This document shows, one piece after another, positions 1 through 64,000 of a stretch of 64,000 nt of DNA. Within the stretch, counting starts at the first letter, position 1, and each line of letters starts with the position of its first letter. Below the pieces are notes generated by a model that was not told where the DNA came from, made no database searches, and saw only the letters and a program-made list of their open reading frames with translations. This DNA is from Bacteriovoracaceae bacterium. Its GTDB lineage: Bacteria > Bdellovibrionota > Bacteriovoracia > Bacteriovoracales > Bacteriovoracaceae. The stretch is from positions 1 through 64,000 of the forward strand of contig JADHTQ010000005.1 of assembly GCA_016784965.1 (NCBI GenBank), in the 5' to 3' direction. The position numbers were made by a program, and so were the translations under genes.

Positions 1-2
1 AG

Positions 3-101
3 AATATAGACAGGGTGGGGCGCACCCTAAGAGATCGTGGAGATGTGGTTGCTAGACCAATCTTTGAAGCGGTAACCTCTAGCTGTGCATTAGTACACTA
101 G
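3..101 (+). CDS. tnpB: TnpB RNA-guided nuclease, C-terminal fragment (5' end outside window)
   Basis: A frame open from the window edge encodes about 32 residues, beginning NIDRVGRTLRDRGDVVARP, and stops at 99-101. A short variable tail with a VGRT-like stretch is what follows the last RuvC/zinc-finger block in many TnpB (OrfB) proteins. The catalytic residues lie upstream and cannot be checked, so the nuclease may be intact or dead. The family is an RNA-guided DNA nuclease carried by IS200/IS605 elements that helps the transposon persist. The assignment depends mainly on the diagnostic right-end structure that follows; the residues alone would not be enough. Confidence 0.6.
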   Translation, partial: NIDRVGRTLRDRGDVVARPIFEAVTSSCALVH

Positions 102-135
102 GAATCCCCTTCATTTATGGAGGGGAGGACGTCAA
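45..135 (+). ncRNA. Probable omega-RNA (reRNA) scaffold at the transposon right end
   Basis: In IS200/IS605 elements the guide RNA of TnpB overlaps the 3' end of tnpB and runs to the right end, so that the adjoining host DNA becomes the guide. Here the region overlaps the TnpB stop and contains a smaller pairing candidate (GTGCAT/TAGTACAC, 85-98) and the strong terminal hairpin 106-125, and it ends in GTCAA. The guide would start at about 136 (TTAAACTAATATAACATTTT). The 5' limit given is approximate, because the RNA start cannot be read from sequence. Confidence 0.5.
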
Positions 136-184
136 TTAAACTAATATAACATTTTCTTTCTTAGCAAATGATTGGAGCATGTAA

Positions 185-1645
185 ATGACAAAGCCACTTT
201 CTTACCCTAAAACCCCACAGCATCTTTGGGAAAAATTTTATCACGTAACTCAGACGCCCAGGGTATCCAAAAAAGAGGAAAAATTTAGGCAATTTTTAAT
301 CCAATCTGCACAGGATAGGCAGCTTCGCTATAAAACTGATAAAGCAGGGAATGTGGCAATATATCTGCCTGCAACTGTTGGTTATGAGACACATGAGGTG
401 ATAATTATTCAATCACATATGGATATGGTCTGTGAGAAGCTCCCGGATAAGGATTTTGATTTTGAAAATGACCCTATAGAGATTTTGGTAAAAAATGGCT
501 GGATTGTGGCCAATGGAACAACTTTAGGGGCAGATAACGGCTTTGGAGTAGCAGTGGCATTGGCGCTGATGGAGGCGCCCGGCTTGGAGCACCCACCACT
601 GGAGCTATTATTTACAGTGGATGAGGAGACGGGGCTAAATGGCGCACTGAATCTAGACAAGTCGATGATCGAAGGTACTAAAATTATCAATCTGGATACT
701 GAAATGTGGGGGGACGTCTATATTGGTTGTGCCGGAGGAGAAGATTATACTTTAAAGGGGCAACTTACGACTCATAAACCACAAGAGGGTGCTGCGGCCT
801 TAAAGATAGAGGTTTCTCAGTTGACCGGAGGACATTCGGGAATGGATATTCACCGAGGTCGAGGCAATGCTATAAAAATTCTCAGTGAGCTGTTATTTGA
901 AATGGGTTCTTTAGATATTGCGATTTACTCTATCGTTGGAGGAACAGCTCATAATGTAATTCCCAGAGATGCCCAGGCTATTATCAATGTCGATCCAAAG
1001 TACGTCGATGATGTATTAAATGTGATCGATAGCAAATTAATGGCACTAAAGGCCTATCTTCCCAAAGAAGATCTCGGCATTAAGATTTTGTGCGATAGAG
1101 TGGATTTACAGACTGGTAATGTTGTCAGTGGAGAGCAAAGAAACCACCTGTTAAACCTCCTTAGTCTTTTTCCTCATGGGGCTTATAGCTATATTTTTAA
1201 TACGGCCGGAGCACCACTTGTTTCTACTAGCTCAAACATGGCCATTTGTACCTTGAGTGATGGAGAGCTGTTTATTAAAGATTCAATGCGCTTTTTTAAT
1301 TATAATGAGCTAATTTCTCTTCAGCAAAAATTGCAATCGATAGCTTACACTTACGGTTTATCAATTAAGAAGGTTTCCTGGTATCCAAGTTGGGATCCAG
1401 AATTTGAAGGAGCATTACTTGATACCGCAAAGAGTGTATATAAAGATATGTTTGATGAAGCTATTAAGGTGAAGGCCATCCATGCAGGACTTGAGTGTGG
1501 CATTTTAAAAGGTCATCTGGGAGATATTGAGGCAATTTCTATTGGGCCCAATATAACTTCTCCCCATAGCCCATCAGAAGGTCTAGAAATTGAGTCGGCC
1601 AATAAATTTTGGCATTTTTTAATAAAACTGTTGGAAATGCTGTGA
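185..1645 (+). CDS. pepD: Aminoacyl-histidine dipeptidase (PepD, M20C)
   Basis: A zinc-dependent cytosolic dipeptidase with broad specificity, including Xaa-His dipeptides, used in peptide turnover. The 486 residues match the usual length of about 485. Metal-site motifs are visible: SHMDMV (residues 78-83), GADNG (116-120, bridging Asp), the catalytic pair DEETG (147-151), and LDTE further on. GGHSGMDIH (216-224) is the lid/dimerisation signature of M20C. The C-terminal HAGLECG supplies the last ligand. The ATG follows TTGGAGCATGTAA, a usable ribosome site. The gene starts 50 bp after the transposon end, so the insertion sits in its upstream region and may have altered its promoter. Confidence 0.93.
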   Translation: MTKPLSYPKTPQHLWEKFYHVTQTPRVSKKEEKFRQFLIQSAQDRQLRYKTDKAGNVAIYLPATVGYETHEVIIIQSHMDMVCEKLPDKDFDFENDPIEILVKNGWIVANGTTLGADNGFGVAVALALMEAPGLEHPPLELLFTVDEETGLNGALNLDKSMIEGTKIINLDTEMWGDVYIGCAGGEDYTLKGQLTTHKPQEGAAALKIEVSQLTGGHSGMDIHRGRGNAIKILSELLFEMGSLDIAIYSIVGGTAHNVIPRDAQAIINVDPKYVDDVLNVIDSKLMALKAYLPKEDLGIKILCDRVDLQTGNVVSGEQRNHLLNLLSLFPHGAYSYIFNTAGAPLVSTSSNMAICTLSDGELFIKDSMRFFNYNELISLQQKLQSIAYTYGLSIKKVSWYPSWDPEFEGALLDTAKSVYKDMFDEAIKVKAIHAGLECGILKGHLGDIEAISIGPNITSPHSPSEGLEIESANKFWHFLIKLLEML

Positions 1646-1699
1646 AAATTAGTAGAATGATGAAGTGGCCAATGTATCAAAGTGTGAAGGAGTTAAAAA

Positions 1700-1921
1700 T
1701 TGATTCGTTTTTTAATTAACCTATATATTTTGCTCATTATTGTAGACACATTTTTGAGTTACCTTCCTCAATTTCGTCACAAGATATGGGCCATTAAAAT
1801 TAATAAAGCTTGTGACTACTCGCTTGCTCCAATTAGAAGGGCCTTGCCCCATAAGATCCCTTTTGATATCTCTCCTTTGGTTTTAATCGCCATCTTAATG
1901 TTGGTTCAAGTTCTGTGGTAG
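1700..1921 (+). CDS. YggT-family small membrane protein
   Basis: This 73-residue protein has two hydrophobic segments (about 3-20 and 55-73). Between them is the loop with the LAPIRRALP stretch and the FDISPLVLIAILMLVQ segment that mark the YggT/Ycf19 family, thought to act in membrane organisation or osmotic stress. It is shorter than the about 90-190 residues of many members and has only one repeat of the two-helix unit. I chose the TTG start because AAGGAG lies 6 bases upstream. It follows pepD by 54 bp on the same strand and could be co-transcribed. Confidence 0.7.
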   Translation: MIRFLINLYILLIIVDTFLSYLPQFRHKIWAIKINKACDYSLAPIRRALPHKIPFDISPLVLIAILMLVQVLW

Positions 1922-1996
1922 TGTCTTCAACTGATATTAGTCTGTTTTAACCTTGTCAAATTTATAATAAGAACTTAGAATTTAACTTATAGTGCT

Positions 1997-2851
1997 ATGC
2001 CTTTTTCATGGATTGAAAACAAGGATCGTATAGAAATGGATTTTAATAACCTCGCATTCGAAGATCTAGCAGATGCAACAATTGACTTAAATAGTTATCT
2101 ACTATCCATGGAAAATAAAACTGATTATTTTAAAAGTGACTCTTTTGTTTTACAAAAAAATGAACAAGCAGTAGTTTACCCCAGCTCACCTGGATTCATC
2201 TATAAGTTAGAAAAATGGGCCAACACTTTTTGTATTCGCGGTATTGCCACCACGGATATTGCCAAGACTTTTAATGATTATCATCAGGCAGACCAGTGGG
2301 TACTTGATCGATTGAAGATCGAGCCGCAAGACCAGGTTAGTGAAGTAAAATATTTTGAATGTGAAAATTTTAATTTAGCGCAAACTGCGGCCAAACAATT
2401 GATTAATAGACGCTTTCCCTACTGTGAAGATCTTTTATGCAACATTAGTGATCCCGGTTATAGCTGGTGGATGTCTTTAAGTGATTGTAGAATTCAAATC
2501 TACTTTAATTCTCACGGCATTAATAGAACTAGAGATTTGATTAAACTGGGGCCAATTGGAGACACCTTTTTGGCCAAAGAGTATTTTTCCAGTGGTTACT
2601 ACCATTTTAGTAAATTATTTCCAGTTGATGAATTTTCTTGTGATGATCAATCCATTTGTCTTGGTATAAATAAGGATTCTAAGTCATATGAATTTGAGTG
2701 TGTAAAACAGTTGCTGGTTGAGGGCGATTACCTGCCATTTTGTAAACTGGAGAAAGTGGTTTATTTTTCTTTTGATTTTGTTTACTTTTTAAAGGGACTT
2801 GCAGTAACTAGAAAATTTTGGAGAGAGATTAACAACTCATTTTTAATGTAA
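1997..2851 (+). CDS. Hypothetical protein, 284 aa
   Basis: I do not recognise this protein. It is a soluble, aromatic- and acid-rich 284-residue protein without a signal peptide, membrane segment or obvious nucleotide-binding motif. It has several cysteines (in FCIRG, FECEN, CEDLLCN, SCDDQSICLG), but their spacing is not that of a known zinc or Fe-S site. Codon use and base composition look like its neighbours. It is a standalone gene between the yggT-like gene and the ftsB-like gene, with about 75 and 122 bp of flanking intergenic DNA. Confidence 0.7.
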   Translation: MPFSWIENKDRIEMDFNNLAFEDLADATIDLNSYLLSMENKTDYFKSDSFVLQKNEQAVVYPSSPGFIYKLEKWANTFCIRGIATTDIAKTFNDYHQADQWVLDRLKIEPQDQVSEVKYFECENFNLAQTAAKQLINRRFPYCEDLLCNISDPGYSWWMSLSDCRIQIYFNSHGINRTRDLIKLGPIGDTFLAKEYFSSGYYHFSKLFPVDEFSCDDQSICLGINKDSKSYEFECVKQLLVEGDYLPFCKLEKVVYFSFDFVYFLKGLAVTRKFWREINNSFLM

Positions 2852-2973
2852 ATATTCAGAAAAAAAAGACCTTGTTTTAAATCCCATAACTCGTTACAAT
2901 AATACTAGGAATAACAGGATGTTATATAACATTGTTAAAATGTTTGGAATCTATAAAGAAATAGGAAGTTTAC

Positions 2974-3582
2974 TTGGAATTTTCTCTTAATGACAATTTT
3001 TTATCAGGTAACGATCGATTAAAAAAGGCCATGGAGCGCAATAAACAAAAGCGGGCCAGGAAGAAGAATTTGGTCGTTCGGGAGGACTCCAGTCCTACGC
3101 CCTCCAGGCGCCAAACAGTCGGAATGCAAGAAGATTTTGACTTTACTACTGCCATTAGAAAAGCTCCCCAAAAAGCACCCGCCGGACCTGGCTATATTTA
3201 TAATAAAAAAAGAGCTAAAAAGCGCAAGAGCAATAAAAAGAGATTCTTTAGTGTAAATGTTAACAATATAAATTATTTGAATTTTTTAATGTATGCATCG
3301 TGGTCTTTTTGCTTTTTTTTACTGATGAGATTAGTTTTTGTGGATAAGGGAGTGGTAGATTTTTATCAGCGGCTAAACAAGTTACAAGAGAGTAAACAGC
3401 GCATAAGTTTGATAAAAAGGGATACAGAGACGCTAAAGCTGCAGATTGCGATGATAAAAACGGATGTTAGATTTCAAAAAAAACTCGTTCGAGACCACTT
3501 AGGCTTTATTTCAAAAGATGAGTATCTGATTTTGTTTCCTCAGGTAAGTAGCTTTCAAGAGGATGAGAAGAAATCCATTTAA
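2974..3582 (+). CDS. FtsB/DivIC-like septum formation protein with long N-terminal extension
   Basis: Probable bitopic division protein that would work with FtsL/FtsQ at the septum. Residues 1-92 form a very basic, disordered-looking cytoplasmic extension (several RK/KKR runs). Residues about 102-122 are a single membrane segment (LNFLMYASWSFCFFLLMRLV). Residues 126-185 form a periplasmic coiled coil ending in VRDHLGFISKDEYLILFP, the 'LGxxxxDExxxxFP' ending typical of the FtsB/DivIC family. Ordinary FtsB is about 100 residues, so the extension doubles it. The TTG start has AGGAAG six bases upstream. The 3' end overlaps the convergent DUF192 gene by 77 bp. Confidence 0.72.
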   Translation: MEFSLNDNFLSGNDRLKKAMERNKQKRARKKNLVVREDSSPTPSRRQTVGMQEDFDFTTAIRKAPQKAPAGPGYIYNKKRAKKRKSNKKRFFSVNVNNINYLNFLMYASWSFCFFLLMRLVFVDKGVVDFYQRLNKLQESKQRISLIKRDTETLKLQIAMIKTDVRFQKKLVRDHLGFISKDEYLILFPQVSSFQEDEKKSI

Positions 3583-4063
3583 GTTGCATACCCTTGCCAA
3601 TTTTGCTGGCAATAGGTGAGCTGGCCTTCATTTCTAATACAAACTGGGCATTGACCTGTTTGGTCGTTGTTATGGCCGGAGGTTGCTTTAAACCGGGGTG
3701 AGCGGGCATGTTTCGCTCGATATCTACGACTTTAAACTTGTCATCTAAAAAAATTATATCGAGGTTAAAGTACGTATTTGGCATCCAAAATACTCGTGGG
3801 CCCATTTTTTTGTAAATGAATAAAAGGCCCCGGTTGGTAGCAAATTTTTCATTTTTTACCCCACTTAATCCGCTTTTTTGATCCTTAGGGCTTATGGCCA
3901 AATCAACCTCAATGGTGGCCCCAAATGGGAATGATATTTTGCCGTATGGTGGCAAGTCAGAAGATAGGGCCTGCTCAAGGCAAATGCTCAACACAAAGAT
4001 TGGAATAAGTTGCAAAATCTTGATGTGCTTTAAAAAAAATTGAGATATAACAAAATTAATCAT
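3506..4063 (-). CDS. DUF192-family exported protein
   Basis: Small beta-rich protein of the DUF192 family; its function is unknown and members are usually exported. From the ATG at 4063 the protein has 185 residues with a hydrophobic signal-like stretch (about residues 12-30), then a DUF192 core. Visible marks are the LAISPKDQKSGLSG region (normally LA.T...r..GLM), GLLFIYKK, FWMPNTYFNLDIIFLD and IERNMPAH. An upstream TTG at 4099 would add 12 residues but would overlap the aspS ATG; neither start has a clear ribosome site. It is divergent from aspS and convergent, overlapping, with the ftsB-like gene. Confidence 0.78.
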   Translation of the reverse strand: MINFVISQFFLKHIKILQLIPIFVLSICLEQALSSDLPPYGKISFPFGATIEVDLAISPKDQKSGLSGVKNEKFATNRGLLFIYKKMGPRVFWMPNTYFNLDIIFLDDKFKVVDIERNMPAHPGLKQPPAITTTKQVNAQFVLEMKASSPIASKIGKGMQLKWISSHPLESYLPEETKSDTHLLK

Positions 4064-4098
4064 GAGGGGTAACTTAGATGATAAAAGGAGATTAGGCA

Positions 4099-5895
4099 AT
4101 GGATAAAGTATCAGGCCTTATGTATTCCCACAACTGCGGTGAACTAAACAAAGAGCATATTGGAGCTACTGAGGTAGTGCTTTGTGGTTGGGTTAATAAG
4201 TATAGAAACCTCGGTGGACTGCACTTTATTGATATCCGTGACAAGCATGGAGTAACCCAAGCTGGCTTTGAGAAGTTTCCTCATGACACAAAGATTTTAA
4301 AAGAGTGCTCACTTGAATCGGTGATAAGAATTAAAGGTGAAGTTGTGGCGCGCCCAGATAGTGCCATCAATTCGGATATGAAAACGGGAGAAGTAGAGCT
4401 ACAAGTTTTGGAGCTTTCGATCTTATCTCAAGCAGATAAAGATAACATTCCCTTTTTGCCCTTTGGTAGTGTTGGTGCCACCGAAGATCTGCGGCTTAAG
4501 TATCGCTATCTCGACTTGCGCACAACAAAACTTCAGGACATCTTAGCAATCAGGGCCGGGGCATTGAATAAGGTCAGGTCAGTTTTAATAGAAGAAGATT
4601 TTTTAGAAGTTGAAACTCCTATTTTATATAAATCTACTCCTGAGGGGGCACGAGACTACATTGTGCCCAGCAGGGTGCACCGCGGCAAGGTCTACGCTCT
4701 TCCCCAATCTCCACAAACTCTAAAGCAACTTTTGATGATCGGGGCAACGAGTAAGTATTATCAAATTGCCAGATGCTTTAGAGATGAAGACTTAAGGGCC
4801 GATAGGCAGCCTGAGTTTACCCAAATTGATTTGGAGGTCTCTTTTGCTACCGCAGAATATATCCAAAACATTTGTCGCAAAGTTATTAGTAAAGTGTTCT
4901 CTTTAGAAGATGATTTTGACATGCCTATGATGGATTACAAAACTGCCATGGAGTTATATGGCTCAGATAAGCCAGATGTTCGCTTTGGCCTAAAACAAAT
5001 GATTGTGACATCTGCTTTTAAAGATTCAAGTTTCACAACATTTAGTTCTGTAGAAAAAGCACAAGGCCTAATTAAAGCGATGTTTATTCCAGCAACACTT
5101 GGTACTTTTTCTAGAAAGCTGATTGATAAATTTGCTGAGGTAGTAAGGCCCTTTGGCGGGGGCGGTGTCGGTTGGTTTAAAATTGCAAATGGACAGCGAA
5201 GTGGTGGAATTTCTAAGTTTATAACTGATGAAATTGCAGCAAGCTTAGAAACTAAGTTAGAGCAAATCGGTGAAAGTAGTGGAGATGGTCTTTGGACTTT
5301 TTTTGCAGATACCAATCCCGAGGTGGCCCATGCAAGTGCCGATGGCCTAAGAAGGCATATTGGCTCTGAGCTAAAACTGCATAAAGAGGGCTACCATTTT
5401 CTATGGGTATATGATTTTCCCCTTTTTGAGTGGAGTGAAGAACAAAAGCGCGCATTGGCAAAACATCACCCATTTACCCATCCCAAAATGGACCAGCTGC
5501 AAGAATTTATGGAAGGAGATTTGAGTGTTCAGCACAGCTGTTTAGCTGAAGCATACGATGTCGTTTGTAATGGTTTTGAAATTGGCGGTGGCTCTATTAG
5601 AATTCATAACCAAGATGTTCAAAAGAAGATGTTTGAGGCCCTGGGAATGGGTGAAGAAGAGATCAAGTCTCAATTTGGATTTTTAGTAGATGCCATGAGC
5701 TTTGGAGCGCCACCTCATGGGGGAGTGGCCTTTGGATTTGATCGCATTGTGATGCTTCTAGCAAAAACAGAAAACATTAAAGATGTTATCGCTTTTCCCA
5801 AAACGACCTCGGCAGCCGACTTGATGTCCCAAGCCCCATCGATTCCAAGTGATGCTCAATTAGATGAGCTAGCTTTAAAATGGCAAAAGGATTAG
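4099..5895 (+). CDS. aspS: Aspartyl-tRNA synthetase
   Basis: Charges tRNA-Asp with aspartate. The 598 residues match the bacterial type, which is about 590. Order: N-terminal OB anticodon-binding domain (VLCGWVNKYRNLGGLHFIDIRD, within about 24-50), class II catalytic core with motif 2 (FRDEDLRADRQPEFTQ), the bacterial-specific GAD insertion (about 290-410), and motif 3 (GVAFGFDRIVML) near 550. The anticodon-loop residue equivalent to E. coli Leu30 is Leu (YRNLGG). The His typical of non-discriminating enzymes is absent, so this looks like a tRNA-Asp-specific enzyme. RBS AAAAGGAG is 8 bases before the ATG. The gene ends one base before the convergent RDD gene. Confidence 0.97.
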   Translation: MDKVSGLMYSHNCGELNKEHIGATEVVLCGWVNKYRNLGGLHFIDIRDKHGVTQAGFEKFPHDTKILKECSLESVIRIKGEVVARPDSAINSDMKTGEVELQVLELSILSQADKDNIPFLPFGSVGATEDLRLKYRYLDLRTTKLQDILAIRAGALNKVRSVLIEEDFLEVETPILYKSTPEGARDYIVPSRVHRGKVYALPQSPQTLKQLLMIGATSKYYQIARCFRDEDLRADRQPEFTQIDLEVSFATAEYIQNICRKVISKVFSLEDDFDMPMMDYKTAMELYGSDKPDVRFGLKQMIVTSAFKDSSFTTFSSVEKAQGLIKAMFIPATLGTFSRKLIDKFAEVVRPFGGGGVGWFKIANGQRSGGISKFITDEIAASLETKLEQIGESSGDGLWTFFADTNPEVAHASADGLRRHIGSELKLHKEGYHFLWVYDFPLFEWSEEQKRALAKHHPFTHPKMDQLQEFMEGDLSVQHSCLAEAYDVVCNGFEIGGGSIRIHNQDVQKKMFEALGMGEEEIKSQFGFLVDAMSFGAPPHGGVAFGFDRIVMLLAKTENIKDVIAFPKTTSAADLMSQAPSIPSDAQLDELALKWQKD

Positions 5896-5896
5896 C

Positions 5897-6499
5897 TTAT
5901 TCATTGATGATTTTTTTGTCTGGGTTTGGGGGCCTATAAACAAATAATTCTTGCTGCACAGGAAACAAAATAACATTGTCGGGCAACGTCATAATGCGCA
6001 TGTATTTTTTTGAAGCAGCTGAAGGGCCCACCCAGGTTTTTGAAAACCAATCAGGAATTCCCTTTCGATCTTTTCGCAAAAAGGGAATGATAAAAAGTAT
6101 ATTGGCAGAAAGATAACAAACCAAATATCCCAAAGAGCGCATGGCACTTTGTTTGAAATTTAATTCTTGGTGTACGTTGTCGCTCTTGGATATAATCCGC
6201 AAATTAAATAACATTTTTCCAATTGTTTGCCCCTTTGCCAGATAAAATGAAAGGGTGAAATATCCCCAAAATACAATCAGAAGTGAGAGCAGGTCAACTC
6301 CGGCGAGTCCACTTATCACTTGTTTTTGAGTAGTAAGAGCAAACTGATAGAAAACAATTTTTAAAAATCCTCGAAAGGCAAGCATTATTCCTTTTTGAAT
6401 TACACTGATTACCAGCAGATCCAGTACAAAGGAGTAAACCCTTGTTTTCATTGCTATTTCTGTGGGGATGGGCGATTTTTGTTCGTTTACTTGGGCCAT
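5897..6499 (-). CDS. RDD-family membrane protein
   Basis: Inner-membrane protein of 200 residues with the RDD-domain layout. The first helix begins after MKTRVYSFVLDLLVI, where RVYSFVLD resembles the R(x)xxxxLD signature. A second helix pair surrounds LLSLLIVFWGYFTLSFYLAKGQTIGKMLFNLRI; the 'GqTiGKmlfnlrI' block is the strongest family mark. A third helix is near LGYLVCYLSANILFIIPF. RDD proteins are mostly uncharacterised; some act as Na+/H+ antiporters or in protein targeting. A charged N-terminus and a roughly 45-residue cytoplasmic C-tail are visible. It is a single gene, convergent with aspS. Confidence 0.85.
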   Translation of the reverse strand: MAQVNEQKSPIPTEIAMKTRVYSFVLDLLVISVIQKGIMLAFRGFLKIVFYQFALTTQKQVISGLAGVDLLSLLIVFWGYFTLSFYLAKGQTIGKMLFNLRIISKSDNVHQELNFKQSAMRSLGYLVCYLSANILFIIPFLRKDRKGIPDWFSKTWVGPSAASKKYMRIMTLPDNVILFPVQQELFVYRPPNPDKKIINE

Positions 6500-6655
6500 G
6501 GTTAGTTTTTCGGCAATATTGGCTTTTTATGTAATTTTTTTAAAGAGCATATCTTTTTTACAAAGTGAACCGGAAGAAATGTCGCATCGCAGAATGTGTG
6601 CTAACTTACTTAATTAATAAGACTTTATACTCATTATTGAAATAGGAGTACTCAT

Positions 6656-7516
6656 TTGCAGAAGATTATATTTTTTATAACTTGTTTTTTAATCTTAAGC
6701 ACAAGTGTTCATAGCTCTGAGTGGGATCCTCTATGTGAGCAAAATATTAGCTTATGCAAAAATGTCCAAGCCGGTCTCGTCAATTTTACAAATCTTAAAA
6801 GTGTTTTCGATGAAGAGCACGACGAGTTCTACCTTGGACTTAGTTTTTATCTATTGAAGCTTTTTGCAGATTTTGGTGATCAAGATTTAAATCGCGAAGA
6901 CATCAAAGTTACCTTGGAGATTTTAGAAAAAAAATATGATTTTGCTATGCCTGAAGTATTAATGACAATCATCGAGCAAGTTTCAATATTATCATTTAAA
7001 CGAGATGAGTCGGGCAAAAAAACTGTAACGTTTTATTTTCGAACCTCCCGGGGGGCCAGCATCGATTTGACTAAACTCTTAAAGGGGAAGTTTACAGGAA
7101 CAATTCTGCAACCCCAAAGAATGCATATCGCTCAAGGTGCTAAATTTGCTTTTGTGGATGATGAGACTAAAGTCGGAAGGCCAGTAGCAAAACGTATCAA
7201 TAAATTTGCTTCTTATATTAATAGCACCTCTAAAGATCGCGATTTAACTACCCAAGTGATTCAAGACAGTCTCAAGCATTACTCAAAGTTAAAAAGTTTT
7301 TCACTATCTCCACTGTTTATGTCTATTTCAGGCATTACAATGCATGTACTGGTAGACCTGTTTTTCATATCATTTGAAACCTCACCAGTAATATTAAGTT
7401 TGATCGTTACACCGAATCTAAATTCTTATGATCAAAATTCACCACTTCCTAGTTTTCATGTTCGTGGACGTGGAAGTGTACTTGGAAGTACTGTCACAGC
7501 AGTAGTTTCGCTATAA
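6656..7516 (+). CDS. Hypothetical secreted protein, 286 aa
   Basis: I do not recognise this protein. It has a clear Sec signal peptide (KIIFFITCFLILSTSVHS, cleavage probably after residue 20), followed by a soluble domain of about 265 residues. Two cysteines close to the mature N-terminus (CEQNISLC) could form a disulfide. The C-terminal third (about 215-286) is hydrophobic and beta-like, with a Gly-rich end (VRGRGSVLGSTVTAVVSL); an outer-membrane or surface role is possible but unproven. The TTG start follows AGGAG at good distance. It stands alone, convergent with mutS. Confidence 0.72.
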   Translation: MQKIIFFITCFLILSTSVHSSEWDPLCEQNISLCKNVQAGLVNFTNLKSVFDEEHDEFYLGLSFYLLKLFADFGDQDLNREDIKVTLEILEKKYDFAMPEVLMTIIEQVSILSFKRDESGKKTVTFYFRTSRGASIDLTKLLKGKFTGTILQPQRMHIAQGAKFAFVDDETKVGRPVAKRINKFASYINSTSKDRDLTTQVIQDSLKHYSKLKSFSLSPLFMSISGITMHVLVDLFFISFETSPVILSLIVTPNLNSYDQNSPLPSFHVRGRGSVLGSTVTAVVSL

Positions 7517-7528
7517 ACTATTTGTGAC

Positions 7529-10186
7529 CTATTGTAAGGTAATGCTTTGTTTTAACTCTTGTAGCTTTACTAGGGCACTTATTGGAGTCATGTTCATTAG
7601 GTCTAACTTGCTTAAGTCTTTTTCTAAAGTGCTCAGATATTCTGGTATTTTTTCTAAAGGGAGCTTTGAGTTGTGTTGTGGAATACTTGCAAACAATGGC
7701 AAATTGGAGTCAAGGTTTTGGGTGTTATTGCTTCCCTCTTCTAGCGAACTTAAGATTTGATTGGAGCGCTTTAAGATGCTTGGAGGTAGCCCTGCTAATT
7801 TTGCCACAAAGATGCCAAAACTTTGAGTGGCCCCTTGTTCAATTAGTCGATAGAGAAACTGCACATCCCCGTCATTATTTAATGTTTCGACTGTTAGGTT
7901 TTTAGCACTTGAAAGCTTGTCTACCAGCTCAATTAATTCGTGATAATGAGTGGCAAATAAGGTCAAAGCACAGGTCTTGTTAGTGAAGTGCTCGACCAAG
8001 GCCCAAGCAATACTTAACCCATCATAGGTAGATGTTCCTCTACCTATTTCATCTAAAATTATGAGTGAGCGATTAGTTGCGTGACGAACGATCTCTGCCG
8101 TTTCACTCATCTCCATCATAAAAGTTGATTGTCCTCTAGTAATGTCATCACTTGCACCTAGGCGACTAAAGAGGTAATCGCAAAGACCAAGCTCAGCGAA
8201 TTTTGCAGGTACAAAGCTGCCAATTTGGGCCAGTAGCTGGATAATGGCGACCTCTCTCATGGCAGTTGTTTTGCCGGCCATATTGGGTCCTGTAATGAGT
8301 CCAAAGTAGCAATGTTGATCAAGGTATAAGTCGTGTGGGACAAATTGATCTTTGATAATTGACTTAATTAGTGGGTGCCAACCTTGCTGAATATTAATTA
8401 TTTTTTTTACTTTGGTATTAAATATGGGTCTAGTTAGCTCCTCTTGTAGAGCAACCCATGACAGACCACAAAAGGCATCTAAGTAAGAAATTATGTGGGT
8501 CATTTCAAGCAAAAGCTTAGATTGGTCTGCAACCTCACAGATGAGTTTTTGGTATATACTTCTTTCAAGTTTTTCCAACTTATCTTGAGCGCAAACCACT
8601 TCTTTTTCAAAACTTGTTAGTTCTGGGCAACTGTAGCGCTCGCAATTTACCAGTGTTTGTCTTCGAATAAAGCTGGGTGGGACCCTGGAGCTTGCGCTTT
8701 TGGATACTTCGATAAAGTAGCCATTTACATTGTTGGATTTAATTTTAAGTTTAGCAATATTGGTTTCGTTTCTAAACTTACTTTCAAGTTTTACCATTTC
8801 TTGAGAGAAATTTATATGTAAAGAGGCGAGGCGATCTCTTTGTTTGCTGTGACCAGTTTTAATTAAGTTACCCTTATCTAAGCTTGCCCCAATTTCATCA
8901 TTAATTGTGTTTTCAATGGTAGAAGCCAGCTTATCTAGGACTTTCATTTGGGTCAAAGCGAGCTGTTTTAAAATGTCAGCTTCAATATTTTGGGTAATAT
9001 ATACTATTTTTTGATATGCACGAATACTGGTTTTAAGCCCCAGAAGATCAGTAGGAGTCACTTTACTTGCAGAGGTTTTGGCCATAATTTTTTCAATATC
9101 ATGGATATTGCCTAAATGGTCACGGATACTTTCAAGCTGATTGGTTGCTTGTGTGAAAAAAGCAACTAGCGAGTGCCTCTTGTTTAAAATGCCCTGGTCA
9201 CAAACTGGGTCCAAGAAGAGATTTTTTAAAAAACGTCTGCCCATACACGTCTTGGTTTTATCAAAAAAACCAAGAAGTGAATTTTTGTATTCCCGTGGAT
9301 TTTTTGGAAGTATTTCAATGCCTATTAGAGTTGGTAATGTAACTTTTAATTTTCCAGTTTCACTAATAATTCTTAAGGGTTTTATGTGATATAAATTTTC
9401 TATTGCTTGTGTGGAACAAATGTAATAGCTCAAGGCCCCAATGGGAGCTAAAATGTTTTTTGCCTGAGCGATAATTTGATCTTGCTCAAAAGCTGGAATC
9501 AGTTTGTTGGTATAAATTGCCGTATATTTAGGAGTAAAATATTCAGCACTCAGATAAGTGACCAAAGTTTGCGATGTTTTTAAGTAATGCTCGACACGTT
9601 CATCTGACTCCCATTGGCCCATAAAGCAGATAAACTCTTTTGGAGCATATAAGCTTAGTTTGTCGAGAAATTCTTCGGGGTGCTTGAAGCTTTGGCCTAT
9701 GAATTCGCCCGTTGTAAAATCTACCAGTACTAAAAAGTAGGTACCAGTTGCACAGAAGGCACAACCTATATATCTCGACTCATATGGCTTGGTCTTTTCC
9801 AGATCAAATGGCATAGCGGGACTGACAATCTGAGTAATAGCACGTTTTACAATTCCACGACTTGCTTTGGGATCTTCGATTTGTTCACAAATGGCAGCTT
9901 TTAGCCCTTGGGATGTAATTCTATCAATGTAGGTGTTGGCCGCATGGTGGGGTATACCGGACATTGGAATTTTTGTATCGCCGAGCTTCCCACGGTGTGT
10001 TAAGGTGATGTTGAGTAGCTTAGAAGCTTTAACTGCATCTTCAAAAAAGAGCTCATAAAAATCACCCATGCGAAACAGCAAAAGAGTATCAGCTTCACAT
10101 TTTTTTTTAATGGAGTAGTATTGTTCCATCATGGGAGTGAGTTTTACACCAGATTTTACGATCTCCTCTAAAGTCTTTTCTGGCAC
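7529..10186 (-). CDS. mutS: DNA mismatch repair protein MutS
   Basis: Recognises mismatches and starts methyl-independent or MutL-dependent repair. The 885 residues are of normal MutS1 length (about 855-885). The N-terminal mismatch-binding domain has GDFYELFFEDA, which includes the Phe-x-Glu wedge. The core has the connector, lever and clamp regions. The ATPase has Walker A GPNMAGKTT (near 632; Thr in place of the common Ser), LILDEIGRGTSTYDG (Walker B and signature) and FATHYHEL. The start is GTG at 10186 with GGGAG upstream. No mutL is in the window. The C-terminal tail may carry the dimer/tetramer helix. Confidence 0.97.
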   Translation of the reverse strand: MPEKTLEEIVKSGVKLTPMMEQYYSIKKKCEADTLLLFRMGDFYELFFEDAVKASKLLNITLTHRGKLGDTKIPMSGIPHHAANTYIDRITSQGLKAAICEQIEDPKASRGIVKRAITQIVSPAMPFDLEKTKPYESRYIGCAFCATGTYFLVLVDFTTGEFIGQSFKHPEEFLDKLSLYAPKEFICFMGQWESDERVEHYLKTSQTLVTYLSAEYFTPKYTAIYTNKLIPAFEQDQIIAQAKNILAPIGALSYYICSTQAIENLYHIKPLRIISETGKLKVTLPTLIGIEILPKNPREYKNSLLGFFDKTKTCMGRRFLKNLFLDPVCDQGILNKRHSLVAFFTQATNQLESIRDHLGNIHDIEKIMAKTSASKVTPTDLLGLKTSIRAYQKIVYITQNIEADILKQLALTQMKVLDKLASTIENTINDEIGASLDKGNLIKTGHSKQRDRLASLHINFSQEMVKLESKFRNETNIAKLKIKSNNVNGYFIEVSKSASSRVPPSFIRRQTLVNCERYSCPELTSFEKEVVCAQDKLEKLERSIYQKLICEVADQSKLLLEMTHIISYLDAFCGLSWVALQEELTRPIFNTKVKKIINIQQGWHPLIKSIIKDQFVPHDLYLDQHCYFGLITGPNMAGKTTAMREVAIIQLLAQIGSFVPAKFAELGLCDYLFSRLGASDDITRGQSTFMMEMSETAEIVRHATNRSLIILDEIGRGTSTYDGLSIAWALVEHFTNKTCALTLFATHYHELIELVDKLSSAKNLTVETLNNDGDVQFLYRLIEQGATQSFGIFVAKLAGLPPSILKRSNQILSSLEEGSNNTQNLDSNLPLFASIPQHNSKLPLEKIPEYLSTLEKDLSKLDLMNMTPISALVKLQELKQSITLQ

Positions 10187-10317
10187 AATTTTCTCCCAAT
10201 GTGGTAGAATGGAGTGGTTAAATAAATGGCGATGCTATCACGACTCTACATCTTCTGTAAAATACATATGTGGTTGTACAGTTAGTTAAAGTATGCAGTT
10301 AGAAGGCGCTGATAAAG

Positions 10318-11310
10318 ATGTTGTATGAGATTTGGCACTATGTGCTGATTTTTGCTTTTGTATCAACTTGCAGTGGAGTAATTTATTACTCTTGGGAGAT
10401 TGACAATAGCAATTTTGCTGAGCAAAAAAGCAAAGTTTCTAGTGAGTTTGAACCAAGTCAGAAGAGCTATTTCAACAATGTAGTATACTACACACAACAA
10501 ACAGGTAAAGCACTCTATAAGTTTTCGGCCAGTAAGCTAATCAATGATGGTGCTGTGCAGACGATTACTTACTTTAATCCCAACGGGACTATTTTTTTAA
10601 CTAATCAATTACCAGTTCATTATTCGGCCAAAAGAGGTTTCCACAACAAACTGACATCCAAAATTAAAATGGATGAAGATGTAACAATTAAGCGAACAGA
10701 TATGATTTTGCAATCAAAACAAGTAGTTTTTGAAATGCAAAAAGAAAAGATTACTGCCACGGGTCAAGTTAAAACCAAGTTCTACTCGCGATTTAATATG
10801 GATCGATTATTTATTGATGCCCAAAAAGTTGTTTATTGGCCCTCTAAAAATGAAGTCGATTATAGCTTTGATGTAAACGGGGTTGTAAAGCGGCACAAAA
10901 TTTATGAACAGAGTATGAACTTTAAAGCAGACATAATATTTTTGGATATGAATAATTTAAAAAGTAGATTAGAGGGTTCAGTTTATATCAAAAGAGAGAA
11001 CCAAATTGCCAAGGCCCAAAAGGGGGAAATTTTCCTCAAAAACTATAATAAGAAGTTGCAATATTTCATTTTGTATGATGACGTAAAAGTAAGTGAGAAA
11101 CTAGTATTGGAAAATGGTCAAGTTCTGCATCGAAGAGCATATGCAGAAAAGCTTGAGGGAATAGTGAGTGAGAACGCCATTATTCTAACTGGATTTCCTA
11201 AAGTTTTTCAAGGAGATGACGTAATTAAAGGTAACAAAATAGTTCTAAGAAGTTATAATGATGTGGTTGAAGTAGACGATGCAAGCACCAACTTCAAGAT
11301 TTATAAATGA
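10318..11310 (+). CDS. LptC-LptA fusion, lipopolysaccharide transport periplasmic bridge
   Basis: Probable periplasmic bridge component carrying LPS from the LptBFG extractor to the outer membrane. The N-terminal anchor (about residues 5-25, IWHYVLIFAFVSTCSGVIYY) followed by a beta-jellyroll resembles LptC. The C-terminal half (about 150-330) looks like the LptA/OstA fold: FSRFNMDRLFIDA-type strands, a KRENQIAKAQKGEIFL segment, and near the end ILTGFPKVFQGDDVIKGNKI, a typical LptA block. At 330 residues it is longer than LptC (about 190) or LptA (about 185) alone, which supports a fusion. It lies 31 bp before lptB, in the usual lpt-rpoN order. Confidence 0.75.
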   Translation: MLYEIWHYVLIFAFVSTCSGVIYYSWEIDNSNFAEQKSKVSSEFEPSQKSYFNNVVYYTQQTGKALYKFSASKLINDGAVQTITYFNPNGTIFLTNQLPVHYSAKRGFHNKLTSKIKMDEDVTIKRTDMILQSKQVVFEMQKEKITATGQVKTKFYSRFNMDRLFIDAQKVVYWPSKNEVDYSFDVNGVVKRHKIYEQSMNFKADIIFLDMNNLKSRLEGSVYIKRENQIAKAQKGEIFLKNYNKKLQYFILYDDVKVSEKLVLENGQVLHRRAYAEKLEGIVSENAIILTGFPKVFQGDDVIKGNKIVLRSYNDVVEVDDASTNFKIYK

Positions 11311-11341
11311 GTTCTTTTTCGAGTGATAGTTTAAGGTAATT

Positions 11342-12067
11342 ATGAGCGTGCATCTTGAGGCATCAAATTTACAAAAGATTTATGGTGGAAGGGCCGTGGT
11401 CAACAATGTCTCCTTAAGTGTTGAGCAGGGTAAAATTGTGGGTCTTTTAGGTCCAAATGGTGCGGGCAAGACCACTTGTTTTTATATGATAGTTGGTTTG
11501 ATTAAGCCAAAAATTGGAACTGTTGTTTTAGACGGTGAAGATATTACAGGTCTTCCTCTACATAAAAGAGCTCTGCAAGGGATTGGTTATCTGCCTCAGG
11601 AAGCTTCAATTTTTCGAGACCTGACGGTAGAAGCAAATATCTATTCTGTCCTAGAAAATAGAAACTTACCGCGAGCAAAAAAGAAAACCTTACTAAATAC
11701 ACTTATTCGAGATTTTGGATTAAATCATATTAGAAGATCAAAAGGTTCCACTTTATCTGGAGGAGAAAGAAGAAGAGTGGAGATCGCTAGAACTTTAGGG
11801 CTTGAACCTAAATTTGTTCTTCTGGACGAACCATTTGCAGGAGTTGATCCCTTGGCAGTTAATGATATTCAAAATATTATTAAGGGTCTCAAAGGGCGAA
11901 ATATTGGTGTTTTAATTACTGATCACAATGTTAGAGAAACTTTGGGCATTGTTGATAAGGCCTATATTATGAACAGTGGTGAGCTACTTGTTAGTGGTGG
12001 ACCAAACGAAATTATTGAAAGTGAAAAGGCCAAAGAGTTTTATTTAGGTACAAAGTTTAAAATGTAA
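11342..12067 (+). CDS. lptB: LPS export ABC transporter ATP-binding protein LptB
   Basis: Cytoplasmic ATPase of the LptBFG complex, which extracts lipopolysaccharide from the inner membrane. The 241 residues match the family exactly. Motifs: Walker A GPNGAGKTT (near 37-45), Q-loop YLPQEASIFRDLTVEANI, signature LSGGERRRVEIART, Walker B FVLLDEPFAGVDPLAV, and switch His in LITDHNVRETL. The GIGYLPQEASIFRDLTV region and the C-terminal YLGTKFKM are characteristic of LptB rather than other ABC ATPases. It lies 18 bp before rpoN, as in many proteobacteria. lptF and lptG are not in the window. Confidence 0.97.
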   Translation: MSVHLEASNLQKIYGGRAVVNNVSLSVEQGKIVGLLGPNGAGKTTCFYMIVGLIKPKIGTVVLDGEDITGLPLHKRALQGIGYLPQEASIFRDLTVEANIYSVLENRNLPRAKKKTLLNTLIRDFGLNHIRRSKGSTLSGGERRRVEIARTLGLEPKFVLLDEPFAGVDPLAVNDIQNIIKGLKGRNIGVLITDHNVRETLGIVDKAYIMNSGELLVSGGPNEIIESEKAKEFYLGTKFKM

Positions 12068-12085
12068 CAAAAGGCGGTGGGTTAG

Positions 12086-13555
12086 ATGGCCATTAAGATG
12101 TCACAAAGTTTGAAGCAAACACAAAGTTTGATGATGACTCCTCAGCTGCAACAGGCCATCAAGTTGCTCACTCTCACTCATCTTGAAATGACTAATGTTA
12201 TCGCTGAAGAGATGGTCGAAAATCCCATGTTGGAAGAAAGTGATATAACTGTAGTTGAACAAAAAGATAAGAGGGAAGACGATTACAAAATAGACAAACT
12301 TGAAATGCAAAACTCAGAAGCCTCACTTGATAACTTTTGTGAGAAGCCATTAATGACACGCGATGATTTTGATTGGAACTCCTATATTGAGTCATGCAAT
12401 GACACCAGCTATAACCCTCCTAATTTGGCCCAAATGGACTTTGATGAGTTGCCTAATTATGAAAATATAGTTTCATCAACCAACTCTTTGGCCGATCATC
12501 TACAGTGGCAACTTAGAATGAATGATTTACAAAAAGACCAGTGGCCACTTGCAGAGCGAATTATAAATAACATTAATGACGATGGTTACTTAGAGATACC
12601 TTTTGATGAAATTATTGCAGAGGTTGGGTGTGAGCGAGAGTTTGCCAATGAAGTCTTGTTTCAAGTACAAAAATTAGATCCAGTTGGTTGTGGATCCCAA
12701 AATTTAACTGATTGTTTGCTGGCCCAGGCAAAAATTTTAGAGGAGCGATCTCCTCTTTTAGAGCTACTTATTAAAAACCATTTGGTAGATCTGCAACGTC
12801 GAGATTATAAAAAAATTACAAAGGAAACTGGCGCCAGTGAAGATTTAATTAAAGAAATCTCCCAGCTTTTGAAAAACTTTCATCCCAGACCTGGAAGATT
12901 AGTGGTAACAGAAGAGATCCATTATGTTGTTCCAGATATCTATGTTTATGAGGTAGGCGGAGAGTTTGTTATTAAACTCAATGATGAAGGAGTACCAAAT
13001 TTAAGGATATCTCCCTACTATAAGTCTGCGCTCAAAAAAATGGGTGATGCCAATAAAGAAGAAAAAGAATATGTAACCGAGAGATTAAAGTCAGCGGCAT
13101 GGCTTATAAAATCCATTCATAATCGCAAAAAAACCATTTATAAAGTTGCTTCAGAGATTGTACGGATGCAGCAAGAATTTTTTAAAAGTGGTCCAAAGCA
13201 CTTAAAACCTATGGTGTTAAAAGATGTTGCTCAAGTGATTGGTATGCATGAGTCGACAGTATCAAGAGTCACAACTAATAAATATATGCACACTCCGATA
13301 GGCCTTTTTGAACTGAAATACTTTTTTAATACCGGGGTAGGTGGCAAAAGTGGCGGTGTGGATGTAGCAAGTGAGGTTTTAAAAATTAAGATCAAAGCTC
13401 TGCTTGATAACGAAAACCCCAAAAGACCATTGTCAGACCAGAAGATTTCAGAGCTTTTAGGACGTGAAGGAATAAAAATTGCCAGAAGAACGGTGGCCAA
13501 ATACCGCGAGATGATGGATTATTTACCGTCATCGAAAAGGAAAAGAAAAGACTGA
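12086..13555 (+). CDS. rpoN: RNA polymerase sigma-54 factor
   Basis: Alternative sigma factor that recognises -24/-12 promoters and needs AAA+ enhancer-binding activators. The 489 residues are standard. Region I is the Gln/Leu-rich MSQSLKQTQSLMMTPQLQQA, with the usual acidic region II after it (about 50-110). Next come the core-binding domain and the HTH (LKDVAQVIGMHESTVSRVT). The RpoN box is present as ARRTVAKYRE (about 465-475), needed for -24 recognition. The ribosome site AAGGCGGTGGG is just after the lptB stop. No sigma-54 activator gene was recognised in the window. Confidence 0.97.
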   Translation: MAIKMSQSLKQTQSLMMTPQLQQAIKLLTLTHLEMTNVIAEEMVENPMLEESDITVVEQKDKREDDYKIDKLEMQNSEASLDNFCEKPLMTRDDFDWNSYIESCNDTSYNPPNLAQMDFDELPNYENIVSSTNSLADHLQWQLRMNDLQKDQWPLAERIINNINDDGYLEIPFDEIIAEVGCEREFANEVLFQVQKLDPVGCGSQNLTDCLLAQAKILEERSPLLELLIKNHLVDLQRRDYKKITKETGASEDLIKEISQLLKNFHPRPGRLVVTEEIHYVVPDIYVYEVGGEFVIKLNDEGVPNLRISPYYKSALKKMGDANKEEKEYVTERLKSAAWLIKSIHNRKKTIYKVASEIVRMQQEFFKSGPKHLKPMVLKDVAQVIGMHESTVSRVTTNKYMHTPIGLFELKYFFNTGVGGKSGGVDVASEVLKIKIKALLDNENPKRPLSDQKISELLGREGIKIARRTVAKYREMMDYLPSSKRKRKD

Positions 13556-13589
13556 TTTATTAACCACTTGTTAGAAAAAAGGGAAGTTT

Positions 13590-13958
13590 ATGAAATTGAA
13601 AATCACATTTAAGCATCTAGAACACACCCCATCACTCGACGAAAAAATCAGAGAAAAAAGTAAGAAGTTAGAAAAATATCTAGATTCTTCTGCCGTCTTA
13701 AATTGGACGTGTTTTGTTAAGGATGGTCACCATTATGCGGAAGTAGATGTGCACAATTTACATTATGATTTTCATGCAACTGCCAATTCTGATAACCTAT
13801 ATAAAACCTTGGACCTTGTAATTGCTAAATTAACAAAACAGTTAAGTAAGAAAAAAGAAAAGGTGAAAGACAAGATACATAAAAAGAAAAATCCCTTAGT
13901 CATTATGGACCCAGAAGCTGCTTGGGCCGATCATGAAGATGATGGCATTTCAACTTAA
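13590..13958 (+). CDS. hpf: Ribosome hibernation promoting factor (HPF/RaiA family)
   Basis: Binds the 30S A/P-site region and silences ribosomes in stationary phase. The 122 residues correspond to the short form (N-terminal S30AE domain only); no long-form dimerisation domain is present. The fold is readable: KLKITFKHLEHTPSLDEKIREKSKKLEKYL (beta1-alpha1), then strands around CFVKDGHHYAEVDVHN, then alpha2 YKTLDLVIAKLTKQLSKKKEKVKDK with its lysine-rich end. The position directly after rpoN is the common proteobacterial arrangement. The GGGAAG site is upstream of the ATG. Confidence 0.92.
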   Translation: MKLKITFKHLEHTPSLDEKIREKSKKLEKYLDSSAVLNWTCFVKDGHHYAEVDVHNLHYDFHATANSDNLYKTLDLVIAKLTKQLSKKKEKVKDKIHKKKNPLVIMDPEAAWADHEDDGIST

Positions 13959-13990
13959 GAGTTTAAAGGTAGTTTTAAAGGAGAGCTATA

Positions 13991-14320
13991 ATGGCCTTGG
14001 GCCTTGAAGAAATTAAAAAAACAGAGTCAGAAGAAGTGAAAAAAAAGCACACTCCAATGCTCAAGTTTTCTAAGCTTGTGATTAAGCCAGATGAATCACT
14101 GCTTGATTTGATAATTTCATTCAGGGAAAAAAAAATGGCAAAGTCTTACAAACAAGCTACTTTGAGGCCCTGGCATAACTTTGAAAGAAAAACAAATGAC
14201 TTGCAAGTTGATAAACCTGCAAGTCCAAAGCAACAAACCAATATCAAGGCCCAGACTTTAGATTTAGTAAATCGAATCAAGTCTCGGGCCTTTGAGCTTT
14301 TTAATGGCATGTTAACTTAA
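13991..14320 (+). CDS. Hypothetical protein after hpf, 109 aa
   Basis: I do not recognise this protein. It is small, basic and soluble, and probably partly helical at both ends (ESLLDLIISFREKKMAKSY; TLDLVNRIKSRAFELFNGML), with a low-complexity Lys/Gln-rich centre. It lies 32 bp after hpf with a good ribosome site (AAAGGAGAG) and probably belongs to the lptCA-lptB-rpoN-hpf operon. In many proteobacteria ptsN and rapZ occupy this position, but no PTS IIA active-site His region is visible, so it is not PtsN. It is convergent with sbcC and ends 3 bp from it. Confidence 0.7.
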   Translation: MALGLEEIKKTESEEVKKKHTPMLKFSKLVIKPDESLLDLIISFREKKMAKSYKQATLRPWHNFERKTNDLQVDKPASPKQQTNIKAQTLDLVNRIKSRAFELFNGMLT

Positions 14321-14323
14321 ACA

Positions 14324-17300
14324 CTAGAAGTTTGAGACTCCTGGCCCACTTAATTTGCTCACTCCCCCACCTCTTGCCTGTACTTTAATCTGCACACAGA
14401 TGCGGTCTTTGAGTGATGAAACATGAGAGATTAGACCAATGAGTTTGCCCTCCTGCTGCAGGCAAGCGAGCGTGTTTAAAGCAGTATCCATGGCATCTTC
14501 ATCAAGTGTCCCAAAACCCTCATCCAAAAATAGTGAATCTATTTGAACATTCGAGCTGGCCATTTGTGACAACCCTAAGGCCAAAGATAGACCGATAATA
14601 AAGCTCTCTCCACCAGATAAATTATGGATGGAGCGCACTTCACCTGCTTGATAGTTGTCAATAACTTGAAATTCTAAAGGAATATTTGGATCTTTTATCA
14701 AAATATATCGATTACTCATCTTTTCAAGCTGGCAATTGGCATAAGTTATCATAGTTTCAAATGTTAAGCCTTGAGCAAAGTTTCTAAATTTTTTGCCGTC
14801 TTTAGAGCCGATTAAATCGTATAAGTTTTTCCAACGATTATAGTCATTTCGCTTTTGGTTGTACTCCGTTAGATAAGTTTGCCTCTCTTTGAGGCTTTTA
14901 TCATTATCTGTGAGCATTTGCTCAATGGCCCCGATCCTTTTTTGAAATGTACAAAGCGCACTACCTAGTTGATCATTTTCAGATTCTATGCGTTCTTTGG
15001 AGTATGAGTCACAGCTTGTTTCAAATACTTTTTTAAGCTTTGCTAATTGATCTGTGTTTTGATCGATTGATGTCATTAACCTATGAATTTGTTTTTGATT
15101 ATTGCTTTGTTCATTACTTGCAACACTGAGTTGGTTTAAAAACTTATCGCGTATCGAAGATTTCTTTTGAACTAATTGTGTCAATTTTAGTTCTTCATGG
15201 ACTGGGTCTTTATCACCATATAAGCTTTGTCGATCTGCTATTAATCCATGCAACAGCTGCTTTTGCTCAACTTGTTCTATTTGTTTTTGGTTTGTGCTTT
15301 CTGTTAACTCTTTTAAAATACCTAGATTTGTTTGTTTAGTGTTTTCAAGCTGAGCTAGTGTTTGCAAGATACTTTCTTGGTTTGCTAAATTTGACTTGTA
15401 ATCATTGCGTGCTTGCTTTAGAGAATTTAGCACAGACAAAATTTCTTTCTCACATATATGGCCGTAACCAAAAGGGGTAAGGGTGCGCTGGGCAATATCT
15501 GCAAGTTTTTGATGCTGGCGTTTAAATTGCTCTAACTTGCTTTGTTCATGAGTATACTTTGACTCTATAGCAGCAAAATTACTTTTTACATTTAGAAACT
15601 GCTGTTGTAGTGATGTGAGTTCATCTAAAATAGCGTTGATTTGGTCTTGCAGGTCTTTTGCGCTTTGTTCAATTTTATCTAACTTCAAAATAGTGTTATT
15701 AGTTTTTTGTAAAATGTCATTGCAGTTGTCAATTTGAGCACTAATACTTGGAAGCAAGTTATCTTTATCAAGTTCTATCTCCAGAGATTGACAGAGATTC
15801 ATGATGCTTTTTTGATTGTTAATAATGTTGCTTGCTAACTGATCAAGTTGAGCAATTAATTGTTGCTTTGTAGTTTCAAGACCTGCCACCTTTGCATTGA
15901 GGTCCAGGCGATCTGTTTCAATTTTTTTGAGGTTACACTTGTGCTGCTTCAGCGTAGCTTGTTCATTACTTGCTTGGGGGATCTGACCCTTTGTATATGG
16001 GTGTTCAATAGATCCACACAGTGGGCATGGTCTGCCATCCTCCAGTTGTTTTCTTTTTGCCTTTAGGTCTTGGACTTGATTAATCAGAACTATTTTTTCT
16101 TCAAGATTGGAAATGATTGTTTCTATATGGACTGATTCTTTTTGCAGGCAACCTTTTTGTAAAACCATATTTTTTAACTCAGCAGCAAGCGAGTCGACGT
16201 TTTTTTTAAGCGCCAGTTGGTCTGCTTTATTTTTATCAATATCGAAAGCTTTGCGCCTTAGTTCACTTAGCAGGTCTTGTCTTTTATTTAAAAAAACAAG
16301 CTCCTCTCGCCAACTGGCGGTTGTGCGATTATCTAAGAGGTCCATGTGTTGAGTTTGTATTTTTTGCAGCTGCCCAAAGAGTTCTTCCTTTTGCGCTAGT
16401 ATAATATTTTTTTGCCTTGAAACTTGTTGCTCATCAACTTTTGCCTTTTTGATTTCGTCTTGGCAATTTTTTACAATACTTTGCTGAGTTACTAGATCTT
16501 TAGAACTTTCAAGGTATGAGTTAAGTTGATCTTCAATTTTATCCATACTCTCAACTAAAGGACTAAATCTTTTATTATTAAGTAGCAATTGCTCAGCGCT
16601 ACCTAGTTCGATGTTCCTTTTAGAAATAAGTTTATTGCCTTCTTCAATTGACGTTATATAGGTGCTTTGTTTATGTTTTAAATCAGCAACTTCTTTATCA
16701 AGACTTTCGAGCTGATTTTTTTTTGTACTTATTTTTGTATCAAGGCCTATGACTTGGTTGATTACTTTTTTTTCATTTTGCATCGATTGTTGCGCACATT
16801 GAAGCTCTTTGACACTTGCACTTAAACTATCTTGTGCTTGCTGCATATTATTTTTGAGAGTACTAACTTCCTCTAAAGCAGCATTTAACATGTAAGATTC
16901 TTCTTGCTTACGATTTTGTAACAGTTCAATTTTTTGGTATTTGCCTATTAGTTCAATGTTGTCAGAAACTTTTTTGGAAAGCTTAGAAGCTTCAACTTGT
17001 GAGCTTTTTTGTTCATTTTTTAAAAGTTCAACTTCATTTGGTGAGAGGGCCTTGTGTCCTTGCATTACTTGGCCGAGTTGTTGCAGCTTTGCTTCAACTG
17101 TGGACTTACGTGTAAAAACATCTGATGATATTCTACTATAAATTGTCGTTTTGGTAATTTGCTCCAAAATGGGTGCGCGCTCACTAGGGGGACATTTTAA
17201 AAATTTGGCAAACTCCCCTTGTGCCAACAAAATAGAGCGACTGAAGCGTTCAAAATCTACTCCTGTGATCTGTTCAATTTTGCTCACAACCTCTTTTCTG

Positions 17301-17683
17301 CGACTTTCAAGTATCTTATTGGTTTTTGCGTCCACAATTTCATGTTGAATAGGTTGAAGCGCTCCTTGTGGATTTTTCTTTGCTCGACGCTGACTCCAGT
17401 GGGCACGATATAGGCCTTTAGAAGTTTGAAACTCAACCTCGCAAGCACACTCTCCGCACTGTCTGGACATAATTTCGTTACTATTTTGGGTGATTTTGCC
17501 CAACCTAGTCGTCTGTCCATAAAGGCCCAAAGTTATGGCATCTAAAATAGTAGTTTTGCCGGCTCCAGTAGGGCCTGTAATGGCAAAGATACCGTGTGTT
17601 TGGTAGTCAGGATGACAAAAGTCAATACTCCATTCGCCCTGAAGTGAATTTAAGTTTTTAAATCTCAGGCGTAAAATACGCAC
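14324..17683 (-). CDS. sbcC: Exonuclease subunit SbcC (Rad50-like)
   Basis: ATPase subunit of the SbcCD nuclease, which cleaves hairpins and processes DNA ends. It is 1119 residues long; E. coli SbcC is about 1048. The N-terminal ABC half has Walker A GPTGAGKTTILDAITLGLYG (36-55). A coiled coil follows and folds back at a zinc hook, CPLC (near 553-556). The second coil leads to the C-terminal ATPase half with signature LSGGESFIIGLSLALGLSQ and Walker B SLFLDEGFGTLDEDAMD. The start is GTG at 17683 with AGGAGA upstream. sbcD lies 16 bp upstream; the two form a two-gene operon. Confidence 0.95.
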   Translation of the reverse strand: MRILRLRFKNLNSLQGEWSIDFCHPDYQTHGIFAITGPTGAGKTTILDAITLGLYGQTTRLGKITQNSNEIMSRQCGECACEVEFQTSKGLYRAHWSQRRAKKNPQGALQPIQHEIVDAKTNKILESRRKEVVSKIEQITGVDFERFSRSILLAQGEFAKFLKCPPSERAPILEQITKTTIYSRISSDVFTRKSTVEAKLQQLGQVMQGHKALSPNEVELLKNEQKSSQVEASKLSKKVSDNIELIGKYQKIELLQNRKQEESYMLNAALEEVSTLKNNMQQAQDSLSASVKELQCAQQSMQNEKKVINQVIGLDTKISTKKNQLESLDKEVADLKHKQSTYITSIEEGNKLISKRNIELGSAEQLLLNNKRFSPLVESMDKIEDQLNSYLESSKDLVTQQSIVKNCQDEIKKAKVDEQQVSRQKNIILAQKEELFGQLQKIQTQHMDLLDNRTTASWREELVFLNKRQDLLSELRRKAFDIDKNKADQLALKKNVDSLAAELKNMVLQKGCLQKESVHIETIISNLEEKIVLINQVQDLKAKRKQLEDGRPCPLCGSIEHPYTKGQIPQASNEQATLKQHKCNLKKIETDRLDLNAKVAGLETTKQQLIAQLDQLASNIINNQKSIMNLCQSLEIELDKDNLLPSISAQIDNCNDILQKTNNTILKLDKIEQSAKDLQDQINAILDELTSLQQQFLNVKSNFAAIESKYTHEQSKLEQFKRQHQKLADIAQRTLTPFGYGHICEKEILSVLNSLKQARNDYKSNLANQESILQTLAQLENTKQTNLGILKELTESTNQKQIEQVEQKQLLHGLIADRQSLYGDKDPVHEELKLTQLVQKKSSIRDKFLNQLSVASNEQSNNQKQIHRLMTSIDQNTDQLAKLKKVFETSCDSYSKERIESENDQLGSALCTFQKRIGAIEQMLTDNDKSLKERQTYLTEYNQKRNDYNRWKNLYDLIGSKDGKKFRNFAQGLTFETMITYANCQLEKMSNRYILIKDPNIPLEFQVIDNYQAGEVRSIHNLSGGESFIIGLSLALGLSQMASSNVQIDSLFLDEGFGTLDEDAMDTALNTLACLQQEGKLIGLISHVSSLKDRICVQIKVQARGGGVSKLSGPGVSNF

Positions 17684-17699
17684 TCTTATGCTCTCCTAT

Positions 17700-18926
17700 C
17701 TACTTAGCAAACTCATCTAATTGTTCTATTTCATGTAGCACCAACTGATAAGACTCAATCAATTGAGGTCTCTGATCAGTTGGTATATTTTGGGCCTTCA
17801 AGCATCGATGAAACACTTCCATTGGAGTTAGATCTTCTAAGGCCTCTTGAGTTGAACTTTGGATGGCCTGTTCTAAAGATTTATTATTTTTTACTCTGAG
17901 TATGCTTAGGTCACTACCTTTGGTTATTTCCCTAAGCCGCAATGACAGATCACCAATGATGTGTTCACCATTATACACTATTTCAAGCCATGCATTTGAT
18001 TTGGACTCAACTAGTTTTGTCAGTTGTGCTTGAATTTGCGGCCAGTTTCCTTTGATCGTTTCTAACTTTAAAAAAATGGGTACTGGCACTTCTAAAATCT
18101 CTGTTTTGTCTTTTTCCAGGTCAACAACTACGACCAGCTTTTGTTGATTGGCCTCACCAAAGCTTAGAGGGATTGGTGATCCTGAATACCTTATAGTCTG
18201 ACTGCCAGCAACTGTTTGGGGAACGTGTAAGTGCCCCAATGCCATGTAATCTACTTCGCTTGGAAGTTTATTCTTTGGTATGTGCCCTAAGTTACCAACA
18301 TATAGATCTCTTACCGCACTTTCGCTACCAATGGTGCCACCTGCTGTAAATAAGTGTCCCATTGCTACTATGGGAATATTGCCTCCTAGTTGCAGCTGCC
18401 TCGAAGTGGCGGCCTTACAAACATCTTGGTAGTGCTTTATAATACCCGCTTGTAAGTAGTGATCTTTATCCTCAATGCTCTCTCCGGCAGAAGATAATTT
18501 TATATCGCGATCTCTTAAGTAGGGGGTAGCGCATACTATCAGCTGTGCTTCATTAGATTTATTTCGTAGAGTAATAACTTCGTTTTGTGGATCAGCAGTA
18601 GCACAACCCACTACGTGAATATTTAAGGCCTGTAGAATTTCTTTTGGAGCATTAAGTAGTGTGGGTGAGTCATGGTTACCTGCAATTATGACTATATGTT
18701 GACAACAAGACAACGAAACCCTACAAAGAAATTGGTAGTAAAGTTGTAAAGCGGCGTTACTGGGCGTGGTAGTATCAAAGATATCTCCAGCAATCAGCAG
18801 GGCGTCTGCTTGCTGCTGCTCAATGCATTCGGCTAACCAATTTAAAAAACTTGCAAATTCGCTGGAGCGCTTTTGCCCATACAAGGATTTTCCAAGATGC
18901 CAATCGGAGGTGTGAATTATTCTCAT
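17700..18926 (-). CDS. sbcD: Exonuclease subunit SbcD (Mre11-like)
   Basis: Mn-dependent nuclease subunit of SbcCD. The 408 residues are normal. Phosphoesterase motifs in order: HTSDWHLGKSLYG (5-17), IAGDIFDTTTPS (near 46), IAGNHDSPTLL (near 79), MGHLF and YMALGHLHVPQ (near 235). They give the expected two-metal set of Asp/His/Asn residues. The C-terminal half is the capping domain. The ATG at 18926 starts directly at MRIIHTSDWH. It would be transcribed first, with sbcC behind it. Confidence 0.96.
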   Translation of the reverse strand: MRIIHTSDWHLGKSLYGQKRSSEFASFLNWLAECIEQQQADALLIAGDIFDTTTPSNAALQLYYQFLCRVSLSCCQHIVIIAGNHDSPTLLNAPKEILQALNIHVVGCATADPQNEVITLRNKSNEAQLIVCATPYLRDRDIKLSSAGESIEDKDHYLQAGIIKHYQDVCKAATSRQLQLGGNIPIVAMGHLFTAGGTIGSESAVRDLYVGNLGHIPKNKLPSEVDYMALGHLHVPQTVAGSQTIRYSGSPIPLSFGEANQQKLVVVVDLEKDKTEILEVPVPIFLKLETIKGNWPQIQAQLTKLVESKSNAWLEIVYNGEHIIGDLSLRLREITKGSDLSILRVKNNKSLEQAIQSSTQEALEDLTPMEVFHRCLKAQNIPTDQRPQLIESYQLVLHEIEQLDEFAK

Positions 18927-19009
18927 GTGGCTTGCTATTGTACATTAATGTATGATTGTAGTAAAATTGAATTATAAATTTATCAAAAACTACGCAGGAG
19001 TTTTAAGCA

Positions 19010-19456
19010 ATGTCTAAGCGGTTAGAAGAGTATATTTTTACCACATTTGGTTTCCCGGTCATGTTGCGAGATGTTGAGATAAAAGAGACCGAGAGTGGAG
19101 AGGACTATATAGACATAGATATGAAGGCCTTGGAACATATTGTTATAAAGGTCTTGCTCAAAAGCAAGACTGCTCTTAGTGGCGCGAAGCTTGCATTTTT
19201 GCGCAAGTTTTTGAACATCCCAACAAAAGAATTAGGGACCCAGATGGGCATTGCTACGATTGACTTAAAAAGGTGGGAGAGCTGCACCAGGGAGCCAACT
19301 GGATTAACTACTGTCCAAGAAAATCGACTGAAGTATTTTGTGTTACTGCACCTTCAGGTTATGGAGCAAAAGGAGCTATCCAAACAACTGTTTAGTGAAA
19401 AATACGAACAAATCGACAACAATGCCCCTCTAGAAATTGACGAATATAAATATTGA
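19010..19456 (+). CDS. Small HTH (XRE/MqsA-type) regulator
   Basis: A 148-residue protein with a helix-turn-helix near residues 60-100 (AFLRKFLNIPTKELGTQMGIATIDLKRWES). It is the lambda-repressor-like type in which a tryptophan (RWE) follows the recognition helix, as in MqsA/YgiT C-terminal domains. The N-terminal zinc-binding cysteines of MqsA are missing; the N-terminus is instead an acidic beta segment (VMLRDVEIKETESGEDYIDID). No toxin gene adjoins it, so an antitoxin role is not supported. The ATG follows AGGAGTTTTAAGC. Target genes are unknown; it is divergent from sbcD, 83 bp away. Confidence 0.72.
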   Translation: MSKRLEEYIFTTFGFPVMLRDVEIKETESGEDYIDIDMKALEHIVIKVLLKSKTALSGAKLAFLRKFLNIPTKELGTQMGIATIDLKRWESCTREPTGLTTVQENRLKYFVLLHLQVMEQKELSKQLFSEKYEQIDNNAPLEIDEYKY

Positions 19457-19474
19457 CTTGTGCTTGCACAACTA

Positions 19475-20170
19475 TTAGTTAACTAGCTCAAGCAGGCGGA
19501 CATAGATTTGCTCACTTAAAGGAGCGTCAAACTTTACCCCCAATAAGTTATTAGTTCCCAGATTATTAATATGAGCGTTGTCGGTCTGATGCAAAACAAC
19601 AAGATTGACTGGTTTATTATAGGTCATTTCATTAGTTCCAACCCACAAGACCTTTTCCTCACCACTTAATTTGGGGCACAGTTTATTTTTATCAACTAGT
19701 GCCATACCCCCTCGAGAGATGTTCATTAGCATTAACTTAAATGGAGGTGCTGATTTTTCTTCTTCTTTTTCAATTTGTACAGTTATGGCGATTTTTTTCT
19801 TAAGAGCATCGATTCTTTGTTGATCGCGGTTTTCGAGCAGCTTAACCGAATTGCCTTTGGGGTAGGCCACTTTTATAGAATACGCTTGAAAACTTATTTC
19901 AATAATTGAGGTTTTAATAAAAAAGCCGATATCATCGCAGTATAAAAAAATTGGTTCATTTGGATCAAAGTCAAGCTCAAGACCAGCTTCAACAGGAGCC
20001 AGCGTTATATCTTTGGACATCATGGCAAACGACTTTATCATGACGCCTTTAATGTTATTGCCTTGCCATATAGTTAATAGACTTTTTTGAGTCTGGGCCT
20101 TATTCAAGTGTGACCTAACTTCATCATGACAATTTGAGGCCTTTCGGAATTTGTTGTTTTTTTCTTCCAT
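19475..20170 (-). CDS. PilZ-domain protein
   Basis: A 231-residue soluble protein that probably binds cyclic di-GMP. The C-terminal PilZ domain (about 115-231) shows the RDQQRIDALKKKI region, which could supply the RxxxR arginines, and the NISRGGMALV strand, which is the NxSxxG motif. The first about 110 residues look like a YcgR-N/PilZN-type beta domain. The RxxxR element is irregular (RDQQR), so binding strength is uncertain. It is a single gene, convergent with the small HTH gene. Confidence 0.75.
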   Translation of the reverse strand: MEEKNNKFRKASNCHDEVRSHLNKAQTQKSLLTIWQGNNIKGVMIKSFAMMSKDITLAPVEAGLELDFDPNEPIFLYCDDIGFFIKTSIIEISFQAYSIKVAYPKGNSVKLLENRDQQRIDALKKKIAITVQIEKEEEKSAPPFKLMLMNISRGGMALVDKNKLCPKLSGEEKVLWVGTNEMTYNKPVNLVVLHQTDNAHINNLGTNNLLGVKFDAPLSEQIYVRLLELVN

Positions 20171-20366
20171 AGATTTCCTCTACAACTGTAAATATCTAAA
20201 ATATATAAAATATTGTACTTCATCATATCTTTCAGATCAAGACTATCACTCAAGGCCCAAATCATAGGTAAAGCCGGTGCCCTATAAAAATTTCAATAGC
20301 CATTTAATGCGTTGCAATACTGAGTTCTTATGGCATAATGATGCCTTTCATAAATTGGATGGGTTG

Positions 20367-22106
20367 ATGAGAGTAATATTAATTTTTACCATAGCGATCT
20401 TTTCGTTTGGCATTTATGCAGAAATCTTAGAGTATCACCAATCAGCATGGCCTGCGGGCAAGAAGTTTGTCCGTGGTGTTGGTATTTTGCAAGAGCAAGT
20501 GGATGGAAGCCGTTACCTCACGACAGAAAATGTAAATATCAGTACTCCTAAATATAAAACTTTTAAACTATTAGTTCAACAAGAGCTCTTTGAGAGGCAA
20601 AGCACTGTTTTGCCCAAGTATCCTCATACTGTTTGTACGGCCACAATGCTCAAGTGTAGAAACAAATGTCAATTTGTAACTAATGCTCACTGTATTGATC
20701 AGAGCAACAAGGTAGCCAGTATTGAATTTACATATGCTGGCCAGACACGCTTGATTCCTGTTGTTATTAAGAGAGTTAATCCAAATAAAGAATTAGCAGA
20801 AGTAGCAATGGTGCCTGAGTATGAGTTTTTAGAAGGGGCCTTGTGTACTTTTATTAATAAAGTTAAGCTCACAAGTATCTATGAGATAATCAACGCAAAA
20901 ACAAAGAGAATAAATGCTGCTTACTCGCGTTTGGGCTACAGCGGACAAGTAAACGACAAAAAAGCAACACCAGGATATCCATTTAACCCTGTCAGTTCAG
21001 TCAAATTGGTACCCACGGGTCTTCGGGGAATAAAAGAGTTTTTAGAAATTAAGTATATTCCAGGAGTCAGAAAGGGAAATAGTGGTGGCACAGTTGTCGA
21101 TGCCCAGTTAAATCCCCTAGGTATCATTACAAGATGTATACCTCATCAGGAGACTCCCTATCTAATTCCCATTGGTGACGTGTGCTACTTTTTAAATCAC
21201 GATGTGGAAAGACCTTATAGTGAATATCCAAAAAACACAAAATTTGACTCAGGACTTTATTCATTTAAACAGGAAACAATTCTTACAGGTGACAGTGACT
21301 TGACACTTCCTGGAGACAGTGATTTGACACTTCCTGGAGATAGTGATTTGACACTTCCTGGAGATAGACAAAGTCAAAAGTTGGAGGATCCCCTTTTTTC
21401 TTTTAGAGCAACTCATGCCGAAGTTTTAAGTGGACCAAATTCAAGATCACTCATTGCTGTATCTTGCGATAAAGGTAAAACGTTAAAAAATATTGAAGAT
21501 CACAGTGATTTGCAAAGTAAGCTTAGATGCGGTCTATTTAACAAAGCACTTATGTACTATCGCGATGCTAGTGGATATCCTGATAGAGAACAAGCGCAGT
21601 CAATTCTTAAACACTTTCAAGGTTATTATATATTAAAAAAGAAAATGCCGCTAAATCGGAAGGGATACTTTTTGTATCAAGGGGGCAATATCCATATGGA
21701 GACCTCTCATCAAATCCATAATTTGATCCATATTACCAAAAAGCACCTCTCACTATGGATCAACATTGATGTTGATGATAACTATTTTGCCATGGGCACC
21801 CAGAAAACAACGATGTTAAACTTTTTGATGCAACCAGCTCAAAGCGGTGATTGGAAAACAATTTCTTTAATCCCTAGCGATAGCACCACCGACGATGAAG
21901 TTGGAAATAATCCACTGATCTGCCACAATAAAAGCCTATTAAAGCTCATTTGTAACAATGATGTAGCTTCATTTAGCATCTCTTTATCTGATACCAAAAA
22001 CAATGATTTAAAATTTAGATTTAGTAAAATAACAAAAAAATCAAACACACACTCCGAGATAACTCATATACATGGGGATCTGTGGAGATATAACCGGAAG
22101 AAGTAA
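20367..22106 (+). CDS. Secreted trypsin-like serine protease homologue
   Basis: From the ATG at 20367 the protein has 579 residues with a signal peptide (MRVILIFTIAIFSFGIYA); an upstream in-frame start at 20277 would bury it. The S1/trypsin fold domain spans about 60-290: VTNAHCID carries the catalytic His, GNSGGTVVD the nucleophile Ser. The Asp position falls in NKELAEVAMV, where Glu appears instead of the usual Asp (DLALL type), so activity needs testing. A linker holds three copies of GDSDLTLP (308-331), followed by a C-terminal domain of about 240 residues that I do not recognise. The 3' end abuts the TPR/winged-helix gene. Confidence 0.8.
   Translation: MRVILIFTIAIFSFGIYAEILEYHQSAWPAGKKFVRGVGILQEQVDGSRYLTTENVNISTPKYKTFKLLVQQELFERQSTVLPKYPHTVCTATMLKCRNKCQFVTNAHCIDQSNKVASIEFTYAGQTRLIPVVIKRVNPNKELAEVAMVPEYEFLEGALCTFINKVKLTSIYEIINAKTKRINAAYSRLGYSGQVNDKKATPGYPFNPVSSVKLVPTGLRGIKEFLEIKYIPGVRKGNSGGTVVDAQLNPLGIITRCIPHQETPYLIPIGDVCYFLNHDVERPYSEYPKNTKFDSGLYSFKQETILTGDSDLTLPGDSDLTLPGDSDLTLPGDRQSQKLEDPLFSFRATHAEVLSGPNSRSLIAVSCDKGKTLKNIEDHSDLQSKLRCGLFNKALMYYRDASGYPDREQAQSILKHFQGYYILKKKMPLNRKGYFLYQGGNIHMETSHQIHNLIHITKKHLSLWINIDVDDNYFAMGTQKTTMLNFLMQPAQSGDWKTISLIPSDSTTDDEVGNNPLICHNKSLLKLICNNDVASFSISLSDTKNNDLKFRFSKITKKSNTHSEITHIHGDLWRYNRKK
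21288..21359 (+). repeat. Three tandem 24-bp repeats encoding GDSDLTLP
   Basis: Three consecutive 24-bp units at 21288-21311, 21312-21335 and 21336-21359, with only a few differences, each encoding GDSDLTLP. They form the acidic linker between the protease domain and the C-terminal domain. The unit is a multiple of three, so copy-number change would keep the frame. Confidence 0.95.
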
Positions 22107-22107
22107 A

Positions 22108-23349
22108 ATGGCAGCTCCACACCACAAGTTTCAGCAGGCAAGTTTAAGACATAAGTATAAAACTTACAATTTGGCAGTGACTTCATATTTTGAAGATAAT
22201 TTAAAAGCGTTTCATCGCCTTAAAAACTCAAAAGATCTTTCGTATGCAGAGAAGACCTTGTTAGAGGTGCGTCTACTGTTGCAAAAACAGGCCTGGACTA
22301 AGTCGCTAGAGCTTTTAACTAGTCATAGAAGTATTCAGTGTAGCTTTTTAAAAGGTGAGTATTACCTGCTTTTAGGGTTTGTTTATCGATCACTTGCTCA
22401 GTGGCAAAAATGTATTATTGCCACTCAAAGTGCAAACATCAATTTTGTAGTGGCCAATGATAAAAAGGGACAATTTCTATCAAACTTCAACCTCTCTGCA
22501 GCTTTAAATAGAGTGGGCATGTTAGAAGTGTCAAATTATCATCTTGAACATGCCAAGAATTTTGCTGAAGCAGCTGATGAGAAAGTGTTGGTATACAGAG
22601 CATATGCTTGTAAACAATGCAAGGAAGAAGATTACATTGGGGCATGTTCATCAATCGAGTCAGCCCTAGCGTTAAAAGAGCATTTAAAGGTCTCCGAGCA
22701 GTTAGTTCTTGACACTATTGCCTGTGATATTTTCTTTCGAGCAAAAAAAATTGAAAAAGCTACCCAAATACTCAAAGTGTTAAAGGCCAGTGGCAATAAC
22801 CCAGCACAAAGTCGGGCACTATTTGATTGGCATTTACTAAAAGTATACAATGATGATATTTTACTTGATAAGCCCCCACAACGTATAGAGGACAATGAAG
22901 AGTATGTTTTAAAGTGGGGTATTATTAGTTCACTACAAAATAAAAACCTCGAGAGGGCGAAGAAAATTTGGGATAAGCTTTCAAAAAAAATACCAGAAAT
23001 TTATAAAAATGATCTGACTGCTGTGAACAGCTCAGATAATAGATCCCTTTTTTTCAAGTGTGTACAAAAATTAAATAAGGCCATCCAAAATGAAATAAAA
23101 CTAAAAAAGACAATGGATGATCTAAATTTAAGACCTGGTTCTAAGCTTTATATCCTCTATAATATCCTTAAAAATACAACAAAACCTTTGCGCAAAGAAG
23201 ATCTAATAGAAGATATTTGGGGAGGGCAATACGACCCACAATTTAATAGTCGTTTTTACAAACTGATTGAGAGGTTAAAAAAATTGACCAAAGGCCGCAT
23301 TGTTAATCAAGATTCATCCTATATGCTTAAAAGTATGAAGGGATTATGA
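22108..23349 (+). CDS. TPR protein with C-terminal winged helix
   Basis: A 413-residue cytoplasmic protein. Residues about 20-300 are alpha-helical TPR-like repeats (LLEVRLLLQKQAWTKSLELL; YYLLGFVYRSLAQWQKCIIA; ACSSIESALALKEHLKVSEQ). The last about 70 residues (LYILYNILKNTTKPLRKEDLIEDIWGGQYDP...RFYKLIERLKKL...SYMLKS) look like a winged-helix DNA-binding domain of the Trans_reg_C type. I chose the ATG at 22108 because GGAAGAAG precedes it; it lies 1 bp past the protease stop, so the pair is likely co-transcribed and coupled. The overall layout resembles TPR-sensor regulators. It overlaps mtnA by 6 bp at the 3' end. Confidence 0.78.
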   Translation: MAAPHHKFQQASLRHKYKTYNLAVTSYFEDNLKAFHRLKNSKDLSYAEKTLLEVRLLLQKQAWTKSLELLTSHRSIQCSFLKGEYYLLLGFVYRSLAQWQKCIIATQSANINFVVANDKKGQFLSNFNLSAALNRVGMLEVSNYHLEHAKNFAEAADEKVLVYRAYACKQCKEEDYIGACSSIESALALKEHLKVSEQLVLDTIACDIFFRAKKIEKATQILKVLKASGNNPAQSRALFDWHLLKVYNDDILLDKPPQRIEDNEEYVLKWGIISSLQNKNLERAKKIWDKLSKKIPEIYKNDLTAVNSSDNRSLFFKCVQKLNKAIQNEIKLKKTMDDLNLRPGSKLYILYNILKNTTKPLRKEDLIEDIWGGQYDPQFNSRFYKLIERLKKLTKGRIVNQDSSYMLKSMKGL

Positions 23350-24366
23350 ACGTATTGGATTTTTATCACTTATGTCATATTGAACACCTGAATCAAATAT
23401 CCACCCCGAAACGAGTTGGTGTGGGGTAACATCAAATGCCGGATTAAACACTGGCACTTTATGGGGTGCCCAAGTTACATCACCAAAGGTGCCAGATACT
23501 CCTTTAACCTCTTGGGGGCAACGCTGCTCAATTGGGATATCTCTTCCCGTTTTACAGGCAAAATCGACGGTGGTGTAGGGGGCAACCACAAAAAGAGGAA
23601 TTTTGTGAAATGAGGCATTGATTGCCACACTATAGGTACCAATTTTATTGGCAAAATCTCCGTTTGTTGCAACTCTATCAGCTCCTACAAATATCTTTTG
23701 AATCTTACCTTGTTGCATCAGATGGGCCGCCATATTATCACAGATTAAGGTGTGGGGTACACCTTCTTTGGCAAGCTCCCAAGTAGTGAGTCGTCCTCCT
23801 TGGAGTAAAGGTCTTGTTTCATCTACGTAAACATGAATATCTTTTGCCACATGGTGTGCTTTTATTATAACTCCGAGGGCCGTTCCAATACCAGCAGTTG
23901 CAAGTCCTCCACTATTACAATGAGTCAAGACTCCATCTCCAGAGTTGATTAATTCAGCACCAAGCAAGGCCATTTTTTCACAAAGCTGTACATCTTCAAA
24001 AAATATGTTGAAGGCCTCCTCAATGAGCTTGTCTTGGCCATACATAGAATCTTTAAAAACTTTTAACAAACGATCTAGGCAGATCTCTAAGTTAACAGCG
24101 GTGGGGCGTGCTTTTTTTAACATTTCGGCCTTATTAATAATATCAACTTTATCGACCTTATTGTTTAAAGCATACGAAGCGATGGCCAGTGAGGCTGAAA
24201 CCCCAATGAGTGGGGCGCCACGAACTTTTAGGGCCTTTATGATTTCACTCATATGCTCAGGTGATAGACATTTGATCCAAACCTGTTTGTGGGGCAGAAG
24301 CTGTTGGTCTAAAATTTCAAGGTTATTATTTACAAACCTTAAACCTGTGGAGATTAATTCTTGCAT
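23344..24366 (-). CDS. mtnA: S-methyl-5-thioribose-1-phosphate isomerase
   Basis: Converts 5-methylthioribose-1-phosphate to 5-methylthioribulose-1-phosphate in methionine salvage. It may also act on 5-deoxyribose-1-phosphate. The 340 residues are normal. Family marks: KVRGAPLIGVSA (48-59), RPTAVNL, LTHCNSGGLATAGIGTALG with the catalytic Cys, VDETRPLLQGGRLTTWEL, and the catalytic Asp in FVGADRVATNGDFANKIGTYSVA. It is distinguished from eIF2B-type regulators by these conserved blocks. It lies 1 bp after mtnB, so the two form an operon. Confidence 0.96.
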   Translation of the reverse strand: MQELISTGLRFVNNNLEILDQQLLPHKQVWIKCLSPEHMSEIIKALKVRGAPLIGVSASLAIASYALNNKVDKVDIINKAEMLKKARPTAVNLEICLDRLLKVFKDSMYGQDKLIEEAFNIFFEDVQLCEKMALLGAELINSGDGVLTHCNSGGLATAGIGTALGVIIKAHHVAKDIHVYVDETRPLLQGGRLTTWELAKEGVPHTLICDNMAAHLMQQGKIQKIFVGADRVATNGDFANKIGTYSVAINASFHKIPLFVVAPYTTVDFACKTGRDIPIEQRCPQEVKGVSGTFGDVTWAPHKVPVFNPAFDVTPHQLVSGWIFDSGVQYDISDKNPIRS

Positions 24367-24367
24367 A

Positions 24368-25000
24368 CTACTTGCTCTCTTTTAAACTTGAAGCAATAGT
24401 TAAAATTAAGGCCGCGTGCTCAATGCGCTCCATTGCATTGACTGCACTATCAATACAACTGCCCCAAGTAACTGCACCGTGGTGTGCTAGTATGATTGCT
24501 CTATTTTGGGGAAGAAATGGGATGAGGTTTTGACCCATCTGCTTTGTTGCTGGAGTTGCAAAAGGTGCTATGGGTATGTTGCCAACGTCCAATAATACTT
24601 CTGGTAGAGTTTTTACTAGCTGTTCCCACTGCGAGGGCCTTGTCATACTCCAGGCCATTGCGTGGGGTGGATGAGCATGCACAACACACAAGGCATCTGC
24701 ACAATTTTTATAAACTTCAAGGTGCATTAATTTTTCACTAGATGGATTACCTTGGAGAGTATTGCCTTGTTGGTCAATGATCGCAAATTGGGACGGTTCC
24801 AAGTAAGCTTTAGACACTCCTGCTGGGGTAATTAAAATTTGCTCATTGGAGAGCTTGAAGCTCATGTTGCCGTCAGTTGATGCCAACATATTTTTTTGAT
24901 ATAAACGCTTACAAGCTTCTATAATCTTTGTTTGAATTTGTTTTGCTTCCACGTGTTTTACACTTTTTTTGAAGTTTATAATCGATTCATCTTGCTGCAA
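24368..25000 (-). CDS. mtnB: Class II aldolase-family MtnB (methylthioribulose-1-phosphate dehydratase)
   Basis: Zinc-dependent class II aldolase/adducin-fold enzyme of 210 residues. The metal-ligand pair HAHPPHA (near 101) and the later His in ILAHHGAVTWG are visible, with the acid PSSEKLMHLEVYK. Next to mtnA the most likely job is dehydration of methylthioribulose-1-phosphate. The other methionine-salvage genes (mtnC, mtnD, mtnE, mtnK) are not here, so it could instead be an aldolase of the DHAP shunt. The only upstream start is TTG at 25000, without a clear ribosome site; a GTG 16 codons later is an alternative. Confidence 0.82.
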   Translation of the reverse strand: MQQDESIINFKKSVKHVEAKQIQTKIIEACKRLYQKNMLASTDGNMSFKLSNEQILITPAGVSKAYLEPSQFAIIDQQGNTLQGNPSSEKLMHLEVYKNCADALCVVHAHPPHAMAWSMTRPSQWEQLVKTLPEVLLDVGNIPIAPFATPATKQMGQNLIPFLPQNRAIILAHHGAVTWGSCIDSAVNAMERIEHAALILTIASSLKESK

Positions 25001-25181
25001 TTTTTATGTTATGGCAAATTTTAGAAGTATGAAGTTTCAATGAGTTACATGTGAAGCAGCAACCGTCCCGGGATTTATGGCATGTAAATTATTCATACAT
25101 TCGGTGTTTTTTGCCTTAACGAAGAATTTTCGTGTACCATGTGACGCATAGCATGATAACGTTTTAATATCAGGAAGAAAT
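25001..25181. promoter_or_regulatory. Divergent intergenic region, mtnB / metalloprotease
   Basis: 181 bp separating two divergent genes, so it should hold both promoters. I see an imperfect palindrome near CGAAGAATTTTCG (about 25121) and inverted ACATG/CATGT elements near 25049 and 25079 as possible operator sites. I could not match a riboswitch class, and no convincing -35/-10 pair stands out. Confidence 0.3.
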
Positions 25182-28100
25182 ATGCAAAAAATGCGACTAG
25201 ATTTCATCAATTTACTTTTTACTATTCTCATCATCATCTCAGGCTGCGGCCAAGAAAAACCAATCGAATATATCCAAGGACAAGGCAAAGATTTAAAAAA
25301 AATTACTATAACCAAAGAGTTTTATTTAAAAAGCAAAAACTATCTCACACAAATTAAAGCAACTCATGCCAATAATCTAATTATCGATAATGATACAGAT
25401 AATGGCTTTAATAACTTTGGCATTGTGGCATACCAAACAAACTCTCACCTTTTAGATGATGTAAAAATTAGAGCAAAAGAAGATACAGTTTATGAAATTA
25501 GACACATACTAACCGATGATGGTTACTTACTCGTTCAAAAAATAGGTAAAAAAGAAGATATACCCTTTCAAGAGCGCTCATATGCTAAGCAGTTGAGCGA
25601 TGGACGCCTAGCCGTGCCTGTTGTGATGTACCCCGTAGAATATATAAATGTAGAGCAAGTTGTAGATCACAATGGTGAAAAGACTAACAGGCTGATGGAA
25701 ACAAGGGTTTTAAGGCCCACAAAAGCAAGTCACTATAGAATTGACTTAAATCGCCGCTCTCTTTTTAAGGCCGTACCCAAGGTCGATGTATTTCCTGCTG
25801 ATTTTTTTGATGGAGAGTGGTTCTATTCTCCAACCACTGTTGCTTCAAACTTTAAAAGTAGAGAGCAAGAGGGGAAAAAATTGGGATACGATACTCAATT
25901 AAACCCTGTGGCCCGAGTTAAGTTTATTAAAAGAGCAGGGTACGTAATTGCTGCCAATACAAATATAGATCCCGAGCTACTTAAAAAAGATCATGAGATC
26001 GATTATGGTTTTGCCGTTCAATTTCCTGTTGAATGGGTGAGTTATCAAATTCAAAAAAATAAAGACAGCTTAACAGGACACCTTGAAGAAGAGATCAATG
26101 ACTACAATAGTGCTAAACTAAGAAAAAAAGCACGCCAATATGTTAAGGTTAGGTTTTTAGAGGCCAAAAGCAATGTTTCAAACTCTAAAGATAGGGTTTT
26201 TGAACAACTAACTATTGGTAAGGACTATTTTAGTTTTACTTTTTATTACGCACAGGAAAAGAAAAAAGTTAAGTTTTCCTTTAAGAGGGCAACTCATAAA
26301 GCGCTCAAGGGACGAAACTATAGTAAAGCAGATCAATCGCGCTTTGGAGTTTTTTCAACCAAGAGTAACTATGTTCACAATTATCGTTACTACTTTCCAA
26401 AAGATTACCAAAAACATGTTTTAATGAGTCGTTTTTACCCCAAAAATAAATTGATTGAGTATCGATTCTCAAAAAGTACTCCTAAAAAGTATAGGCAACT
26501 AGCAGTAGATGCCCTGGCCACTTGGAATCAGGCCTTAAAAAAAGCAAAAGCAAATATTACATTAAAAATGGCAGATACAAAGCTTGGAGATGTCGAAGTT
26601 GGTGACATTCGCTATAATACTATCAATATTGTTGATAATATCTATGGACACAACTCTGGTGGCTGGGGCGAAATTTTTGCAGACCTCGCATCTGGAGAGA
26701 TTATTTCTGCCAGTGCTCATTTGTATCTAAATAGAATGCGCGAGGATATTACTAACGATATCAGAAGTTATGTATATCATAGGTTGGGGCGCTATAAAAA
26801 TCACTACTATTATGACCACTTTAAATTAGAAAAAGATGGGCCAGAAACAGCAAAGTTTATGCCGGTTCACAAAAATGTAGAGCAAATGATAATAAACACT
26901 TGTGATGTCGACCAACTGATGAGCTCTAAAGCACAGCTTGCTGGGCTTACGCCTTGCTTGGAGAAGTTACTCCCAAAGTACATGTTAGTAGTACTCATTC
27001 ACGAGATTGGGCATAACTTAGGTCTTCGCCATAATTTTGCGGCAAGTTCTGATTGTGCAAATTTTTATAAGTTAAAAAGAGGTGACGCGCAAAAGATTGC
27101 AACTTCTTCTGTTATGGACTATGTATCACCGCTAGAGGTCAATGCCGCAAAACCTGGTCCCTATGATATTGCAGCACTTAATTTTTCATATGCAGATGTT
27201 GCAAATAGATTTGGTATGGATAAAAAGTATCGCTATTGCAGTGATGAAGACCTAGGTACAGACGATCCATTGTGCGCTCGCTTTGACAAGGGAGAGACTC
27301 CTAAAAAGGCAGTAGATTATCTGATAAATAAATTTAGAGCAACGATGATCACACAAGGAAGCAAGTATGATCGAAAATATGGCCCCATTCCTAAACTATT
27401 GCAAGACAACTTAGCAACAAGCTTTTTCATCCCGTTGCATACTTTTTATGAAAAATGGCGAGTTCATTTAAATAATTATATAATCAAAAAGGGAAAAAAA
27501 TTTGGTAAGTACTTAAGCAATATTTCAAAGGATCAGTATACCCAGATACTAGAGGGGATGAGAACGGATGAAAAATATGCTGTTTACTACGATCAATATT
27601 TCTTGGCATCAAAGAAGATCTATGAGTTTTATAGGAATTTAATTAAAATACCCACCAAGCACTGCATTTTAAAAAACAGCGATGATTTAAGTAGTGAACA
27701 AGTAGAAGTCAGAGAATTTGAACAATTGAGAAAACAGATACATTCAGACAGAGGGATTACTGTTATGGATTGTGATGATAGTGCGGCCATTGATTATTTT
27801 AGGGATCATGGAAAAACCTTTGTAAAGAAGGTAGGACATAACTTTAATGACCTTTATTCCACCTTAGATGGAGACTCAATAGAAGAGGAAAAGCCACTAA
27901 CGCTTAAAATAGATGGCAAAAAGTTAATGCTCAGGCGAGTAAACGTTATGGGTACTGCAGGACTTAGATTTTTAGCTGTAAAGATGCTATCTGACCGTAA
28001 GAGCTATCTAAGTGATTTAGGTAAGAAGCGTTTTGCACCCAATTTTTTAGATGAGCCTTTGTATCGTCAAGAACTGTTGCAAATGAGCTCTTTGAGGGTG

Positions 28101-28898
28101 CTAAAAGGTATATCTGCTAAGAGCTTATTGCTGCAAGAAAGAAGTGACGCCCCAGCGGTTTTTTACCCCGAGTTTTCTTTATGCAAAGACCATTTAGTCA
28201 ATCAACATGCAGCACTTGTTACGTCTTCTTTTATCCCTCAAAACAACAATATGTCTAACAAAAGAATTGAGGCATACTCTTTTTATATGAACAATATGAA
28301 CTCTTCTCAAAACCCCGAAGATTTAGACGGTGATTACTTGCCTGTCAAGCATGCGGGAAGGATGTATCTGGTTAAGGGGAAAGATTCAGTTGCACATCAA
28401 TTTTTCAAAACACTCAAAAAGATCAAATTTTCAGCAGATTTTCTTCCATTTGATCTAGCTAGTGTTGCAGAGCTTTTAGGTGAGTTTACTTTGTTATCGG
28501 AAGAATATTTAAAAAATACTAATATCGGTCAAGTAAAACAAGATATGTTGGCAAATGTAAAAAAGTTAGAAAACTTAGATAATAAGTTGCAAAATATTAT
28601 AGGGCCATATATTTTAGAGCGATTTAAAGGGGCCTTACAGCTAACAAATAATGTTCCACCACATCAGCATAGTGCCAACTCCTTTGAAGTGTTCAGCTCT
28701 ATGATCGCTTGGAAGAGCCCAGGACAAGATGTTTACTCAGTCTTTCATTTAAAAGAAAATAAGCAAGCTAGTATTTCTGCAATTATGAGCGCCTTACAGG
28801 GTGAGGTTATTCACGACTATTTAGACCAACAATATGAATATGATGAGCAGGCGGATATTCTAAGTGCTATAGTAAATAGACTGACCAGAGGACTCTAA
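25182..28898 (+). CDS. Large lipoprotein zinc metalloprotease (DUF5117-like)
   Basis: A 1238-residue secreted lipoprotein. The signal peptide ends in the lipobox IISGC (Cys22), so the protein is probably tethered to a membrane after export. The metzincin active site is HEIGHNLGLRHNF (about residues 606-618; HExxHxxxxxH), and the downstream Met-turn is SVMDY (about 643). The preceding region (YRFSKSTPKKYRQLAVDALATWNQAL; IVDNIYGHNSGGWGEIFADLASGEI) matches the layout of zincins of the DUF5117 type. About 500 residues follow the catalytic domain and I do not recognise them. RBS AGGAAG precedes the ATG. The stop overlaps the convergent LpoA-like gene by 4 bp. Confidence 0.85.
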   Translation: MQKMRLDFINLLFTILIIISGCGQEKPIEYIQGQGKDLKKITITKEFYLKSKNYLTQIKATHANNLIIDNDTDNGFNNFGIVAYQTNSHLLDDVKIRAKEDTVYEIRHILTDDGYLLVQKIGKKEDIPFQERSYAKQLSDGRLAVPVVMYPVEYINVEQVVDHNGEKTNRLMETRVLRPTKASHYRIDLNRRSLFKAVPKVDVFPADFFDGEWFYSPTTVASNFKSREQEGKKLGYDTQLNPVARVKFIKRAGYVIAANTNIDPELLKKDHEIDYGFAVQFPVEWVSYQIQKNKDSLTGHLEEEINDYNSAKLRKKARQYVKVRFLEAKSNVSNSKDRVFEQLTIGKDYFSFTFYYAQEKKKVKFSFKRATHKALKGRNYSKADQSRFGVFSTKSNYVHNYRYYFPKDYQKHVLMSRFYPKNKLIEYRFSKSTPKKYRQLAVDALATWNQALKKAKANITLKMADTKLGDVEVGDIRYNTINIVDNIYGHNSGGWGEIFADLASGEIISASAHLYLNRMREDITNDIRSYVYHRLGRYKNHYYYDHFKLEKDGPETAKFMPVHKNVEQMIINTCDVDQLMSSKAQLAGLTPCLEKLLPKYMLVVLIHEIGHNLGLRHNFAASSDCANFYKLKRGDAQKIATSSVMDYVSPLEVNAAKPGPYDIAALNFSYADVANRFGMDKKYRYCSDEDLGTDDPLCARFDKGETPKKAVDYLINKFRATMITQGSKYDRKYGPIPKLLQDNLATSFFIPLHTFYEKWRVHLNNYIIKKGKKFGKYLSNISKDQYTQILEGMRTDEKYAVYYDQYFLASKKIYEFYRNLIKIPTKHCILKNSDDLSSEQVEVREFEQLRKQIHSDRGITVMDCDDSAAIDYFRDHGKTFVKKVGHNFNDLYSTLDGDSIEEEKPLTLKIDGKKLMLRRVNVMGTAGLRFLAVKMLSDRKSYLSDLGKKRFAPNFLDEPLYRQELLQMSSLRVLKGISAKSLLLQERSDAPAVFYPEFSLCKDHLVNQHAALVTSSFIPQNNNMSNKRIEAYSFYMNNMNSSQNPEDLDGDYLPVKHAGRMYLVKGKDSVAHQFFKTLKKIKFSADFLPFDLASVAELLGEFTLLSEEYLKNTNIGQVKQDMLANVKKLENLDNKLQNIIGPYILERFKGALQLTNNVPPHQHSANSFEVFSSMIAWKSPGQDVYSVFHLKENKQASISAIMSALQGEVIHDYLDQQYEYDEQADILSAIVNRLTRGL

Positions 28899-30916
28899 TT
28901 ACTTTCAGATCCAGGTAGTTCAGTAGTCTGTTCTGCTTCTTTCCCATCTTTGGACAGGTCTGGCATGAACTCGTCGTAGACTAACTTGTTTATTTCTCCG
29001 CGTCTGAATTTATAAGAAAACATGTCTTTAATCCATACATCATCAACCAGTCGCCAGTTTCCGCTAACTCCTGAAAAAGAGTCTCTTTCTCTTATGAGGA
29101 TATCTAGCGAGTCTCTTGAAGTTTCTGTCAAGCTCGCAAGCAAGAGGTCGGTTAACAAGAAGGCATCATAGGCCCGCATCTCAATTAGCTTAGGTTGTTT
29201 TTTGAATTGTTTTTTAAAGTTTAATGAAAATGATTTATTTTGTATATGTATCTCATCTCCTATAAAATGGAGCTTTCTAAGCTTTGAGCTTTGTTTGGCC
29301 AGAGAATGGCTACGCCAACTGGGCCCTCCAATGATATTTAAACCAAAAGCATCAAAGTACGCAAACGAAGGTACAATCTGGAGTGCATCCTTTGGGTATG
29401 AGGGAATAAAAACCCAGTCGAAGTCCACTTGCGGTTTTAGGGTTTGTATTCTTCTTACAGAGCTGTGTTTTTTTAAAGAGTTTATTTCTTTTAAAAGGTC
29501 GAGTTCTTCTTGGCGTTCTCGTGTAAAGTGCAGACCAAGAAGCTTACTGACTGAGTCTCGGTAGTCTGTTTTATCCATTTCATAAGGGATTGCATCGGTT
29601 ATTTTAACTCCAAGTGGTGTGGCCTTACGCCACAGTTCATCCAAGTATGCATTTCCCCGCGGGCTATTGGGGAATAAAATGGCGGCTTTTTTGCCAAAAT
29701 GCTCCAACATATTTTCTGATAGTAGTTGGTTGACTTGCGATTCAATGGAGCCTGGTATTTCTAGTAACAAGTAGTCTTTTTGTTTTTTTGGTAAGTAAAC
29801 TTGTGATAGGGATATAAAAAAGACACCATGTTTTTTGGCCTCGAGGTACTCTTTGGTCGCTTCGTTTGAAAAAAGTCCTCCAATTATCACAGATACATGG
29901 TGGTGCAAGGCCAACTCTCGTACTCGGTGTGCACCAATTGTCCCACTTCCCATGGAATCTTTTACCCAAACGTTATAATTGCGCGCTTTTTTTACACCTT
30001 GAATGCCACTATCAAAGCCAAACAGTGCTCTTTTACCAAAGTTTGCTTTTTTGCCGGTAATGGGCAGCACAAGGCCTATGGCATTTGGGTCGATTACACT
30101 ACTGTTACTTATGCGTGTACCAAAATTTTCAACTAACTCTAAAATTTCTGGGTAGCCCTGTGAAGTATCTTGTATCCATTTAACAAGAATTTGTGACTCT
30201 TCTTTTTTCCTGCTGTAATAGAGCCCTTCGGCTTCTAAAAATGCCAGGTAGCTAATGCATAGTAGGTTGTCCTCTTCAAATTTTTCTAAAAATTTATAGC
30301 GGCCCCTGGAGTCCAATTTTAAAAACTCAGTTTTAAGCTGTGCAAAATAGGGGTTTTGTTTTACTTTTGCGAGTACCTTGTCCTCACCGAGTAGCTGTAC
30401 TAGTGCGGCCATGGCGTCTTGCGTTTTTTCTAATTCCTTTGCTACTTTGAATTTAAGAAGGTGCCGTTTCATGGACTCACTTAAATTTAACTTCTCCACC
30501 TCAACGAGCTCTAGTGTAGCATAGGATTTTTCATGCAGGTCTAGCTTGAAATAACAACTGGCCAAGTTCAGGTAAATTTGTGCTGTTAATGATTCGTCCA
30601 GTCCTGAGGTAGCAAGTGCTAAATCAAAATTGGAAATAGCCGCTTCATAATCTTTTTCGGCAAACTGGATGACACCCATTAAATTTCTTCTAAGTGCCTT
30701 TTGTGAAAAATTTAAGTCTTCCTCTTTCATCTTTTGTAAAGAGAGCATTGCAGGTTTTATAGCGCCAGAGCTATATTGTTCTTTGATTGATTCTATTTGT
30801 TTTAAAAAGCTGGCCCCATATAGATCTTCTCTTTGACCGCTGAGCATTTGAATGCCAGAGCAGCTTATATATAAGCTTGCAAACACTACATAACTGGTAA
30901 TTATTTTAAGGTGCAT
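28895..30916 (-). CDS. LpoA-like outer-membrane lipoprotein (TPR + periplasmic-binding fold)
   Basis: A 673-residue lipoprotein; the lipobox YISC puts the modified Cys at about 19. Residues 30-260 form TPR-like helices (AISNFDLALATSGLDESLTAQIYLNLASCYFKL). Residues about 275-640 form a type I periplasmic-binding fold (IGLVLPITGKKANFGKRALFGFDSGI; VIIGGLFSNEATKEYL; AAILFPNSPRGNAYLDELW). This two-part layout is that of LpoA, the activator of penicillin-binding protein 1A. An amino-acid transporter binding protein would lack the TPR part. It lies 31 bp after dnaJ and is probably read with it. Confidence 0.75.
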   Translation of the reverse strand: MHLKIITSYVVFASLYISCSGIQMLSGQREDLYGASFLKQIESIKEQYSSGAIKPAMLSLQKMKEEDLNFSQKALRRNLMGVIQFAEKDYEAAISNFDLALATSGLDESLTAQIYLNLASCYFKLDLHEKSYATLELVEVEKLNLSESMKRHLLKFKVAKELEKTQDAMAALVQLLGEDKVLAKVKQNPYFAQLKTEFLKLDSRGRYKFLEKFEEDNLLCISYLAFLEAEGLYYSRKKEESQILVKWIQDTSQGYPEILELVENFGTRISNSSVIDPNAIGLVLPITGKKANFGKRALFGFDSGIQGVKKARNYNVWVKDSMGSGTIGAHRVRELALHHHVSVIIGGLFSNEATKEYLEAKKHGVFFISLSQVYLPKKQKDYLLLEIPGSIESQVNQLLSENMLEHFGKKAAILFPNSPRGNAYLDELWRKATPLGVKITDAIPYEMDKTDYRDSVSKLLGLHFTRERQEELDLLKEINSLKKHSSVRRIQTLKPQVDFDWVFIPSYPKDALQIVPSFAYFDAFGLNIIGGPSWRSHSLAKQSSKLRKLHFIGDEIHIQNKSFSLNFKKQFKKQPKLIEMRAYDAFLLTDLLLASLTETSRDSLDILIRERDSFSGVSGNWRLVDDVWIKDMFSYKFRRGEINKLVYDEFMPDLSKDGKEAEQTTELPGSESN

Positions 30917-30947
30917 AGAATACCTCCGGCCAAAGATTGTAAAAAAC

Positions 30948-32087
30948 TTATTGGAAGAGGTTTTTTACTTTGTTAAAAAATCCCCGTCCCATAGGATTGC
31001 AGTTTCCGTTATCATAGGCAGATAGTTTTTTAAATAGTTCCTTTTGCTCCGAACACAACTTACTTGGGGTTTCTACATGGATGGTTAAGATTTGATCTCC
31101 GTGTCCATACCCACCAAGTTTTACAACCCCTTTATTTTTCAGACGCATTTTTTTGCCAGATTGGGTTGCCAAAGGAATATTGACTGCGACCTTGCCATTT
31201 AGGGTAGGGACTTCGATTGATGCACCCAAGGCGGCTTGAGAAAATGTTATTGGAACTGTACAGTGGATATCAAATTCATCTCTAACAAAAAAGTCGTGCT
31301 CTAAAATTTTAACAACAACATAAAGATCGCCAGGAGGACCTCCAAAACGACCCATTTCACCTTCTCCAGGCAACCTCAGACGTTGTTCATGATCGATGCC
31401 GGCAGGTACCTTAACTAGTATGTCTACTTTCTTTTTAACTAGTCCTTCCCCGTGGCATTTGTGACATGGGTTACTAATTACTTGGCCACTTCCTTGACAC
31501 CTAGGGCAGGTGGAAGAAAGTGTGAAAAAGCCTTGTTGCCTTCTAACTTCTCCGTATCCATTACATTGATTACAGGTGATCGGTTGGGCCCCCTTCTCGC
31601 CGCCACTTCCGTTGCAGCTATCACACATAACTTTTTTAACAACAGACATGGTCTTTTCAGCACCAAATACTGCTTCGTTGAACTCAACGGTGAGACTCAT
31701 TTGAAGGTTAGCGCCAGGGTTATTTCTGGAGCCTCGTCTGGATCTCCCCGTGCCTCCGAAAATATCTCCAAAAAAACCACTATCTCTTCCAAACAGGTCA
31801 CCAAAAATGTCACCCAGGTCTGAAAAGTCATGACTTCCACCAAAGCCGCCAGCTTGACCATTTACTCCGGCATGTCCAAATTGATCGTAACGAGAGCGTT
31901 TTTCATCGTTTAAAAGCACTTCAGCTGCTTCAGAAGCTTCCTTGAATTTGTTTTCTGATTCTTTGTTGCCTGGATTCCTATCGGGGTGATATCGCATTGC
32001 CAATTTGCGGTAAGCTTTTTTTATTTCGTCGGTGCCTGCTCCCTTTGCAAGACCCAGGATTTCATAATAATCTCTTTTTGTGCTCAT
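30948..32087 (-). CDS. dnaJ: Chaperone protein DnaJ
   Basis: Hsp40 co-chaperone that stimulates DnaK ATPase and binds unfolded proteins. The 379 residues are normal. The J-domain contains HPD (YHPDRNPGN, near 33), then a G/F-rich linker (FGGSHDFSDLGDIFGDLFGRDSGFFGD). Four CxxCxGxG-type zinc repeats follow (CDSCNGSG, CNQCNGYG, CPRCQGSG, CHKCHGEG), with the C-terminal substrate domain last. It lies 89 bp after dnaK, with a strong hairpin in the gap that could lower readthrough. Confidence 0.97.
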   Translation of the reverse strand: MSTKRDYYEILGLAKGAGTDEIKKAYRKLAMRYHPDRNPGNKESENKFKEASEAAEVLLNDEKRSRYDQFGHAGVNGQAGGFGGSHDFSDLGDIFGDLFGRDSGFFGDIFGGTGRSRRGSRNNPGANLQMSLTVEFNEAVFGAEKTMSVVKKVMCDSCNGSGGEKGAQPITCNQCNGYGEVRRQQGFFTLSSTCPRCQGSGQVISNPCHKCHGEGLVKKKVDILVKVPAGIDHEQRLRLPGEGEMGRFGGPPGDLYVVVKILEHDFFVRDEFDIHCTVPITFSQAALGASIEVPTLNGKVAVNIPLATQSGKKMRLKNKGVVKLGGYGHGDQILTIHVETPSKLCSEQKELFKKLSAYDNGNCNPMGRGFFNKVKNLFQ

Positions 32088-32115
32088 TTTCTCTCGCTTC
32101 TAATCTTTGAAAGTG

Positions 32116-32150
32116 AAAAGGTGGCCCTTTTATTAAAGAAGCCACCTTTT
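32116..32150. terminator. Perfect 10-bp hairpin between dnaK and dnaJ
   Basis: AAAAGGTGGC (32116-32125) pairs perfectly with GCCACCTTTT (32141-32150); on the minus strand the stem is followed by TTTTCACTTTC, so the T-run is short (it lies mostly inside the stem). It sits between the dnaK stop and the dnaJ start, in the direction of transcription. Likely role: partial termination or mRNA processing that lets DnaK exceed DnaJ. Confidence 0.65.
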
Positions 32151-32176
32151 GATTATTGCAAAAACTACTTTATATT

Positions 32177-34111
32177 CTAAACTTCTTTAAAATCGGCATC
32201 AACTACATCTTCATCTTTATTTTTTTCCTTATCAGCATCTGTGTTTTGAGCGTTGGCATCGGGACCTGCTGGTCCTGCTTCTGCTCCTGGTGCAGCGCCT
32301 GCTCCAGCAGCTTTGTACATCTCTTCAGAAGCTTTGTGTGCGATAGTTTGTAGCTTCTCAGTTGCTGCTTGTAGGTCTGCAAGCACCTCACTGCCAAGTT
32401 TTTCTTTTGCTTCTTTGATAACAGTTTCCAGCTCGGTCTTAACAGGTGGAGAAATTTTGCCCTCACCATCTTTAATTAATTTTTCAGAAGAAAAAATCAG
32501 AGAATCAAGGCCATTGTGGGCATCAACTACCTCACGTTTTTGCTTATCTGTTTCACGGTTTTCTTCCGCGTCGCGGACCATTTGCTGAATTTCTTCATCA
32601 GAGAGTCCCGAGCCACTAGTAATTCTTATTTCTTGACTCTTGGAGGTGGCCTTATCTACTGCCGAAACGTGCACAATTCCGTTGGCATCGATATCAAAAG
32701 TAACTTCAATTTGTGGAATTCCCTTTGGAGCTGGATATATACCTGTTAGGTCAAATCGTCCCAGTGTTTTGTTATCGCGAGCAAACTCTCTTTCTCCTTG
32801 CAACACGTGGATACTTACGGCCGGTTGATTATCTTGTGCGGTTGAGAAAATCTGAGATTTTTTGGCAGGGATAGTTGTATTTTTTTCGATAATTTTGGTG
32901 GTAACTCCGCCTAGAGTTTCGATTCCAAGAGAAAGTGGAGTAACATCTAGCAGGAGCACATCTTTTACATCGCCAGCTAAAACGCCACCTTGAATAGCTG
33001 CACCAGCGGCAACGATTTCATCTGGGTTTACTCCTTTACTTGGATCTCTACCAAAAATGGTCTTCACTTTTTCTTGTACCGCAGGAACTCTGGTAGAGCC
33101 GCCAACTAACACAACTTCATGAATTTCATTCATGGCCAGCCCAGAATCTTTTAAAGCAGTTTGACATGGTCCATTTAATTTATCGAGAAGATCTGCCACA
33201 AGTGATTCAAATTTTGCACGGGTCAAGTTGACATTGAGGTGTTTTGGGCCATTTGAGTCAGCAGTAATAAATGGCAGGTTAATGTCAGTTTGGGTAACAT
33301 TTGAAAGCTCATGCTTGGCCTTTTCGGCAGCTTCTTTTAGGCGTTGCAGTGCCATGGTGTCATCTCGTAAGTTGATGCCATTTTCTTTTTTAAATTCATC
33401 GGCCAAAAAATTGATAATTCGGTAGTCGAAATCTTCTCCACCCAAAAACGTATCGCCATTGGTGGCCTTAACCTCAAACACGCCATCAGAAGAAATTTCT
33501 AAGATAGAAATATCAAAAGTACCACCACCTAAATCAAAGACAGCGATGTTTTTATCCTTTTTAGAGTCTAACCCATAAGCAAGTGCTGCTGCGGTAGGCT
33601 CATTAATAATTCTTTGGACATCGAGTCCTGCAATGCGGCCGGCATCTTTTGTCGCCTGCCTTTGAGCATCGTTAAAATAGGCAGGCACAGTTACAACTGC
33701 CTCTTTTACACTGTGTCCTAAATAATCTTCAGCAGCTTGCTTTAGTTTTTCTAAAACAGAAGCAGATACTTCTTGAGGTGACATTTCTTTGTTGTCAACC
33801 TTAAGCCAAGCATCGCCATTTTTATTGGAGAATATTTCAAAAGGTGCAACCTCTTTAAAGTGGTTTACTTCAGGGGCCGTTGCCTTTCTCCCAATTAGTC
33901 TTTTGATCCCAAAGACAGTCTTTCTAGGGTTGGTGACGGCTTGCCTTTTGGCAACTTGACCCACTAGTTTTTCACCGGAATTTGAAAATCCCACGATGGA
34001 AGGAGTGGTGTTGTGTCCTTCATTATTAGGTATAATTTTGTATTTCCCATTCTCAAGTACTGCTACGCAAGAATTTGTTGTTCCTAAGTCAATTCCAATT
34101 ATTTCACCCAT
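32177..34111 (-). CDS. dnaK: Chaperone protein DnaK (Hsp70)
   Basis: ATP-dependent chaperone that works with DnaJ and GrpE. From the ATG at 34111, preceded by AAGGAGAAAAAA, the protein has 644 residues; an in-frame start 10 codons upstream has no such site. ATPase marks: [13 protein letters not shown] (near 5), [15 protein letters not shown] (near 195), [14 protein letters not shown] (near 335). The linker [16 protein letters not shown] is followed by the substrate domain. The C-tail is alanine/glycine-rich and ends in the acidic [11 protein letters not shown], the DnaJ-interaction tail. Confidence 0.98.
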
Positions 34112-34160
34112 TTTTTTCTCCTTCTTTATATAATGGCGCAATTTTGTATTTGTTATTTTG

Positions 34161-34877
34161 CTAATCGTTTTTTGCTACTATTACTTTTGCCGGTCTCAAT
34201 AACCGTCCATTTAAAACATATCCCTTTTGATATTCTGCAACTATCTCATCATTATCTTTGCCCTCGGCTTTTTGCTGTGCCATGGCTTCGTGAAAGTTGG
34301 GATCGAACATCTTGCCAATACTTTCAACTGTAGTTAGACCGCTTTTTTCAAGGACGTCCAGAAACTGAGCGCGAACCATTTTGACTCCATGAACAATATT
34401 TTTGACCTTGCGGTCCTTGTCGCCCTCTAGAGCACTAATCGTTCGGTCTAGGTTGTCTACGACTTCCAGCAGGGAGGATAAAATCTTTTCATTGCCGAAC
34501 TTGATAAAGTTTTCTCTATCCCGCTGATTGCGTTTTCGCATATTTTCCATCTCAGCTGCAAGATAGTAATACTTTTTCTTGAAATCAAGCTCTTCCTCTT
34601 TTGGTTTTTGTTGCTCTTTTTTGTCGCCTTCTTCCTCTTGTGTAGAGGCTTCGTCAGCACTTTCTTGCTCTGCCTCGGCTTCGGTAGAAGCTTTTGGCCG
34701 TTTTTTGCCAGTTAATTTGGTAACGTTATCATCCTTGGCATCTTTTTTTACTTCGTCTGCTGTGATGGTCTCCGTTTTGACGTCAGCAGTCTTGGCCTTT
34801 ACAGGGTCCTCTTTTGCTTTCGTTTCAGCTGTAGGGACTTCCTCTTGGGGTTCTTTTGGTGAATTTTTTGTACCCAT
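34161..34877 (-). CDS. grpE: Nucleotide exchange factor GrpE
   Basis: Releases ADP from DnaK. The 238 residues are longer than usual (about 190-200), because the first about 95 residues are a low-complexity Lys/Glu/Thr-rich extension (many KED, ETK, EEE runs). The conserved core starts at [27 protein letters not shown] and goes through [14 protein letters not shown]. It ends in the beta-domain [43 protein letters not shown], the GrpE signature. It is 49 bp before dnaK. The heat-shock factor gene hrcA is not adjacent. Confidence 0.95.
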
Positions 34878-34916
34878 TGTCTCTTATCCTCAGTTGACTT
34901 AAATTTAACACTTCCA

Positions 34917-34945
34917 CAAGATGGTAATGGTTTAAGAGGTGTCAA
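34917..34945 (-). promoter_or_regulatory. Possible sigma-70 type promoter upstream of grpE
   Basis: On the minus strand TTGACA (34945-34940) is a consensus -35. The candidate -10 at the right distance is poor (ATCTTG or TCTTGT). No CIRCE element (TTAGCACTC-N9-GAGTGCTAA) is present upstream of grpE. Confidence 0.3.
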
Positions 34946-34951
34946 TGGGTA

Positions 34952-36088
34952 TTATAATTTTTTTAAGATCTTAAATAAGTCGTTCATTAAAAAATCGAGC
35001 ACGAGATAGCCCTTCGAGGTAAGTGTGATTTGATAATGAGCAGAGCTGCCTAGAAGATACCCGGCTTTATTCCACTGCGAAAATAGTGCACTTAATCCGA
35101 TGCACTCATTCTTATTAAAATATGTGCTAAAATCTAACCCTCGACTCGTGCGCAGTTTTAAGTAAATTTCTTCTAGTCGCAGTTGCTGCCAAGTGAGATG
35201 CTCTAGGCGAAATTCCTCAGTGTTTTGCTGCCACTGATAGCGAATGGCAGCATGTTGGTTGCGCAAAAGGCCAGTACTGGTAGGACCAAATGCGGCAACA
35301 CTTTCAGAATTCCAATATTTTAGATTGTGCTTTGATTCATATCCGGCAATTGCAAAGTTGGAGACTTCATAATGTAAAAAGCCTTTACTCTTTAGATATG
35401 TAGCAACACTCAAGTATTCTTGCGCAGTCCATTCATCATCTGGCAGAAGGTTTGTATACTGATAGTTTGCTTTGGGGGTTAGAATGTAGACACTAATGTG
35501 CTTGGGGTTATAATGTAGTAGTTGTTCCAGTTCTTTAATTATATTTCTTCGCAGTTGTTTCGATTTTGGAATGCCTAACATTAAATCAATGGAGAAATTA
35601 CTTTTTAAGTTATCAAAACGTTGTAAAGTATTATAAACGTCTTGTTGGTTATGCAGGCGGCCTAATAGTTTCAAAAAGCGGTCGTCCATTGATTGCACTC
35701 CGATGGAAAATCGATTTACACCTGCTTTTTCCCAACTATTTAGGTTAGATTCGGTCCAAGCTTTCGGGTTGACCTCGATAGTCCATTCACAACTCTTGTG
35801 TTTGAGGGCAATCTTTGATAGATAGGTATTAAAAAAATTTGCACCATGACTCCCCCATAAAGAGGGGGTACCTCCTCCGAGATAAATGGTCAGCAGTTCA
35901 CCCCACTTAAAATTATTTTCAAGTAATAGTTTTTGGTGAGTTGCAAGAGAGTTATTTAAGTACTGATGAAAGTTGTTGAACACAGTCTTTTTGGACTCTT
36001 TTTTGAGTTCCATTCTAAAAAAGTCGCAATAATTGCACTTTTTTATGCAGTATGGGAAATGGATATAAAGTGACGAGATAGTTGTCAA
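34952..36088 (-). CDS. hemW: Radical SAM HemW-like heme chaperone (coproporphyrinogen III oxidase-like)
   Basis: A 378-residue radical SAM protein. The Fe-S site CIKKCNYC (Cys14, 18, 21; CxxxCxxC) is followed by Asp-Phe, and IYLGGGTPSLWG is the SAM-binding GGGTPS block. ELVTEANP-like ECTIEVNPKAW and RFSIGVQSMDDRFLKLLGRLHN fit HemN/HemW. The C-terminal HemN domain is present in shortened form. HemW proteins are heme chaperones rather than oxidases. The length (378, HemN is about 450) and the lack of a fourth Cys after CDF favour HemW. It lies upstream of grpE on the same strand, 74 bp away. Confidence 0.87.
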   Translation of the reverse strand: MTTISSLYIHFPYCIKKCNYCDFFRMELKKESKKTVFNNFHQYLNNSLATHQKLLLENNFKWGELLTIYLGGGTPSLWGSHGANFFNTYLSKIALKHKSCEWTIEVNPKAWTESNLNSWEKAGVNRFSIGVQSMDDRFLKLLGRLHNQQDVYNTLQRFDNLKSNFSIDLMLGIPKSKQLRRNIIKELEQLLHYNPKHISVYILTPKANYQYTNLLPDDEWTAQEYLSVATYLKSKGFLHYEVSNFAIAGYESKHNLKYWNSESVAAFGPTSTGLLRNQHAAIRYQWQQNTEEFRLEHLTWQQLRLEEIYLKLRTSRGLDFSTYFNKNECIGLSALFSQWNKAGYLLGSSAHYQITLTSKGYLVLDFLMNDLFKILKKL

Positions 36089-36199
36089 ATTTTTCCCTTT
36101 GTTGTTTTTAATACATCTTACAAAGATAGTTGTTTATAATTACATTAGAATAATAGATGAACAAAGTTGAATATTACTCTACACGGGAATGCTTATAAA

Positions 36200-38770
36200 A
36201 TGCAACATCAACACATTAAACTGAGTAATAATTTAGAAACGCTTTTTGTTAACGCTCCAGGTAGTACTGCAGCCAGTGTACAAATTTGGTTTCGCGCAGG
36301 TAGTGCCTTAGAAGACAAAAAAAATGAAGGCATTGCTCATTTTCTAGAGCATATGTTTTTTAAAGGGACTAAAAACAGACCAGCAGGTATGGTTGCACAT
36401 GAGGTAGAATCCTTTGGGGGAGAAGTAAATGCCTTTACCTCCTTTGATTATACTTGCTACTACATTAACACTCCTAACTCCAAGTTGAGTAAGACAATAG
36501 AAATTTTGTTAGATATGGTTTCTAATCCTCTGTTTGCCAATAATGATTTGCTACCAGAGCGCGAAGTGGTCTTTGAAGAGTTTCGCAGGGCCCAGGATCA
36601 CCCCGGGCAATATTCCTTTTTAAAGATCCAAAAAAATTGTTTTGTTGGTGGATACTCTCATCCTATACTGGGTAACCAAAAAAGCATTAAAAATTTTACC
36701 GTAGAGCAGGTAAAAAAGTTTCGCAACAAGTACTATAATGTTAATAATGCATTGTTGATAGTTGCCGGTGATTTGCGCAACAAAAGTTCGTTAACTAAAG
36801 CGATTGAAAAGTATAAAATCCCAAATGGCCCTGCAACCATTTTTCCCAATTTTTCTCTAAAGCAGCGGGCAAAAATTGATATACATTGTAAAGATGTCAG
36901 AATGTCACAACTCACGCTTTGCTTAAAATCTCCAAGCTATACCGACAACAATGCTACATCAGAAGACTTGGCCATTAATTGTTTGGGGCACGGAGATACT
37001 TCCAGACTTTATAATAAGTTAGTTTTAGAAACCAGTTTGGCAAACACCTCGTCTGCTTCTACGATGTATATGGCAAAAGGTGGTGCCCACTTTATAAGAA
37101 TAAACTTTCCTCATAAACACTTTAGTAAAGTAATAAAAATTTTCCAGCAGATTATTGATGAGGTTTTATACGATGGTCTAAAAGAAAGTGAGATAAAAAA
37201 AATCAAGAAACAATATGTGTCTTCAAAAATATATGAAAAGGAAGCATTGGAATCGTATGCCTTTTCATTGGGCCATGGCTTTGCTCAAACCGGGGATATT
37301 CATTGTGAGGAAGCGTTCATTGAAAAAATGAAAAAAACTTCCAGAGAATCAGTCAATAAAGCTTTGCGAGATATTTTTGAAAGAGAAGTGCACTTGAACC
37401 TACAGATTCCAAAAGATGAATCACTACAAAAAAGTAAACTTGTTTTAGAAAAATTTAAAAATTACATGGACACTAAACGTCACAAGCTTAAACAAAGAAA
37501 AGAAAGTAGTGATAAAGCACAGAAGGCTTACTCTAAATACGACTCAAAAGCTCAGGTAATAAGGTTGAAAAAAGGTATTACATTAATTTACCGCCAAAAT
37601 ACAATGACACCAACATTTATCTTGCACTCCTACGTTAAAGGTGGATTGAGCGAAGAAACTAAAAACACTAGTGGCGTATATAATTTGTTAAGTTCGGTTA
37701 TGGTGCAAGGTCACAATGATATACCCGACTCAACAATCAGAAATACCCTGGAGAACTGCTCGGCTTCTTTGAGTGGGTTTACCGGTAAGAACGCTTATGG
37801 ATTGACCCTCCATGGCCAAACGGAACACTTGCCAGAATTGCTCAAGCACTTTATGGGATCACTTTTAAGTCCAGATGTTCCATCAAAGGAGTTGGAGCAT
37901 GAAAAAGAGATGGCCTTGCGGGCCCTTGAAAGTCAAAAAGAAGATGCCACCAAAATTTGCTTTAGAGCATTTTTAAAATCAATTTTTAGGGACCACCCTT
38001 ATTCCATGAATATTATTGGAACACAAAAGAGCATCCCTGGCATTACTCGCAATATGATATTGAGTAAACATAACAAAAATTTAAAAACCAAAGAAATTGT
38101 TATTACATACTGTGGTGACTCAGAGCTAGAAGACTTAATGAGTTTTTTAGATCCTTATCTGCAAGGGTTAAAAGCAAGACCGCAAAGCAATACTATAGCT
38201 AAACAACACAAGCCGGTAGAAGCACAAGAGATCTTTATACCATTTGATCGTCAACAAACCCAAATACTACTGGGTTTTCAAGCACCTTCTATGAAGTCGA
38301 AAGATCACCTATACCTAAAAATGCTTACGACTCATTTATCCGGACAATCATCTGACCTTTTTGTCTTAGTCAGAGATCGATTAGGGCTTTGTTATACCGT
38401 TTCTCCCGTGCATTTTATGGCAGTGGAGGGAGGTTACTGGGGCGTTTATATGGCGTCTGGTCACGACAAAGTTTCAGCTGCCATTTTGGCCATCAGAAAA
38501 ATTTTAGAAAACATTCAAAACAATGGCCTATCTCAAAAAGAGTTCAACCGCATTAAAAAAATGATTGATGGACAAAATCTTCTCAATATTCAAACCAATG
38601 ATGATTACGCCAACATTTATTCTGTTCCAGTACTCCACGGACAAAATATTGACTTTTTTTATGACAGAAATGAGGCGATTAAAAAACTGACATATGACTC
38701 GTTTCAAAAAAATATCAAGAAAATTCTTGGTAACGCTTTTAATGTCGTCATTGTGGGGCGAGATAAATAA
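36200..38770 (+). CDS. M16 family zinc peptidase, two-repeat (pitrilysin-like)
   Basis: A roughly 856-residue protein with two insulinase-fold halves. The first half has the inverted zinc motif HFLEH (H47-F-L-E-H51), the distal Glu region (LLPEREVVFEEFRR) and the YYNVNNALLIVAGDL repeat pattern. The second half (about 440-850) has no HxxEH and is probably the substrate-clamping inactive half. No signal peptide is evident, so it is likely cytoplasmic; pitrilysin itself is periplasmic. The TTG at 36167 would add 11 residues but has no better ribosome site; the ATG at 36200 is used here with modest confidence. Confidence 0.85.
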   Translation: MQHQHIKLSNNLETLFVNAPGSTAASVQIWFRAGSALEDKKNEGIAHFLEHMFFKGTKNRPAGMVAHEVESFGGEVNAFTSFDYTCYYINTPNSKLSKTIEILLDMVSNPLFANNDLLPEREVVFEEFRRAQDHPGQYSFLKIQKNCFVGGYSHPILGNQKSIKNFTVEQVKKFRNKYYNVNNALLIVAGDLRNKSSLTKAIEKYKIPNGPATIFPNFSLKQRAKIDIHCKDVRMSQLTLCLKSPSYTDNNATSEDLAINCLGHGDTSRLYNKLVLETSLANTSSASTMYMAKGGAHFIRINFPHKHFSKVIKIFQQIIDEVLYDGLKESEIKKIKKQYVSSKIYEKEALESYAFSLGHGFAQTGDIHCEEAFIEKMKKTSRESVNKALRDIFEREVHLNLQIPKDESLQKSKLVLEKFKNYMDTKRHKLKQRKESSDKAQKAYSKYDSKAQVIRLKKGITLIYRQNTMTPTFILHSYVKGGLSEETKNTSGVYNLLSSVMVQGHNDIPDSTIRNTLENCSASLSGFTGKNAYGLTLHGQTEHLPELLKHFMGSLLSPDVPSKELEHEKEMALRALESQKEDATKICFRAFLKSIFRDHPYSMNIIGTQKSIPGITRNMILSKHNKNLKTKEIVITYCGDSELEDLMSFLDPYLQGLKARPQSNTIAKQHKPVEAQEIFIPFDRQQTQILLGFQAPSMKSKDHLYLKMLTTHLSGQSSDLFVLVRDRLGLCYTVSPVHFMAVEGGYWGVYMASGHDKVSAAILAIRKILENIQNNGLSQKEFNRIKKMIDGQNLLNIQTNDDYANIYSVPVLHGQNIDFFYDRNEAIKKLTYDSFQKNIKKILGNAFNVVIVGRDK

Positions 38771-38858
38771 ACAAAAATTGTCAAAAAAAATTCTATGAAA
38801 AGAATTCATAATAATCTATAATTCTTATAATTCACCCAGTGTTGCTATAAACTACATA

Positions 38859-40649
38859 ATGAGAAGTAGAGTGCTAATGACATTAGAAAAGACATCTGTT
38901 TACCGTGAGCGCCTATGCGCCGTTGCCTTAGAAGACATTGATATTTTAAATCGCAAGTGTCATTTTTTACCAGAATCGTCGATGCATGACCTGGAATCAG
39001 ATATCGACAAACTTTTAAGAGCAAATATTTCTCAAAAGTTTAAAATTTTTCTTACTAATCCCTCCAATCAATCTGAAACTTGGTTAGAAAAAACGTATCA
39101 AGTAGCGACAAAAGAGGAGAGGATTGAGACTCTTCCATACTCGGTGGAGTACGATTTACCCAATAATTGTGAATTTGATATAAATGCATTTTTTACCAGC
39201 AGTTTTTCTTCTTTAAGGGCTGAACATCAAAAAGGGGTAATTAAGAGTTTAAACCTATCACTTTTTGACTCTTCTCGTTTAAGTTCAGTATTTAATGGTC
39301 TCTCAATGACCGGTAAAGAATTAGTGGAACCGATGCCCGCTTCAGAACCAGAAATACCTGTCAATAAAGGTTTACTAAACTGTTTTTTGACCTCCAAGAG
39401 GTCATTTTTTATTTCGAGTTATGTCGATTCTAGAAAGCGAGTCCAAGAGTTTGTAGCGGTTGCCAATAAATTAAAAAGGACGCCCGTGCTATGGACTTTT
39501 GCTGATGGTCTGCAAGTATTAGATGATCCAGGCACTAAGGTTAAGTATGTGTACCACGATCAATATCTCACACATACGAGGATGCACGCAAGACAGTTGA
39601 TTAGCTATATAAAAAATGAGGGCAAAAGAGATACACTGTATCTACTAGAAGATTTTCACTACTACTTGGCAAAAGATCACTTTAAAGGCCCAGAGTTTGC
39701 CGAATTGATATCACAGATTAAATCACTTGCTCCCTCATTAAAAGAGCTGGGAAGTGTCGTAGTAATTTTGTCGCCTAAGACGGATCTGCCACAAGAGATT
39801 GCTCCCATTTTTGAAGTTATCAAAGGGAACAAGGCAGATGATAAGTTTGTATTTTTGGAAAAATACGGAACTGATTTTACTAAATTGATACAAGAAAACA
39901 AGATGAAGCCAGTTGTGGGCAGAGATGAAGAGATCACACAATGCTTGAAAATCCTATCTAAAATGGAAACAAACAATCCATTATTAATAGGAAATGCCGG
40001 AGTTGGAAAAACTGCCATTGTAGAAGGATTGGCAGCAAGGATTGCAGAGGGAAGGGTTCCGAAATATTTTATGGGAAAAAAAATTATTTCCCTCAATTTA
40101 AACGCACTTATTTCCGATACAAAATACCGTGGCGAATTTGAAAGTAGATTGGAAGAAATTCTAGAAGAGGTGCGTGGTAACGCAGATAAAATAATTATAT
40201 TTATAGATGAGATACATACTTTATTAGGTTTGGGGTCCACTGAGGGCTCAGCAGGCGCTTCCAATGTGTTAAAACCGGTTTTGGCCCGTGGAGAATTTCC
40301 ATGTATTGGTGCCACAACTGGCGCAGAGTACGACCGCTACATTAGGCAAGATAAGGCACTAAGCAGACGCTTCCAGGTAGTAGAAGTAGAGGAGCCAGAT
40401 GAGTGGGAAGCATATCAAATGCTTCAAGGTGTTACCGAGGTGTTTGAAAAGCACCATGGGGTACGGATTTCAGATGATGCTTTACGTGTTTGTGTAAAGT
40501 TGTCATCTCAGCTGATCGAAGATCAGTGCTTTCCTGGAAAGGCGATTAAGATGCTCGATGCGATATGTGCGTCGGCGGTCTTTGAAGATATAAGAGACAT
40601 CGATTCTGATTTTGTTACTTATGAATTTTATAAATTAAAGGAGAACTGA
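38859..40649 (+). CDS. AAA+ ATPase: Ycf46-like domain fused to Clp D1-type module
   Basis: A 596-residue protein, first gene of the actin/coiled-coil operon. Residues about 330-590 are a Clp/Hsp100 first-ring AAA+ module: KYGTDFTKLIQENKMKPVVGRDEEI, Walker A GNAGVGKTA (about 378), sensor/pore region KYRGEFESRLEEIL, Walker B IIIFIDEIHTLLG (about 447), Arg-finger KALSRRFQVVEV (about 500). Only one ring is present: no D2, no ClpA N-domain. Residues about 180-325 resemble the inactive N-terminal AAA domain of Ycf46 (VLWTFADGLQVLDDP, TLYLLEDFHYYL, VVVILSPKTDLP). The start could instead be the ATG at 38877. Confidence 0.8.
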   Translation: MRSRVLMTLEKTSVYRERLCAVALEDIDILNRKCHFLPESSMHDLESDIDKLLRANISQKFKIFLTNPSNQSETWLEKTYQVATKEERIETLPYSVEYDLPNNCEFDINAFFTSSFSSLRAEHQKGVIKSLNLSLFDSSRLSSVFNGLSMTGKELVEPMPASEPEIPVNKGLLNCFLTSKRSFFISSYVDSRKRVQEFVAVANKLKRTPVLWTFADGLQVLDDPGTKVKYVYHDQYLTHTRMHARQLISYIKNEGKRDTLYLLEDFHYYLAKDHFKGPEFAELISQIKSLAPSLKELGSVVVILSPKTDLPQEIAPIFEVIKGNKADDKFVFLEKYGTDFTKLIQENKMKPVVGRDEEITQCLKILSKMETNNPLLIGNAGVGKTAIVEGLAARIAEGRVPKYFMGKKIISLNLNALISDTKYRGEFESRLEEILEEVRGNADKIIIFIDEIHTLLGLGSTEGSAGASNVLKPVLARGEFPCIGATTGAEYDRYIRQDKALSRRFQVVEVEEPDEWEAYQMLQGVTEVFEKHHGVRISDDALRVCVKLSSQLIEDQCFPGKAIKMLDAICASAVFEDIRDIDSDFVTYEFYKLKEN

Positions 40650-40652
40650 GAA

Positions 40653-42149
40653 ATGGTAGATTTTACGGCAATTGGTGGTGAGTTAGGGACTTCGACATCC
40701 AAATTTTCTTGTGAGGACACAATTATAATCTTTTCCTCTGTAGTTGGTGATGCTCTTACAAAGAATATGGAGGAGAGCTGGAGACTAATGAATAGGTCTA
40801 GTGATAATAGGTGGATCAAAAACTTGGCAATTTTCGATGAGCAGAGAAACTCATGGAGATATGTTGGGGCAATGACAAGATGCTCTGAAAAGTGCAACTG
40901 GTTTACAAAAAGAGGACTGATATCCAATAATGATGATGCGTATGTATCCATTAAGGCCGGTTTGTTTTTGTTGAACCATGAAAGGCAAAATCAGGGTAAG
41001 CCTGAGGTTGGCAGAGTTGGATTTGGATTTGGTATTACCGTTCGACACGGAGAGAACGTAATTGAAAAGTTTTTTAATTACATGAAGGGCAGGCTGGATG
41101 AAGAAGGTGGCAAAAAGTTTATTAACATCAAGGCCAAAAACGTAGCTACCAATGAAGAGAAGGACTTAAAGATTGAATTAGATTTTGCAGTCATGCAGTA
41201 CCAGGCATATGGTGCCTATATGACGATTCTATTTTCTAAATACAATATGCAAGTGTACAATACATATGTAATCGACATCGGTCATGGTACATGGATCAAG
41301 CTGCCCATTGTAGACAATGAAGCAGATGTTAACTTATCAGATTCAAGGACTGAAGGTATTTTTACTATCACTCAAAATATTTCTAAGCTAATTTTTGAAT
41401 CAAGTGGACAGAAGTTTAAAATCCCTGAGCAAAAAATTATGGAGAAGTTGCCCTCTAAGGACTATAAAATTGAGGTCCCAGGGGTTGGCGTTTTTGACTT
41501 CCAGCGGCTTCTAGAGCACGAGTGTCGGCAGTTGGCAGTAGATATCGTGGAGCATGCGATAAACGACTTTGCGATACTATCTCAGAAGGGTCATACAATA
41601 GATTACTTTACCATTATAGGTGGTGGTGCTCATCTGCTATTTGATACTATTAAAGAAGAGATCGGCAACTACTTTCAATGGCCAAAAGAGATCATGGATA
41701 AAAAAGTTATTGCACCCGCATCTCTTGGAATCGACAGTCGTTATATCAACTGCGTGGGCTTTATGCTGCTTGCTAGAGACCAACACGCGATTGAGCATGA
41801 CGAGGATGTAGATCCCAATTTTGAATTAAACCATATTGTTTTTGATATTGACCTCGACGCCGATGGCAAGAAGATGGATAGCAGAATGGTTTCTAAAATG
41901 GAAGGCCATAAGCACGAGGAAGAAAAGAAAGCGGCTGATAAAAAAGCAGCTGAAGAGAAGAAAGCGGCTGACAAAAAAGCAGCTGAGAAGAAAAAAGCTG
42001 ATGATAAAAAAGCTGATGATAAAAAAGCTGATGATAAAAAAGCTGATGATAAAAAAGCTGATGATAAAAAAGCTGATGATAAAAAAGCTGATGATAAAAA
42101 AGCTGACAAGAAAGCTGACGACAAGAAAAAGAAGAGTGACGCCAAGTAA
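40653..42149 (+). CDS. ParM-like actin-fold ATPase 1 with KADDK repeat tail
   Basis: A 498-residue protein with the actin/Hsp70 nucleotide-binding pattern. Phosphate-1 is AIGGELGTSTSKF (6-18). Phosphate-2 is YVIDIGHGTWIKLP (about 205-218). The adenosine loop is FTIIGGGAHLLF (about 319-330). This arrangement (D-I-G-x-G-T) is like ParM/StbA and archaeal actins rather than MreB. The body ends at about 415; the rest is a Lys/Ala/Asp-rich tail with seven ADDKK units. It probably forms filaments; the tail could bind membrane, DNA or partner proteins. ATG 3 bp after the AAA+ stop, with AAAGGAGAA. Confidence 0.8.
   Translation: MVDFTAIGGELGTSTSKFSCEDTIIIFSSVVGDALTKNMEESWRLMNRSSDNRWIKNLAIFDEQRNSWRYVGAMTRCSEKCNWFTKRGLISNNDDAYVSIKAGLFLLNHERQNQGKPEVGRVGFGFGITVRHGENVIEKFFNYMKGRLDEEGGKKFINIKAKNVATNEEKDLKIELDFAVMQYQAYGAYMTILFSKYNMQVYNTYVIDIGHGTWIKLPIVDNEADVNLSDSRTEGIFTITQNISKLIFESSGQKFKIPEQKIMEKLPSKDYKIEVPGVGVFDFQRLLEHECRQLAVDIVEHAINDFAILSQKGHTIDYFTIIGGGAHLLFDTIKEEIGNYFQWPKEIMDKKVIAPASLGIDSRYINCVGFMLLARDQHAIEHDEDVDPNFELNHIVFDIDLDADGKKMDSRMVSKMEGHKHEEEKKAADKKAAEEKKAADKKAAEKKKADDKKADDKKADDKKADDKKADDKKADDKKADDKKADKKADDKKKKSDAK
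41998..42102 (+). repeat. Seven perfect 15-bp tandem repeats in the actin-1 tail
   Basis: Unit GCTGATGATAAAAAA occurs seven times, encoding ADDKK, and is followed by degraded copies to about 42120. Repeats of this perfection are prone to slippage but stay in frame (15 bp). Upstream (41928-41997) a related AADKKAAEEKK pattern precedes them. Confidence 0.95.
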
Positions 42150-42160
42150 CAGGAGGATAT

Positions 42161-42694
42161 ATGAATACATCATATTTGGTTATGGATAACGAGCTAAAAA
42201 CACTTGTTCGAGATTTCTCTAAGGGCTACCCCTATGGGGCCAAGGGTGGTCTCAAAATAGTGCTCAAGTATTACATGAAGTTTCATAAAAAGTGCCGTCG
42301 AAAGGGTGAAGATCCTATTGTTGCATTTGAAAAATTGGTTTCCCAATATGTTTCGGGGACACCTTATGGTGAGTCTGGTGATTTGAATTCGATTTTAAAT
42401 GAGAAAATTCGCAGTCTGGACACCATCCTTGAAGCTGATAGAAAAGTTCAGGTAAAAGGTATAGATGATGGATCGATACTAGATGCCATCAGAGAGGTTA
42501 AGAGTATTGTTCAAGGCATGGGCTCAGGCGGAGGCGGCGGTTATGGCAACGCTATGCCTAGAAAACTCAAGGATTTTAATCCCTCAAATCCAGCAGAACT
42601 TTTAAGGTTGGATAGAAATGCTAGTGTACCCCGAGAGCGTCAGAACTACAGGGATTTGAGAAAAAAGAAGGGGCAGAAAAAGGTTGAGTTTTAA
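42161..42694 (+). CDS. Hypothetical partner protein of the actin cluster, 177 aa
   Basis: I do not recognise this protein. A basic helical N-terminal domain (about 1-105: LKTLVRDFSKGYPYGAKGG..., later VSQYVSGTPYGESGD) contains a repeated 'Y-PYG..G' element. A glycine-rich linker follows (GMGSGGGGGYG), then a very basic tail (ERQNYRDLRKKKGQKK). By position between two ParM-like genes it could be an adaptor comparable to ParR, but no ribbon-helix-helix is visible; that is a guess. AGGAGGAT is a strong ribosome site, 11 bp after the previous stop. The stop overlaps the next ATG (TAATG). Confidence 0.72.
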   Translation: MNTSYLVMDNELKTLVRDFSKGYPYGAKGGLKIVLKYYMKFHKKCRRKGEDPIVAFEKLVSQYVSGTPYGESGDLNSILNEKIRSLDTILEADRKVQVKGIDDGSILDAIREVKSIVQGMGSGGGGGYGNAMPRKLKDFNPSNPAELLRLDRNASVPRERQNYRDLRKKKGQKKVEF

Positions 42695-43815
42695 TGTTTA
42701 CACCAACAAAAAAAATATTTGTTGATCCAGGTAACTTCTATACAAAAATTATTGTAATGAAGGCCGATGGTAGTGGCGGGTTCGAATTTTACGGAAAAAC
42801 CTTTTTCCCTTCAACCGTCACTCCTGCCGCCAAAGAGTCAGGTATTTCGATGCTCTATGGTAATCAGGAGGAAGGCCTGTTTGCAGTAGGACGAGATGCG
42901 CTCGTTTTAGGTGGTTTCACCTATGAGGAGGCAAAACTGCATCCTTGGGGCTGGCGTAGGGATAACGGCAAAAGTTTAGTTACAAAAATTTTGTATGATT
43001 ATGTGGATGAAAAAAACGAACAAATGGAAGTGACGTTTTTGTATGACAGCGCTGAAAAGTTGGCCCTTTTAAAAGAAGTGGTAAAAGACTACAGCAAAGA
43101 TGATGAATTGGTGCCAGTTGAAGCTTTTAGACATCTTGATCAGCACCAACATCATAAAAATACAGAAGTAAAATTTAACTATGTTCCAGTCAGTGATGTG
43201 TTACTAAATTATTTGACTTCATTTGGAGAAGAATTTCGCAAGAGCATAGTAGTAGACATTGCGCACAACGACGTTAAGCTCTTCATTATTGATTCTGAAA
43301 CAGGTGTGAGCCTGTTTAAGACCATAGAAATAGGGGTTAGTACCTACTATGAGAAAATAATGAAACTTTTAACTGAACAAGCGGAAAGTCGAGTGAATTA
43401 TGGTTGGCTCATAAAACAGATAGAGTGCGGCATCACCGAAATTGAGGTTGTATCAGAGATGGATACTTCCGACGGGGATGGACTCGCTATTAGTTTGTTG
43501 AGTGAGAGATTACTGGGAAAACCGAGTGTTCTATTGAATCATTTGAAACAGCGTTTTGACATAAACGACGTTATTGAAAATGTCAGATGGGATCTCAATA
43601 AAGATATTAAGAATATGGTTTATGATACACTGGTTACGTATTGTAGCAATAACGCCATAAACATTGATATCTTGGCCATAATTGGCGGTGGTGCAAATTA
43701 TAATGGAGAAATCCTCGCTCAGAACTTAGAGGAGGAGGAAATTTCGCCAGATATTATTGTGGTGAACGAAATTCCATTATATACTTTAGTAAAGAATGTA
43801 ACGGAGATGTGTTAA
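42694..43815 (+). CDS. Actin-fold ATPase-like protein 2 (divergent ParM-like)
   Basis: A 373-residue protein with the actin/Hsp70 plan. Phosphate-1 is KKIFVDPGNFYTKIIVM (5-21). The phosphate-2 position is SIVVDIAHNDVKLFII (about 183-198), where the usual DxGxxT is changed to DIAHND. The adenosine loop is AIIGGGANYNGEI (about 329-341). Loss of the glycine/threonine in phosphate-2 suggests altered or lost ATP hydrolysis, so it may be a regulatory or capping relative of its neighbours. The start overlaps the previous stop by one base, which indicates translational coupling. Confidence 0.75.
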   Translation: MFTPTKKIFVDPGNFYTKIIVMKADGSGGFEFYGKTFFPSTVTPAAKESGISMLYGNQEEGLFAVGRDALVLGGFTYEEAKLHPWGWRRDNGKSLVTKILYDYVDEKNEQMEVTFLYDSAEKLALLKEVVKDYSKDDELVPVEAFRHLDQHQHHKNTEVKFNYVPVSDVLLNYLTSFGEEFRKSIVVDIAHNDVKLFIIDSETGVSLFKTIEIGVSTYYEKIMKLLTEQAESRVNYGWLIKQIECGITEIEVVSEMDTSDGDGLAISLLSERLLGKPSVLLNHLKQRFDINDVIENVRWDLNKDIKNMVYDTLVTYCSNNAINIDILAIIGGGANYNGEILAQNLEEEEISPDIIVVNEIPLYTLVKNVTEMC

Positions 43816-43846
43816 AAAGAACTTAAATAGTTCCAAGGAGTAAATA

Positions 43847-44269
43847 ATGACGGAAACTAGCGCGATTACATCTAACAGGGTTGGCGGTCATGTTGGGCAT
43901 GGCTTTGATGCAAGTATGAATTTTTTAGGACAGGTGTCTGCTCATGTTGTCAATTCTGGAAAATTTATTATTGATATCGGTAGGCAGTGGGCACAAGCGT
44001 TTTTTGACGCGTGCCGCATGAAACCTAAAGAGGGGACTACCATTAAATATTTAGTAGGAGTGAAAGCTTCTGAATTTGACATGGAGTACCAGAAAGATTT
44101 CTACACCAATGTGGGTAAAGAACTAGTTGATCTTTCCAAAATGGACGAGCTTAGTGATGATCTATTAATTATTGATACATCAAAATTTAAGCATACGTTT
44201 AACGAGCTAGGTGACCAAAAGGACGTTGAGTCACCTGACATAGGGGTGCAAGGAGAGCAAAATGACTGA
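43847..44269 (+). CDS. Hypothetical protein of the actin cluster, 140 aa
   Basis: I do not recognise this protein. It is soluble, with a hydrophobic/amphipathic N-terminal half (about 15-55: VGGHVGHGFDASMNFLGQVSAHV; WAQAFFDAC) and an acidic C-terminal half ending in a disordered tail. No signal peptide or catalytic motif is visible. AAGGAG is 7 bases before the ATG. Its 3' end overlaps the next gene by 8 bp (ATGACTGA), so the two proteins are probably made in matched amounts and may bind one another. Confidence 0.7.
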   Translation: MTETSAITSNRVGGHVGHGFDASMNFLGQVSAHVVNSGKFIIDIGRQWAQAFFDACRMKPKEGTTIKYLVGVKASEFDMEYQKDFYTNVGKELVDLSKMDELSDDLLIIDTSKFKHTFNELGDQKDVESPDIGVQGEQND

Positions 44270-45485
44270 TGAATACGACAACGACGACAACATTCTAGAC
44301 AGACTCATTAAGGAGGTCGAGGTAGTTATCGATCCAGTTAATGAGGACAGGATTCTAGAACGTATTTCTGACTTGAAAAAGTCTGAAAAGAAAGTGGATT
44401 CTTCTACCCACTTCAAGAAAGGGAAATCGGTAGACTCGGATGACATGCCTGGAATTGATGTGTCGAGGGCCAAGACGGTTGCCAATCCGACTGATTCAGA
44501 CTCTATGTTGGGACTTGATATTGGTACCAGTAGAATTATCGGATTAAGAATCGATGGTGTCAGTGAGCCCAGTTCATCAAAGGATCTAAACGCCTATTTT
44601 AGAATACCATATTCAGATTTGGCCAAACAGATGTTGATCAAAAATAATATGAAGTATTTTAAAAGGGCCGAGAGCTTGTTTATATACGGCTTTGATGCAG
44701 AGTCTTTTGCCAATATGTTCAATGCAGAAATTTTGCGACCTATGGAGACTGGCTTATTAAAGTTGGGTGATACCATGGCCGTTCCAGCTGAAAAAAAGCT
44801 CATTGAATCAGTTATTGGAGCACCTGAAACCATTGGGGAGAGTTGCTGCTTTTCGATTCCGTCACCGGTAGAATCTAATGAAAGTAGTATTGTTTTCCAC
44901 GAACAGGTGTTGAAAAAATATCTTACAGGCTTAGGCTATAGAGCGCAGAGTATTTTTGAAGGCACATGTGTTGTTTTATCTGAGTTGGCTGAAAACAACT
45001 ATACAGGCATCGGCATCAGTATGGGCGCCGGGATGTGTAATGTAAGCTTCTCATTTTTGTCAGTACCAGTCATGTCATTTGGAGTTACAAAAGGCGGAGA
45101 CTACATTGATAGAAGTGTTGCTCAGATTGTTAAAGAACCTATGAACAAAGTTAGGATCATTAAAGAGCAATCACTAAACTTAGGTAAAGTTCCAACCAAC
45201 AGCCTAGAAAATGCACTACATGTTTACCACGAGGACTTGATTGGTACCTTGCTAAATGTCTTAAAGCAAAACCTACAAAATGCGAGTAATTTTCCTCAAG
45301 TACATGAAGAGATTCCTATTGTGATCTCTGGAGGAACATCTGCTCCCAAGGGCTTTAAGGAAAAATTTGAAAAGGTGCTAAAAACACTACATCTGCCTGT
45401 AAATATCTCTCATGTTAAAGTTGCAAGTGCTCCGCACCTTGCGGTAGCAAAAGGTGCTCTTATTAATGCAACAACAATGAAATAG
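44262..45485 (+). CDS. Actin/Hsp70-fold ATPase-like protein 3 with acidic N-terminal extension
   Basis: A 407-residue protein. Residues 1-80 are an acidic, partly helical extension. The actin-type core starts at MLGLDIGTSRIIGL (about 82-95). Phosphate-2 appears as GIGISMGAGMCNVSFSF (about 250-266; the leading Asp is replaced by Ser, the Thr by Cys). The adenosine loop is IPIVISGGTSAPKGF (about 351-365). The C-terminal ASAPHLAVAKGALI resembles the MreB/PilM/Hsp70-type end. It is therefore nearer to MreB/Hsp70-like proteins than its two neighbours are, and its catalytic pocket is degenerate. Confidence 0.75.
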   Translation: MTDEYDNDDNILDRLIKEVEVVIDPVNEDRILERISDLKKSEKKVDSSTHFKKGKSVDSDDMPGIDVSRAKTVANPTDSDSMLGLDIGTSRIIGLRIDGVSEPSSSKDLNAYFRIPYSDLAKQMLIKNNMKYFKRAESLFIYGFDAESFANMFNAEILRPMETGLLKLGDTMAVPAEKKLIESVIGAPETIGESCCFSIPSPVESNESSIVFHEQVLKKYLTGLGYRAQSIFEGTCVVLSELAENNYTGIGISMGAGMCNVSFSFLSVPVMSFGVTKGGDYIDRSVAQIVKEPMNKVRIIKEQSLNLGKVPTNSLENALHVYHEDLIGTLLNVLKQNLQNASNFPQVHEEIPIVISGGTSAPKGFKEKFEKVLKTLHLPVNISHVKVASAPHLAVAKGALINATTMK

Positions 45486-45495
45486 GGATGTAAAA

Positions 45496-46674
45496 ATGAG
45501 TTTTGGCACTGAAAGAAGAGAAGCTCCTCGTTTTGAAACTTCGGACTTACTATTTGAGTACCAAGATTACAAACTGGATGTACTAAATATTTCTAAAAAT
45601 GGCGTTTTAATTTACTCCCCTGATGGCTTACCTGAGGATTTGCTACTGTTGGCCAAAAGCCAACAGTTCGTTTTTTGGCTACACGATAAAGTTAAGGGTG
45701 AGTCAATGGAGTGCGAAGGCCGAGTCATCAGATGCATTTTAAAAGAAGACAACCATAGTTTCGACAAAGCCGCCATTGCCTTTAATCCAACTCAAAGTGT
45801 ACAGATGCAAAAAGAGTCATATGGCCCACACGTTATTGCTGTTGGTGGGTCAAAGGGCGGAGTTGGTAAGACTGTAACGGCAGTCAATTTATCATTAATG
45901 TTGGCCCTACTTGGAAAAAAGGTTACGCTATTTGATGCCGATTTTGGAGATGCTGATTGTCACACGATGTTGGGAGTGAGAAAACTAAGTAGTGATGTTG
46001 GAGACTATCTACATAATGAGGTTCGACTGGCAGATGCAAGGATCGACACTTCTTATAAAAATCTAAAATTAATTAGCGGGGGGGTAAATAAAATCGAAGG
46101 CATTGCCAAGCAGGTTCCACACCTGTGGAAGGATATGAAGACCCTTCCGTGCGACTATGTAGTAGTAGATTTAGATGCTGGTATTGGTGACCATACTATT
46201 GAGTTTTACAATAGAGCGGCTACCAAGATCATTGTGTTAACTCCCCAGTTTACATCGTTACAAAATGCCTACTCATTTATAAAGGCGTCGACCTATTCTG
46301 CACTTTATCAAAATTTCAAAATCCGAGAAAAACTAGGGGATATGGGAGATGATTTCACAAAATTGTTTCCTGCCATGAAATTGTTATCTAAGGATGATGA
46401 AATAAGCAAGGAGTTTCATTCAGTCTTAGAACAGCAGGGTTTTAAAATTATTGGAAACATGGTCAATTCGGAAAAAGAGCTTGGGTTTGTAAAAATCCTA
46501 ACCAAATTAGTAGGGGAGCATCTCGGGATTGAAAGTTCAATTTTAGATGTACTTAGACGCTGCAATGAAGTACATGATTCAATTAATAAAATTACACCAT
46601 TTATTGCATTGTCACCGGAATCAGAGAATGCAAGACGTATGAAAGAGATTGTGAATAGATTAATAAGACAGTGA
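45496..46674 (+). CDS. PilZ-MinD/ParA fusion ATPase
   Basis: A 392-residue protein. Residues 1-105 are a PilZ domain with both c-di-GMP motifs: RxxxR (R8-E-A-P-R12) and NxSxxG (N31-I-S-K-N-G36). The MinD/FlhG-type ATPase begins at about 115: deviant Walker A SKGGVGKTVTAVN, LFDADFGDADCH (switch I), VVVDLDAGIGD (switch II/Walker B) and the LVLTPQ-like VLTPQFTS. MinD/FlhG ATPases position cell structures. Here cyclic di-GMP would be expected to switch the ATPase. No amphipathic C-terminal MinD helix is obvious. RBS AGGGATG; 10 bp after the previous gene. Confidence 0.88.
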   Translation: MSFGTERREAPRFETSDLLFEYQDYKLDVLNISKNGVLIYSPDGLPEDLLLLAKSQQFVFWLHDKVKGESMECEGRVIRCILKEDNHSFDKAAIAFNPTQSVQMQKESYGPHVIAVGGSKGGVGKTVTAVNLSLMLALLGKKVTLFDADFGDADCHTMLGVRKLSSDVGDYLHNEVRLADARIDTSYKNLKLISGGVNKIEGIAKQVPHLWKDMKTLPCDYVVVDLDAGIGDHTIEFYNRAATKIIVLTPQFTSLQNAYSFIKASTYSALYQNFKIREKLGDMGDDFTKLFPAMKLLSKDDEISKEFHSVLEQQGFKIIGNMVNSEKELGFVKILTKLVGEHLGIESSILDVLRRCNEVHDSINKITPFIALSPESENARRMKEIVNRLIRQ

Positions 46675-46720
46675 AAGTTAACATAGGTTAAGTTTATATC
46701 TTGATAAAAGGGGTACATTG

Positions 46721-49700
46721 ATGTCAGAGAATTTTGAAAAGATATTGGCGATAGATGAAAATAGATCCGCACTAGATGAAATGGTAAGACATTTATCAAC
46801 TGATTTCCAAATTAGAACGACTGTTTCAGCACAAGATGCAAGAAACATTTTTAAGGTGTTTAAGCCCAATGTTGTCATTATGGATGTTGGTTTAGCCGAC
46901 GGTTCCTTTTTCGATCTTCTTTCAGAGTTTAAAGAAGGTGATCAGGATGTGGTCAGAATTGCTACATCGGACGATTACAATAATTTAAAAAGTATTATGG
47001 AGGCCATCAATTTGGCCAATGTCCATAAGTTTTATAAAAAGCCCATTGATTATTCTGATTTAAAAAGTATCATCAGGACCAATGCCCAAGGCTTACAAGC
47101 AGCTCAAGATGGGAAAATTCAAGTTAGTGATGAAGCTTCTTATGCAAAACTAAAATCTAGCCTTAACTTGATCGAAGAGGCTGAGATGTTGAGAAAGCAG
47201 GTTGATTCTCAAAAGTCTACTTCTTATAAGTTACAACAAGCACAAATTCAGCGCTCCAAGCAAATAGAGGAACTTGAAGATGTGGTTGAAAATTTATGCC
47301 TTGAGACCGAAGCACTTGAGAGATTAAATGAGCAGAGTTTGGCGCAAACAGAAAGAGAGCGAAATGCCCTAAGAGTAGAGGTGGACCGTCTTAGCGATGA
47401 AAATGAAGATTTAAAAAGAAAGCAGCAGAAGCTAGAAGTCAAAGCGCATGCAGAGCAAGTTGCCACTTTTGAAATAGATGATACTTTTGACCAATATAAA
47501 CGTGAAAAAAGAAATGGCTTAGATTCTGTTCTCTATGTCGGTAAAGATTGGGAAGCTGGTAGGAAATTTTCAGATGTGTTTGAGACTGAATTTAACGTAC
47601 TGGCCGTAGACAATGAAGAAAAGGCCATAGGTCTTTTAGAAAAAGATGATCAGATAAGGTTAATGATCACTGAACAACAGATGGGAGTGTCACTGGCCCA
47701 ACTTGTAAATGAGATGTATCCAGATTTTCCAGTCTTTTTACTCACTAATGGAGTACAGATAGAGGTTTCAGAAGGTGCTGTAAACAGCGTAGATATAACT
47801 AAATACGTTGGAGTGCCATTTGATCCAAGGGTCTTGCGCCGAGAAATTAAGGCGGCCATAAAGAAATATGATACTTTAGCAATCAAACGGATGATTATCG
47901 ATAAGAGAAAGAAATTTATTGTAACACAGTTTAAGGAGCAAGCAGAAGTTGTAGAGGAATTGCAACGCACGGTTGACCACTATCCAGATAAAGTATCTGA
48001 TCTTAGAAAATCTATAAAATATCTAAAAAGTGATCAAGATGATCGAGAAGAGCTACACAAAGAGAGGCTGGGGATAGTTGAAAGTAAGCGAGATTCTTTG
48101 AAAGAAGAGTTGAAAAAACTGACCAGTGATTATAAACGGTTGTTAGCTGAAAAAGAATTGAGCGATAAAACGGCACATGACTATAAAGTCGCTGTAGATT
48201 CACAAAAAGAAGCCACCTTGCGAGTTACAGCTGGAATGGCAAGAATCGGGCGAGAAAAAATTGATGGCAAGGATTCAGTCCTATGTGTTGGCAGTGATGA
48301 CATGCAACCCATAATTGATCACATGGAAAAAACTTATAATGTCTACACAGCTCCAAGTGCAGATAAAGCACTTACGGCCCTAAAAGATCACAAAGATATA
48401 TGTTTAATTTTGACAAATCAAAAACTGGCGAAAGTAAACGGTTTAGAATTAGCTGCAAGGGTAAAAGAGATTTCCCCAGCGATTCCCGTTTGCTTACTGG
48501 CTGATTCCAAAGATTATGAAGTAGCAAAAGATGCATTAAACTCTTCCAATATCTTTAAATATTTTGAAAAACCCTATCAGAGGACTCTGGTTTCAGAAGT
48601 TGTCATGGATGGTATCAACTACTATGACCGCGAAGCTGTCAGGGTAGCTATTTATGATGAGCAACAAAAGTTTATTGTTGATAGCATCCAAACTAAGGAT
48701 GTGGAGCTACAAAACTTGAAGTTTGCTGTGGATAAAGAGCGCCAAGAAATGCAAAAGGCCATGGATGCCAAGCGTGAAACGCTAATTAAAGAAACGACAG
48801 ATAAGTGTGATAAAATGCTGGCAGAGACAAGGACGGAAGTGGACAAAAACCGCTCAGAAATTCGGGGAGAGCACCAAACTATGGTCCAAAGTTTAGATCA
48901 AAGACAGAAGGAGCAAGAAGCGATGATAGCAAAATTGGATAAAAGGTTTGCAGAGCAAAAAGCGACCCAGGAAAAACTAAATAGGATGCAAAAAGAGCAA
49001 GAGCTGATGGCCGACGACCTGAAAAGAAGAAGCCTGAGCGTTGAAGAGCAAGAGGATATAGTAAGAGATAAACTAGACAAGCTACGTGCAGAAACTAGCA
49101 AAGAAATGGAGGAGATTGCGCAAGAAAGAGATAGGATGAGAGAAGATGCGAGAAAAGAAAAAGATCAACTGCGCAGGGATACCCAACAAAGCATTCAAGA
49201 ACTAACCGTTAAAAGAGATAAATTAGATAAAGAGGTTAAGCGAGACCAGGAAGAGATAATTGAAAGAACTCAGAGACAGCGAAGAGAATCTGATCGCGAG
49301 CGTGATGACATGGTCCATGAGTTAGAGAAGCTTAGAAAAGATGTTCAGCGTGAAAGAGATGGACTGCTTGAAGAACAAGAACAAATGCGCAGAATGGTCG
49401 CTAAGGAAAAAGAAGCAGCACTCGCTAAAATCGAAGATGAACATAGAGCACTTATCGCTGAACAAAAAAGAGAGATGGACGAACTTAGCGAGCGAGTGAA
49501 TAAAAAGCGTGAATTGGTATCAGCAGAGTCTAAAGAAGAGATAGATTCCATTAAGAAAAAGCATAGAATTGCTCACGACACTTTGATGGCCGAACTCGAA
49601 GAAGAAGGTAAGTTAGAGAGAGATATACTTGTTAAGAGGTTAGAAAAAGAGCGCGAATTACTACTTGCCAAGTCAACAGAGGAGCGCAATGAGATTACTC

Positions 49701-51133
49701 GAAAAATGGAAAAAGAGCGCAACAACCTAATGGCAGAGCTAAAAGAAGAGCGGGATCTGGCCAAAATTGAAAAAGAAGAAATTCTGAAAAAACTTGATAA
49801 AGAGCGCGAAGTGTTGATGAATGAGATCAAAGATGCCCGTGAAGAGCAAGTACTACTTGAGCGAGAGCAACTAGAGGTAGAAAATAGAAATAAGGCCGCA
49901 CTTGCTAAGCTTACAAAAGAGCATGAATTAATGCTCGCCAAATCTCAAGCCGAGCAAGATAATTTGGGCAAAAAGAACCAAGAAATGATTCAAGAGGCAA
50001 TTGCTGAGCGCGATGCGATTATGCAAAAATCACAAGAGGATAAGAAGGCACTTGAAGAGACCTTGGCCAATGAGCGCAAAGAGTTTGAAGCCAAAATGGA
50101 ACAAGAGCGCAAAGACTTTCTTAAAGAAACTGAGAGACTTCACGCTGAAGCTGAAGAAAAGAAAAAGAAAGCCAAAGAGGCCACTGAAGCTGCTACCAAA
50201 AAGCTGGAAGAGGAGCGCGAGGCAATTTTGGCCCAGGCCTTTGATGAGCAGGAAAAACTGAAAAAAGAAAAAGAAGAGCTGGTCAAGAAAATGGATAAAG
50301 AGCGCGAAGAGTTATTGGCCGAATCAGAAAAAGAAAGAGAGAGGCTCAGACACGAAAAAGAAGAAACAATTAGAAAGATGGATGAAGAGCATCAGTTGCT
50401 ATTAGAAGACGCTGAAGCAGAAAGAGAGGCGGCAATAAGAGAGAGGCAGGAGATCTCTGCTAAGATCAATGAAGAGCGCGACAGATTGCGCGAAGAAGTA
50501 CAAGAGATGGAGGCCAGTGTCGCAACCGCCAAAGAGGCCATAAGTCAAAAAATTTCAACTGAACGCGAGACCATGCTGAGTCAGGCAGAAGCTGAGCGGC
50601 AAAGAACAGTTGATCAAATTAGTGAAAAACGCGAGATGCTACTTGCCGGAGCAAAAGAGAAAGAGAGATTAATTACTGACAAGATAAACAAAATGCAGGA
50701 TGTCTTTCAAAATCAGCGCGAATTGATGATTTCTGAAGTAGAGGAGCAAAGGCAGACGAAGATTCAAGAATTAGAGCAAGTACAAAGAGAGTTTAAGCAA
50801 GAGATGATCCGCAGAAAGTCAGAGTTGGAGCGAACCTTCGAGGAACGTGTTCAAAAGGCCGTGCAAAGTGAACGCTCACGCATGCTGTTAGATGTCCAAA
50901 AAGAGCGCCGAAGCAAAATTGGTGAGATGGAAAGAATTCAGCATCAATTCAAAAATGAAATGGTCAAAAGAAAAAAAGAGCTAGAAACTAGTGAAATGAT
51001 GCTGAAGCGGCAAAAAAAGAGTATTCCAACTGGCCATCAAGAAGAGTTAGATCGACTAAAGAAAAAGTGTGAGCTTTTAGAAGACTCCAGGTCTGCCCTA
51101 GTTGCGGAATTGGCGGAGCTTCAAGGAGATTAG
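46721..51133 (+). CDS. Giant coiled-coil protein with three receiver-like domains
   Basis: 1470 residues from the ATG at 46721, which follows AAAAGGGG. REC1 (1-125) keeps the functional set: D12/E13, phosphoacceptor D55 (VVIMDVG), T82, K107. REC2 (about 265-390) has Glu in place of the phospho-Asp (MITEQQMG) and lacks the Lys. REC3 (about 517-640) has Asn at that position (LILTNQK) but keeps the Lys (FEKPY). REC2 and REC3 are therefore likely pseudo-receivers. Short coils separate the three. Residues about 650-1470 are an uninterrupted Glu/Lys/Arg-rich coiled coil with KEREELLAES-type repeats. The protein is probably a long scaffold controlled by one phosphorylatable domain. Confidence 0.88.
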   Translation: MSENFEKILAIDENRSALDEMVRHLSTDFQIRTTVSAQDARNIFKVFKPNVVIMDVGLADGSFFDLLSEFKEGDQDVVRIATSDDYNNLKSIMEAINLANVHKFYKKPIDYSDLKSIIRTNAQGLQAAQDGKIQVSDEASYAKLKSSLNLIEEAEMLRKQVDSQKSTSYKLQQAQIQRSKQIEELEDVVENLCLETEALERLNEQSLAQTERERNALRVEVDRLSDENEDLKRKQQKLEVKAHAEQVATFEIDDTFDQYKREKRNGLDSVLYVGKDWEAGRKFSDVFETEFNVLAVDNEEKAIGLLEKDDQIRLMITEQQMGVSLAQLVNEMYPDFPVFLLTNGVQIEVSEGAVNSVDITKYVGVPFDPRVLRREIKAAIKKYDTLAIKRMIIDKRKKFIVTQFKEQAEVVEELQRTVDHYPDKVSDLRKSIKYLKSDQDDREELHKERLGIVESKRDSLKEELKKLTSDYKRLLAEKELSDKTAHDYKVAVDSQKEATLRVTAGMARIGREKIDGKDSVLCVGSDDMQPIIDHMEKTYNVYTAPSADKALTALKDHKDICLILTNQKLAKVNGLELAARVKEISPAIPVCLLADSKDYEVAKDALNSSNIFKYFEKPYQRTLVSEVVMDGINYYDREAVRVAIYDEQQKFIVDSIQTKDVELQNLKFAVDKERQEMQKAMDAKRETLIKETTDKCDKMLAETRTEVDKNRSEIRGEHQTMVQSLDQRQKEQEAMIAKLDKRFAEQKATQEKLNRMQKEQELMADDLKRRSLSVEEQEDIVRDKLDKLRAETSKEMEEIAQERDRMREDARKEKDQLRRDTQQSIQELTVKRDKLDKEVKRDQEEIIERTQRQRRESDRERDDMVHELEKLRKDVQRERDGLLEEQEQMRRMVAKEKEAALAKIEDEHRALIAEQKREMDELSERVNKKRELVSAESKEEIDSIKKKHRIAHDTLMAELEEEGKLERDILVKRLEKERELLLAKSTEERNEITRKMEKERNNLMAELKEERDLAKIEKEEILKKLDKEREVLMNEIKDAREEQVLLEREQLEVENRNKAALAKLTKEHELMLAKSQAEQDNLGKKNQEMIQEAIAERDAIMQKSQEDKKALEETLANERKEFEAKMEQERKDFLKETERLHAEAEEKKKKAKEATEAATKKLEEEREAILAQAFDEQEKLKKEKEELVKKMDKEREELLAESEKERERLRHEKEETIRKMDEEHQLLLEDAEAEREAAIRERQEISAKINEERDRLREEVQEMEASVATAKEAISQKISTERETMLSQAEAERQRTVDQISEKREMLLAGAKEKERLITDKINKMQDVFQNQRELMISEVEEQRQTKIQELEQVQREFKQEMIRRKSELERTFEERVQKAVQSERSRMLLDVQKERRSKIGEMERIQHQFKNEMVKRKKELETSEMMLKRQKKSIPTGHQEELDRLKKKCELLEDSRSALVAELAELQGD

Positions 51134-51197
51134 ATTCTCAATTCTTTAAAGTTGAATATCGTTACTATTTAGTGCATAGTATTTACAAGTTTTTTTT

Positions 51198-51223
51198 AAC
51201 AGGGCAGCTTAGGCTGCCCTGTT
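51198..51223 (+). terminator. Strong hairpin ending the actin/coiled-coil operon
   Basis: AACAGGGCAGC pairs with GCTGCCCTGTT over 11 bp around a TTAG loop, 65 bp after the coiled-coil gene stop. The downstream T-run is broken (AGTCTTT); a T8 run precedes it. A bidirectional or partial terminator is likely, and it separates this operon from the liu-type operon. Confidence 0.8.
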
Positions 51224-51286
51224 AGTCTTTATGACACTGGGCCATAAACACATTTTAATAAATATTTAAAAAACAAAGGAAATTTT

Positions 51287-52456
51287 GTGGACTTTGAATT
51301 GACGGAAGAACAGAAGTTACTAAGAAGTACAGTTAGATCTTTTGCAGAAGAAGAGATAAGACCGACCATGAAGGAGTTTGATAAAAAAGAAGAATTTCCC
51401 GTGGAGATAACCAAAAAGATGTTTGACTTGGGATTGTTTGGGATTTTTGTACCTGAAGAATACGGAGGTTCTGGTTTGGATTATCTTTCATACGTCATAG
51501 TCGTAGAAGAGCTGGCCCGTGTCAACGCCTCGTGCGCTGCAACTGTGGCAGCCGGCAACTCTTTGGGCATAGGTCCCATCTACTATTTTGGTACAAAGGA
51601 GCAAAAACAAAAATATCTTCCACCATTATGTAGTGACAAAAAACTCTGGGGCTTTGGGTTGACTGAACCAGATGCTGGCTCAGATGCTTCTAATACAAAA
51701 ACTACAGGTTTGATCAAAGATGAAAGAATTATTTTAAATGGTGCTAAAATCTTTATTACCAACGCATCATCACCACTTACTTTGGGCTCAACAGTTCAAT
51801 TTAAAAGCGGTGTAAAAGATAATGGGAAAAAAGAGTTAAGTTGCGCTTTAGTATTAAATAATACGGACGGTTTCACCCAAAAAACTATGAAAAATAAGAT
51901 GGTCTGGAGATCCTCAAATACAGCAGAGCTCTACTTTCAAGACTGTACAGTACCCCAAGAGAACTTATTGGGAAAAAAAGGCGATGGCCTAAAAATAATG
52001 CTTTCCACTTTAGATCGCGGCAGACTTTCTATTGCTGCAATGGGGCTAGGTGGTGCTCAAGGTGCCTATGAAGCTGCTCTTAGGTATTCAAAACAAAGAG
52101 TGCAGTTTGGTGTACCAATTTCAACTATGCCCGTAAATGCTTTCAAATTGGCGGAGATGGCCACTCGAATCGAGGCGGCAAGGTCGCTTTTATATCGCAC
52201 GTGTTGGGAGCTAGACAATAATAAACCATTTGCAGAGCACGCTGCCATGAGCAAGCTATATTGTGCCGATGTAATGCGCTATTGTGCGAACGAGGGAGTA
52301 CAGCTGCATGGCGGATATGGCCTGATGGAAGAGTTTGATGCGGCCATGTTTTTTAGAGACCAAAAACTTCTCGATATAGGGGAAGGAACTTCAGAAATTC
52401 AAAGGATGGTAATTTCTAGACATATAGGCTGTTATGATTTGGCGGGGGGTGCATAG
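51287..52456 (+). CDS. Acyl-CoA dehydrogenase (leucine/branched-chain or short-chain type)
   Basis: FAD flavoprotein oxidising acyl-CoA to enoyl-CoA. The 389 residues match the family. Marks: YGGSGLDYLSYVIVVEELAR, LTEPDAGSDAS (FAD/substrate contacts) and the catalytic Glu in IGEGTSEIQRMVISRHIG (near 375). Isovaleryl-CoA dehydrogenase carries its base on helix G instead; here that position lies in LDRGRLS, with Gly. The catalytic geometry is therefore of the SCAD/2-methylbutyryl type, even though the operon is liu-like. GTG start with AAAGGA. First gene of the operon. Confidence 0.87.
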   Translation: MDFELTEEQKLLRSTVRSFAEEEIRPTMKEFDKKEEFPVEITKKMFDLGLFGIFVPEEYGGSGLDYLSYVIVVEELARVNASCAATVAAGNSLGIGPIYYFGTKEQKQKYLPPLCSDKKLWGFGLTEPDAGSDASNTKTTGLIKDERIILNGAKIFITNASSPLTLGSTVQFKSGVKDNGKKELSCALVLNNTDGFTQKTMKNKMVWRSSNTAELYFQDCTVPQENLLGKKGDGLKIMLSTLDRGRLSIAAMGLGGAQGAYEAALRYSKQRVQFGVPISTMPVNAFKLAEMATRIEAARSLLYRTCWELDNNKPFAEHAAMSKLYCADVMRYCANEGVQLHGGYGLMEEFDAAMFFRDQKLLDIGEGTSEIQRMVISRHIGCYDLAGGA

Positions 52457-54079
52457 ATGACAATTCTTGCAACATCGATTAACAAAAATGAACGTTTCGA
52501 ACAAAACCTTAAGTTTAATCAATCATTATTAGAAGAACTAAAAAATAAAAATGAATCCGTGGCCCAAGGTGGGGGAGCCCGGGCCACAGAGCGACATTTA
52601 AAACGTGGTAAGATGTTTTGTCGCGAAAGAATTTCTGCCTTGATTGATCCAGGAACTTCATTTTTAGAAGTTGGAAAGCTTGCGGCCTATAATATTTATG
52701 ACAACAACTCACCCAGTGCAGGAATTGTAACAGGGGTTGGTCGAGTAAGTGGTGTTAACTGCATGATTGTGGCCAATGATGCTACTTGCAAGGGCGGAAC
52801 TTATTATCCTTTGACGGTAAAAAAGCATTTAAGGGCCCAAGAAATTGCAGAGTTTAATAATTTGCCCTGCATTTACTTAGTGGATAGTGGGGGAGCATAC
52901 TTGCCTCTTCAGTCTGAAGTTTTTCCCGATAGGGAGCATTTTGGCCGTATTTTTTTTAATCAAGCCAGGATGAGTGCAAAAGGTATTACTCAGGTAGCTG
53001 TGGTGATGGGAAGTTGTACTGCAGGTGGAGCGTATGTTCCGGCCATGAGTGATGAGACTATCATTGTAAAAAATCAGGGAACGATCTTTTTGGCAGGGCC
53101 ACCGCTTGTAAAAGCGGCAACAGGAGAAGTGGTAACAGCAGAAGAGTTAGGCGGCGGTGAAGTACATACTATGAAGTCTGGAGTTGCCGACTATCTGGCA
53201 GATAATGATGCTCATGCACTAGAGTTGACCAGAGAGATTATTGACAACTTAGAGGATAAAAAATCTTATTCCATAAGAAAGTCGTTGTTTAACAGATCGG
53301 AGAGTACTCCTCCTGTTAACGAGATTAAAGAAATACTGGGGATTATACCGACAGATCCAAAAATTCCTTTTGATGTTCGCGAAGTGATATCAAGAATAGT
53401 TGATGGATCACAATTTCACGAATTTCGTCCACTTTATGGCACTACTTTAGTTTGTGGATTTGCCCATATGCATGGGTATCCCGTGGGCATTGTTGCCAAC
53501 AACGGAATTCTTTTTAGTGAAAGTTCTCTTAAGGCAGTGCACTTTATTGAGCTGTGTGAAAAGCGGCAAACCCCATTAATATTTTTACAAAACATTACAG
53601 GATTTATGGTGGGCAGAGAATATGAGCAGGGAGGAATCGCCAAAGATGGTGCCAAAATGGTGACCGCTGTAGCAACAACTTCTGTACCTAAAATTACGGT
53701 AGTAATTGGTGGCTCTTTTGGTGCTGGCAATTACGGTATGTGTGGAAGAGCATATGATCCAAGGTATCTGTTTATGTGGCCCAATGCCAGGATATCTGTG
53801 ATGGGTGGTCCACAAGCCGCTGATGTTTTAGGCCAGGTCAAGGTTGAACAATTGGCAAAAGAGGGGAAGCATTTATCTAAAGAAGAAGTAGAAGAAATTA
53901 GACGTCCGATTGTAGAACGTTATGAGCTAGAGGGCTCTCCATACTTTAGTAGTGCTAGGTTATGGGATGATGGAGTGATCAATCCACTGGATACGCGCAA
54001 GATCTTAGGACTTTGCTTAGAAAGTATTCAATTTGGTAGTCCGAGCCACGATAGGGGCTTTGGCGTTTTTAGAATGTAA
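52457..54079 (+). CDS. mccB: Methylcrotonyl-CoA carboxylase beta subunit (carboxyltransferase)
   Basis: Transfers carboxyl from biotin to 3-methylcrotonyl-CoA in leucine catabolism. The 540 residues are the usual length. N- and C-terminal crotonase-fold carboxyltransferase halves are seen. Family marks: VASQGGG-type [101 protein letters not shown] and [18 protein letters not shown]. The last two are typical of MCC-beta/geranyl-CoA carboxylase; the context favours MCC. It starts immediately after the dehydrogenase stop (GCATAGATG). Confidence 0.93.
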
Positions 54080-54099
54080 GTTTTTTTTGGAGGTGTGTT

Positions 54100-54900
54100 A
54101 TGCAGGATTTTGAAACAATTCTAACGACTAAAAAAGATGGTGTACTGGAAATTAGTCTCAATCGTCCGGCCAAAAAGAATTCTTTTAACCCTACAATGAT
54201 TAAAGAGCTATCTACGGTCTTTGAAACTTTAGCATTAGCACCAGAAATATATGTGGTAGTCATTCGAGGCAGCCGGGATCTCTTTTGTGCAGGTGCTGAT
54301 CTGGGGTGGATGAAAGATACTATGAACTATTCTCAGCAAGAAAATGTTGAGGATGCACTTCGATTGTCTCATATGTTTTCTCTTATCAACGACTGTCCTA
54401 AAGTTGTAGTTGCCGTTGTTCATGGCTTTGCAATCGGCGGTGCTGTGGGTCTTGTTAGTGCCAGTGATTACGTTATTGCCGAAAAAGAAACTAAGTTTTC
54501 ACTATCAGAAGTGAGGTTAGGACTAATACCAGCTTGTATTGGACCTTTTGTTGAATCTAAGATTGGAGAATCTTGGTCCAGGGCCCTCTTTTTAAGCGCT
54601 GAGCGTTTTGATGCCAATAAGGCCCAATCTATTGGTCTTGTGCATGAGGTGATTGATGGAGTATCTAATTTGCAAAAGCGCTGTGAGCAGCTGTGCAAGA
54701 ATATTTTAAGTTGCTCTCCCTTGGCACAAAAAGTTGCCAAGAATTTTTTAAGTGAACTAAAGCAGCTTCCAGACTGTGACAAAAATAAGTGTGCCGCCAC
54801 AACCCTGGCCAATTTGCGCACGACAGATGAAACCCAAGAGGGGTTGAGTGCCTTTTTAGAAAAACGCAGTCCAAATTGGAAAAAATTTTATGAAAACTAG
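54100..54900 (+). CDS. Enoyl-CoA hydratase, probable methylglutaconyl-CoA hydratase
   Basis: Crotonase-superfamily enzyme of 266 residues. Marks: SLNRPAKKNSFNP, the oxyanion/CoA loop DLFCAGADLGWMKDTMNY, and AVVHGFAIGGAVGLVSASDYVIAEKETKFSLSEVRLGLIPACIGPFV, where the SEVRLGLIP block holds a catalytic Glu. Its place between MCC subunits points to hydration of 3-methylglutaconyl-CoA (LiuC-type). An HMG-CoA lyase (last step) is not in this operon. Its end overlaps the biotin carboxylase start by 11 bp. GGAGG precedes the ATG. Confidence 0.87.
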   Translation: MQDFETILTTKKDGVLEISLNRPAKKNSFNPTMIKELSTVFETLALAPEIYVVVIRGSRDLFCAGADLGWMKDTMNYSQQENVEDALRLSHMFSLINDCPKVVVAVVHGFAIGGAVGLVSASDYVIAEKETKFSLSEVRLGLIPACIGPFVESKIGESWSRALFLSAERFDANKAQSIGLVHEVIDGVSNLQKRCEQLCKNILSCSPLAQKVAKNFLSELKQLPDCDKNKCAATTLANLRTTDETQEGLSAFLEKRSPNWKKFYEN

Positions 54901-56389
54901 TGGAAAAAAATTATTGGTTGCCAATCGAGGCGAAATTGCTTGTCGAATATTTGAGACATGTCAACTGCTTGGAATTAAAACTTACGCTATAGTAGCAGAT
55001 AACGATTTAGCGTCAAGGCACACAAAACAAGCAGATGTAGTGATATCTCTTAAAGGTGATGGGCTCAGCTCGACCTACTTAGATCAAGAGCAAATTATAA
55101 ATTGTGCAATGGAACATGGAATTGATCTCATTCATCCAGGTTATGGATTTTTAGCTGAAAATGCCCAATTTGCAAAAAAAGTGGAAGAAAATGGCATTAC
55201 TTGGGTTGGGCCGCACTCTGACGCCATTTTAAAGATGGGATCAAAAATTGAATCAAAGGCCATAGCAGAAGCTGCCAACATTCCAATATTGCCATGGTTT
55301 AAAATTGAAGACACTAAACAATTGGATGAAATTGTATATAAAGCAGCTGAAATTGGCTATCCACTGCTTATTAAAGCTTCTGCAGGTGGTGGTGGAAAGG
55401 GTATGAGAATTGTTCACAGCTCAGAGGATCTTGTGGGGGCAATTCGCCAAGCTCAGGATGAAGCTGGTGCCAGCTTTGGAGATGCCAGTGTTTTTATGGA
55501 GAGATGGATTGAGACCCCAAGACATATTGAAGTGCAGGTAATGGGCGATAAATGTGGTAACTATTTTCATCTTTTTGAAAGAGAATGCTCGGTGCAAAGG
55601 AGGCATCAAAAAGTAATTGAAGAAGCACCGGCCTTTAATTTAAATCAGACGACAAAAAGTTTGTTATATGAAAGTGCGGTAGCTCTTGCTGAATATATGA
55701 ACTACGACAGTGCTGGAACGGTTGAATTTATCTTAGATGAAAAACAAAATGTTTACTTTTTAGAGATGAACACTAGGATACAAGTCGAACACCCTGTAAC
55801 TGAGATGATAACTGGTGCAGATTTGATCGAGATGCAGATTAGGGCCGCATTGGGTGAGCCACTACATAGTTTACAAAAGCTTATTCCCGCTGTGCCCTTT
55901 GGTCATGCAATTGAGTGTAGAATCTATGCAGAAAACGTTGAACAAAACTTTATGCCATCACCTGGAGAGATTAATAAATTGGAGTGGCCCATCTTAAAAA
56001 ATGTTCGCATTGATTCGGGCATTAGTGATGGAGGGGAGGTGACTTCATTTTATGATCCAATGATCGCCAAACTCATTGCCTGGGGAGCAGATAAAAATGC
56101 AAGCATAGAGTGCGTTCTAAACGCCTTAAACAAAACGACCATTCTTGGGGTGGTTCACAATATTGAATTTTTAAAAGTACTGCTATCTGAGACGTCATTT
56201 ATAGAGTCGACCCTTTCGACTAACTGGCTTTCTGCGCATGTAGAGTCTGTAGTAAAGAAGACTCATGTTGATCCTAAAGAGTTAATGGAAGCAGCTTTAC
56301 TAGTAATAAAAAATAGACCAATTTCTTGCCGGAGCGGTGATTATAAAGAGCAAAAGATGGTTTCGTTGTTTGAGGAGATTGTCCTATGA
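54890..56389 (+). CDS. Biotin carboxylase subunit (split MCC alpha)
   Basis: ATP-dependent carboxylation of biotin. It is 499 residues long; a full MCC alpha is about 650-700, and here the biotin domain is the next gene. Order: N-terminal KKLLVANRGEIACRIFETC (4-22), the ATP-grasp domain with KASAGGGGKGMRIV (near 159), FLEMNTRIQVEHPVTEMITG (catalytic Glu/Arg), and the C-terminal domain GHAIECRIYAEN with biotin-carboxylase cap (PSPGEINKLEWP). The stop and the next ATG overlap as ATGA. Confidence 0.92.
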   Translation: MKTSGKKLLVANRGEIACRIFETCQLLGIKTYAIVADNDLASRHTKQADVVISLKGDGLSSTYLDQEQIINCAMEHGIDLIHPGYGFLAENAQFAKKVEENGITWVGPHSDAILKMGSKIESKAIAEAANIPILPWFKIEDTKQLDEIVYKAAEIGYPLLIKASAGGGGKGMRIVHSSEDLVGAIRQAQDEAGASFGDASVFMERWIETPRHIEVQVMGDKCGNYFHLFERECSVQRRHQKVIEEAPAFNLNQTTKSLLYESAVALAEYMNYDSAGTVEFILDEKQNVYFLEMNTRIQVEHPVTEMITGADLIEMQIRAALGEPLHSLQKLIPAVPFGHAIECRIYAENVEQNFMPSPGEINKLEWPILKNVRIDSGISDGGEVTSFYDPMIAKLIAWGADKNASIECVLNALNKTTILGVVHNIEFLKVLLSETSFIESTLSTNWLSAHVESVVKKTHVDPKELMEAALLVIKNRPISCRSGDYKEQKMVSLFEEIVL

Positions 56390-56856
56390 AGTACGATTTA
56401 AACTATGGAAAACATGCATACACCCTATCCATTGTGGGATCTGAGGTACAATTGATTCAAGATGAGAACGTTGTCTGTGCTGGAAATTTAAAAAAGCTGG
56501 AACCAGCTCTGGCAGAGCAAATACATGTAAAGGTTGGTGCCTTGACCTTTGTAAAGAGGGAAAATAAGCATCTTTGCTTTGAACTGGCGCCAAGCGCGGG
56601 CAGAGGGACTGCCAAGGAGAGTAATTCTTCACCCTTGATTGAAAGTGTAATGCCTGGCAAAATTGTTGCTATACATGTGCAAAGAGGTCAACTTGTTAAA
56701 AAAGGAGACTTATTAGTGACGATGGAGGCGATGAAAATTGTAAATGATATTGCTGCAACAATGGATGGAGCGGTGAGTGAAATTTTTATCGAAGTAGGGC
56801 AAATGGTCGCTGTAAAGAGCAAACTGGTAGAATTGGCACCAACAATTGATAGCTAA
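56386..56856 (+). CDS. Biotin carrier subunit with biotinyl domain (split MCC alpha C-terminus)
   Basis: A 156-residue protein. The first about 65 residues are a beta-rich part corresponding to the BT linker of MCC alpha (LNYGKHAYTLSIVGSEVQLI). The biotinyl/lipoyl domain follows (SVMPGKIVAIHVQRGQLVKKGDLLVTMEAMKIVNDIAAT). Biotin would be carried by the Lys in EAMKIVND. Translation is coupled to the biotin carboxylase (4-bp ATGA overlap). Together the two proteins replace the single alpha chain, an arrangement like AccC/AccB. Last gene of the operon. Confidence 0.9.
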   Translation: MKYDLNYGKHAYTLSIVGSEVQLIQDENVVCAGNLKKLEPALAEQIHVKVGALTFVKRENKHLCFELAPSAGRGTAKESNSSPLIESVMPGKIVAIHVQRGQLVKKGDLLVTMEAMKIVNDIAATMDGAVSEIFIEVGQMVAVKSKLVELAPTIDS

Positions 56857-57005
56857 AATGTGGTGTCAATATTAAATAAAAATAAATTAGGGTAATAAAC
56901 AAATAAATAAAAAAAAAGTAGTGATAAAAGAAAATTTGTATGTAATAATATTTTCACTGTTAACTGTTTACCATTTAAAACATCGTACAATGTAAGGAGA
57001 AAATT
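56857..57005 (+). promoter_or_regulatory. AT-rich spacer upstream of the small membrane gene
   Basis: 149 bp, strongly AT-rich, with TTTACC and TACAAT (about 56990-56995) as possible but badly spaced promoter elements. It marks the break between the liu-type operon and the second cluster; the ribosome site AAGGAGA for the next gene is at its end. Confidence 0.3.
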
Positions 57006-57173
57006 ATGTTGAAAATTTTAGGAGGGACGCTGGTTGTCGCGGGAGCTGTTTATTTAGTTTATAAGTACACAACAGAAGGAAATGTAGGCGAAGTAAATCA
57101 CACAGTAAAGAATTTTAGTAACAGGGTGAAGCATTCTTTTCATGAAGGCTATGCATCTGTTGCAGCATCTTAA
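57006..57173 (+). CDS. Tiny membrane protein, 55 aa
   Basis: An ATG with AAGGAGAAAATT just before it opens 55 codons: MLKILGGTLVVAGAVYLVYK begins the protein. One hydrophobic segment (residues 3-19) is followed by a polar tail with VNHTVKNFSNRVKHSFHEGY. No known family. It sits first in the second cluster, 58 bp before the HEAT-repeat gene, whose own N-terminus also looks membrane-associating (KKVGKTVGGIGMLTYGTLRG). A membrane anchor for that complex is a possible role. Confidence 0.6.
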   Translation: MLKILGGTLVVAGAVYLVYKYTTEGNVGEVNHTVKNFSNRVKHSFHEGYASVAAS

Positions 57174-57231
57174 AAACAAATTTAGCAGTTTGATCGGGTT
57201 AGTAATAATAATATGAGTGAGGTAGAATCTT

Positions 57232-58527
57232 ATGAATGAACAAGGGCATAATGGATTTATTGCCAGGAGTGGTGTTTTCTTGGCCAAAAAAGTTGGGAAA
57301 ACTGTCGGGGGAATCGGGATGTTAACCTACGGTACACTTCGAGGCACAAAGAGGCTTCTAACGCTTGACTTTAAAAGGAAAAAGAGACCTAAGCAAGCAC
57401 ACAGTCCTGTGGGTGTCGGAAAGAAGGAAGACAAAAACCTAGCTGAAATGCGGGCTCGCGCAACAGAGTTGCAAAACAAAATTTCAGAACTCTACTTAGT
57501 AATGGGCAAGTTGGGAGCTGAAAGTAGTGGAGAGGAAAGTGCCGAAGGTGGTGCTGGAGTGTTCCAAAATCAGAAAGTCAAAGGTGTCATCAACGAGATT
57601 GAAAAGCACGAAGAAGAGCTTCGGGCCTTAAGAAAGTATCTGGATGCATCAAAAGAAGCGGCGAAAAACAACAAGCCAATACCCGCTTATGAAGTGCCTC
57701 AGCGTACTGATCTTCCAGGACGCTCTGGAAAGCGATTAGATTCCCTAATTGCTAATTGTCGGAACAAAGTGACGTTTCCTCTAAAATCGGAAGCCATCTT
57801 CTTTGATAAGATTCTGACAGATCTGCAAGATGATGAAATAGACATTAAGAGGCTTGCAGTAAGTGAGCTCGGCAAGATTGACAGACAGGAAGTCATTCCT
57901 GTGTTGTACGAACTGCTAGAGATCAAAAACGACCTACTACAGGCTGAGGTCGTAAGTTCACTGGTTCAGCTTGATGATAGCAACATGTTTGCTACTTGCA
58001 AGCGGTACATTACTCACGGCTATGCAGGTGTCAGAAACGCTGCGGTTAGAGGGCTGTACAAGTCTGGTGAAAAGGCAGCAGTTCCAATGCTACTCAAGTC
58101 TTTGCGTGATGAAAATGTAGAGGTTAGAAACGCATCGGCCATGTTCTTAGGATGGCTCGGTGATAAATCAGCTGTACCATCACTCCTACAATCCGTTGTG
58201 GACATTGATGAGAGAGTTAAAAAGAGCGCCTTAGCATCTCTTGTGAGTTTGAAAGAGAAAACATCGGTTGTACCCATGATGAGAATCCTGGATACAGATG
58301 ACAAGAAATTGCAAACTCAAGTCATTGATGCCATTGAGATGATAATTGGTAAGAAAGTAACTTTTTCTACCGACTTAAAAGGCGAGCAAAGGACGGCTGA
58401 GGTAACGAAGGTCAAGGAATGGTACCTGCGAGAGTTGCATGGTTTAAATGATTCAACTTCTGCCAAGCCAAAAGAAAAGGCAATGAAAGTAAAACTCAAT
58501 AAAAAGGTGAAAGAAGAGAATGACTGA
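57232..58527 (+). CDS. HEAT-repeat protein with membrane-like N-terminal segment
   Basis: A 431-residue scaffold protein. Residues 10-40 are a glycine-rich amphipathic segment (RSGVFLAKKVGKTVGGIGM). A coiled region (about 60-140) follows. Residues about 180-400 hold PBS-lyase-type HEAT repeats, each about 31 residues: DIKRLAVSELGKIDRQEVIPVLYEL, GVRNAAVRGLYKSGEKAAVPMLL, EVRNASAMFLGWLGDKSAVPSLLQ, RVKKSALASLVSLKEKTSVVPMM. The last about 70 residues contain a conserved-looking KEWYLREL and a Lys-rich end. Likely a protein-binding platform. The stop overlaps the next ATG by 8 bp. Confidence 0.85.
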   Translation: MNEQGHNGFIARSGVFLAKKVGKTVGGIGMLTYGTLRGTKRLLTLDFKRKKRPKQAHSPVGVGKKEDKNLAEMRARATELQNKISELYLVMGKLGAESSGEESAEGGAGVFQNQKVKGVINEIEKHEEELRALRKYLDASKEAAKNNKPIPAYEVPQRTDLPGRSGKRLDSLIANCRNKVTFPLKSEAIFFDKILTDLQDDEIDIKRLAVSELGKIDRQEVIPVLYELLEIKNDLLQAEVVSSLVQLDDSNMFATCKRYITHGYAGVRNAAVRGLYKSGEKAAVPMLLKSLRDENVEVRNASAMFLGWLGDKSAVPSLLQSVVDIDERVKKSALASLVSLKEKTSVVPMMRILDTDDKKLQTQVIDAIEMIIGKKVTFSTDLKGEQRTAEVTKVKEWYLRELHGLNDSTSAKPKEKAMKVKLNKKVKEEND

Positions 58528-59188
58528 TCAAAATTATACCCTCGAGAAGAATTCTAAAGTAGGCTTTGAAATTGTTGAAAAACCGGAGCCAGTGGTTCAG
58601 CAGGACATAGCAAAGGAGTTTCTCACCAGAGAAGATGAACTCTACGTTGCTAAACAGAAACTGCTGCACAACTTAAAGGTAATGATTACCATCAATCAGC
58701 AGCTGGCAGATGATATTGACAAGGTCTCAACAGACAACAGTAAATATCTGGATTCAATCAGGCAGTTGAAAACACAGTACGATACGCTCATTAGTGAGCA
58801 TAAAACTGTGGTGGCACAAAACAAAGAGGTCTTGGCCAAAATAACATCTGCTCGGATTGGTTGCAATCGCTTAATTGGTGATATGGGATTTTTAAAAGAT
58901 GAAAATGCCAAACTCACTGATTGGGTGAATGGTAAGTCGAAGATTTTCGGCGAGCTGCTTGATAAGATGGAAACTGTCAAGCGCAACTATGACTTTGTTG
59001 TTGGTGAAGCAAACTTTTCTGAAGATATTCTTTCTTCTGTTGAATCTTTGGTTAACAAAGCATTTGAGCAAAAGAAAGATATCACGAAAAAAATTAATGT
59101 TACCAAAGACAAAATGGATGTTCTTTTTAATGAGTTGAGTACATCGTTAAAAGACAAAAAGATGGCGTTTTATCAAAAACAATCTTAA
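58520..59188 (+). CDS. Coiled-coil protein of the second cluster, 222 aa
   Basis: I do not recognise the family. An acidic unstructured N-terminus (about 1-40) leads into continuous coiled coil (about 45-215; LHNLKVMITINQQLADDIDKV, YLDSIRQLKTQYDTLI, KKDITKKINVTKDKMDVLFNEL). No membrane segment is visible. It starts inside the HEAT gene's last codons (ATGACTGA), with AAAGAAGAG upstream, so translation is coupled to it. Confidence 0.75.
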   Translation: MTDQNYTLEKNSKVGFEIVEKPEPVVQQDIAKEFLTREDELYVAKQKLLHNLKVMITINQQLADDIDKVSTDNSKYLDSIRQLKTQYDTLISEHKTVVAQNKEVLAKITSARIGCNRLIGDMGFLKDENAKLTDWVNGKSKIFGELLDKMETVKRNYDFVVGEANFSEDILSSVESLVNKAFEQKKDITKKINVTKDKMDVLFNELSTSLKDKKMAFYQKQS

Positions 59189-59213
59189 GTGTTAACTAAA
59201 AAGGGTGTTTAGT

Positions 59214-59888
59214 ATGGAAAATGAAACAAGCGTGGCGGAAGTAGGCAGTGTTAAGATTAATTTGCCTCATCAAATTGAAGATGTAGTAATTAAAGAGCAG
59301 CTCAGAAAAATTTCAGATTTAAGAATTGATGAGATTGTTAACATCTCGGCTGATCAGTTTGAAAAAAATATTAAGGATATGTTATCTTCAATTAAAGAAT
59401 TAGATTATAGCCTCAAGTGCTCTTTGGATCTAAGTCAAACTCTAAAAAAGGAAGCACAGGAGAATGACGAAAAAATCAAGGGGCTAATGGAGGAGAACCA
59501 GAAGTTAAATAAACGTATTCTCGATTTAGAAAATAGCATTCCTCAGGTTAAGGATATTGAGATGAAGATGGATTTAACTCATCAGGAGCTCAACAAGTAT
59601 AAGGGAATGTACGCTGAGGAACTTGCTAAAGTTGAGAGACGTCAAGAAGAAAACACGGCCCTAAAGAGCAGTTACAACAGTATCAAGGAAGAGTGTGAGG
59701 ATCTCAAGAGAGAGAACTCTATGTTTAATACAGAGAGAGTTCGAGGTCTAAGCGAAAAAGATGAAATTATAAGTGACCTAGAAAGAAGACTCAAAACTGC
59801 AAGCATTGAAACAGTTGAAATCTCAAAAGAGCTAGAGCAGACAAAAGAGGAACTTGTGAGCATTTATAAAACCTTAAATGTTAGATAG
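59214..59888 (+). CDS. Coiled-coil protein of the second cluster, 224 aa
   Basis: Unrecognised. Acidic, with long coiled coil from about residue 60 to the end (KKEAQENDEKIKGLMEENQKLNKRIL; ELNKYKGMYAEELAKVERRQ; EIISDLERRLKTA). The N-terminal part (KINLPHQIEDVVIKEQLRKI) may be a small interaction domain. The ATG at 59214 follows AAAAAGGGTGTTTAGT; a GTG at 59205 adds three residues and is not preferred. It lies 25 bp after the previous gene. Confidence 0.75.
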   Translation: MENETSVAEVGSVKINLPHQIEDVVIKEQLRKISDLRIDEIVNISADQFEKNIKDMLSSIKELDYSLKCSLDLSQTLKKEAQENDEKIKGLMEENQKLNKRILDLENSIPQVKDIEMKMDLTHQELNKYKGMYAEELAKVERRQEENTALKSSYNSIKEECEDLKRENSMFNTERVRGLSEKDEIISDLERRLKTASIETVEISKELEQTKEELVSIYKTLNVR

Positions 59889-59900
59889 GGAAATAAACAG

Positions 59901-60665
59901 ATGAAAAATAAAGTATCACGTTTAAAGAATAAACTAGATGAAAATTGGGAAGCGATTAAAGATCGCTTCCCGATTGTTATTGATGCAGAACTTGTCGATA
60001 AGGATTCTGTTCAACAGGATGTCTTAAAGTACTTTGATGGATTAAAAAGTGCCGACGAGATAAGAGAATATCTGTCCTTAGACAAAAGCGATGCACATCT
60101 AATCTTTGTTGACCTGTTAAGATCTGGTGCGGTGCGCTTTTTAGAAGATATTGAGCGCCCAAAGTATATTAAAAATCGCAACATCGAACTCAAAAACAAC
60201 TTAGAGTTCTTAAAATCAGAAAAAACGCGCTTGATCGGTGAAGAGTTGTACCTTAAAGAGCAAATTGTTGATAAGGAAAGGGAATTAGAAGCTTATAAGG
60301 CCAAAGTTCCCGAGAATGAAAAGGTCTTAGGTGATCTCAACCAGAAGCTTGAGAAGCTTAAAATTGAGCCTGACAAGCTATGGAAAGAAAATGCGGATCT
60401 GTTTGCTTTAAAAAATGAAATGTTTGGAAAAGAAAAAAAGATTCGAACTGTTCTTCGTGAGCTAGAGACTGGATTGCCAAGATTAATTAAAAGAAAAGTA
60501 CGATTAGATAACTTGATTAAACAGTCAGAAAGTGGTATCGATGTAAAGAATGTTGAACGAGATAATAGCTTGAGCGAACTCTTTACTTACCGTGATACCA
60601 TCGATGAGATTAAAAGTGATCTTTTTGCGACTAAAGCACGGCTTAGAGAGTTAGCTGACGAGTAA
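59901..60665 (+). CDS. Winged-helix plus coiled-coil protein of the second cluster, 254 aa
   Basis: Unrecognised as a whole. Residues about 30-90 (VQQDVLKYFDGLKSADEIREYLSLDKSDAHLIFVDLLRSGAVRFL) match the winged-helix pattern found at the C-terminus of DUF4388 proteins, where it serves as a DNA- or protein-binding module. The rest is coiled coil (KNNLEFLKSEKTRLIGEEL onward). It shares position, size and coiled-coil character with the two preceding genes. RBS AGGGAAAT; 12 bp after the previous stop. Confidence 0.75.
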   Translation: MKNKVSRLKNKLDENWEAIKDRFPIVIDAELVDKDSVQQDVLKYFDGLKSADEIREYLSLDKSDAHLIFVDLLRSGAVRFLEDIERPKYIKNRNIELKNNLEFLKSEKTRLIGEELYLKEQIVDKERELEAYKAKVPENEKVLGDLNQKLEKLKIEPDKLWKENADLFALKNEMFGKEKKIRTVLRELETGLPRLIKRKVRLDNLIKQSESGIDVKNVERDNSLSELFTYRDTIDEIKSDLFATKARLRELADE

Positions 60666-60682
60666 ATTGGACACAAACTGAT

Positions 60683-61192
60683 ATGTACACGTTTGATCTA
60701 TCTATTCGCACAGAATTGATTCATCCTTTCTTTGCACACTTTCCCATTGCCATGTTACTTCTAGTGCTTGTGTTTAAGCCACTTGTAATGTTTCTAAAAC
60801 CATCTCCAATGAGAAAACAATTAGAGCTATTTGTTAGTTTTCAGCTCTATATAGGCGTACTTTTTTTTATTCCTGTAATTGTTACAGGAAATATGGCTGC
60901 CGATATAGTCGGAGGTGAATTATGCGACTATATGGCCATCTATATGCACAAACAATGGGCCTATTTTTCTTTTTTCAGCTTTATACTTGTTGCAGCGGTA
61001 GATTTAGTGGTTTTGATTGCTCAGGATAGGAGTAGTTGGAAATTTCTTGAAACAAAAAGATTTAAGTTTATAATACTAATTATGTTAGCGTATAGCTCAT
61101 TTACAGTTTTGAAGGTAGGACATTACGGCGGCCTTCTAGTATATGAGCAGGGGGCGGCCATAGAGGCGTTTACACCAACTTGTCAGTACTAA
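60683..61192 (+). CDS. DUF2231 family membrane protein
   Basis: A 169-residue protein with four hydrophobic helices. Family marks: HPFFAHFPIAMLLLVLVF at the first helix (His residues conserved in the family), ITGNMAADIVGGE-like VTGNMAADIVGGE, MHKQWAYFSFFSFIL, and near the end VGHYGGLLVYEQGAAIEA. The conserved histidines (HP.F.HFP, MHKQW, GHYGG) suggest a metal or heme role; heme binding has been proposed for related proteins but is not established here. No good ribosome site is visible; it lies 17 bp after the coiled-coil gene. Confidence 0.85.
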   Translation: MYTFDLSIRTELIHPFFAHFPIAMLLLVLVFKPLVMFLKPSPMRKQLELFVSFQLYIGVLFFIPVIVTGNMAADIVGGELCDYMAIYMHKQWAYFSFFSFILVAAVDLVVLIAQDRSSWKFLETKRFKFIILIMLAYSSFTVLKVGHYGGLLVYEQGAAIEAFTPTCQY

Positions 61193-61205
61193 CTTAAGGT
61201 GTATT

Positions 61206-61958
61206 ATGAACGAATACGAAAGACGACAATTAGAAAAAGTGCATGCTTGGAAAGTGCAAGAACCAAGCGTGTTAAACAAGTACCTCATCCCAGCAAGTCT
61301 TCCCTTTGCATGGCTCATAGAAAAAGTTATACCCATAAAAGTGATGAATGCTATTGTCCAAGGGCTCAATTCAACGGGTAAATGGGCCACTGACAAGTCT
61401 GATATTATGAAGATGAGCGATATCGAAGATATTGGGGAGCTTAAAAATTTTGAAATGGAGTTTTTAGACGAAATGTCTAAAGAGATGAGAAAGTGGTCTA
61501 TTGGCATGGCCACAGTAGAAGGTGCAGCAACAGGTGCAGGAGGCGCATTACTGTTAGCGGTAGATGTTCCTGCCATCATTGTATTGGCCCTTCGTACAAT
61601 TTATAAGATTGGGCTTTGTTATGGCTTTGAGCCCACTACTGTAGAGGATGAAGAGTTTGTATTGATGATACTTGCTACATCAGGTGCCAATACCATGTCA
61701 GAAAAGATTGCTGCTTTAACACTGATAAAAGGTGTAGAAAAAAAGATCGCAAAAGACTTGGCCGTGCAGAAGTTGGCCAATCAACTTACAACCAATATGG
61801 CCAAAAGAAAATTCCTCCAAATTGTCCCAGTAGTAGGGGCAGTGGTTGGTGGAGGCATCAATGGCATGTTTATGAAAGACGTTGGGCTTGCGGCCCAACG
61901 ATCATTTCAAAATAAGTGGCTTGAGCAGAAGGTTTCCAAGAAAAAATCTAATTCATAG
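61206..61958 (+). CDS. EcsC family protein
   Basis: A 250-residue protein of the EcsC family, whose molecular role is poorly known (named from a Bacillus gene next to an ABC transporter). Marks: the glycine/alanine-rich membrane-inserting segment GMATVEGAATGAGGALLLAVDVPAIIVLALRTIYKIGLCYG (about 100-140), and the second one VPVVGAVVGGGINGMFMKDVG (about 205-230). These two segments probably insert into membrane. Last gene of the second cluster. Its 3' end overlaps the convergent parA-like gene by 11 bp. Confidence 0.85.
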   Translation: MNEYERRQLEKVHAWKVQEPSVLNKYLIPASLPFAWLIEKVIPIKVMNAIVQGLNSTGKWATDKSDIMKMSDIEDIGELKNFEMEFLDEMSKEMRKWSIGMATVEGAATGAGGALLLAVDVPAIIVLALRTIYKIGLCYGFEPTTVEDEEFVLMILATSGANTMSEKIAALTLIKGVEKKIAKDLAVQKLANQLTTNMAKRKFLQIVPVVGAVVGGGINGMFMKDVGLAAQRSFQNKWLEQKVSKKKSNS

Positions 61959-62763
61959 TTGATTCAACTCTTTCAACTATTTCATTGCTAAAATTTAAAA
62001 AATCTTTATAACCCTTGCCAGACTTGCCTTCCATTTCAAAAATAGTTTTTTGGAATTTGGGAAGTTGTCTGAACGTTGAGTTCGTTGAAATCATAGTTTC
62101 AAACATCTCTTGTCCGAACTGATCTTTTAAAAAGGCGGAAACACCAGCAGTGTCTTTAAACCTAAGGTCTAGTTTGGTTATAAGAGAACCTAAACTTTTT
62201 AATTTGGGATTAAGTTTTTTGACCTTGTCAGCAATTTTAAAAGTATCAGCAAGACCTACCAAAGAGAGCATATCAGTGTTAGTAGGCACTATAAAATAAT
62301 CGCTTGCATTTAAGGCATTAATGGTCAAAAGGCTAAGCTCAGGTCCTGTATCTATCAAGATGAAATCAAAGTTCTTTGCAAATTCGCAGTCTAAGAGTTC
62401 TTTTAAAAAATTTTCTCGTCCTATTTCACCCGATATTGCCATGTCTAAAAAAGAATCTTTACCGCGGTATTCCTTCTCACTGGGAGCGATATATAGGTTA
62501 GGGGTAGGTGTTTCATACACTATGTCCTCTAAAGTAACCTCGTCCTCTAAAAATCCACTAATTATTCCTTTGGATTCTGGAGCCATAGGACCAATTAAAG
62601 AAACAGTTAAGCTTGCTTGACTAGGGTCTAGATCAATGAGTAACACTCGTTTTCCATTAATCGCAAGGCCGGCACCCGTATTAACAACGGTTGCTGTCTT
62701 GCCGACACCACCTTTTCTATTAGTAACAGTGATCGTAATTGGATCATCAGATTGATCATACAT
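61948..62763 (-). CDS. ParA/Soj-type ATPase, orphan
   Basis: A 271-residue protein with deviant Walker A NRKGGVGKTATVVN (14-27), LLIDLDPSQASLTV, Walker B FILIDTGPELS and the ParA-specific VPTNTDMLSL. Soj-type proteins pattern DNA or large complexes on the nucleoid. A ParB partner and parS sites are missing next door, so it is probably an orphan that positions another cargo; the convergent EcsC/coiled-coil cluster is a candidate by location only. The ATG at 62763 follows ACGGAGG. Confidence 0.88.
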   Translation of the reverse strand: MYDQSDDPITITVTNRKGGVGKTATVVNTGAGLAINGKRVLLIDLDPSQASLTVSLIGPMAPESKGIISGFLEDEVTLEDIVYETPTPNLYIAPSEKEYRGKDSFLDMAISGEIGRENFLKELLDCEFAKNFDFILIDTGPELSLLTINALNASDYFIVPTNTDMLSLVGLADTFKIADKVKKLNPKLKSLGSLITKLDLRFKDTAGVSAFLKDQFGQEMFETMISTNSTFRQLPKFQKTIFEMEGKSGKGYKDFLNFSNEIVERVESTMN

Positions 62764-63116
62764 AAAAATCCTCCGTGATTTAAATTTATAATTTTTTCGA
62801 CCTTTAAATTATCAATGTTTAAAATCAATGTGTCAAACTTATCATTATAAGTGGTTTGCATTTTGGGCATTAAAAAATAATTTTTTTAATTTTATGTATT
62901 CTGATAACATTTGCCACAAAGAGCATTCCATAGATTTAATATGCCAATGATGTATCAATTTATAAGCACTTACCACAAAATGCCGCGGCGCTGCAGGGCT
63001 ATATAATCGTCCATTTGGATACAATAGGCAAAAATGCCCCCCCCTTTTTTGTGCTCCACGTTCTGGTGTAGAATAAAGTTGTTCGGTATCACAGTACTTA
63101 AATAGGAGAAATTAGT
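62764..63116. other. 353-bp divergent intergenic region with GC-rich island and C8T6 tract
   Basis: No gene is visible. Most of it is AT-rich. A short GC-rich patch (62981-62999) holds GCCGCGGC and CTGCAG palindromes in an otherwise AT-rich stretch. TATAAT at 63002-63007 could be a -10 for the rightward gene, although the matching -35 is poor. A homopolymer CCCCCCCC followed by TTTTTT occupies 63037-63050, with a short GGCA-AAAA-TGCC stem before it. The AGGAGAAATT ribosome site of the last gene is at the end. Confidence 0.55.
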
Positions 63117-64000
63117 ATGGAATCGAGATTAACAAGACTTTTTCGTGGCTATCTAAATTACTCATGGAAATACCTCTTCCATTCAGGGATGGCGGGTTTT
63201 GCCTTTTTTGGCCTTAGTATCATGAGTATACTTTTTGGAGTTTCTTACGTTCTACTTATCGGTAATAGCATGGAAGTATTCAAAGATACTTTTCCAACAC
63301 TAATACCTTACTTTGAGGTAATTGATGAAACGTATCCATCATATTTGGTGGTACCTCTATTTTTTGCAAGTATTCCAGCAATGTGGGCCGGACTTGTAGT
63401 TTTATTTCATCACTTAGATCATGCCTTTGAGGACATCTGGAACAGAATTGAAGGACATACCCTTAGGCATAAGTTAAACTCCTACTGGTTGTTGGCCTCA
63501 ATTTTTACAGTTCCTTTTGTAACTGCAATTGTGCTTCCTTTATTATCGCAACTAAATGGCCAAGATAACACATTTTGGTTCTACATGAAGGTTGTGGAGT
63601 TTGTAGTTATCTTTGGGATCTTTGCTACATATTTATGGTTTTTCTGCCAAAAGACTATTTCCTGGTCTTCTCTGTGGCGCTCAATGCTTGTTACAAGTAT
63701 TATGTTTTCGCTAAACTCTACATATTTTCTCTCATACCTGTTAGAAAATAGTTTAGTGAATCAACACAGCTTGTTAATATGTGCTTTCTTCTTACTAACT
63801 TGGTCACTTGTTAGTATGTTGATCTTCACATTCTCAGCAAAGCTGGCCATGGCAATAGATGAGTCAAATAGCGGCAGCAAACATCTATACAGCTTTAAAG
63901 AGTTAAACCTCTTATGCTTACTAGAGATGTCTAAAAAACTAATTGCCAATGGGAAAAACAGGGCCGAAAGAATTCATCTATATCACTATGAATTTTCAAA
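63117..64000 (+). CDS. BrkB/YihY-like membrane protein (3' end outside window)
   Basis: The frame is open from the ATG at 63117, preceded by TAGGAGAAATT, to the window edge: 294 complete codons. Six hydrophobic segments are visible (about 24-50, 76-96, 119-142, 154-178, 190-208, 222-240). A cytoplasmic tail (NSGSKHLYSFKELNLLCLLEMSKKLI) follows. The tail and the WRSMLVTSIMFSLNSTYFLSYLLEN helix resemble the BrkB/YihY (UPF0761) family, which is of unknown transport-like function. The match is by topology and a few segments only. Confidence 0.6.
   Translation, partial: MESRLTRLFRGYLNYSWKYLFHSGMAGFAFFGLSIMSILFGVSYVLLIGNSMEVFKDTFPTLIPYFEVIDETYPSYLVVPLFFASIPAMWAGLVVLFHHLDHAFEDIWNRIEGHTLRHKLNSYWLLASIFTVPFVTAIVLPLLSQLNGQDNTFWFYMKVVEFVVIFGIFATYLWFFCQKTISWSSLWRSMLVTSIMFSLNSTYFLSYLLENSLVNQHSLLICAFFLLTWSLVSMLIFTFSAKLAMAIDESNSGSKHLYSFKELNLLCLLEMSKKLIANGKNRAERIHLYHYEFS

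Follow-up and report, generated by a model that had tools for sequence, protein, structure and literature searches.

Pairs of a HORMA domain and an AAA+ remodeller serve mitosis and meiosis as well as DNA repair, and in bacteria they serve immunity. In TRIP13/Pch2 systems, the motor is paired with HORMA proteins such as Mad2 and p31comet, or with the HORMA protein of the bacterial CBASS HORMA-Trip13 pair, and passages of PMC4439613 state that TRIP13 takes HORMA proteins into its pore and that a HORMA protein, p31comet, can serve as the adaptor. In the literature consulted here, magnetosome chains are described in terms of filaments together with HEAT and coiled-coil proteins: in strain RS-1, according to parts of PMC12748827, their subchains are assembled and positioned by Mad23 (HEAT), Mad25 and Mad26 (coiled coils), and the actins Mad28 and MamK. 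Parts of PMC9840458 assign ATPase domains to Mad22, 25, 27, 29 and Man6, and the accounts consulted here of the mad chain-organisation genes (Mad23, 25, 26, 28; Mad27) name no HORMA, Ycf46 or Clp part. For the Bdellovibrionota, sections of PMC13200544 report that mad28 is present and mamK absent in complete clusters, and that mad17, 23, 25, 27 or 30 are systematically retrieved; no word beginning with 'AAA' or 'Clp' stands in its main text.

Here, we analysed one gene in a window of 64,000 nucleotides (positions 1 to 64,000 of contig JADHTQ010000005.1) from a Bacteriovoracaceae bacterium. Its product, hereafter the fusion, is a new architecture assembled from known parts (Table 1), with three domains supported by profiles and predicted structure. 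Like TRIP13/Pch2 systems it joins an AAA+ motor with a HORMA domain, but this domain is fused and beltless, the motor is a Clp D1 ring with a Ycf46-type domain lying between, and no cyclase adjoins. With the two-ring ClpA, ClpB and ClpC it has a complete D1 in common, including pore loop, Walker motifs and arginine pair, whereas the second ring, the Clp N-domain, the middle domain and the ClpP loop region are missing. The non-ATP-binding N-domain is shared with Ycf46-type AAA proteins, but a Clp D1 stands in place of their ATPase domain and the HORMA part is added in front. A preliminary description had reported this reading frame, which we found open over all 596 codons, and had recognised a Ycf46-like part joined to one Clp D1 ring; both parts are retained here, and the HORMA domain at residues 1-141 had been overlooked.

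Table 1. Features of the fusion gene and of its neighbours in the window (positions count from the first letter of the window).
Feature	Position	Strand	Basis
Whole gene, HORMA - Ycf46-like domain - Clp D1, 596 aa	38859..40649	+	9-sequence family alignment
Predicted belt-less HORMA domain, residues 5-141	38871..39281	+	Foldseek/VIA on domain model; bacHORMA_1 in 6/10 N-segments; hhalign to true HORMAs
Variable low-confidence linker replacing safety belt, residues 142-179	39282..39395	+	pLDDT, family alignment
Ycf46-type N-domain without Walker A, residues 180-322	39396..39824	+	Profile search, hhalign with controls
Single Clp D1 AAA+ module, residues 330-596	39846..40646	+	Profile, structure, motifs
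D1 motifs: Walker A, pore loop, Walker B, RRF	Residues 378-385, 422-428, 446-454, 503-505 of the fusion		
Actin-like protein 1, Lys/Ala/Asp-rich tail	40653..42149	+	MreB-like_C 5e-5; partition protein phrog_691 3e-10
177-aa protein, conserved C-terminal peptide	42161..42694	+	No family match; alignment of 7
Actin-like protein 2	42694..43815	+	Weak MreB-like_C 0.0085; conserved position in relatives
140-aa protein	43847..44269	+	No family match
Volactin-type actin	44262..45485	+	PF25216 5.8e-74; co-occurs with fusion
PilZ - MinD/ParA ATPase	45496..46674	+	
Receiver domains and long coiled coil, 1471 aa	46718..51133	+	Coiled coil by inspection
HEAT-repeat protein, Mad23-like by domain content	57232..58527	+	HEAT_2 9.2e-23
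Three coiled-coil proteins	58520..60665	+	Counterparts upstream of fusion in L061, L063-L066; relation judged by eye

The NCBIfam ClpB model matched residues 321-572 with an E value of 6.6e-95, residues 321-576 matched the ClpB, ClpV and ClpA models, and residues 327-596 of a full-length AlphaFold model (pLDDT 74.7, pTM 0.44) aligned with the D1 rings of ClpC, ClpB and ClpA at Z scores up to 31.7, in agreement with the preliminary assignment of the ATPase to one Clp D1 ring. The chain range in the ClpB alignment is far longer than the number of aligned residues, which fits an absent middle domain. Walker A, Walker B, the pore loop KYRGEFE, the RRF pair and PGKAI are kept in all nine relatives. 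The protein ends after D1, and neither Clp_N nor D2 appeared among the family matches. Since D2 is absent, there is no ClpP-binding loop region either, as had been noted before.

We then compared the middle part with Ycf46-type proteins. A profile of four N-halves, searched across the 368 genomes of the phylum at E<=0.01, matched 16 of them: 8 with the fusion, 4 with separate Ycf46-type AAA proteins of about 500-540 aa (E 8.0e-7, 1.7e-6, 3.5e-5 and 7.6e-4), and 4 others (G258, G287, G015 and G114) whose matches are neither fusions nor shown Ycf46 proteins, three of them with internal stops. The four separate proteins are assigned to the Ycf46 type by their signature motifs. In hhalign, the Ycf46-like part alone aligned with these four proteins at 97.6% (E 3.9e-12, 118 columns), while the controls gave 1.7% for the Ycf46-like part against TRIP13 and 0.05% for the HORMA part against Ycf46. 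The motifs quoted in the preliminary description (FADGLQVLDDP, LLEDFHYYL and LSPKTDLP) are present, and the Ycf46 similarity of the N-terminal half, on which that description had staked its reading, was borne out by both searches. No Walker A was seen up to residue 322 in any of the nine relatives, and by inspection the order of strands and helices in the full-length model fits an AAA core without a P-loop. The ATPase domain of Ycf46-type AAA proteins is absent, the ATPase of the fusion being the Clp D1.

Searching PDB sequences with either the N-half or the HORMA part was uninformative, one of these searches returning three chance-level matches. Because all Foldseek and VIA matches listed for the full-length model fell on D1, residues 1-145 were modelled separately (pLDDT 80.3, pTM 0.76). 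The best Foldseek match of this model was 6p8v_H, the HORMA protein of E. coli MS115-1 (CBASS; E 4.2e-4), and the best VIA match was likewise the E. coli CBASS HORMA, with a Z score of 9.1 and an rmsd of 3.2 over 119 residues, spanning model residues 15-141 on residues 18-141 of the chain. All 50 matches listed by Foldseek and all 50 listed by VIA were entries with HORMA proteins, including CBASS HORMAs, Mad2, Rev7, HIM-3, HORMAD1 and ATG13:ATG101; which chain is the HORMA protein within a matched complex was presumed, in part from entry titles. This model predicts a HORMA core fold for residues ~5-141 of the fusion.

The C-terminal safety belt of Mad2-type HORMA proteins is absent, as the structural match stops at residue ~141 and a variable linker follows: pLDDT is below 50 over residues 137-169 of the full-length model, and residues 142-176 and their counterparts in nine sequences are 35-108 aa long with a mean identity of 0.16. 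Because the belt is missing, an ordinary Mad2-type switch is excluded as far as visible. We also considered, following an idea in passages of PMC13381836, a 'loop-engaged' state in which strand 105-112 would replace the belt, and dropped it because a comparable segment is present at this place in CBASS HORMAs.

The fusion gene lies in a tight operon with three actin-like genes. The gene for actin-like protein 1 begins 3 bases downstream and is read in the same direction; a further five genes lie close behind. The relatives G039, G019 and G025 keep the order fusion, actin 1, a protein of ~180 aa, actin 2 and Volactin-type actin, and at the size threshold applied, two of them also show a ~140-aa gene. 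The preliminary description had pointed to the adjoining filament genes, and rightly so, while the nature of the cluster, which is of the magnetosome chain-organisation type, had been missed. In the window, the block of HEAT and coiled-coil genes lies ~17 kb from the fusion; in L061 and L063-L066, the fusion sits downstream of a HEAT protein and coiled coils. An operon of the acyl-CoA dehydrogenase/biotin carboxylase type (51287-56856) splits the actin block from the HEAT/coil block in the window, the relatives having one block. The 1471-aa protein contains two receiver-domain stretches, and shorter counterparts of similar make-up directly follow the fusion in L061, L063, L064 and L065. In all seven copies of the 177-aa protein, a variable linker separates a conserved N-terminal part from a basic/aromatic C-terminal peptide that is likewise conserved and looks in sequence like a short binding motif; as a closure motif for the HORMA domain this peptide was rejected, since the missing belt argues against this. 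Further along the window, a ParA/MinD-like protein (61948-62763, minus strand) has, judged by eye, a close relative (L040:13970-14821, minus strand) beside the mam-like operon of G039.

To examine the distribution of the fusion, we searched the 368 genomes for magnetosome markers. The NCBIfam MamK and MamQ models proved too unspecific, with matches in control genomes, and we therefore used an alignment of a mamAB-operon membrane protein (A6) as marker. The fusion occurs in 8 of the 368 genomes, and the identical eight carry Volactin above its cut-off; the membrane protein was found in seven of these eight and in none of the other 360. Fisher tests gave 1e-16 for Volactin and 5e-14 for the membrane protein, values that ignore kinship. 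The genome in which A6 gave no match, G130, is 84% complete; although an undetermined or masked run breaks its fusion frame, we counted it among the fusion genomes. Beside the fusion, a MamA-like gene (1.2e-48) was found in L010 and a MamQ-like gene (2.4e-19) in L009, both below the curated cut-offs, and in the source genome a different contig, C81, bears MamA-, MamQ-, MamB- and MamE-like genes whose scores likewise stay under the cut-offs (211 of 350 bits for MamB). A scan of genome contigs with a single protein returned no relative; a scan of 84,980 species with an alignment of eight N-halves returned nine named loci, whose titles give Oligoflexia or Bdellovibrionales in seven cases, Deltaproteobacteria in one and a proteobacterium in one. 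The genome of L063, Kiruna3_bin-3974, is listed with a magnetosome gene cluster in parts of PMC13200544. Taken together, these results link the fusion gene to mam/mad genes, in the mad type of chain-organisation cluster of Bdellovibrionota. It may be the gene labelled mad27 by others, and the Volactin-type actin is possibly the counterpart of Mad28. In our literature searches we found no description of the HORMA, Ycf46 or Clp parts of the fusion, no title combining HORMA and magnetosome that deals with it, and nothing on magnetosome gene clusters with AAA and Clp.

On this basis, we consider it somewhat probable that the fusion is a single-ring unfoldase guided by its HORMA domain, and that it serves magnetotactic Bdellovibrionota as an AAA+ remodeller dedicated to the apparatus that organises magnetosome chains. 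The belt-less HORMA domain would dock on a partner in an adaptor role, by analogy with p31comet for TRIP13; the catalytically dead Ycf46-type domain could couple docking to the single Clp D1 ring, which would presumably assemble as a hexamer and hydrolyse ATP; and the pore tyrosine of D1 may tug at the substrate or thread it. Actin-like or coiled-coil scaffold proteins encoded alongside the fusion would be the most likely substrates, with the motor disassembling or resetting the scaffold whenever a chain is moved, divided or built anew. What connects the fusion with the filaments is gene neighbourhood, and their depolymerisation would be one among several possible actions. A structural hub, in which the D1 ring serves ATP-gated oligomerisation and the protein nucleates or caps actin filaments or tethers them to coiled coils with no threading, would also suit one ring with a docking domain in a scaffold-rich neighbourhood, but a pore-loop tyrosine, a Walker B and an arginine pair conserved in all nine relatives seem to go beyond the needs of oligomerisation, and we regard this reading as rather unlikely.

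A general disaggregase or chaperone that lies in the cluster by chance is improbable. The D1 module shares 42-46% identity with the two other Clp proteins of the source genome, as might be expected of such a chaperone, but these two already supply the genome with Clp proteins, D2 and the Clp N-domain are missing, and the distribution of the gene tracks magnetosome genes. We further asked whether residues 1-141 might be an unrelated alpha+beta domain, given that the Z score is moderate, that sequence identity to the structural HORMA matches is 10-12% and that the Pfam scores are sub-threshold. Pfam bacHORMA_1 matched the window protein at 0.2 over the whole length and 0.055 for the N-segment alone, values that are not confident; at E<=0.1 it matched six of ten family N-segments and left four without a match, and the best, L066 (E 1.1e-7), reached 32.3 bits against a curated cut-off of 35.6 attained by no segment. 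In a HORMA scan of the 368 genomes, the fusions scored 0.0015-0.037, overlapping noise. Against a misassignment, the bacHORMA_1 matches always cover about model positions 16-24 to 136-146 of 169, and three HORMA proteins of the phylum above the curated cut-off, each with a TRIP13-like AAA gene behind it, aligned in hhalign with the ten fusion N-domains at 73.5% (E 3e-5, 117 columns; control 0.1%). The sequence profile, the profile-profile comparison and both structure lists agree on HORMA, with no other fold among the 50 matches listed by either program, and a wrong assignment is in our judgement highly improbable. An anti-phage, CBASS-like HORMA-AAA module is hardly credible: the closest HORMA structures among the matches listed are CBASS HORMAs, but the AAA domain of the fusion is not of the TRIP13 type (PADLOC TRIP13 3e-5 against the far stronger ClpB match), no nucleotidyltransferase or effector was seen beside it and its neighbours are magnetosome-type.

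The HORMA-guided remodeller invites a wider and more tentative proposal, which we place a little short of probable, namely that bacteria use HORMA outside immunity, as a permanent belt-less adaptor that steers a fused Clp-type unfoldase, by a logic like that of p31comet and TRIP13, to disassemble magnetosome actin/coiled-coil scaffolds. If true, the HORMA-remodeller partnership would reach the bacterial cytoskeleton, through a HORMA domain physically linked to a Clp motor within a cluster for organelle positioning, and magnetosome chains would gain a candidate energy-driven remodeller. A likely remodelling motor of this build, with a docking domain related to regulators of human cell division, a dead ATPase-like domain and one motor ring, hints at a previously unsuspected means of reshaping a bacterial skeleton.

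We also identified a natural split of the fusion in G374, a genome from outside the set of 368 phylum genomes. It encodes a stand-alone HORMA protein of 128 aa (E 8.1e-17) that ends where the fused HORMA ends and has no Pfam match, and, in the same cluster, a 518-aa protein with a Ycf46-type part (E 1.3e-13) and a Clp D1 but without HORMA. Between the two split genes lie a STAS protein, a Volactin-type actin and a transporter, and further upstream there are coiled coils and a HEAT protein. For G447 and G481, which also matched in this search, the assignment to Ycf46 relies solely on the position and frame of the match. This split confirms where the domains are bounded and suggests cooperation between the HORMA and Ycf46N-D1 parts; it also makes partners and substrates directly testable. 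The STAS-domain protein (L112:4619-4981, minus strand; 5e-10) has the stand-alone HORMA gene on one side and the Volactin-type actin on the other. Volactin is known from an archaeon, and Haloferax volcanii, the control of our search, matched; the full-length matches to the actin of the window and to L112:3300-4469 (1.4e-78) place Volactin-type actins in bacteria with magnetosome-type clusters.

Follow-up and report, generated by a model that had tools for sequence, protein, structure and literature searches.

The 64,000-nucleotide stretch analysed here (the window), from a Bacteriovoracaceae bacterium, carries an operon encoding three distinct actin-fold proteins, ActA, ActB and ActC, and the setting of this operon is a magnetosome gene cluster. 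mamK commonly serves as a marker gene and as the explanation of magnetosome chains. A 2026 survey of magnetotactic Bdellovibrionota found mamK in none and mad28 in all of their magnetosome clusters and left the replacement open, proposing Mad28 as the substitute and naming no further actin (PMC13200544). We give a probability of about 0.68 to the reading in which this operon serves as cytoskeletal module in a MamK-less magnetosome gene cluster, with an ActA filament in the place of MamK. The ActC family is already known, as Mad28; the candidate novelty is ActA and ActB as actin-fold proteins beside it.

Gene order and its conservation

The three actin-fold genes (starting at 40653, 42694 and 44262) and the two small open reading frames interleaved with them were all confirmed as first annotated, on a single strand in one tight operon with tight or overlapping junctions. 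From the AAA+ gene through the MinD gene, the intergenic gaps are 3, 11, -1 (TAATG, sA/ActB), 31, -8 (sB/ActC) and 10 bases. The features are as follows.

38859 to 40649, + strand: ClpB/ClpV-D1-like AAA+ ATPase (ClpB E 6.6e-95, residues 321-572 only), N-terminal half without recognised domain
40653 to 42149, + strand: ActA, actin-fold protein, 498 aa (Foldseek ParM/Ta0583, motifs)
41919 to 42106, + strand: 15-base tandem repeat in the ActA coding sequence, encoding a Lys/Asp/Ala-rich C-terminal tail
42161 to 42694, + strand: sA, small protein, 177 aa, between ActA and ActB, conserved in Bdellovibrionota-type loci
42694 to 43815, + strand: ActB, fast-evolving actin-fold protein, 373 aa (Foldseek ParM/Ta0583)
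43847 to 44269, + strand: sB, small protein, 140 aa, preceding Mad28/ActC, in the same place in seven genomes
44262 to 45485, + strand: ActC, Mad28-type actin, 407 aa, with amphipathic N-terminal extension (Pfam Volactin PF25216, SMGAG)
45496 to 46674, + strand: PilZ-MinD/ParA-type ATPase (domain matches), Mad29 candidate by position only
46718 to 51133, + strand: long coiled-coil protein with receiver domains
57232 to 58527, + strand: HEAT-repeat protein, Mad23-like (HEAT domain described for Mad23 in PMC12748827)
58520 to 59188, + strand: coiled-coil protein, Mad24-26-like by synteny
59205 to 59888, + strand: coiled-coil protein, Mad24-26-like by synteny
59901 to 60665, + strand: conserved 254-aa coiled-coil protein, Mad24-26-like by synteny

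The AAA+ ATPase is likewise a Mad27 candidate by position only. Because these two assignments are based on gene order and on published notes of an "ATPase domain" (PMC9840458, PMC9145555), we treat both as candidates.

The order AAA+ - ActA - sA - ActB - sB - ActC - PilZ/MinD is repeated in three further genera of this family, and gene families of the operon are also found in other classes and phyla. Conservation of the genes together, which the first-pass annotation named as a check, holds as more than chance, all three actins being kept in order across genera. Within Bdellovibrionota, ActA occurs in 7 of 291 genomes, the same seven that carry a strong Mad28-type ActC and the strongest magnetochrome matches (ActA/magnetochrome association, Fisher p ~3e-14; 4e-12 counting all weak magnetochrome matches). 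PilZ and MinD are two separate genes in several relatives. In Bdellovibrionota loci the AAA+ gene adjoins ActA; in other loci it immediately follows the Mad23-26-like block. Five loci have a receiver-coiled-coil gene that separates the AAA+ gene from ActA, and in many Mad23-26-like genes adjoin the actin genes.

Wherever the contig extends far enough, ActB is the second gene after ActA. This ActA-X-ActB arrangement is present in two Myxococcota MAGs that have magnetosome genes; ActC/Mad28 and MamK were not detected in either MAG, an absence that may be assembly loss, and no homology was detectable between sA and the MshEN-like protein that Myxococcota have in the X position. ActA is also carried by two Planctomycetota genomes (G299 and G668), ActA-X-ActB occurs in that phylum, and the one genome tested has no magnetochrome match, so the ActA family may work outside magnetosomes. 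Given this occurrence, strict magnetosome specificity of ActA may be doubted.

ActC and Mad28

We know of no MinD, ActA or ActB context for Volactin, whose Pfam model (PF25216) ActC matches far over the cut-off (250 bits, 5.8e-74). Volactin, from Haloferax, differs in being an archaeal cell-shape actin (PMC10869688). In deep-branching magnetotactic bacteria Mad28 is a second actin of the magnetosome; its signature is a change of the phosphate-2 Asp to Ser with an altered pocket, yet it polymerises in vitro (PMC10653835). In the ActC family SxGxG replaces DxGxG at phosphate-2 (SMGAG or SMGGG in nine of ten sequences, CIGAG in the other), and ActC retains the phosphate-1 DIGTS and adenosine GGT motifs. 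Its connecting region 1, placed by eye, has an invariant Glu233-Gly234 without the MamK Pro, and its N-terminal helix is amphipathic (hydrophobic moment 0.79, residues 10-20; weaker in some relatives). Against the NCBIfam MamK model it scores 29.7 bits, where the cut-off is 400 bits, and in the relatives G218, G165, G019 and G025 its gene lies inside a magnetosome gene cluster.

Matched by these published motif features rather than by reference sequences, ActC fits Mad28, and the third actin, taken at first for an unknown, joins a known family. It shares with Mad28 of BW-1 and RS-1 the SxGxG motif, the Glu without the MamK Pro, the amphipathic N-terminus and an occurrence in genomes with magnetosome genes. 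Unlike in those systems, it is encoded here in one operon with two more actin-fold families, and no MamK was detected. Given this fit and the co-occurrence with magnetosome genes, only ActA and ActB are candidates for new actins.

ActA and ActB as actin-fold proteins

By sequence, ActA and ActB match Pfam MreB-like_C weakly (5e-5 and 0.0085), and neither matches the NCBIfam MamK model; PDB sequence searches gave no meaningful match. Their AlphaFold models, of moderate confidence (pLDDT 67; pTM 0.67 and 0.58), match ParM and Ta0583 in the PDB at E ~1e-10 to 1e-11 and probability 1.00 (Foldseek), and combine this predicted fold with the phosphate-1, phosphate-2 and adenosine motifs of the actin superfamily. 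With ActC matching Volactin by sequence, the proposal of three actin folds is borne out. So is the proposal that they are not copies of one another: HHalign makes ActA and ActB distant homologues (95.7%, E 9e-9) and gives no significant alignment of ActC to either. ActA and ActB are candidate new magnetosome actins, previously undescribed as actins.

The catalytic distinctions drawn by the first-pass annotation stand in part. ActA, credited with a full ATPase pattern, has largely invariant GELGTS, DIGHGT and GGGAH motifs across 14 sequences; its phosphate-2 DIGHGT is intact, but in Bdellovibrionota Glu replaces Asp in phosphate-1, which is not fully canonical. The reported loss of the phosphate-2 Gly from ActB is present here but lineage-specific, since 9 of 12 homologues retain Asp-x-Gly and all 12 the Asp. 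Of the two actins supposed to be catalytically altered, ActC carries its Asp-to-Ser change nearly family-wide, whereas the ActB change is local to some lineages. Across six shared genomes mean identity is 70% for ActA, the most conserved, 53% for ActC and 37% for ActB.

Neither sA nor sB has a Pfam match, and sB is weakly conserved (17-34% to the window copy, seven genomes). A charged C-terminal tail like that of ActA is found elsewhere only in L017, where one ActA paralogue carries a fused receiver and coiled coil.

Magnetosome setting and rival explanations

Actin genes and mamAB operons share one contig in G019, G025, G218 and G165, and in G025 and G019 mamA/mamQ adjoin the actin operon; for G218 and G301, NCBIfam served to check the Mam identities. 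In the window's draft genome (G000) the mamAB-type cluster and the actin operon are on different contigs; contig C81 encodes MCR, PDZ, trypsin, two cation-efflux and FeoB proteins, and the mamAB core (A, B/M, E, Q, I) was found there using Pfam and in-house profiles, with MamI by NCBIfam. None of the Bdellovibrionota genomes tested has a MamK match over the NCBIfam cut-off (400 bits). The matches of G299 to the MamK model were not counted as magnetosome evidence because they also match BeeR strongly.

In the mechanism that we propose, ActC would act as Mad28, which in other bacteria positions magnetosome chains at the inner cell curvature. ActA, a new actin family, would most likely be the main nucleotide-driven filament, ordering magnetosomes as MamK does although the MamK model fails to match it. 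ActB, its constant partner, may be a copolymer subunit, a cap or an adaptor; the gene for sA lies between theirs. Filament remodelling would fall to the AAA+ ATPase and filament placement to MinD with PilZ, the latter perhaps controlled by c-di-GMP, and the Mad23-26-like HEAT/coiled-coil block and the receiver-coiled-coil protein would tie filaments to magnetosomes and signals. The HEAT and coiled-coil partners nearby (57232-60665) recall the chain-organisation network of Mad20/23/25/26 and Mad28 in RS-1; RS-1 uses MamK, and ActA/ActB appear here instead (PMC12748827). ActA and ActB probably form or regulate the missing magnetosome filament; we infer polymerisation, copolymerisation, division of labour and MamK replacement. 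More tentatively, at somewhat less than even odds, each represents a new actin family and the two, probably obligately paired, build a magnetosome filament independent of MamK, being in some Myxococcota the only actins associated with magnetosomes; if so, actins of different origin would have been recruited for magnetosome chains more than once.

Mad28 by itself could do MamK's job, as PMC13200544 proposed and as its polymerisation in vitro (PMC10653835) would allow; ActA and ActB would then have another magnetosome task, such as distribution or inheritance of magnetosomes, or be non-polymerising Mad28 regulators. The fast evolution of ActB agrees with this, as does the separation of sB-ActC-PilZ-MinD from ActA-sA-ActB in three Bdellovibrionota genomes, which means that the two modules can be decoupled. 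We nevertheless find it rather unlikely, as ActA surpasses ActC in conservation and has its phosphate-2 motif intact, and as Mad28 was undetected in the Myxococcota MAGs that have magnetosome genes and ActA-X-ActB.

Two further explanations detach the actins from magnetosome function. Actin, MinD, PilZ and receiver-coiled-coil proteins might constitute a general polarity or motility cytoskeleton merely near magnetosome genes; the receiver-coiled-coil architecture, which we take to resemble AglZ/FrzS of Myxococcus, and the Planctomycetota ActA-X-ActB without a magnetochrome match point that way. This is improbable given that ActA is found in none of the 284 Bdellovibrionota genomes without Mad28-type ActC and strong magnetochrome, and that the operon lies next to mamA/mamQ in two genomes and, in many, beside Mad23-26-like genes. 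ParM among the best fold matches of ActA and ActB, together with a MinD/ParA-type ATPase, would suit a ParM-like segregation system of a plasmid or island travelling with the magnetosome island. We give plasmid partitioning very little weight because Pfam recognised no gene for a ParR-like DNA-binding protein among those of the operon; its link with Mad23-26-like genes and with mam-type genes is moreover kept across genera. A scan for tandem arrays found one only, inside the ActA coding tail. Three actins and a magnetosome setting also separate the operon from ParMRC, the comparison chosen at first; systems with two actins, MamK and Mad28, are already known, which makes ParMRC the wrong yardstick.

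As first supposed, this three-actin-fold composition appears undescribed, none being found in the literature searched. Besides Mad28, the operon supplies two well-conserved candidates, with partners, for the replacement of MamK, so that heterologous expression can put that question to a direct test. It also suggests that the cytoskeleton of a bacterial organelle may run on several divergent actins at once.

The operon and its actin folds

Open reading frames in the window confirm the three genes at the positions where the first-pass annotation had claimed distinct actin-fold proteins in one operon.

Genes of the operon in the window
38859-40649, upstream of ActA: AAA+ gene
40653-42149, same strand as ActB and ActC: ActA
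42694-43815, same strand as ActA and ActC: ActB
44262-45485, same strand as ActA and ActB: ActC

Small proteins, sA and sB, separate ActA from ActB and ActB from ActC, and downstream of ActC come a PilZ-MinD gene and then a long gene for a receiver-coiled-coil protein. Gene junctions from AAA+ through MinD measure 3, 11, -1 (TAATG), 31, -8 and 10 bases. Judged by eye, the receiver-coiled-coil protein (46718-51133, 1471 aa) apparently keeps the phospho-acceptor Asp in its first receiver domain only, and later receivers seem degenerate. A 4552-aa open reading frame lies on the minus strand just beyond the window (G000:C102:65807-79465, equivalent to L038:5807-19465).

AlphaFold models of ActA and of ActB, both of moderate confidence, retrieved ParM and Ta0583 with probability 1.00, and Pfam Volactin matched ActC at 250 bits (cut-off 35). 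In profile comparisons ActA and ActB are remote relatives and ActC is a separate family. Volactin, named after a Haloferax cell-shape actin, also contains bacterial actins of the type of Mad28, the second magnetosome actin of deep-branching magnetotactic bacteria; the two might have a common origin. Over the same six genomes ActA is the most conserved (mean identity 70%, compared with 53% for ActC and 37% for ActB), and its DIGHGT and GGGA motifs are kept almost throughout, a pattern suggestive of a polymer-forming actin. A 15-base tandem repeat in window ActA (41919-42106) encodes an ADDKK-type charged tail that most relatives lack. The second actin, ActB, had been described as altered, which holds for the window copy in that the phosphate-2 Gly is lost; however, the phosphate-2 Asp is present in all 12 ActB sequences, so the alteration is a local change.

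Conservation of gene order and spread of ActA

The order AAA+ - ActA - sA - ActB - sB - ActC, with PilZ and/or MinD sequences after it, recurs in three other genera of the same family (G025, G019 and G179). Outside this family but within the phylum, G165, G218 and G141 (the last with contigs identical to those of the Kiruna genome of locus L026) have both blocks, but separate, as sB-ActC-PilZ-MinD and AAA+ - receiver-coiled coil - ActA - sA - ActB.

A scan of 84,980 genomes found 14 ActA loci, although distant relatives can be missed because it used 8-residue patterns. They lie in MAGs of Bdellovibrionota/Oligoflexia and in genomes whose records carry the labels Deltaproteobacteria, Myxococcales and Planctomycetota; in a tree, Planctomycetota and Myxococcota ActA sequences cluster away from those of Bdellovibrionota. 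Wherever the contig extends far enough, ActA is followed by one gene and then ActB, except for a solitary ActA paralogue in G179 (L017:17883-19937; 34% identity over the actin domain). Its fusion to a receiver domain plus coiled coil links ActA with the operon's receiver-coiled-coil gene. The intervening gene encodes sA in Bdellovibrionota-type loci, a MshEN-like protein in Myxococcota (L031:4923-6599, L032:11201-13384) and a 445-aa unknown protein in Planctomycetota. The MshEN-like protein, together with the PilZ domain in Bdellovibrionota, hints at c-di-GMP control. One of the 14 loci belongs to nXXbin1, a genome described as magnetotactic and placed in the UBA10199 phylum (PMC7602337). Its cluster carries two different Mad28-type actins (L022:10628-11686, 13021-14262) beside ActA and ActB, making four actin-fold genes.

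Magnetosome setting and the identity of ActC

Among 291 Bdellovibrionota genomes, exactly seven carry ActA and the same seven carry strong ActC. Magnetochrome (PF18509), a magnetosome-tied domain, was detected at E <= 1e-3 in ten, namely these seven and three with weaker matches (Fisher p ~4e-12 with all ten counted). It was present in 14 of 15 ActA genomes compared with 0 of 14 controls. FeoB is a frequent neighbour in ActA loci. Actin genes share contigs with mam-type genes in G025 and G019, in both of which mamA/mamQ adjoin the operon, and in G218, where a mamAB operon lies ~4 kb from ActC and ActA-ActB ~20 kb further. NCBIfam confirmed Mam proteins in two genomes: in G218 MamA, MamB/M, MamQ and MamE-type proteins, and in the Myxococcota genome G301 MamA, B, M, P, Q and E. 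These scores lie under the strict thresholds set by NCBI, which is to be expected of divergent lineages. The window's genome carries mamAB-type genes (including MamI) and FeoB on another contig, C81. HEAT, two coiled-coil and 254-aa coiled-coil genes (window 57232-60665) occur together again in related loci, often immediately upstream of the AAA+ gene, matching the published order mad23-24-25-26(-27) (PMC9145555), in which the HEAT protein is Mad23 (PMC12748827).

Mad28 differs from MamK, the usual magnetosome actin, in having Ser for the phosphate-2 Asp and a connecting region 1 Glu without a following Pro (PMC10653835), and its N-terminus is amphipathic (PMC12713370). Compared by these published features, ActC resembles Mad28: its phosphate-2 is SMGAG/SMGGG in nine of ten sequences, Glu-Gly is invariant and its N-terminus is amphipathic. 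Bdellovibrionota magnetosome clusters are all reported to contain mad28 and none to contain mamK (PMC13200544).

A candidate magnetosome cytoskeleton

Magnetosome specificity of ActA is not proven, since Planctomycetota genome G299 has ActA-X-ActB and lacks magnetochrome, and Planctomycetota G668 also carries ActA. Matches to the MamK model in G299 may be BeeR-type, and an older cytoskeletal ActA-ActB pair may have been recruited to magnetosomes. Possibly ActA and ActB are already described elsewhere, for example in a PMC13200544 figure, as magnetosome genes confined to Bdellovibrionota and given no name (the literature searched was open-access).

The Myxococcota MAGs G300 and G301 both have mamAB genes, and searches of them detected no Mad28 and no MamK; ActA-ActB are the only magnetosome-linked actins seen there, in MAGs that may be incomplete. 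G541, from the same phylum sample, has MamK and no ActA. Most simply, the operon would encode a cytoskeleton for magnetosomes: ActA, together with ActB, would replace MamK alongside Mad28, and the AAA+ and MinD/PilZ proteins would act as regulators.

Follow-up and report, generated by a model that had tools for sequence, protein, structure and literature searches.

The window analysed here is a 64-kb stretch of DNA from a genome of the Bacteriovoracaceae (Bdellovibrionota). The gene under study encodes a protein that combines receiver domains with a long, charged helical rod (hereafter, the receiver-rod protein) and closes a row of genes that includes three actin-like genes, a PilZ-MinD/ParA gene and an AAA+ gene; HEAT and coiled-coil genes lie close to this row:

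38859..40649, plus strand: AAA+ ATPase of the ClpA/B type (AAA, AAA_lid_9), module gene
40653..42149, plus strand: actin-like protein 1 (ACT1), Mad28-like by conservation and gene order
42161..42694, plus strand: 177-aa conserved module protein, no family match
42694..43815, plus strand: actin-like protein 2 (ACT2), weak MreB-like_C match (E 0.0085)
43847..44269, plus strand: 140-aa module protein, no family match
44262..45485, plus strand: actin-like protein 3 (ACT3), Volactin family PF25216 (E 5.8e-74)
45496..46674, plus strand: PilZ domain joined to a ParA/MinD-type ATPase
46721..51133, plus strand: receiver-rod protein, 1470 aa, the subject of this study
51196..51225, plus strand: terminator-like hairpin 63 nt past the stop codon of the receiver-rod gene, a pattern match only
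57232..58527, plus strand: HEAT-repeat protein, Mad23-like by order and domain
58520..59188, plus strand: 222-aa coiled-coil protein in the Mad24/25 position, heptad period 3.50
59205..59888, plus strand: 227-aa coiled-coil protein in the Mad25/26 position, heptad period 3.50
59901..60665, plus strand: 254-aa conserved module protein
61948..62763, minus strand: ParA-type ATPase (AAA_31), with relatives near the module in other genomes too

The order of the module genes is kept in related genomes, and judging by domains and gene order, the neighbourhood corresponds to the magnetosome-chain module mad23-mad28 known from deep-branching magnetotactic bacteria. In particular, the published locus tags, in the part of PMC7951924 used here, run in the order mad23-x-mad25-mad26-mad28, the same as the HEAT, coiled coils, actin order of the module. 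The receiver-rod gene thus sits alongside genes for a Mad23-like HEAT protein, coiled-coil proteins and a Mad28-like actin, where the names Mad23, Mad25, Mad26 and Mad28 are assigned from domains, gene order and papers rather than by comparison with reference Mad sequences. ACT1 had no match in the PDB sequence search or in NCBIfam, and its AlphaFold2 model was poor (pLDDT 53.5) and was used neither for a fold search nor as support; ACT3 showed a single weak PDB match, to MreB (E 0.038). Scanning the window for Rfam families and for tRNAs gave no hits.

The receiver-rod protein itself is organized as follows:

46733..47101, plus strand: REC1, aa 5-127, phospho-acceptor site complete (D12/E13, D55, T82, K107)
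47132..47461, plus strand: helical linker 1, aa 138-247, from AlphaFold2
47510..47875, plus strand: REC2, aa 264-385, pseudo-receiver with Glu at the acceptor position and the Lys lost
47876..48241, plus strand: helical linker 2, aa 386-507, from AlphaFold2
48257..48604, plus strand: REC3, aa 513-628, pseudo-receiver (Asn) in this protein, the position being canonical in most relatives
48641..51010, plus strand: charged helical rod, aa 641-1430, Pro-free, period about 3.62-3.64
51032..51130, plus strand: conserved C-terminal segment (SR..L..E), aa 1438-1470, from family alignment A4

An earlier note on this DNA had described a 1470-residue protein with three receiver domains, and on re-check, the ORF, its coordinates and its length were exact. 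Pfam calls Response_reg in two stretches of the protein (E 3.1e-19). In the alignment, REC1 contains the acidic pair, the Asp acceptor, the Thr (in IATS), F104 and the Lys; T82 was positioned manually, at the end of predicted strand 78-83, where the automatic alignment is off by 1-2 residues. REC2 has E instead of the acceptor and V instead of the Lys, whereas in REC3, N replaces the acceptor and A the Thr, with the Lys kept. These assignments agree with those of the earlier note for the key residues of REC1 and for the acceptor positions of REC2 and REC3. Hence REC1 has a complete predicted phospho-acceptor site and all the hallmarks of a response-regulator receiver, whereas REC2 and REC3 are degenerate. 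An AlphaFold2 model of residues 1-666 yielded the (beta-alpha)5 fold for REC1 and REC2, and REC2 also matched HupR in the PDB sequence search (E 2.5e-4). REC3 came out unfolded, probably because alignment A5 set the C-proximal receiver of the relatives against REC2, where its invariant columns lie, so that the model is uninformative on REC3 and the fold predicted for REC2 may itself owe something to this pairing. Among the Foldseek matches of the model, those to single receivers were taken as homology; the long alignments, with PleD and PorX, were rejected (rmsd 65-89).

Family members share 23-31% identity with this protein (alignment A4), and none of the other 8 sequences in that alignment has an equivalent of REC2. 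G130 was included in the receiver-site count and kept outside alignment A4, L125/L126 (G402) were likewise read outside it, and a 652-aa match, L048, was rejected as a hybrid histidine kinase and left out of alignment A4 and of the period, receiver-site and rod-length counts. The identity of the phospho-competent receiver differs across the family, and 5 of 11 members have lost the REC1 Asp; the protein might therefore be able to do without phosphorylation. This loss, together with the commonness of pseudo-receivers in the family, would fit a purely structural protein, in which the rod and pseudo-receivers would serve to bundle Mad28 filaments and magnetosomes or to tether them while the receivers only bind, phosphorylation being irrelevant. 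A precedent is FrzS of Myxococcus xanthus, which requires its receiver and not Asp phosphorylation (PMC1974792, seen in part). FrzS and AglZ resemble the receiver-rod protein in their layout (N-terminal receiver, coiled coil, C-terminal tail) and in serving to localize a cell machine; however, as described in the same part of that paper, FrzS has one receiver without the Asp and a coiled coil of 258 residues, whereas the present protein has three receivers, of which one retains a full acceptor site, and its rod has a period of 3.62-3.64. The N-terminal receiver here retains its acceptor, D55, and the 11 PDB sequences that REC1 matched (E<=0.01) do not include FrzS.

The earlier note had also stated that the cluster lacks a histidine kinase. 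This is true of the scanned proteins of the window but not of most relatives: in 9 of 12 genomes, the surroundings of the module include histidine-kinase genes. In three genomes, a kinase lies upstream of the receiver-rod gene in the same row: in G019, a hybrid-kinase ORF overlaps the receiver-rod relative by 8 bp; in G130, the row runs kinase, kinase, double receiver, receiver-rod relative; and in G402, a kinase ORF ends 126 bp upstream. The absence of a linked kinase from this genome and from G039 is in line with the purely structural reading, which is, nevertheless, unlikely given this tight linkage in several relatives and the retention, in all 11 relatives inspected, of at least one receiver with the acceptor Asp, Thr/Ser and Lys, the loss in one receiver being offset by another.

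The genome that harbours this locus also carries a mamA/B/M/E-type magnetosome cluster, on C81. The best NCBIfam matches there include MamA (2e-35), MamB (2e-62) and MamM (8e-61), all below the NCBI equivalog cut-offs; MamE is among the top matches of three protease/PDZ proteins, two magnetochromes occur within one PDZ protein, and FeoB is present as well. Among 368 Bdellovibrionota genomes, 8 encode a Mad28-like actin, and full-length receiver-rod relatives were detected in exactly those 8 (358-875 bits), the next-best match being receiver-only (117 bits). All 8 have a magnetochrome match at E<=1e-3, over the cut-off in 4, compared with 4 of the other 360 genomes, all weak and below the cut-off (Fisher p 6e-14, uncorrected for phylogeny). 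Beyond the 8, three of four further module genomes hold a receiver-rod protein, no relative being found in the fragmented assembly of G368, and magnetochromes exceeded the cut-off in 3 of 3 module genomes examined, a count that does not include G402. Thus, in this survey, the module was found only in genomes with magnetosome genes, and the receiver-rod family is confined to such genomes among those searched.

Even so, the gene could be a passenger of the magnetosome island, namely, a phosphorelay hub, rich in receivers, that serves the adjacent kinase array and has another target, such as flagella or aerotaxis. The kinase arrays that adjoin the gene in relatives and its position away from the ACT1-ACT2 row in G019, G025, G130 and G402 are compatible with this possibility, which we regard as quite unlikely because in 7 of 11 members (G000, G039, G195, G337, G338, L050 and L056), the gene is located inside the module row, either at its end or between the AAA+ gene and ACT1, and because G039 encodes a natural fusion of a Mad28-like actin (34% identity, E 2e-72), a receiver and a coiled coil. 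The receiver of this fusion, whose acceptor Asp is lost and which Pfam fails to detect, best matches the C-proximal receiver of the receiver-rod family (1.8e-16 vs 1.7e-5 for kinase-array receivers). The location of the receiver-rod gene in the magnetosome-chain module is well supported.

The rod contains no Pro and 6 Gly in residues 641-1425 and is periodic in 15 of 17 segments of 84 residues (<=4% of 200 shuffles attain the observed power); two segments, spanning residues 935-1060, lack significant periodicity. The hydrophobic period is about 3.62-3.64 residues (lags 11/18/29), and 9 of 9 family members fall at 3.61-3.64, compared with 3.40-3.49 for SbcC and 3.50 for the two coiled coils of the module. 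The rod therefore fails the test for the canonical heptad (3.5 residues) and is no ordinary heptad coiled coil. Acidic(i)-basic(i+4) pairs are not in clear excess (52 vs 48.7 expected, z 0.64), which lends no support to a single alpha-helix (SAH) stabilized by i,i+4 salt bridges; same-charge i,i+4 pairs are depleted (z -3.8). The best self-repeat offset is 29 residues (27 identities of 60 vs a maximum of 21 in 30 shuffles). With a period near that of a straight alpha-helix, the rod might form a linker of an unusual kind, with almost no supercoil; it could bind the membrane or stay single instead of pairing. An alpha-helix rises 0.1485 nm per residue, so residues 641-1430, if fully extended, would be about 117 nm long, in agreement with the reach of roughly 100 nm or more proposed in the earlier note. 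The continuous charged coiled coil of about 800 residues envisaged there holds as a Pro-free, nearly continuously periodic rod of about 785 residues, but neither for residues 935-1060 nor as a heptad, as a periodicity scan along the chain makes clear.

That the rod is a ruler or spacer whose length fixes a distance, such as the interval between magnetosomes or where the chain lies along the cell, as the earlier note proposed, would suit its Pro-free, almost continuously periodic sequence and its potential length of about 117 nm but is highly improbable because, besides the two segments without significant periodicity, the rod length after the last receiver varies about 3-fold across the 10 members measured (294-356 residues in 8, 534 in one and 842 in this protein), most of the surplus in this protein being unmatched in the family (alignment A4). 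The broader suggestion of a positioning role for a long rod with a phospho-switch, in contrast, fits the module, the known members of which arrange magnetosomes into strings and set their position.

We consider it rather probable that the receiver-rod protein is a component of the mad-type magnetosome-chain module in magnetotactic Bdellovibrionota that links signalling to the chain cytoskeleton under the control of phosphorylation, much as FrzS and AglZ combine a receiver with a coiled coil in localizing machines of Myxococcus. Given that the gene is found in, and among the genomes searched only with, a magnet-arranging gene set, the protein may let two-component signals act on chain building or placement. 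In the mechanism we infer, a histidine kinase, from the neighbouring array in most relatives and unlinked in this genome, would phosphorylate REC1 and so change how the receivers pair or what surface they present; the rod and the conserved C-terminus would anchor the protein to Mad23/25/26-type proteins or to actin filaments; and the anchored protein would then attach, release or re-orient the magnetosome chain, the long rod allowing it to reach about 0.1 micrometre at most and providing no conserved ruler.

The closest known system is the Mad20/Mad23/Mad25/Mad26/Mad28 network of Desulfovibrio magneticus RS-1, where coiled-coil, HEAT and actin-like proteins are likewise encoded with magnetosome genes, and Mad23/25/26/28 mutants mis-arrange chains (PMC12748827, as far as covered here). 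The module described here differs in having the receiver-rod protein, two additional actins, a PilZ-MinD protein and an AAA+ gene, and the terms 'response regulator' and 'receiver domain' have 0 occurrences in the text of PMC12748827. Passages of PMC13200544 report mad28 in all assembled Bdellovibrionota clusters, the absence of mamK and, in two assemblies, 5-10 contiguous two-component genes near the magnetosome cluster; these are genomes of the same kind, and one of them, Kiruna3_bin-3974 (L053/G337), holds the module and a kinase array. The same passages do not name the receiver-rod protein, ACT2 or ACT3 and give the array no role. In our search of open-licence papers, mostly by titles and the starts of abstracts, only this one connected the magnetosome cytoskeleton with two-component systems or receiver domains, through arrays without a role.

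More tentatively, two-component signalling might act directly on the magnetosome cytoskeleton, with the receiver-rod protein, fed by magnetosome-linked kinase arrays, switching how or where the chain is held and joining PilZ-MinD and two additional actins, one of which belongs to the archaeal Volactin family, in a MamK-less, signal-controlled apparatus peculiar to magnetotactic Bdellovibrionota and UBA10199. In the passages considered, PMC13200544 (April 2026) asks what builds the chains in the mamK-less magnetotactic Bdellovibrionota and points to Mad28. The present data extend the parts list for this chain apparatus and give it a defined phyletic signature; they also add a candidate signalling input to the magnetosome cytoskeleton that is undescribed in the papers searched, so that regulation of the compass needle becomes a question testable via one gene.

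The ORF at 46721-51133 (+ strand) encodes a protein of 1470 amino acids, exactly as the earlier note described it, in which Response_reg is the sole Pfam family recognised. Alignments to a CheY reference and to relatives bear out that note's reading of one working receiver and two pseudo-receivers. REC1 keeps D12/E13, D55, the aromatic residue and K107; T82 was placed by eye where the predicted fourth strand ends, the automatic alignment slipping there. In REC2, the acceptor is Glu and the Lys is absent; in REC3, the acceptor is Asn and the Thr is replaced by Ala. AlphaFold2 predicts the (beta-alpha)5 order for REC1 and REC2 (block pLDDT about 69-88), with long helices connecting the two.

The gene for this receiver-rod protein is the eighth and last of a co-directional row (38859-51133) in which no gap exceeds 46 nt, closed by a terminator-like hairpin 3' of it. 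The other row genes encode an AAA+ ATPase, three actin-like proteins (ACT1-ACT3), two small family-less proteins and a PilZ-MinD/ParA fusion. ACT3 is a Volactin (E 5.8e-74); ACT1 and ACT2 were called actin-like from weak MreB-like_C matches under the Pfam cut-off. The features of this region are:

40653-42149, + strand, Mad28-like actin ACT1 (weak MreB-like_C match)
42161-42694, + strand, small conserved module protein, 177 aa, family-less
43847-44269, + strand, small conserved module protein, family-less
44262-45485, + strand, Volactin-family actin (PF25216; Pfam)
45496-46674, + strand, PilZ domain fused to MinD/ParA ATPase (Pfam)
51287-56856, + strand, row of acyl-CoA dehydrogenase, carboxyl transferase, enoyl-CoA hydratase, biotin carboxylase and biotin carrier
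65806-79464 of contig C102 of the same genome, - strand, 4552-aa ORF just outside the window

The Volactin family has been described from archaea; PF25216 exceeded the Pfam cut-off in only 4 of the 97 relatives searched, which are the same 4 of the 97 that hold the module. ACT1 of the window carries a repetitive tail rich in Lys, Asp and Ala (DDKKA repeats), which is absent or much shorter in the other copies. The PilZ-MinD/ParA fusion suggests a c-di-GMP input into the same module; in G338, sequence inspection finds a separate PilZ-like short gene (27682-28098) and a MinD gene (28095-29015) with overlapping ends. The five-gene acyl-CoA/biotin-carboxylase insert splits the module in the window genome, and beyond it lie genes for a HEAT protein, coiled-coil proteins and a 254-aa protein.

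According to the accessible text of PMC13200544, magnetosome clusters of Bdellovibrionota contain mad genes such as mad17, 23, 25, 27, 28, 29 and 30, mamK being absent and mad28 present in all assembled clusters, with 5-10 contiguous two-component genes nearby in both new assemblies. Given the order mad23-x-mad25-mad26-mad28 in FSS-1 (PMC7951924, in part) and the HEAT repeats and coiled coil of Mad23 (PMC12748827, in part), the HEAT gene can be assigned, by domains and gene order, as Mad23-like, the coiled coils as occupying Mad24-26 positions, and ACT1 as Mad28-like. The available portion of PMC12748827 reports that, in Desulfovibrio magneticus RS-1, magnetosomes scatter on Mad23 loss, Mad25/26 maintain the straightness of subchains, and Mad28 keeps chains at the positive curvature.

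Most module genes were found together again in up to ten other genomes (Oligoflexia, Bdellovibrionales, Deltaproteobacteria and proteobacterial assemblies), the usual order being HEAT, coiled coils, 254-aa protein, AAA+, (receiver-rod), ACT1, 177-aa protein, ACT2; G402 also has the last three. Wherever a locus has both ACT1 and ACT2, the gene for the 177-aa protein lies between them. Of 368 Bdellovibrionota genomes, 8, from 7 genera and 3 families, have ACT1, and the same 8 carry full-length receiver-rod relatives (358-875 bits), the next-best match reaching 117 bits over a receiver only. Genome G369 carries locus L050, from nXX_bin1, which is assigned to UBA10199 (PMC7602337, in part); in its phylum, ACT1 is present in 2 of 46 genomes, and the second also has the receiver-rod protein. 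No receiver-rod relative was found in G368, a module genome.

On contig C81 of the window genome, a cluster has MamA, MamB and MamM as best NCBIfam matches, all under NCBI's strict cut-offs, together with MamE-like protease/PDZ proteins, one of which carries two magnetochrome domains; FeoB lies ~4 kb further along. Magnetochrome matches (E<=1e-3) occur in all 8 ACT1 genomes, 4 of them over the cut-off; only weak ones turn up among the remaining 360 Bdellovibrionota genomes, in 4 of these (Fisher p 6e-14, overstated by shared descent). Magnetochromes share the module's contig in G019, G025, G195 and G338 and exceed the cut-off in all three further module genomes (G368, G369, G370). Membership of the receiver-rod protein in the magnetosome-chain module is well supported.

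We surveyed the receivers of 11 family members, 10 of them aligned and the G402 sequence read alongside. Eight of them (G019, G025, G130, G195, G337, G338, L050, G402) have a complete D-D/D/T/K set in the C-proximal receiver, and G039 has D/S/K there; the acceptor of this receiver is Asn in the window protein, and the receiver is missing in L056. The REC1 acceptor is Asp in G000 (the window genome), G039, G195, G338, L056 and G402, Ser in G019, G025 and G130, Thr in G337 and Glu in L050. In each of the 11, one receiver or more retains the acceptor Asp together with Thr/Ser and Lys (in L056, without the second acidic residue), and the competent-type receiver has moved between domains across the family.

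Of 12 genomes, nine (G019, G025, G130, G195, G337, G338, G368, G369, G402) have kinase genes no more than 10 kb from either ACT1 or the receiver-rod gene; none was found near either gene in G039 or, by Pfam scans of the window, in G000, and the count covers only 11 kb in G370. A hybrid-kinase ORF overlaps the receiver-rod gene by 8 bp in G019; the G130 copy follows two kinases and a double receiver in the same row, and the G402 copy has the end of a kinase ORF 126 bp upstream. G337 has such genes directly after ACT2, matching the arrays in the available text of PMC13200544:

188-10606 of locus L071, - strand, eight consecutive two-component genes (kinases, hybrid kinases, double receiver)

In G039, an actin and a receiver-coiled-coil part are joined in one chain, encoded about 5 kb downstream:

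7882-9936 of locus L024, + strand, Mad28-like actin + degenerate receiver + coiled coil, 684 aa

The actin part is 34% identical to ACT1 of the window (E 2e-72). The receiver, whose acceptor is lost (by eye), has no Pfam match at E<=0.001; it matches the profile of C-proximal family receivers at 1.8e-16, compared with 1.7e-5 for kinase-array receivers and 2.7e-5 for REC1.

The rod contains no proline across residues 641-1425. Its overall hydrophobic period is 3.64 residues, the autocorrelation peaking at 11, 18 and 29 residues, and the C-terminal helix has a period of 3.61-3.64 in all nine aligned members; by the same measure, the SbcC coiled coil of the window gives 3.40-3.49 and two module coiled-coil proteins 3.50. 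Periodicity was not significant in two windows covering 935-1060. These data fit both a coiled coil with almost no supercoiling and an amphipathic helix lying along a surface, and we infer that the rod is one or the other. A ruler, as the earlier note proposed, is unlikely: of 10 members measured, 8 have a rod of 294-356 residues past the last receiver, whereas it runs to 534 in L056 and 842 in the window protein.

In the open-licence literature, we found no earlier report of a magnetosome cytoskeleton controlled by receivers or two-component systems, the only exception being the two-component arrays that PMC13200544, in its available text, gives without a role. The most economical reading of receivers, rod, kinase linkage and fusion is that the receiver-rod protein would serve as a phospho-controlled linker within the magnetosome-chain module.
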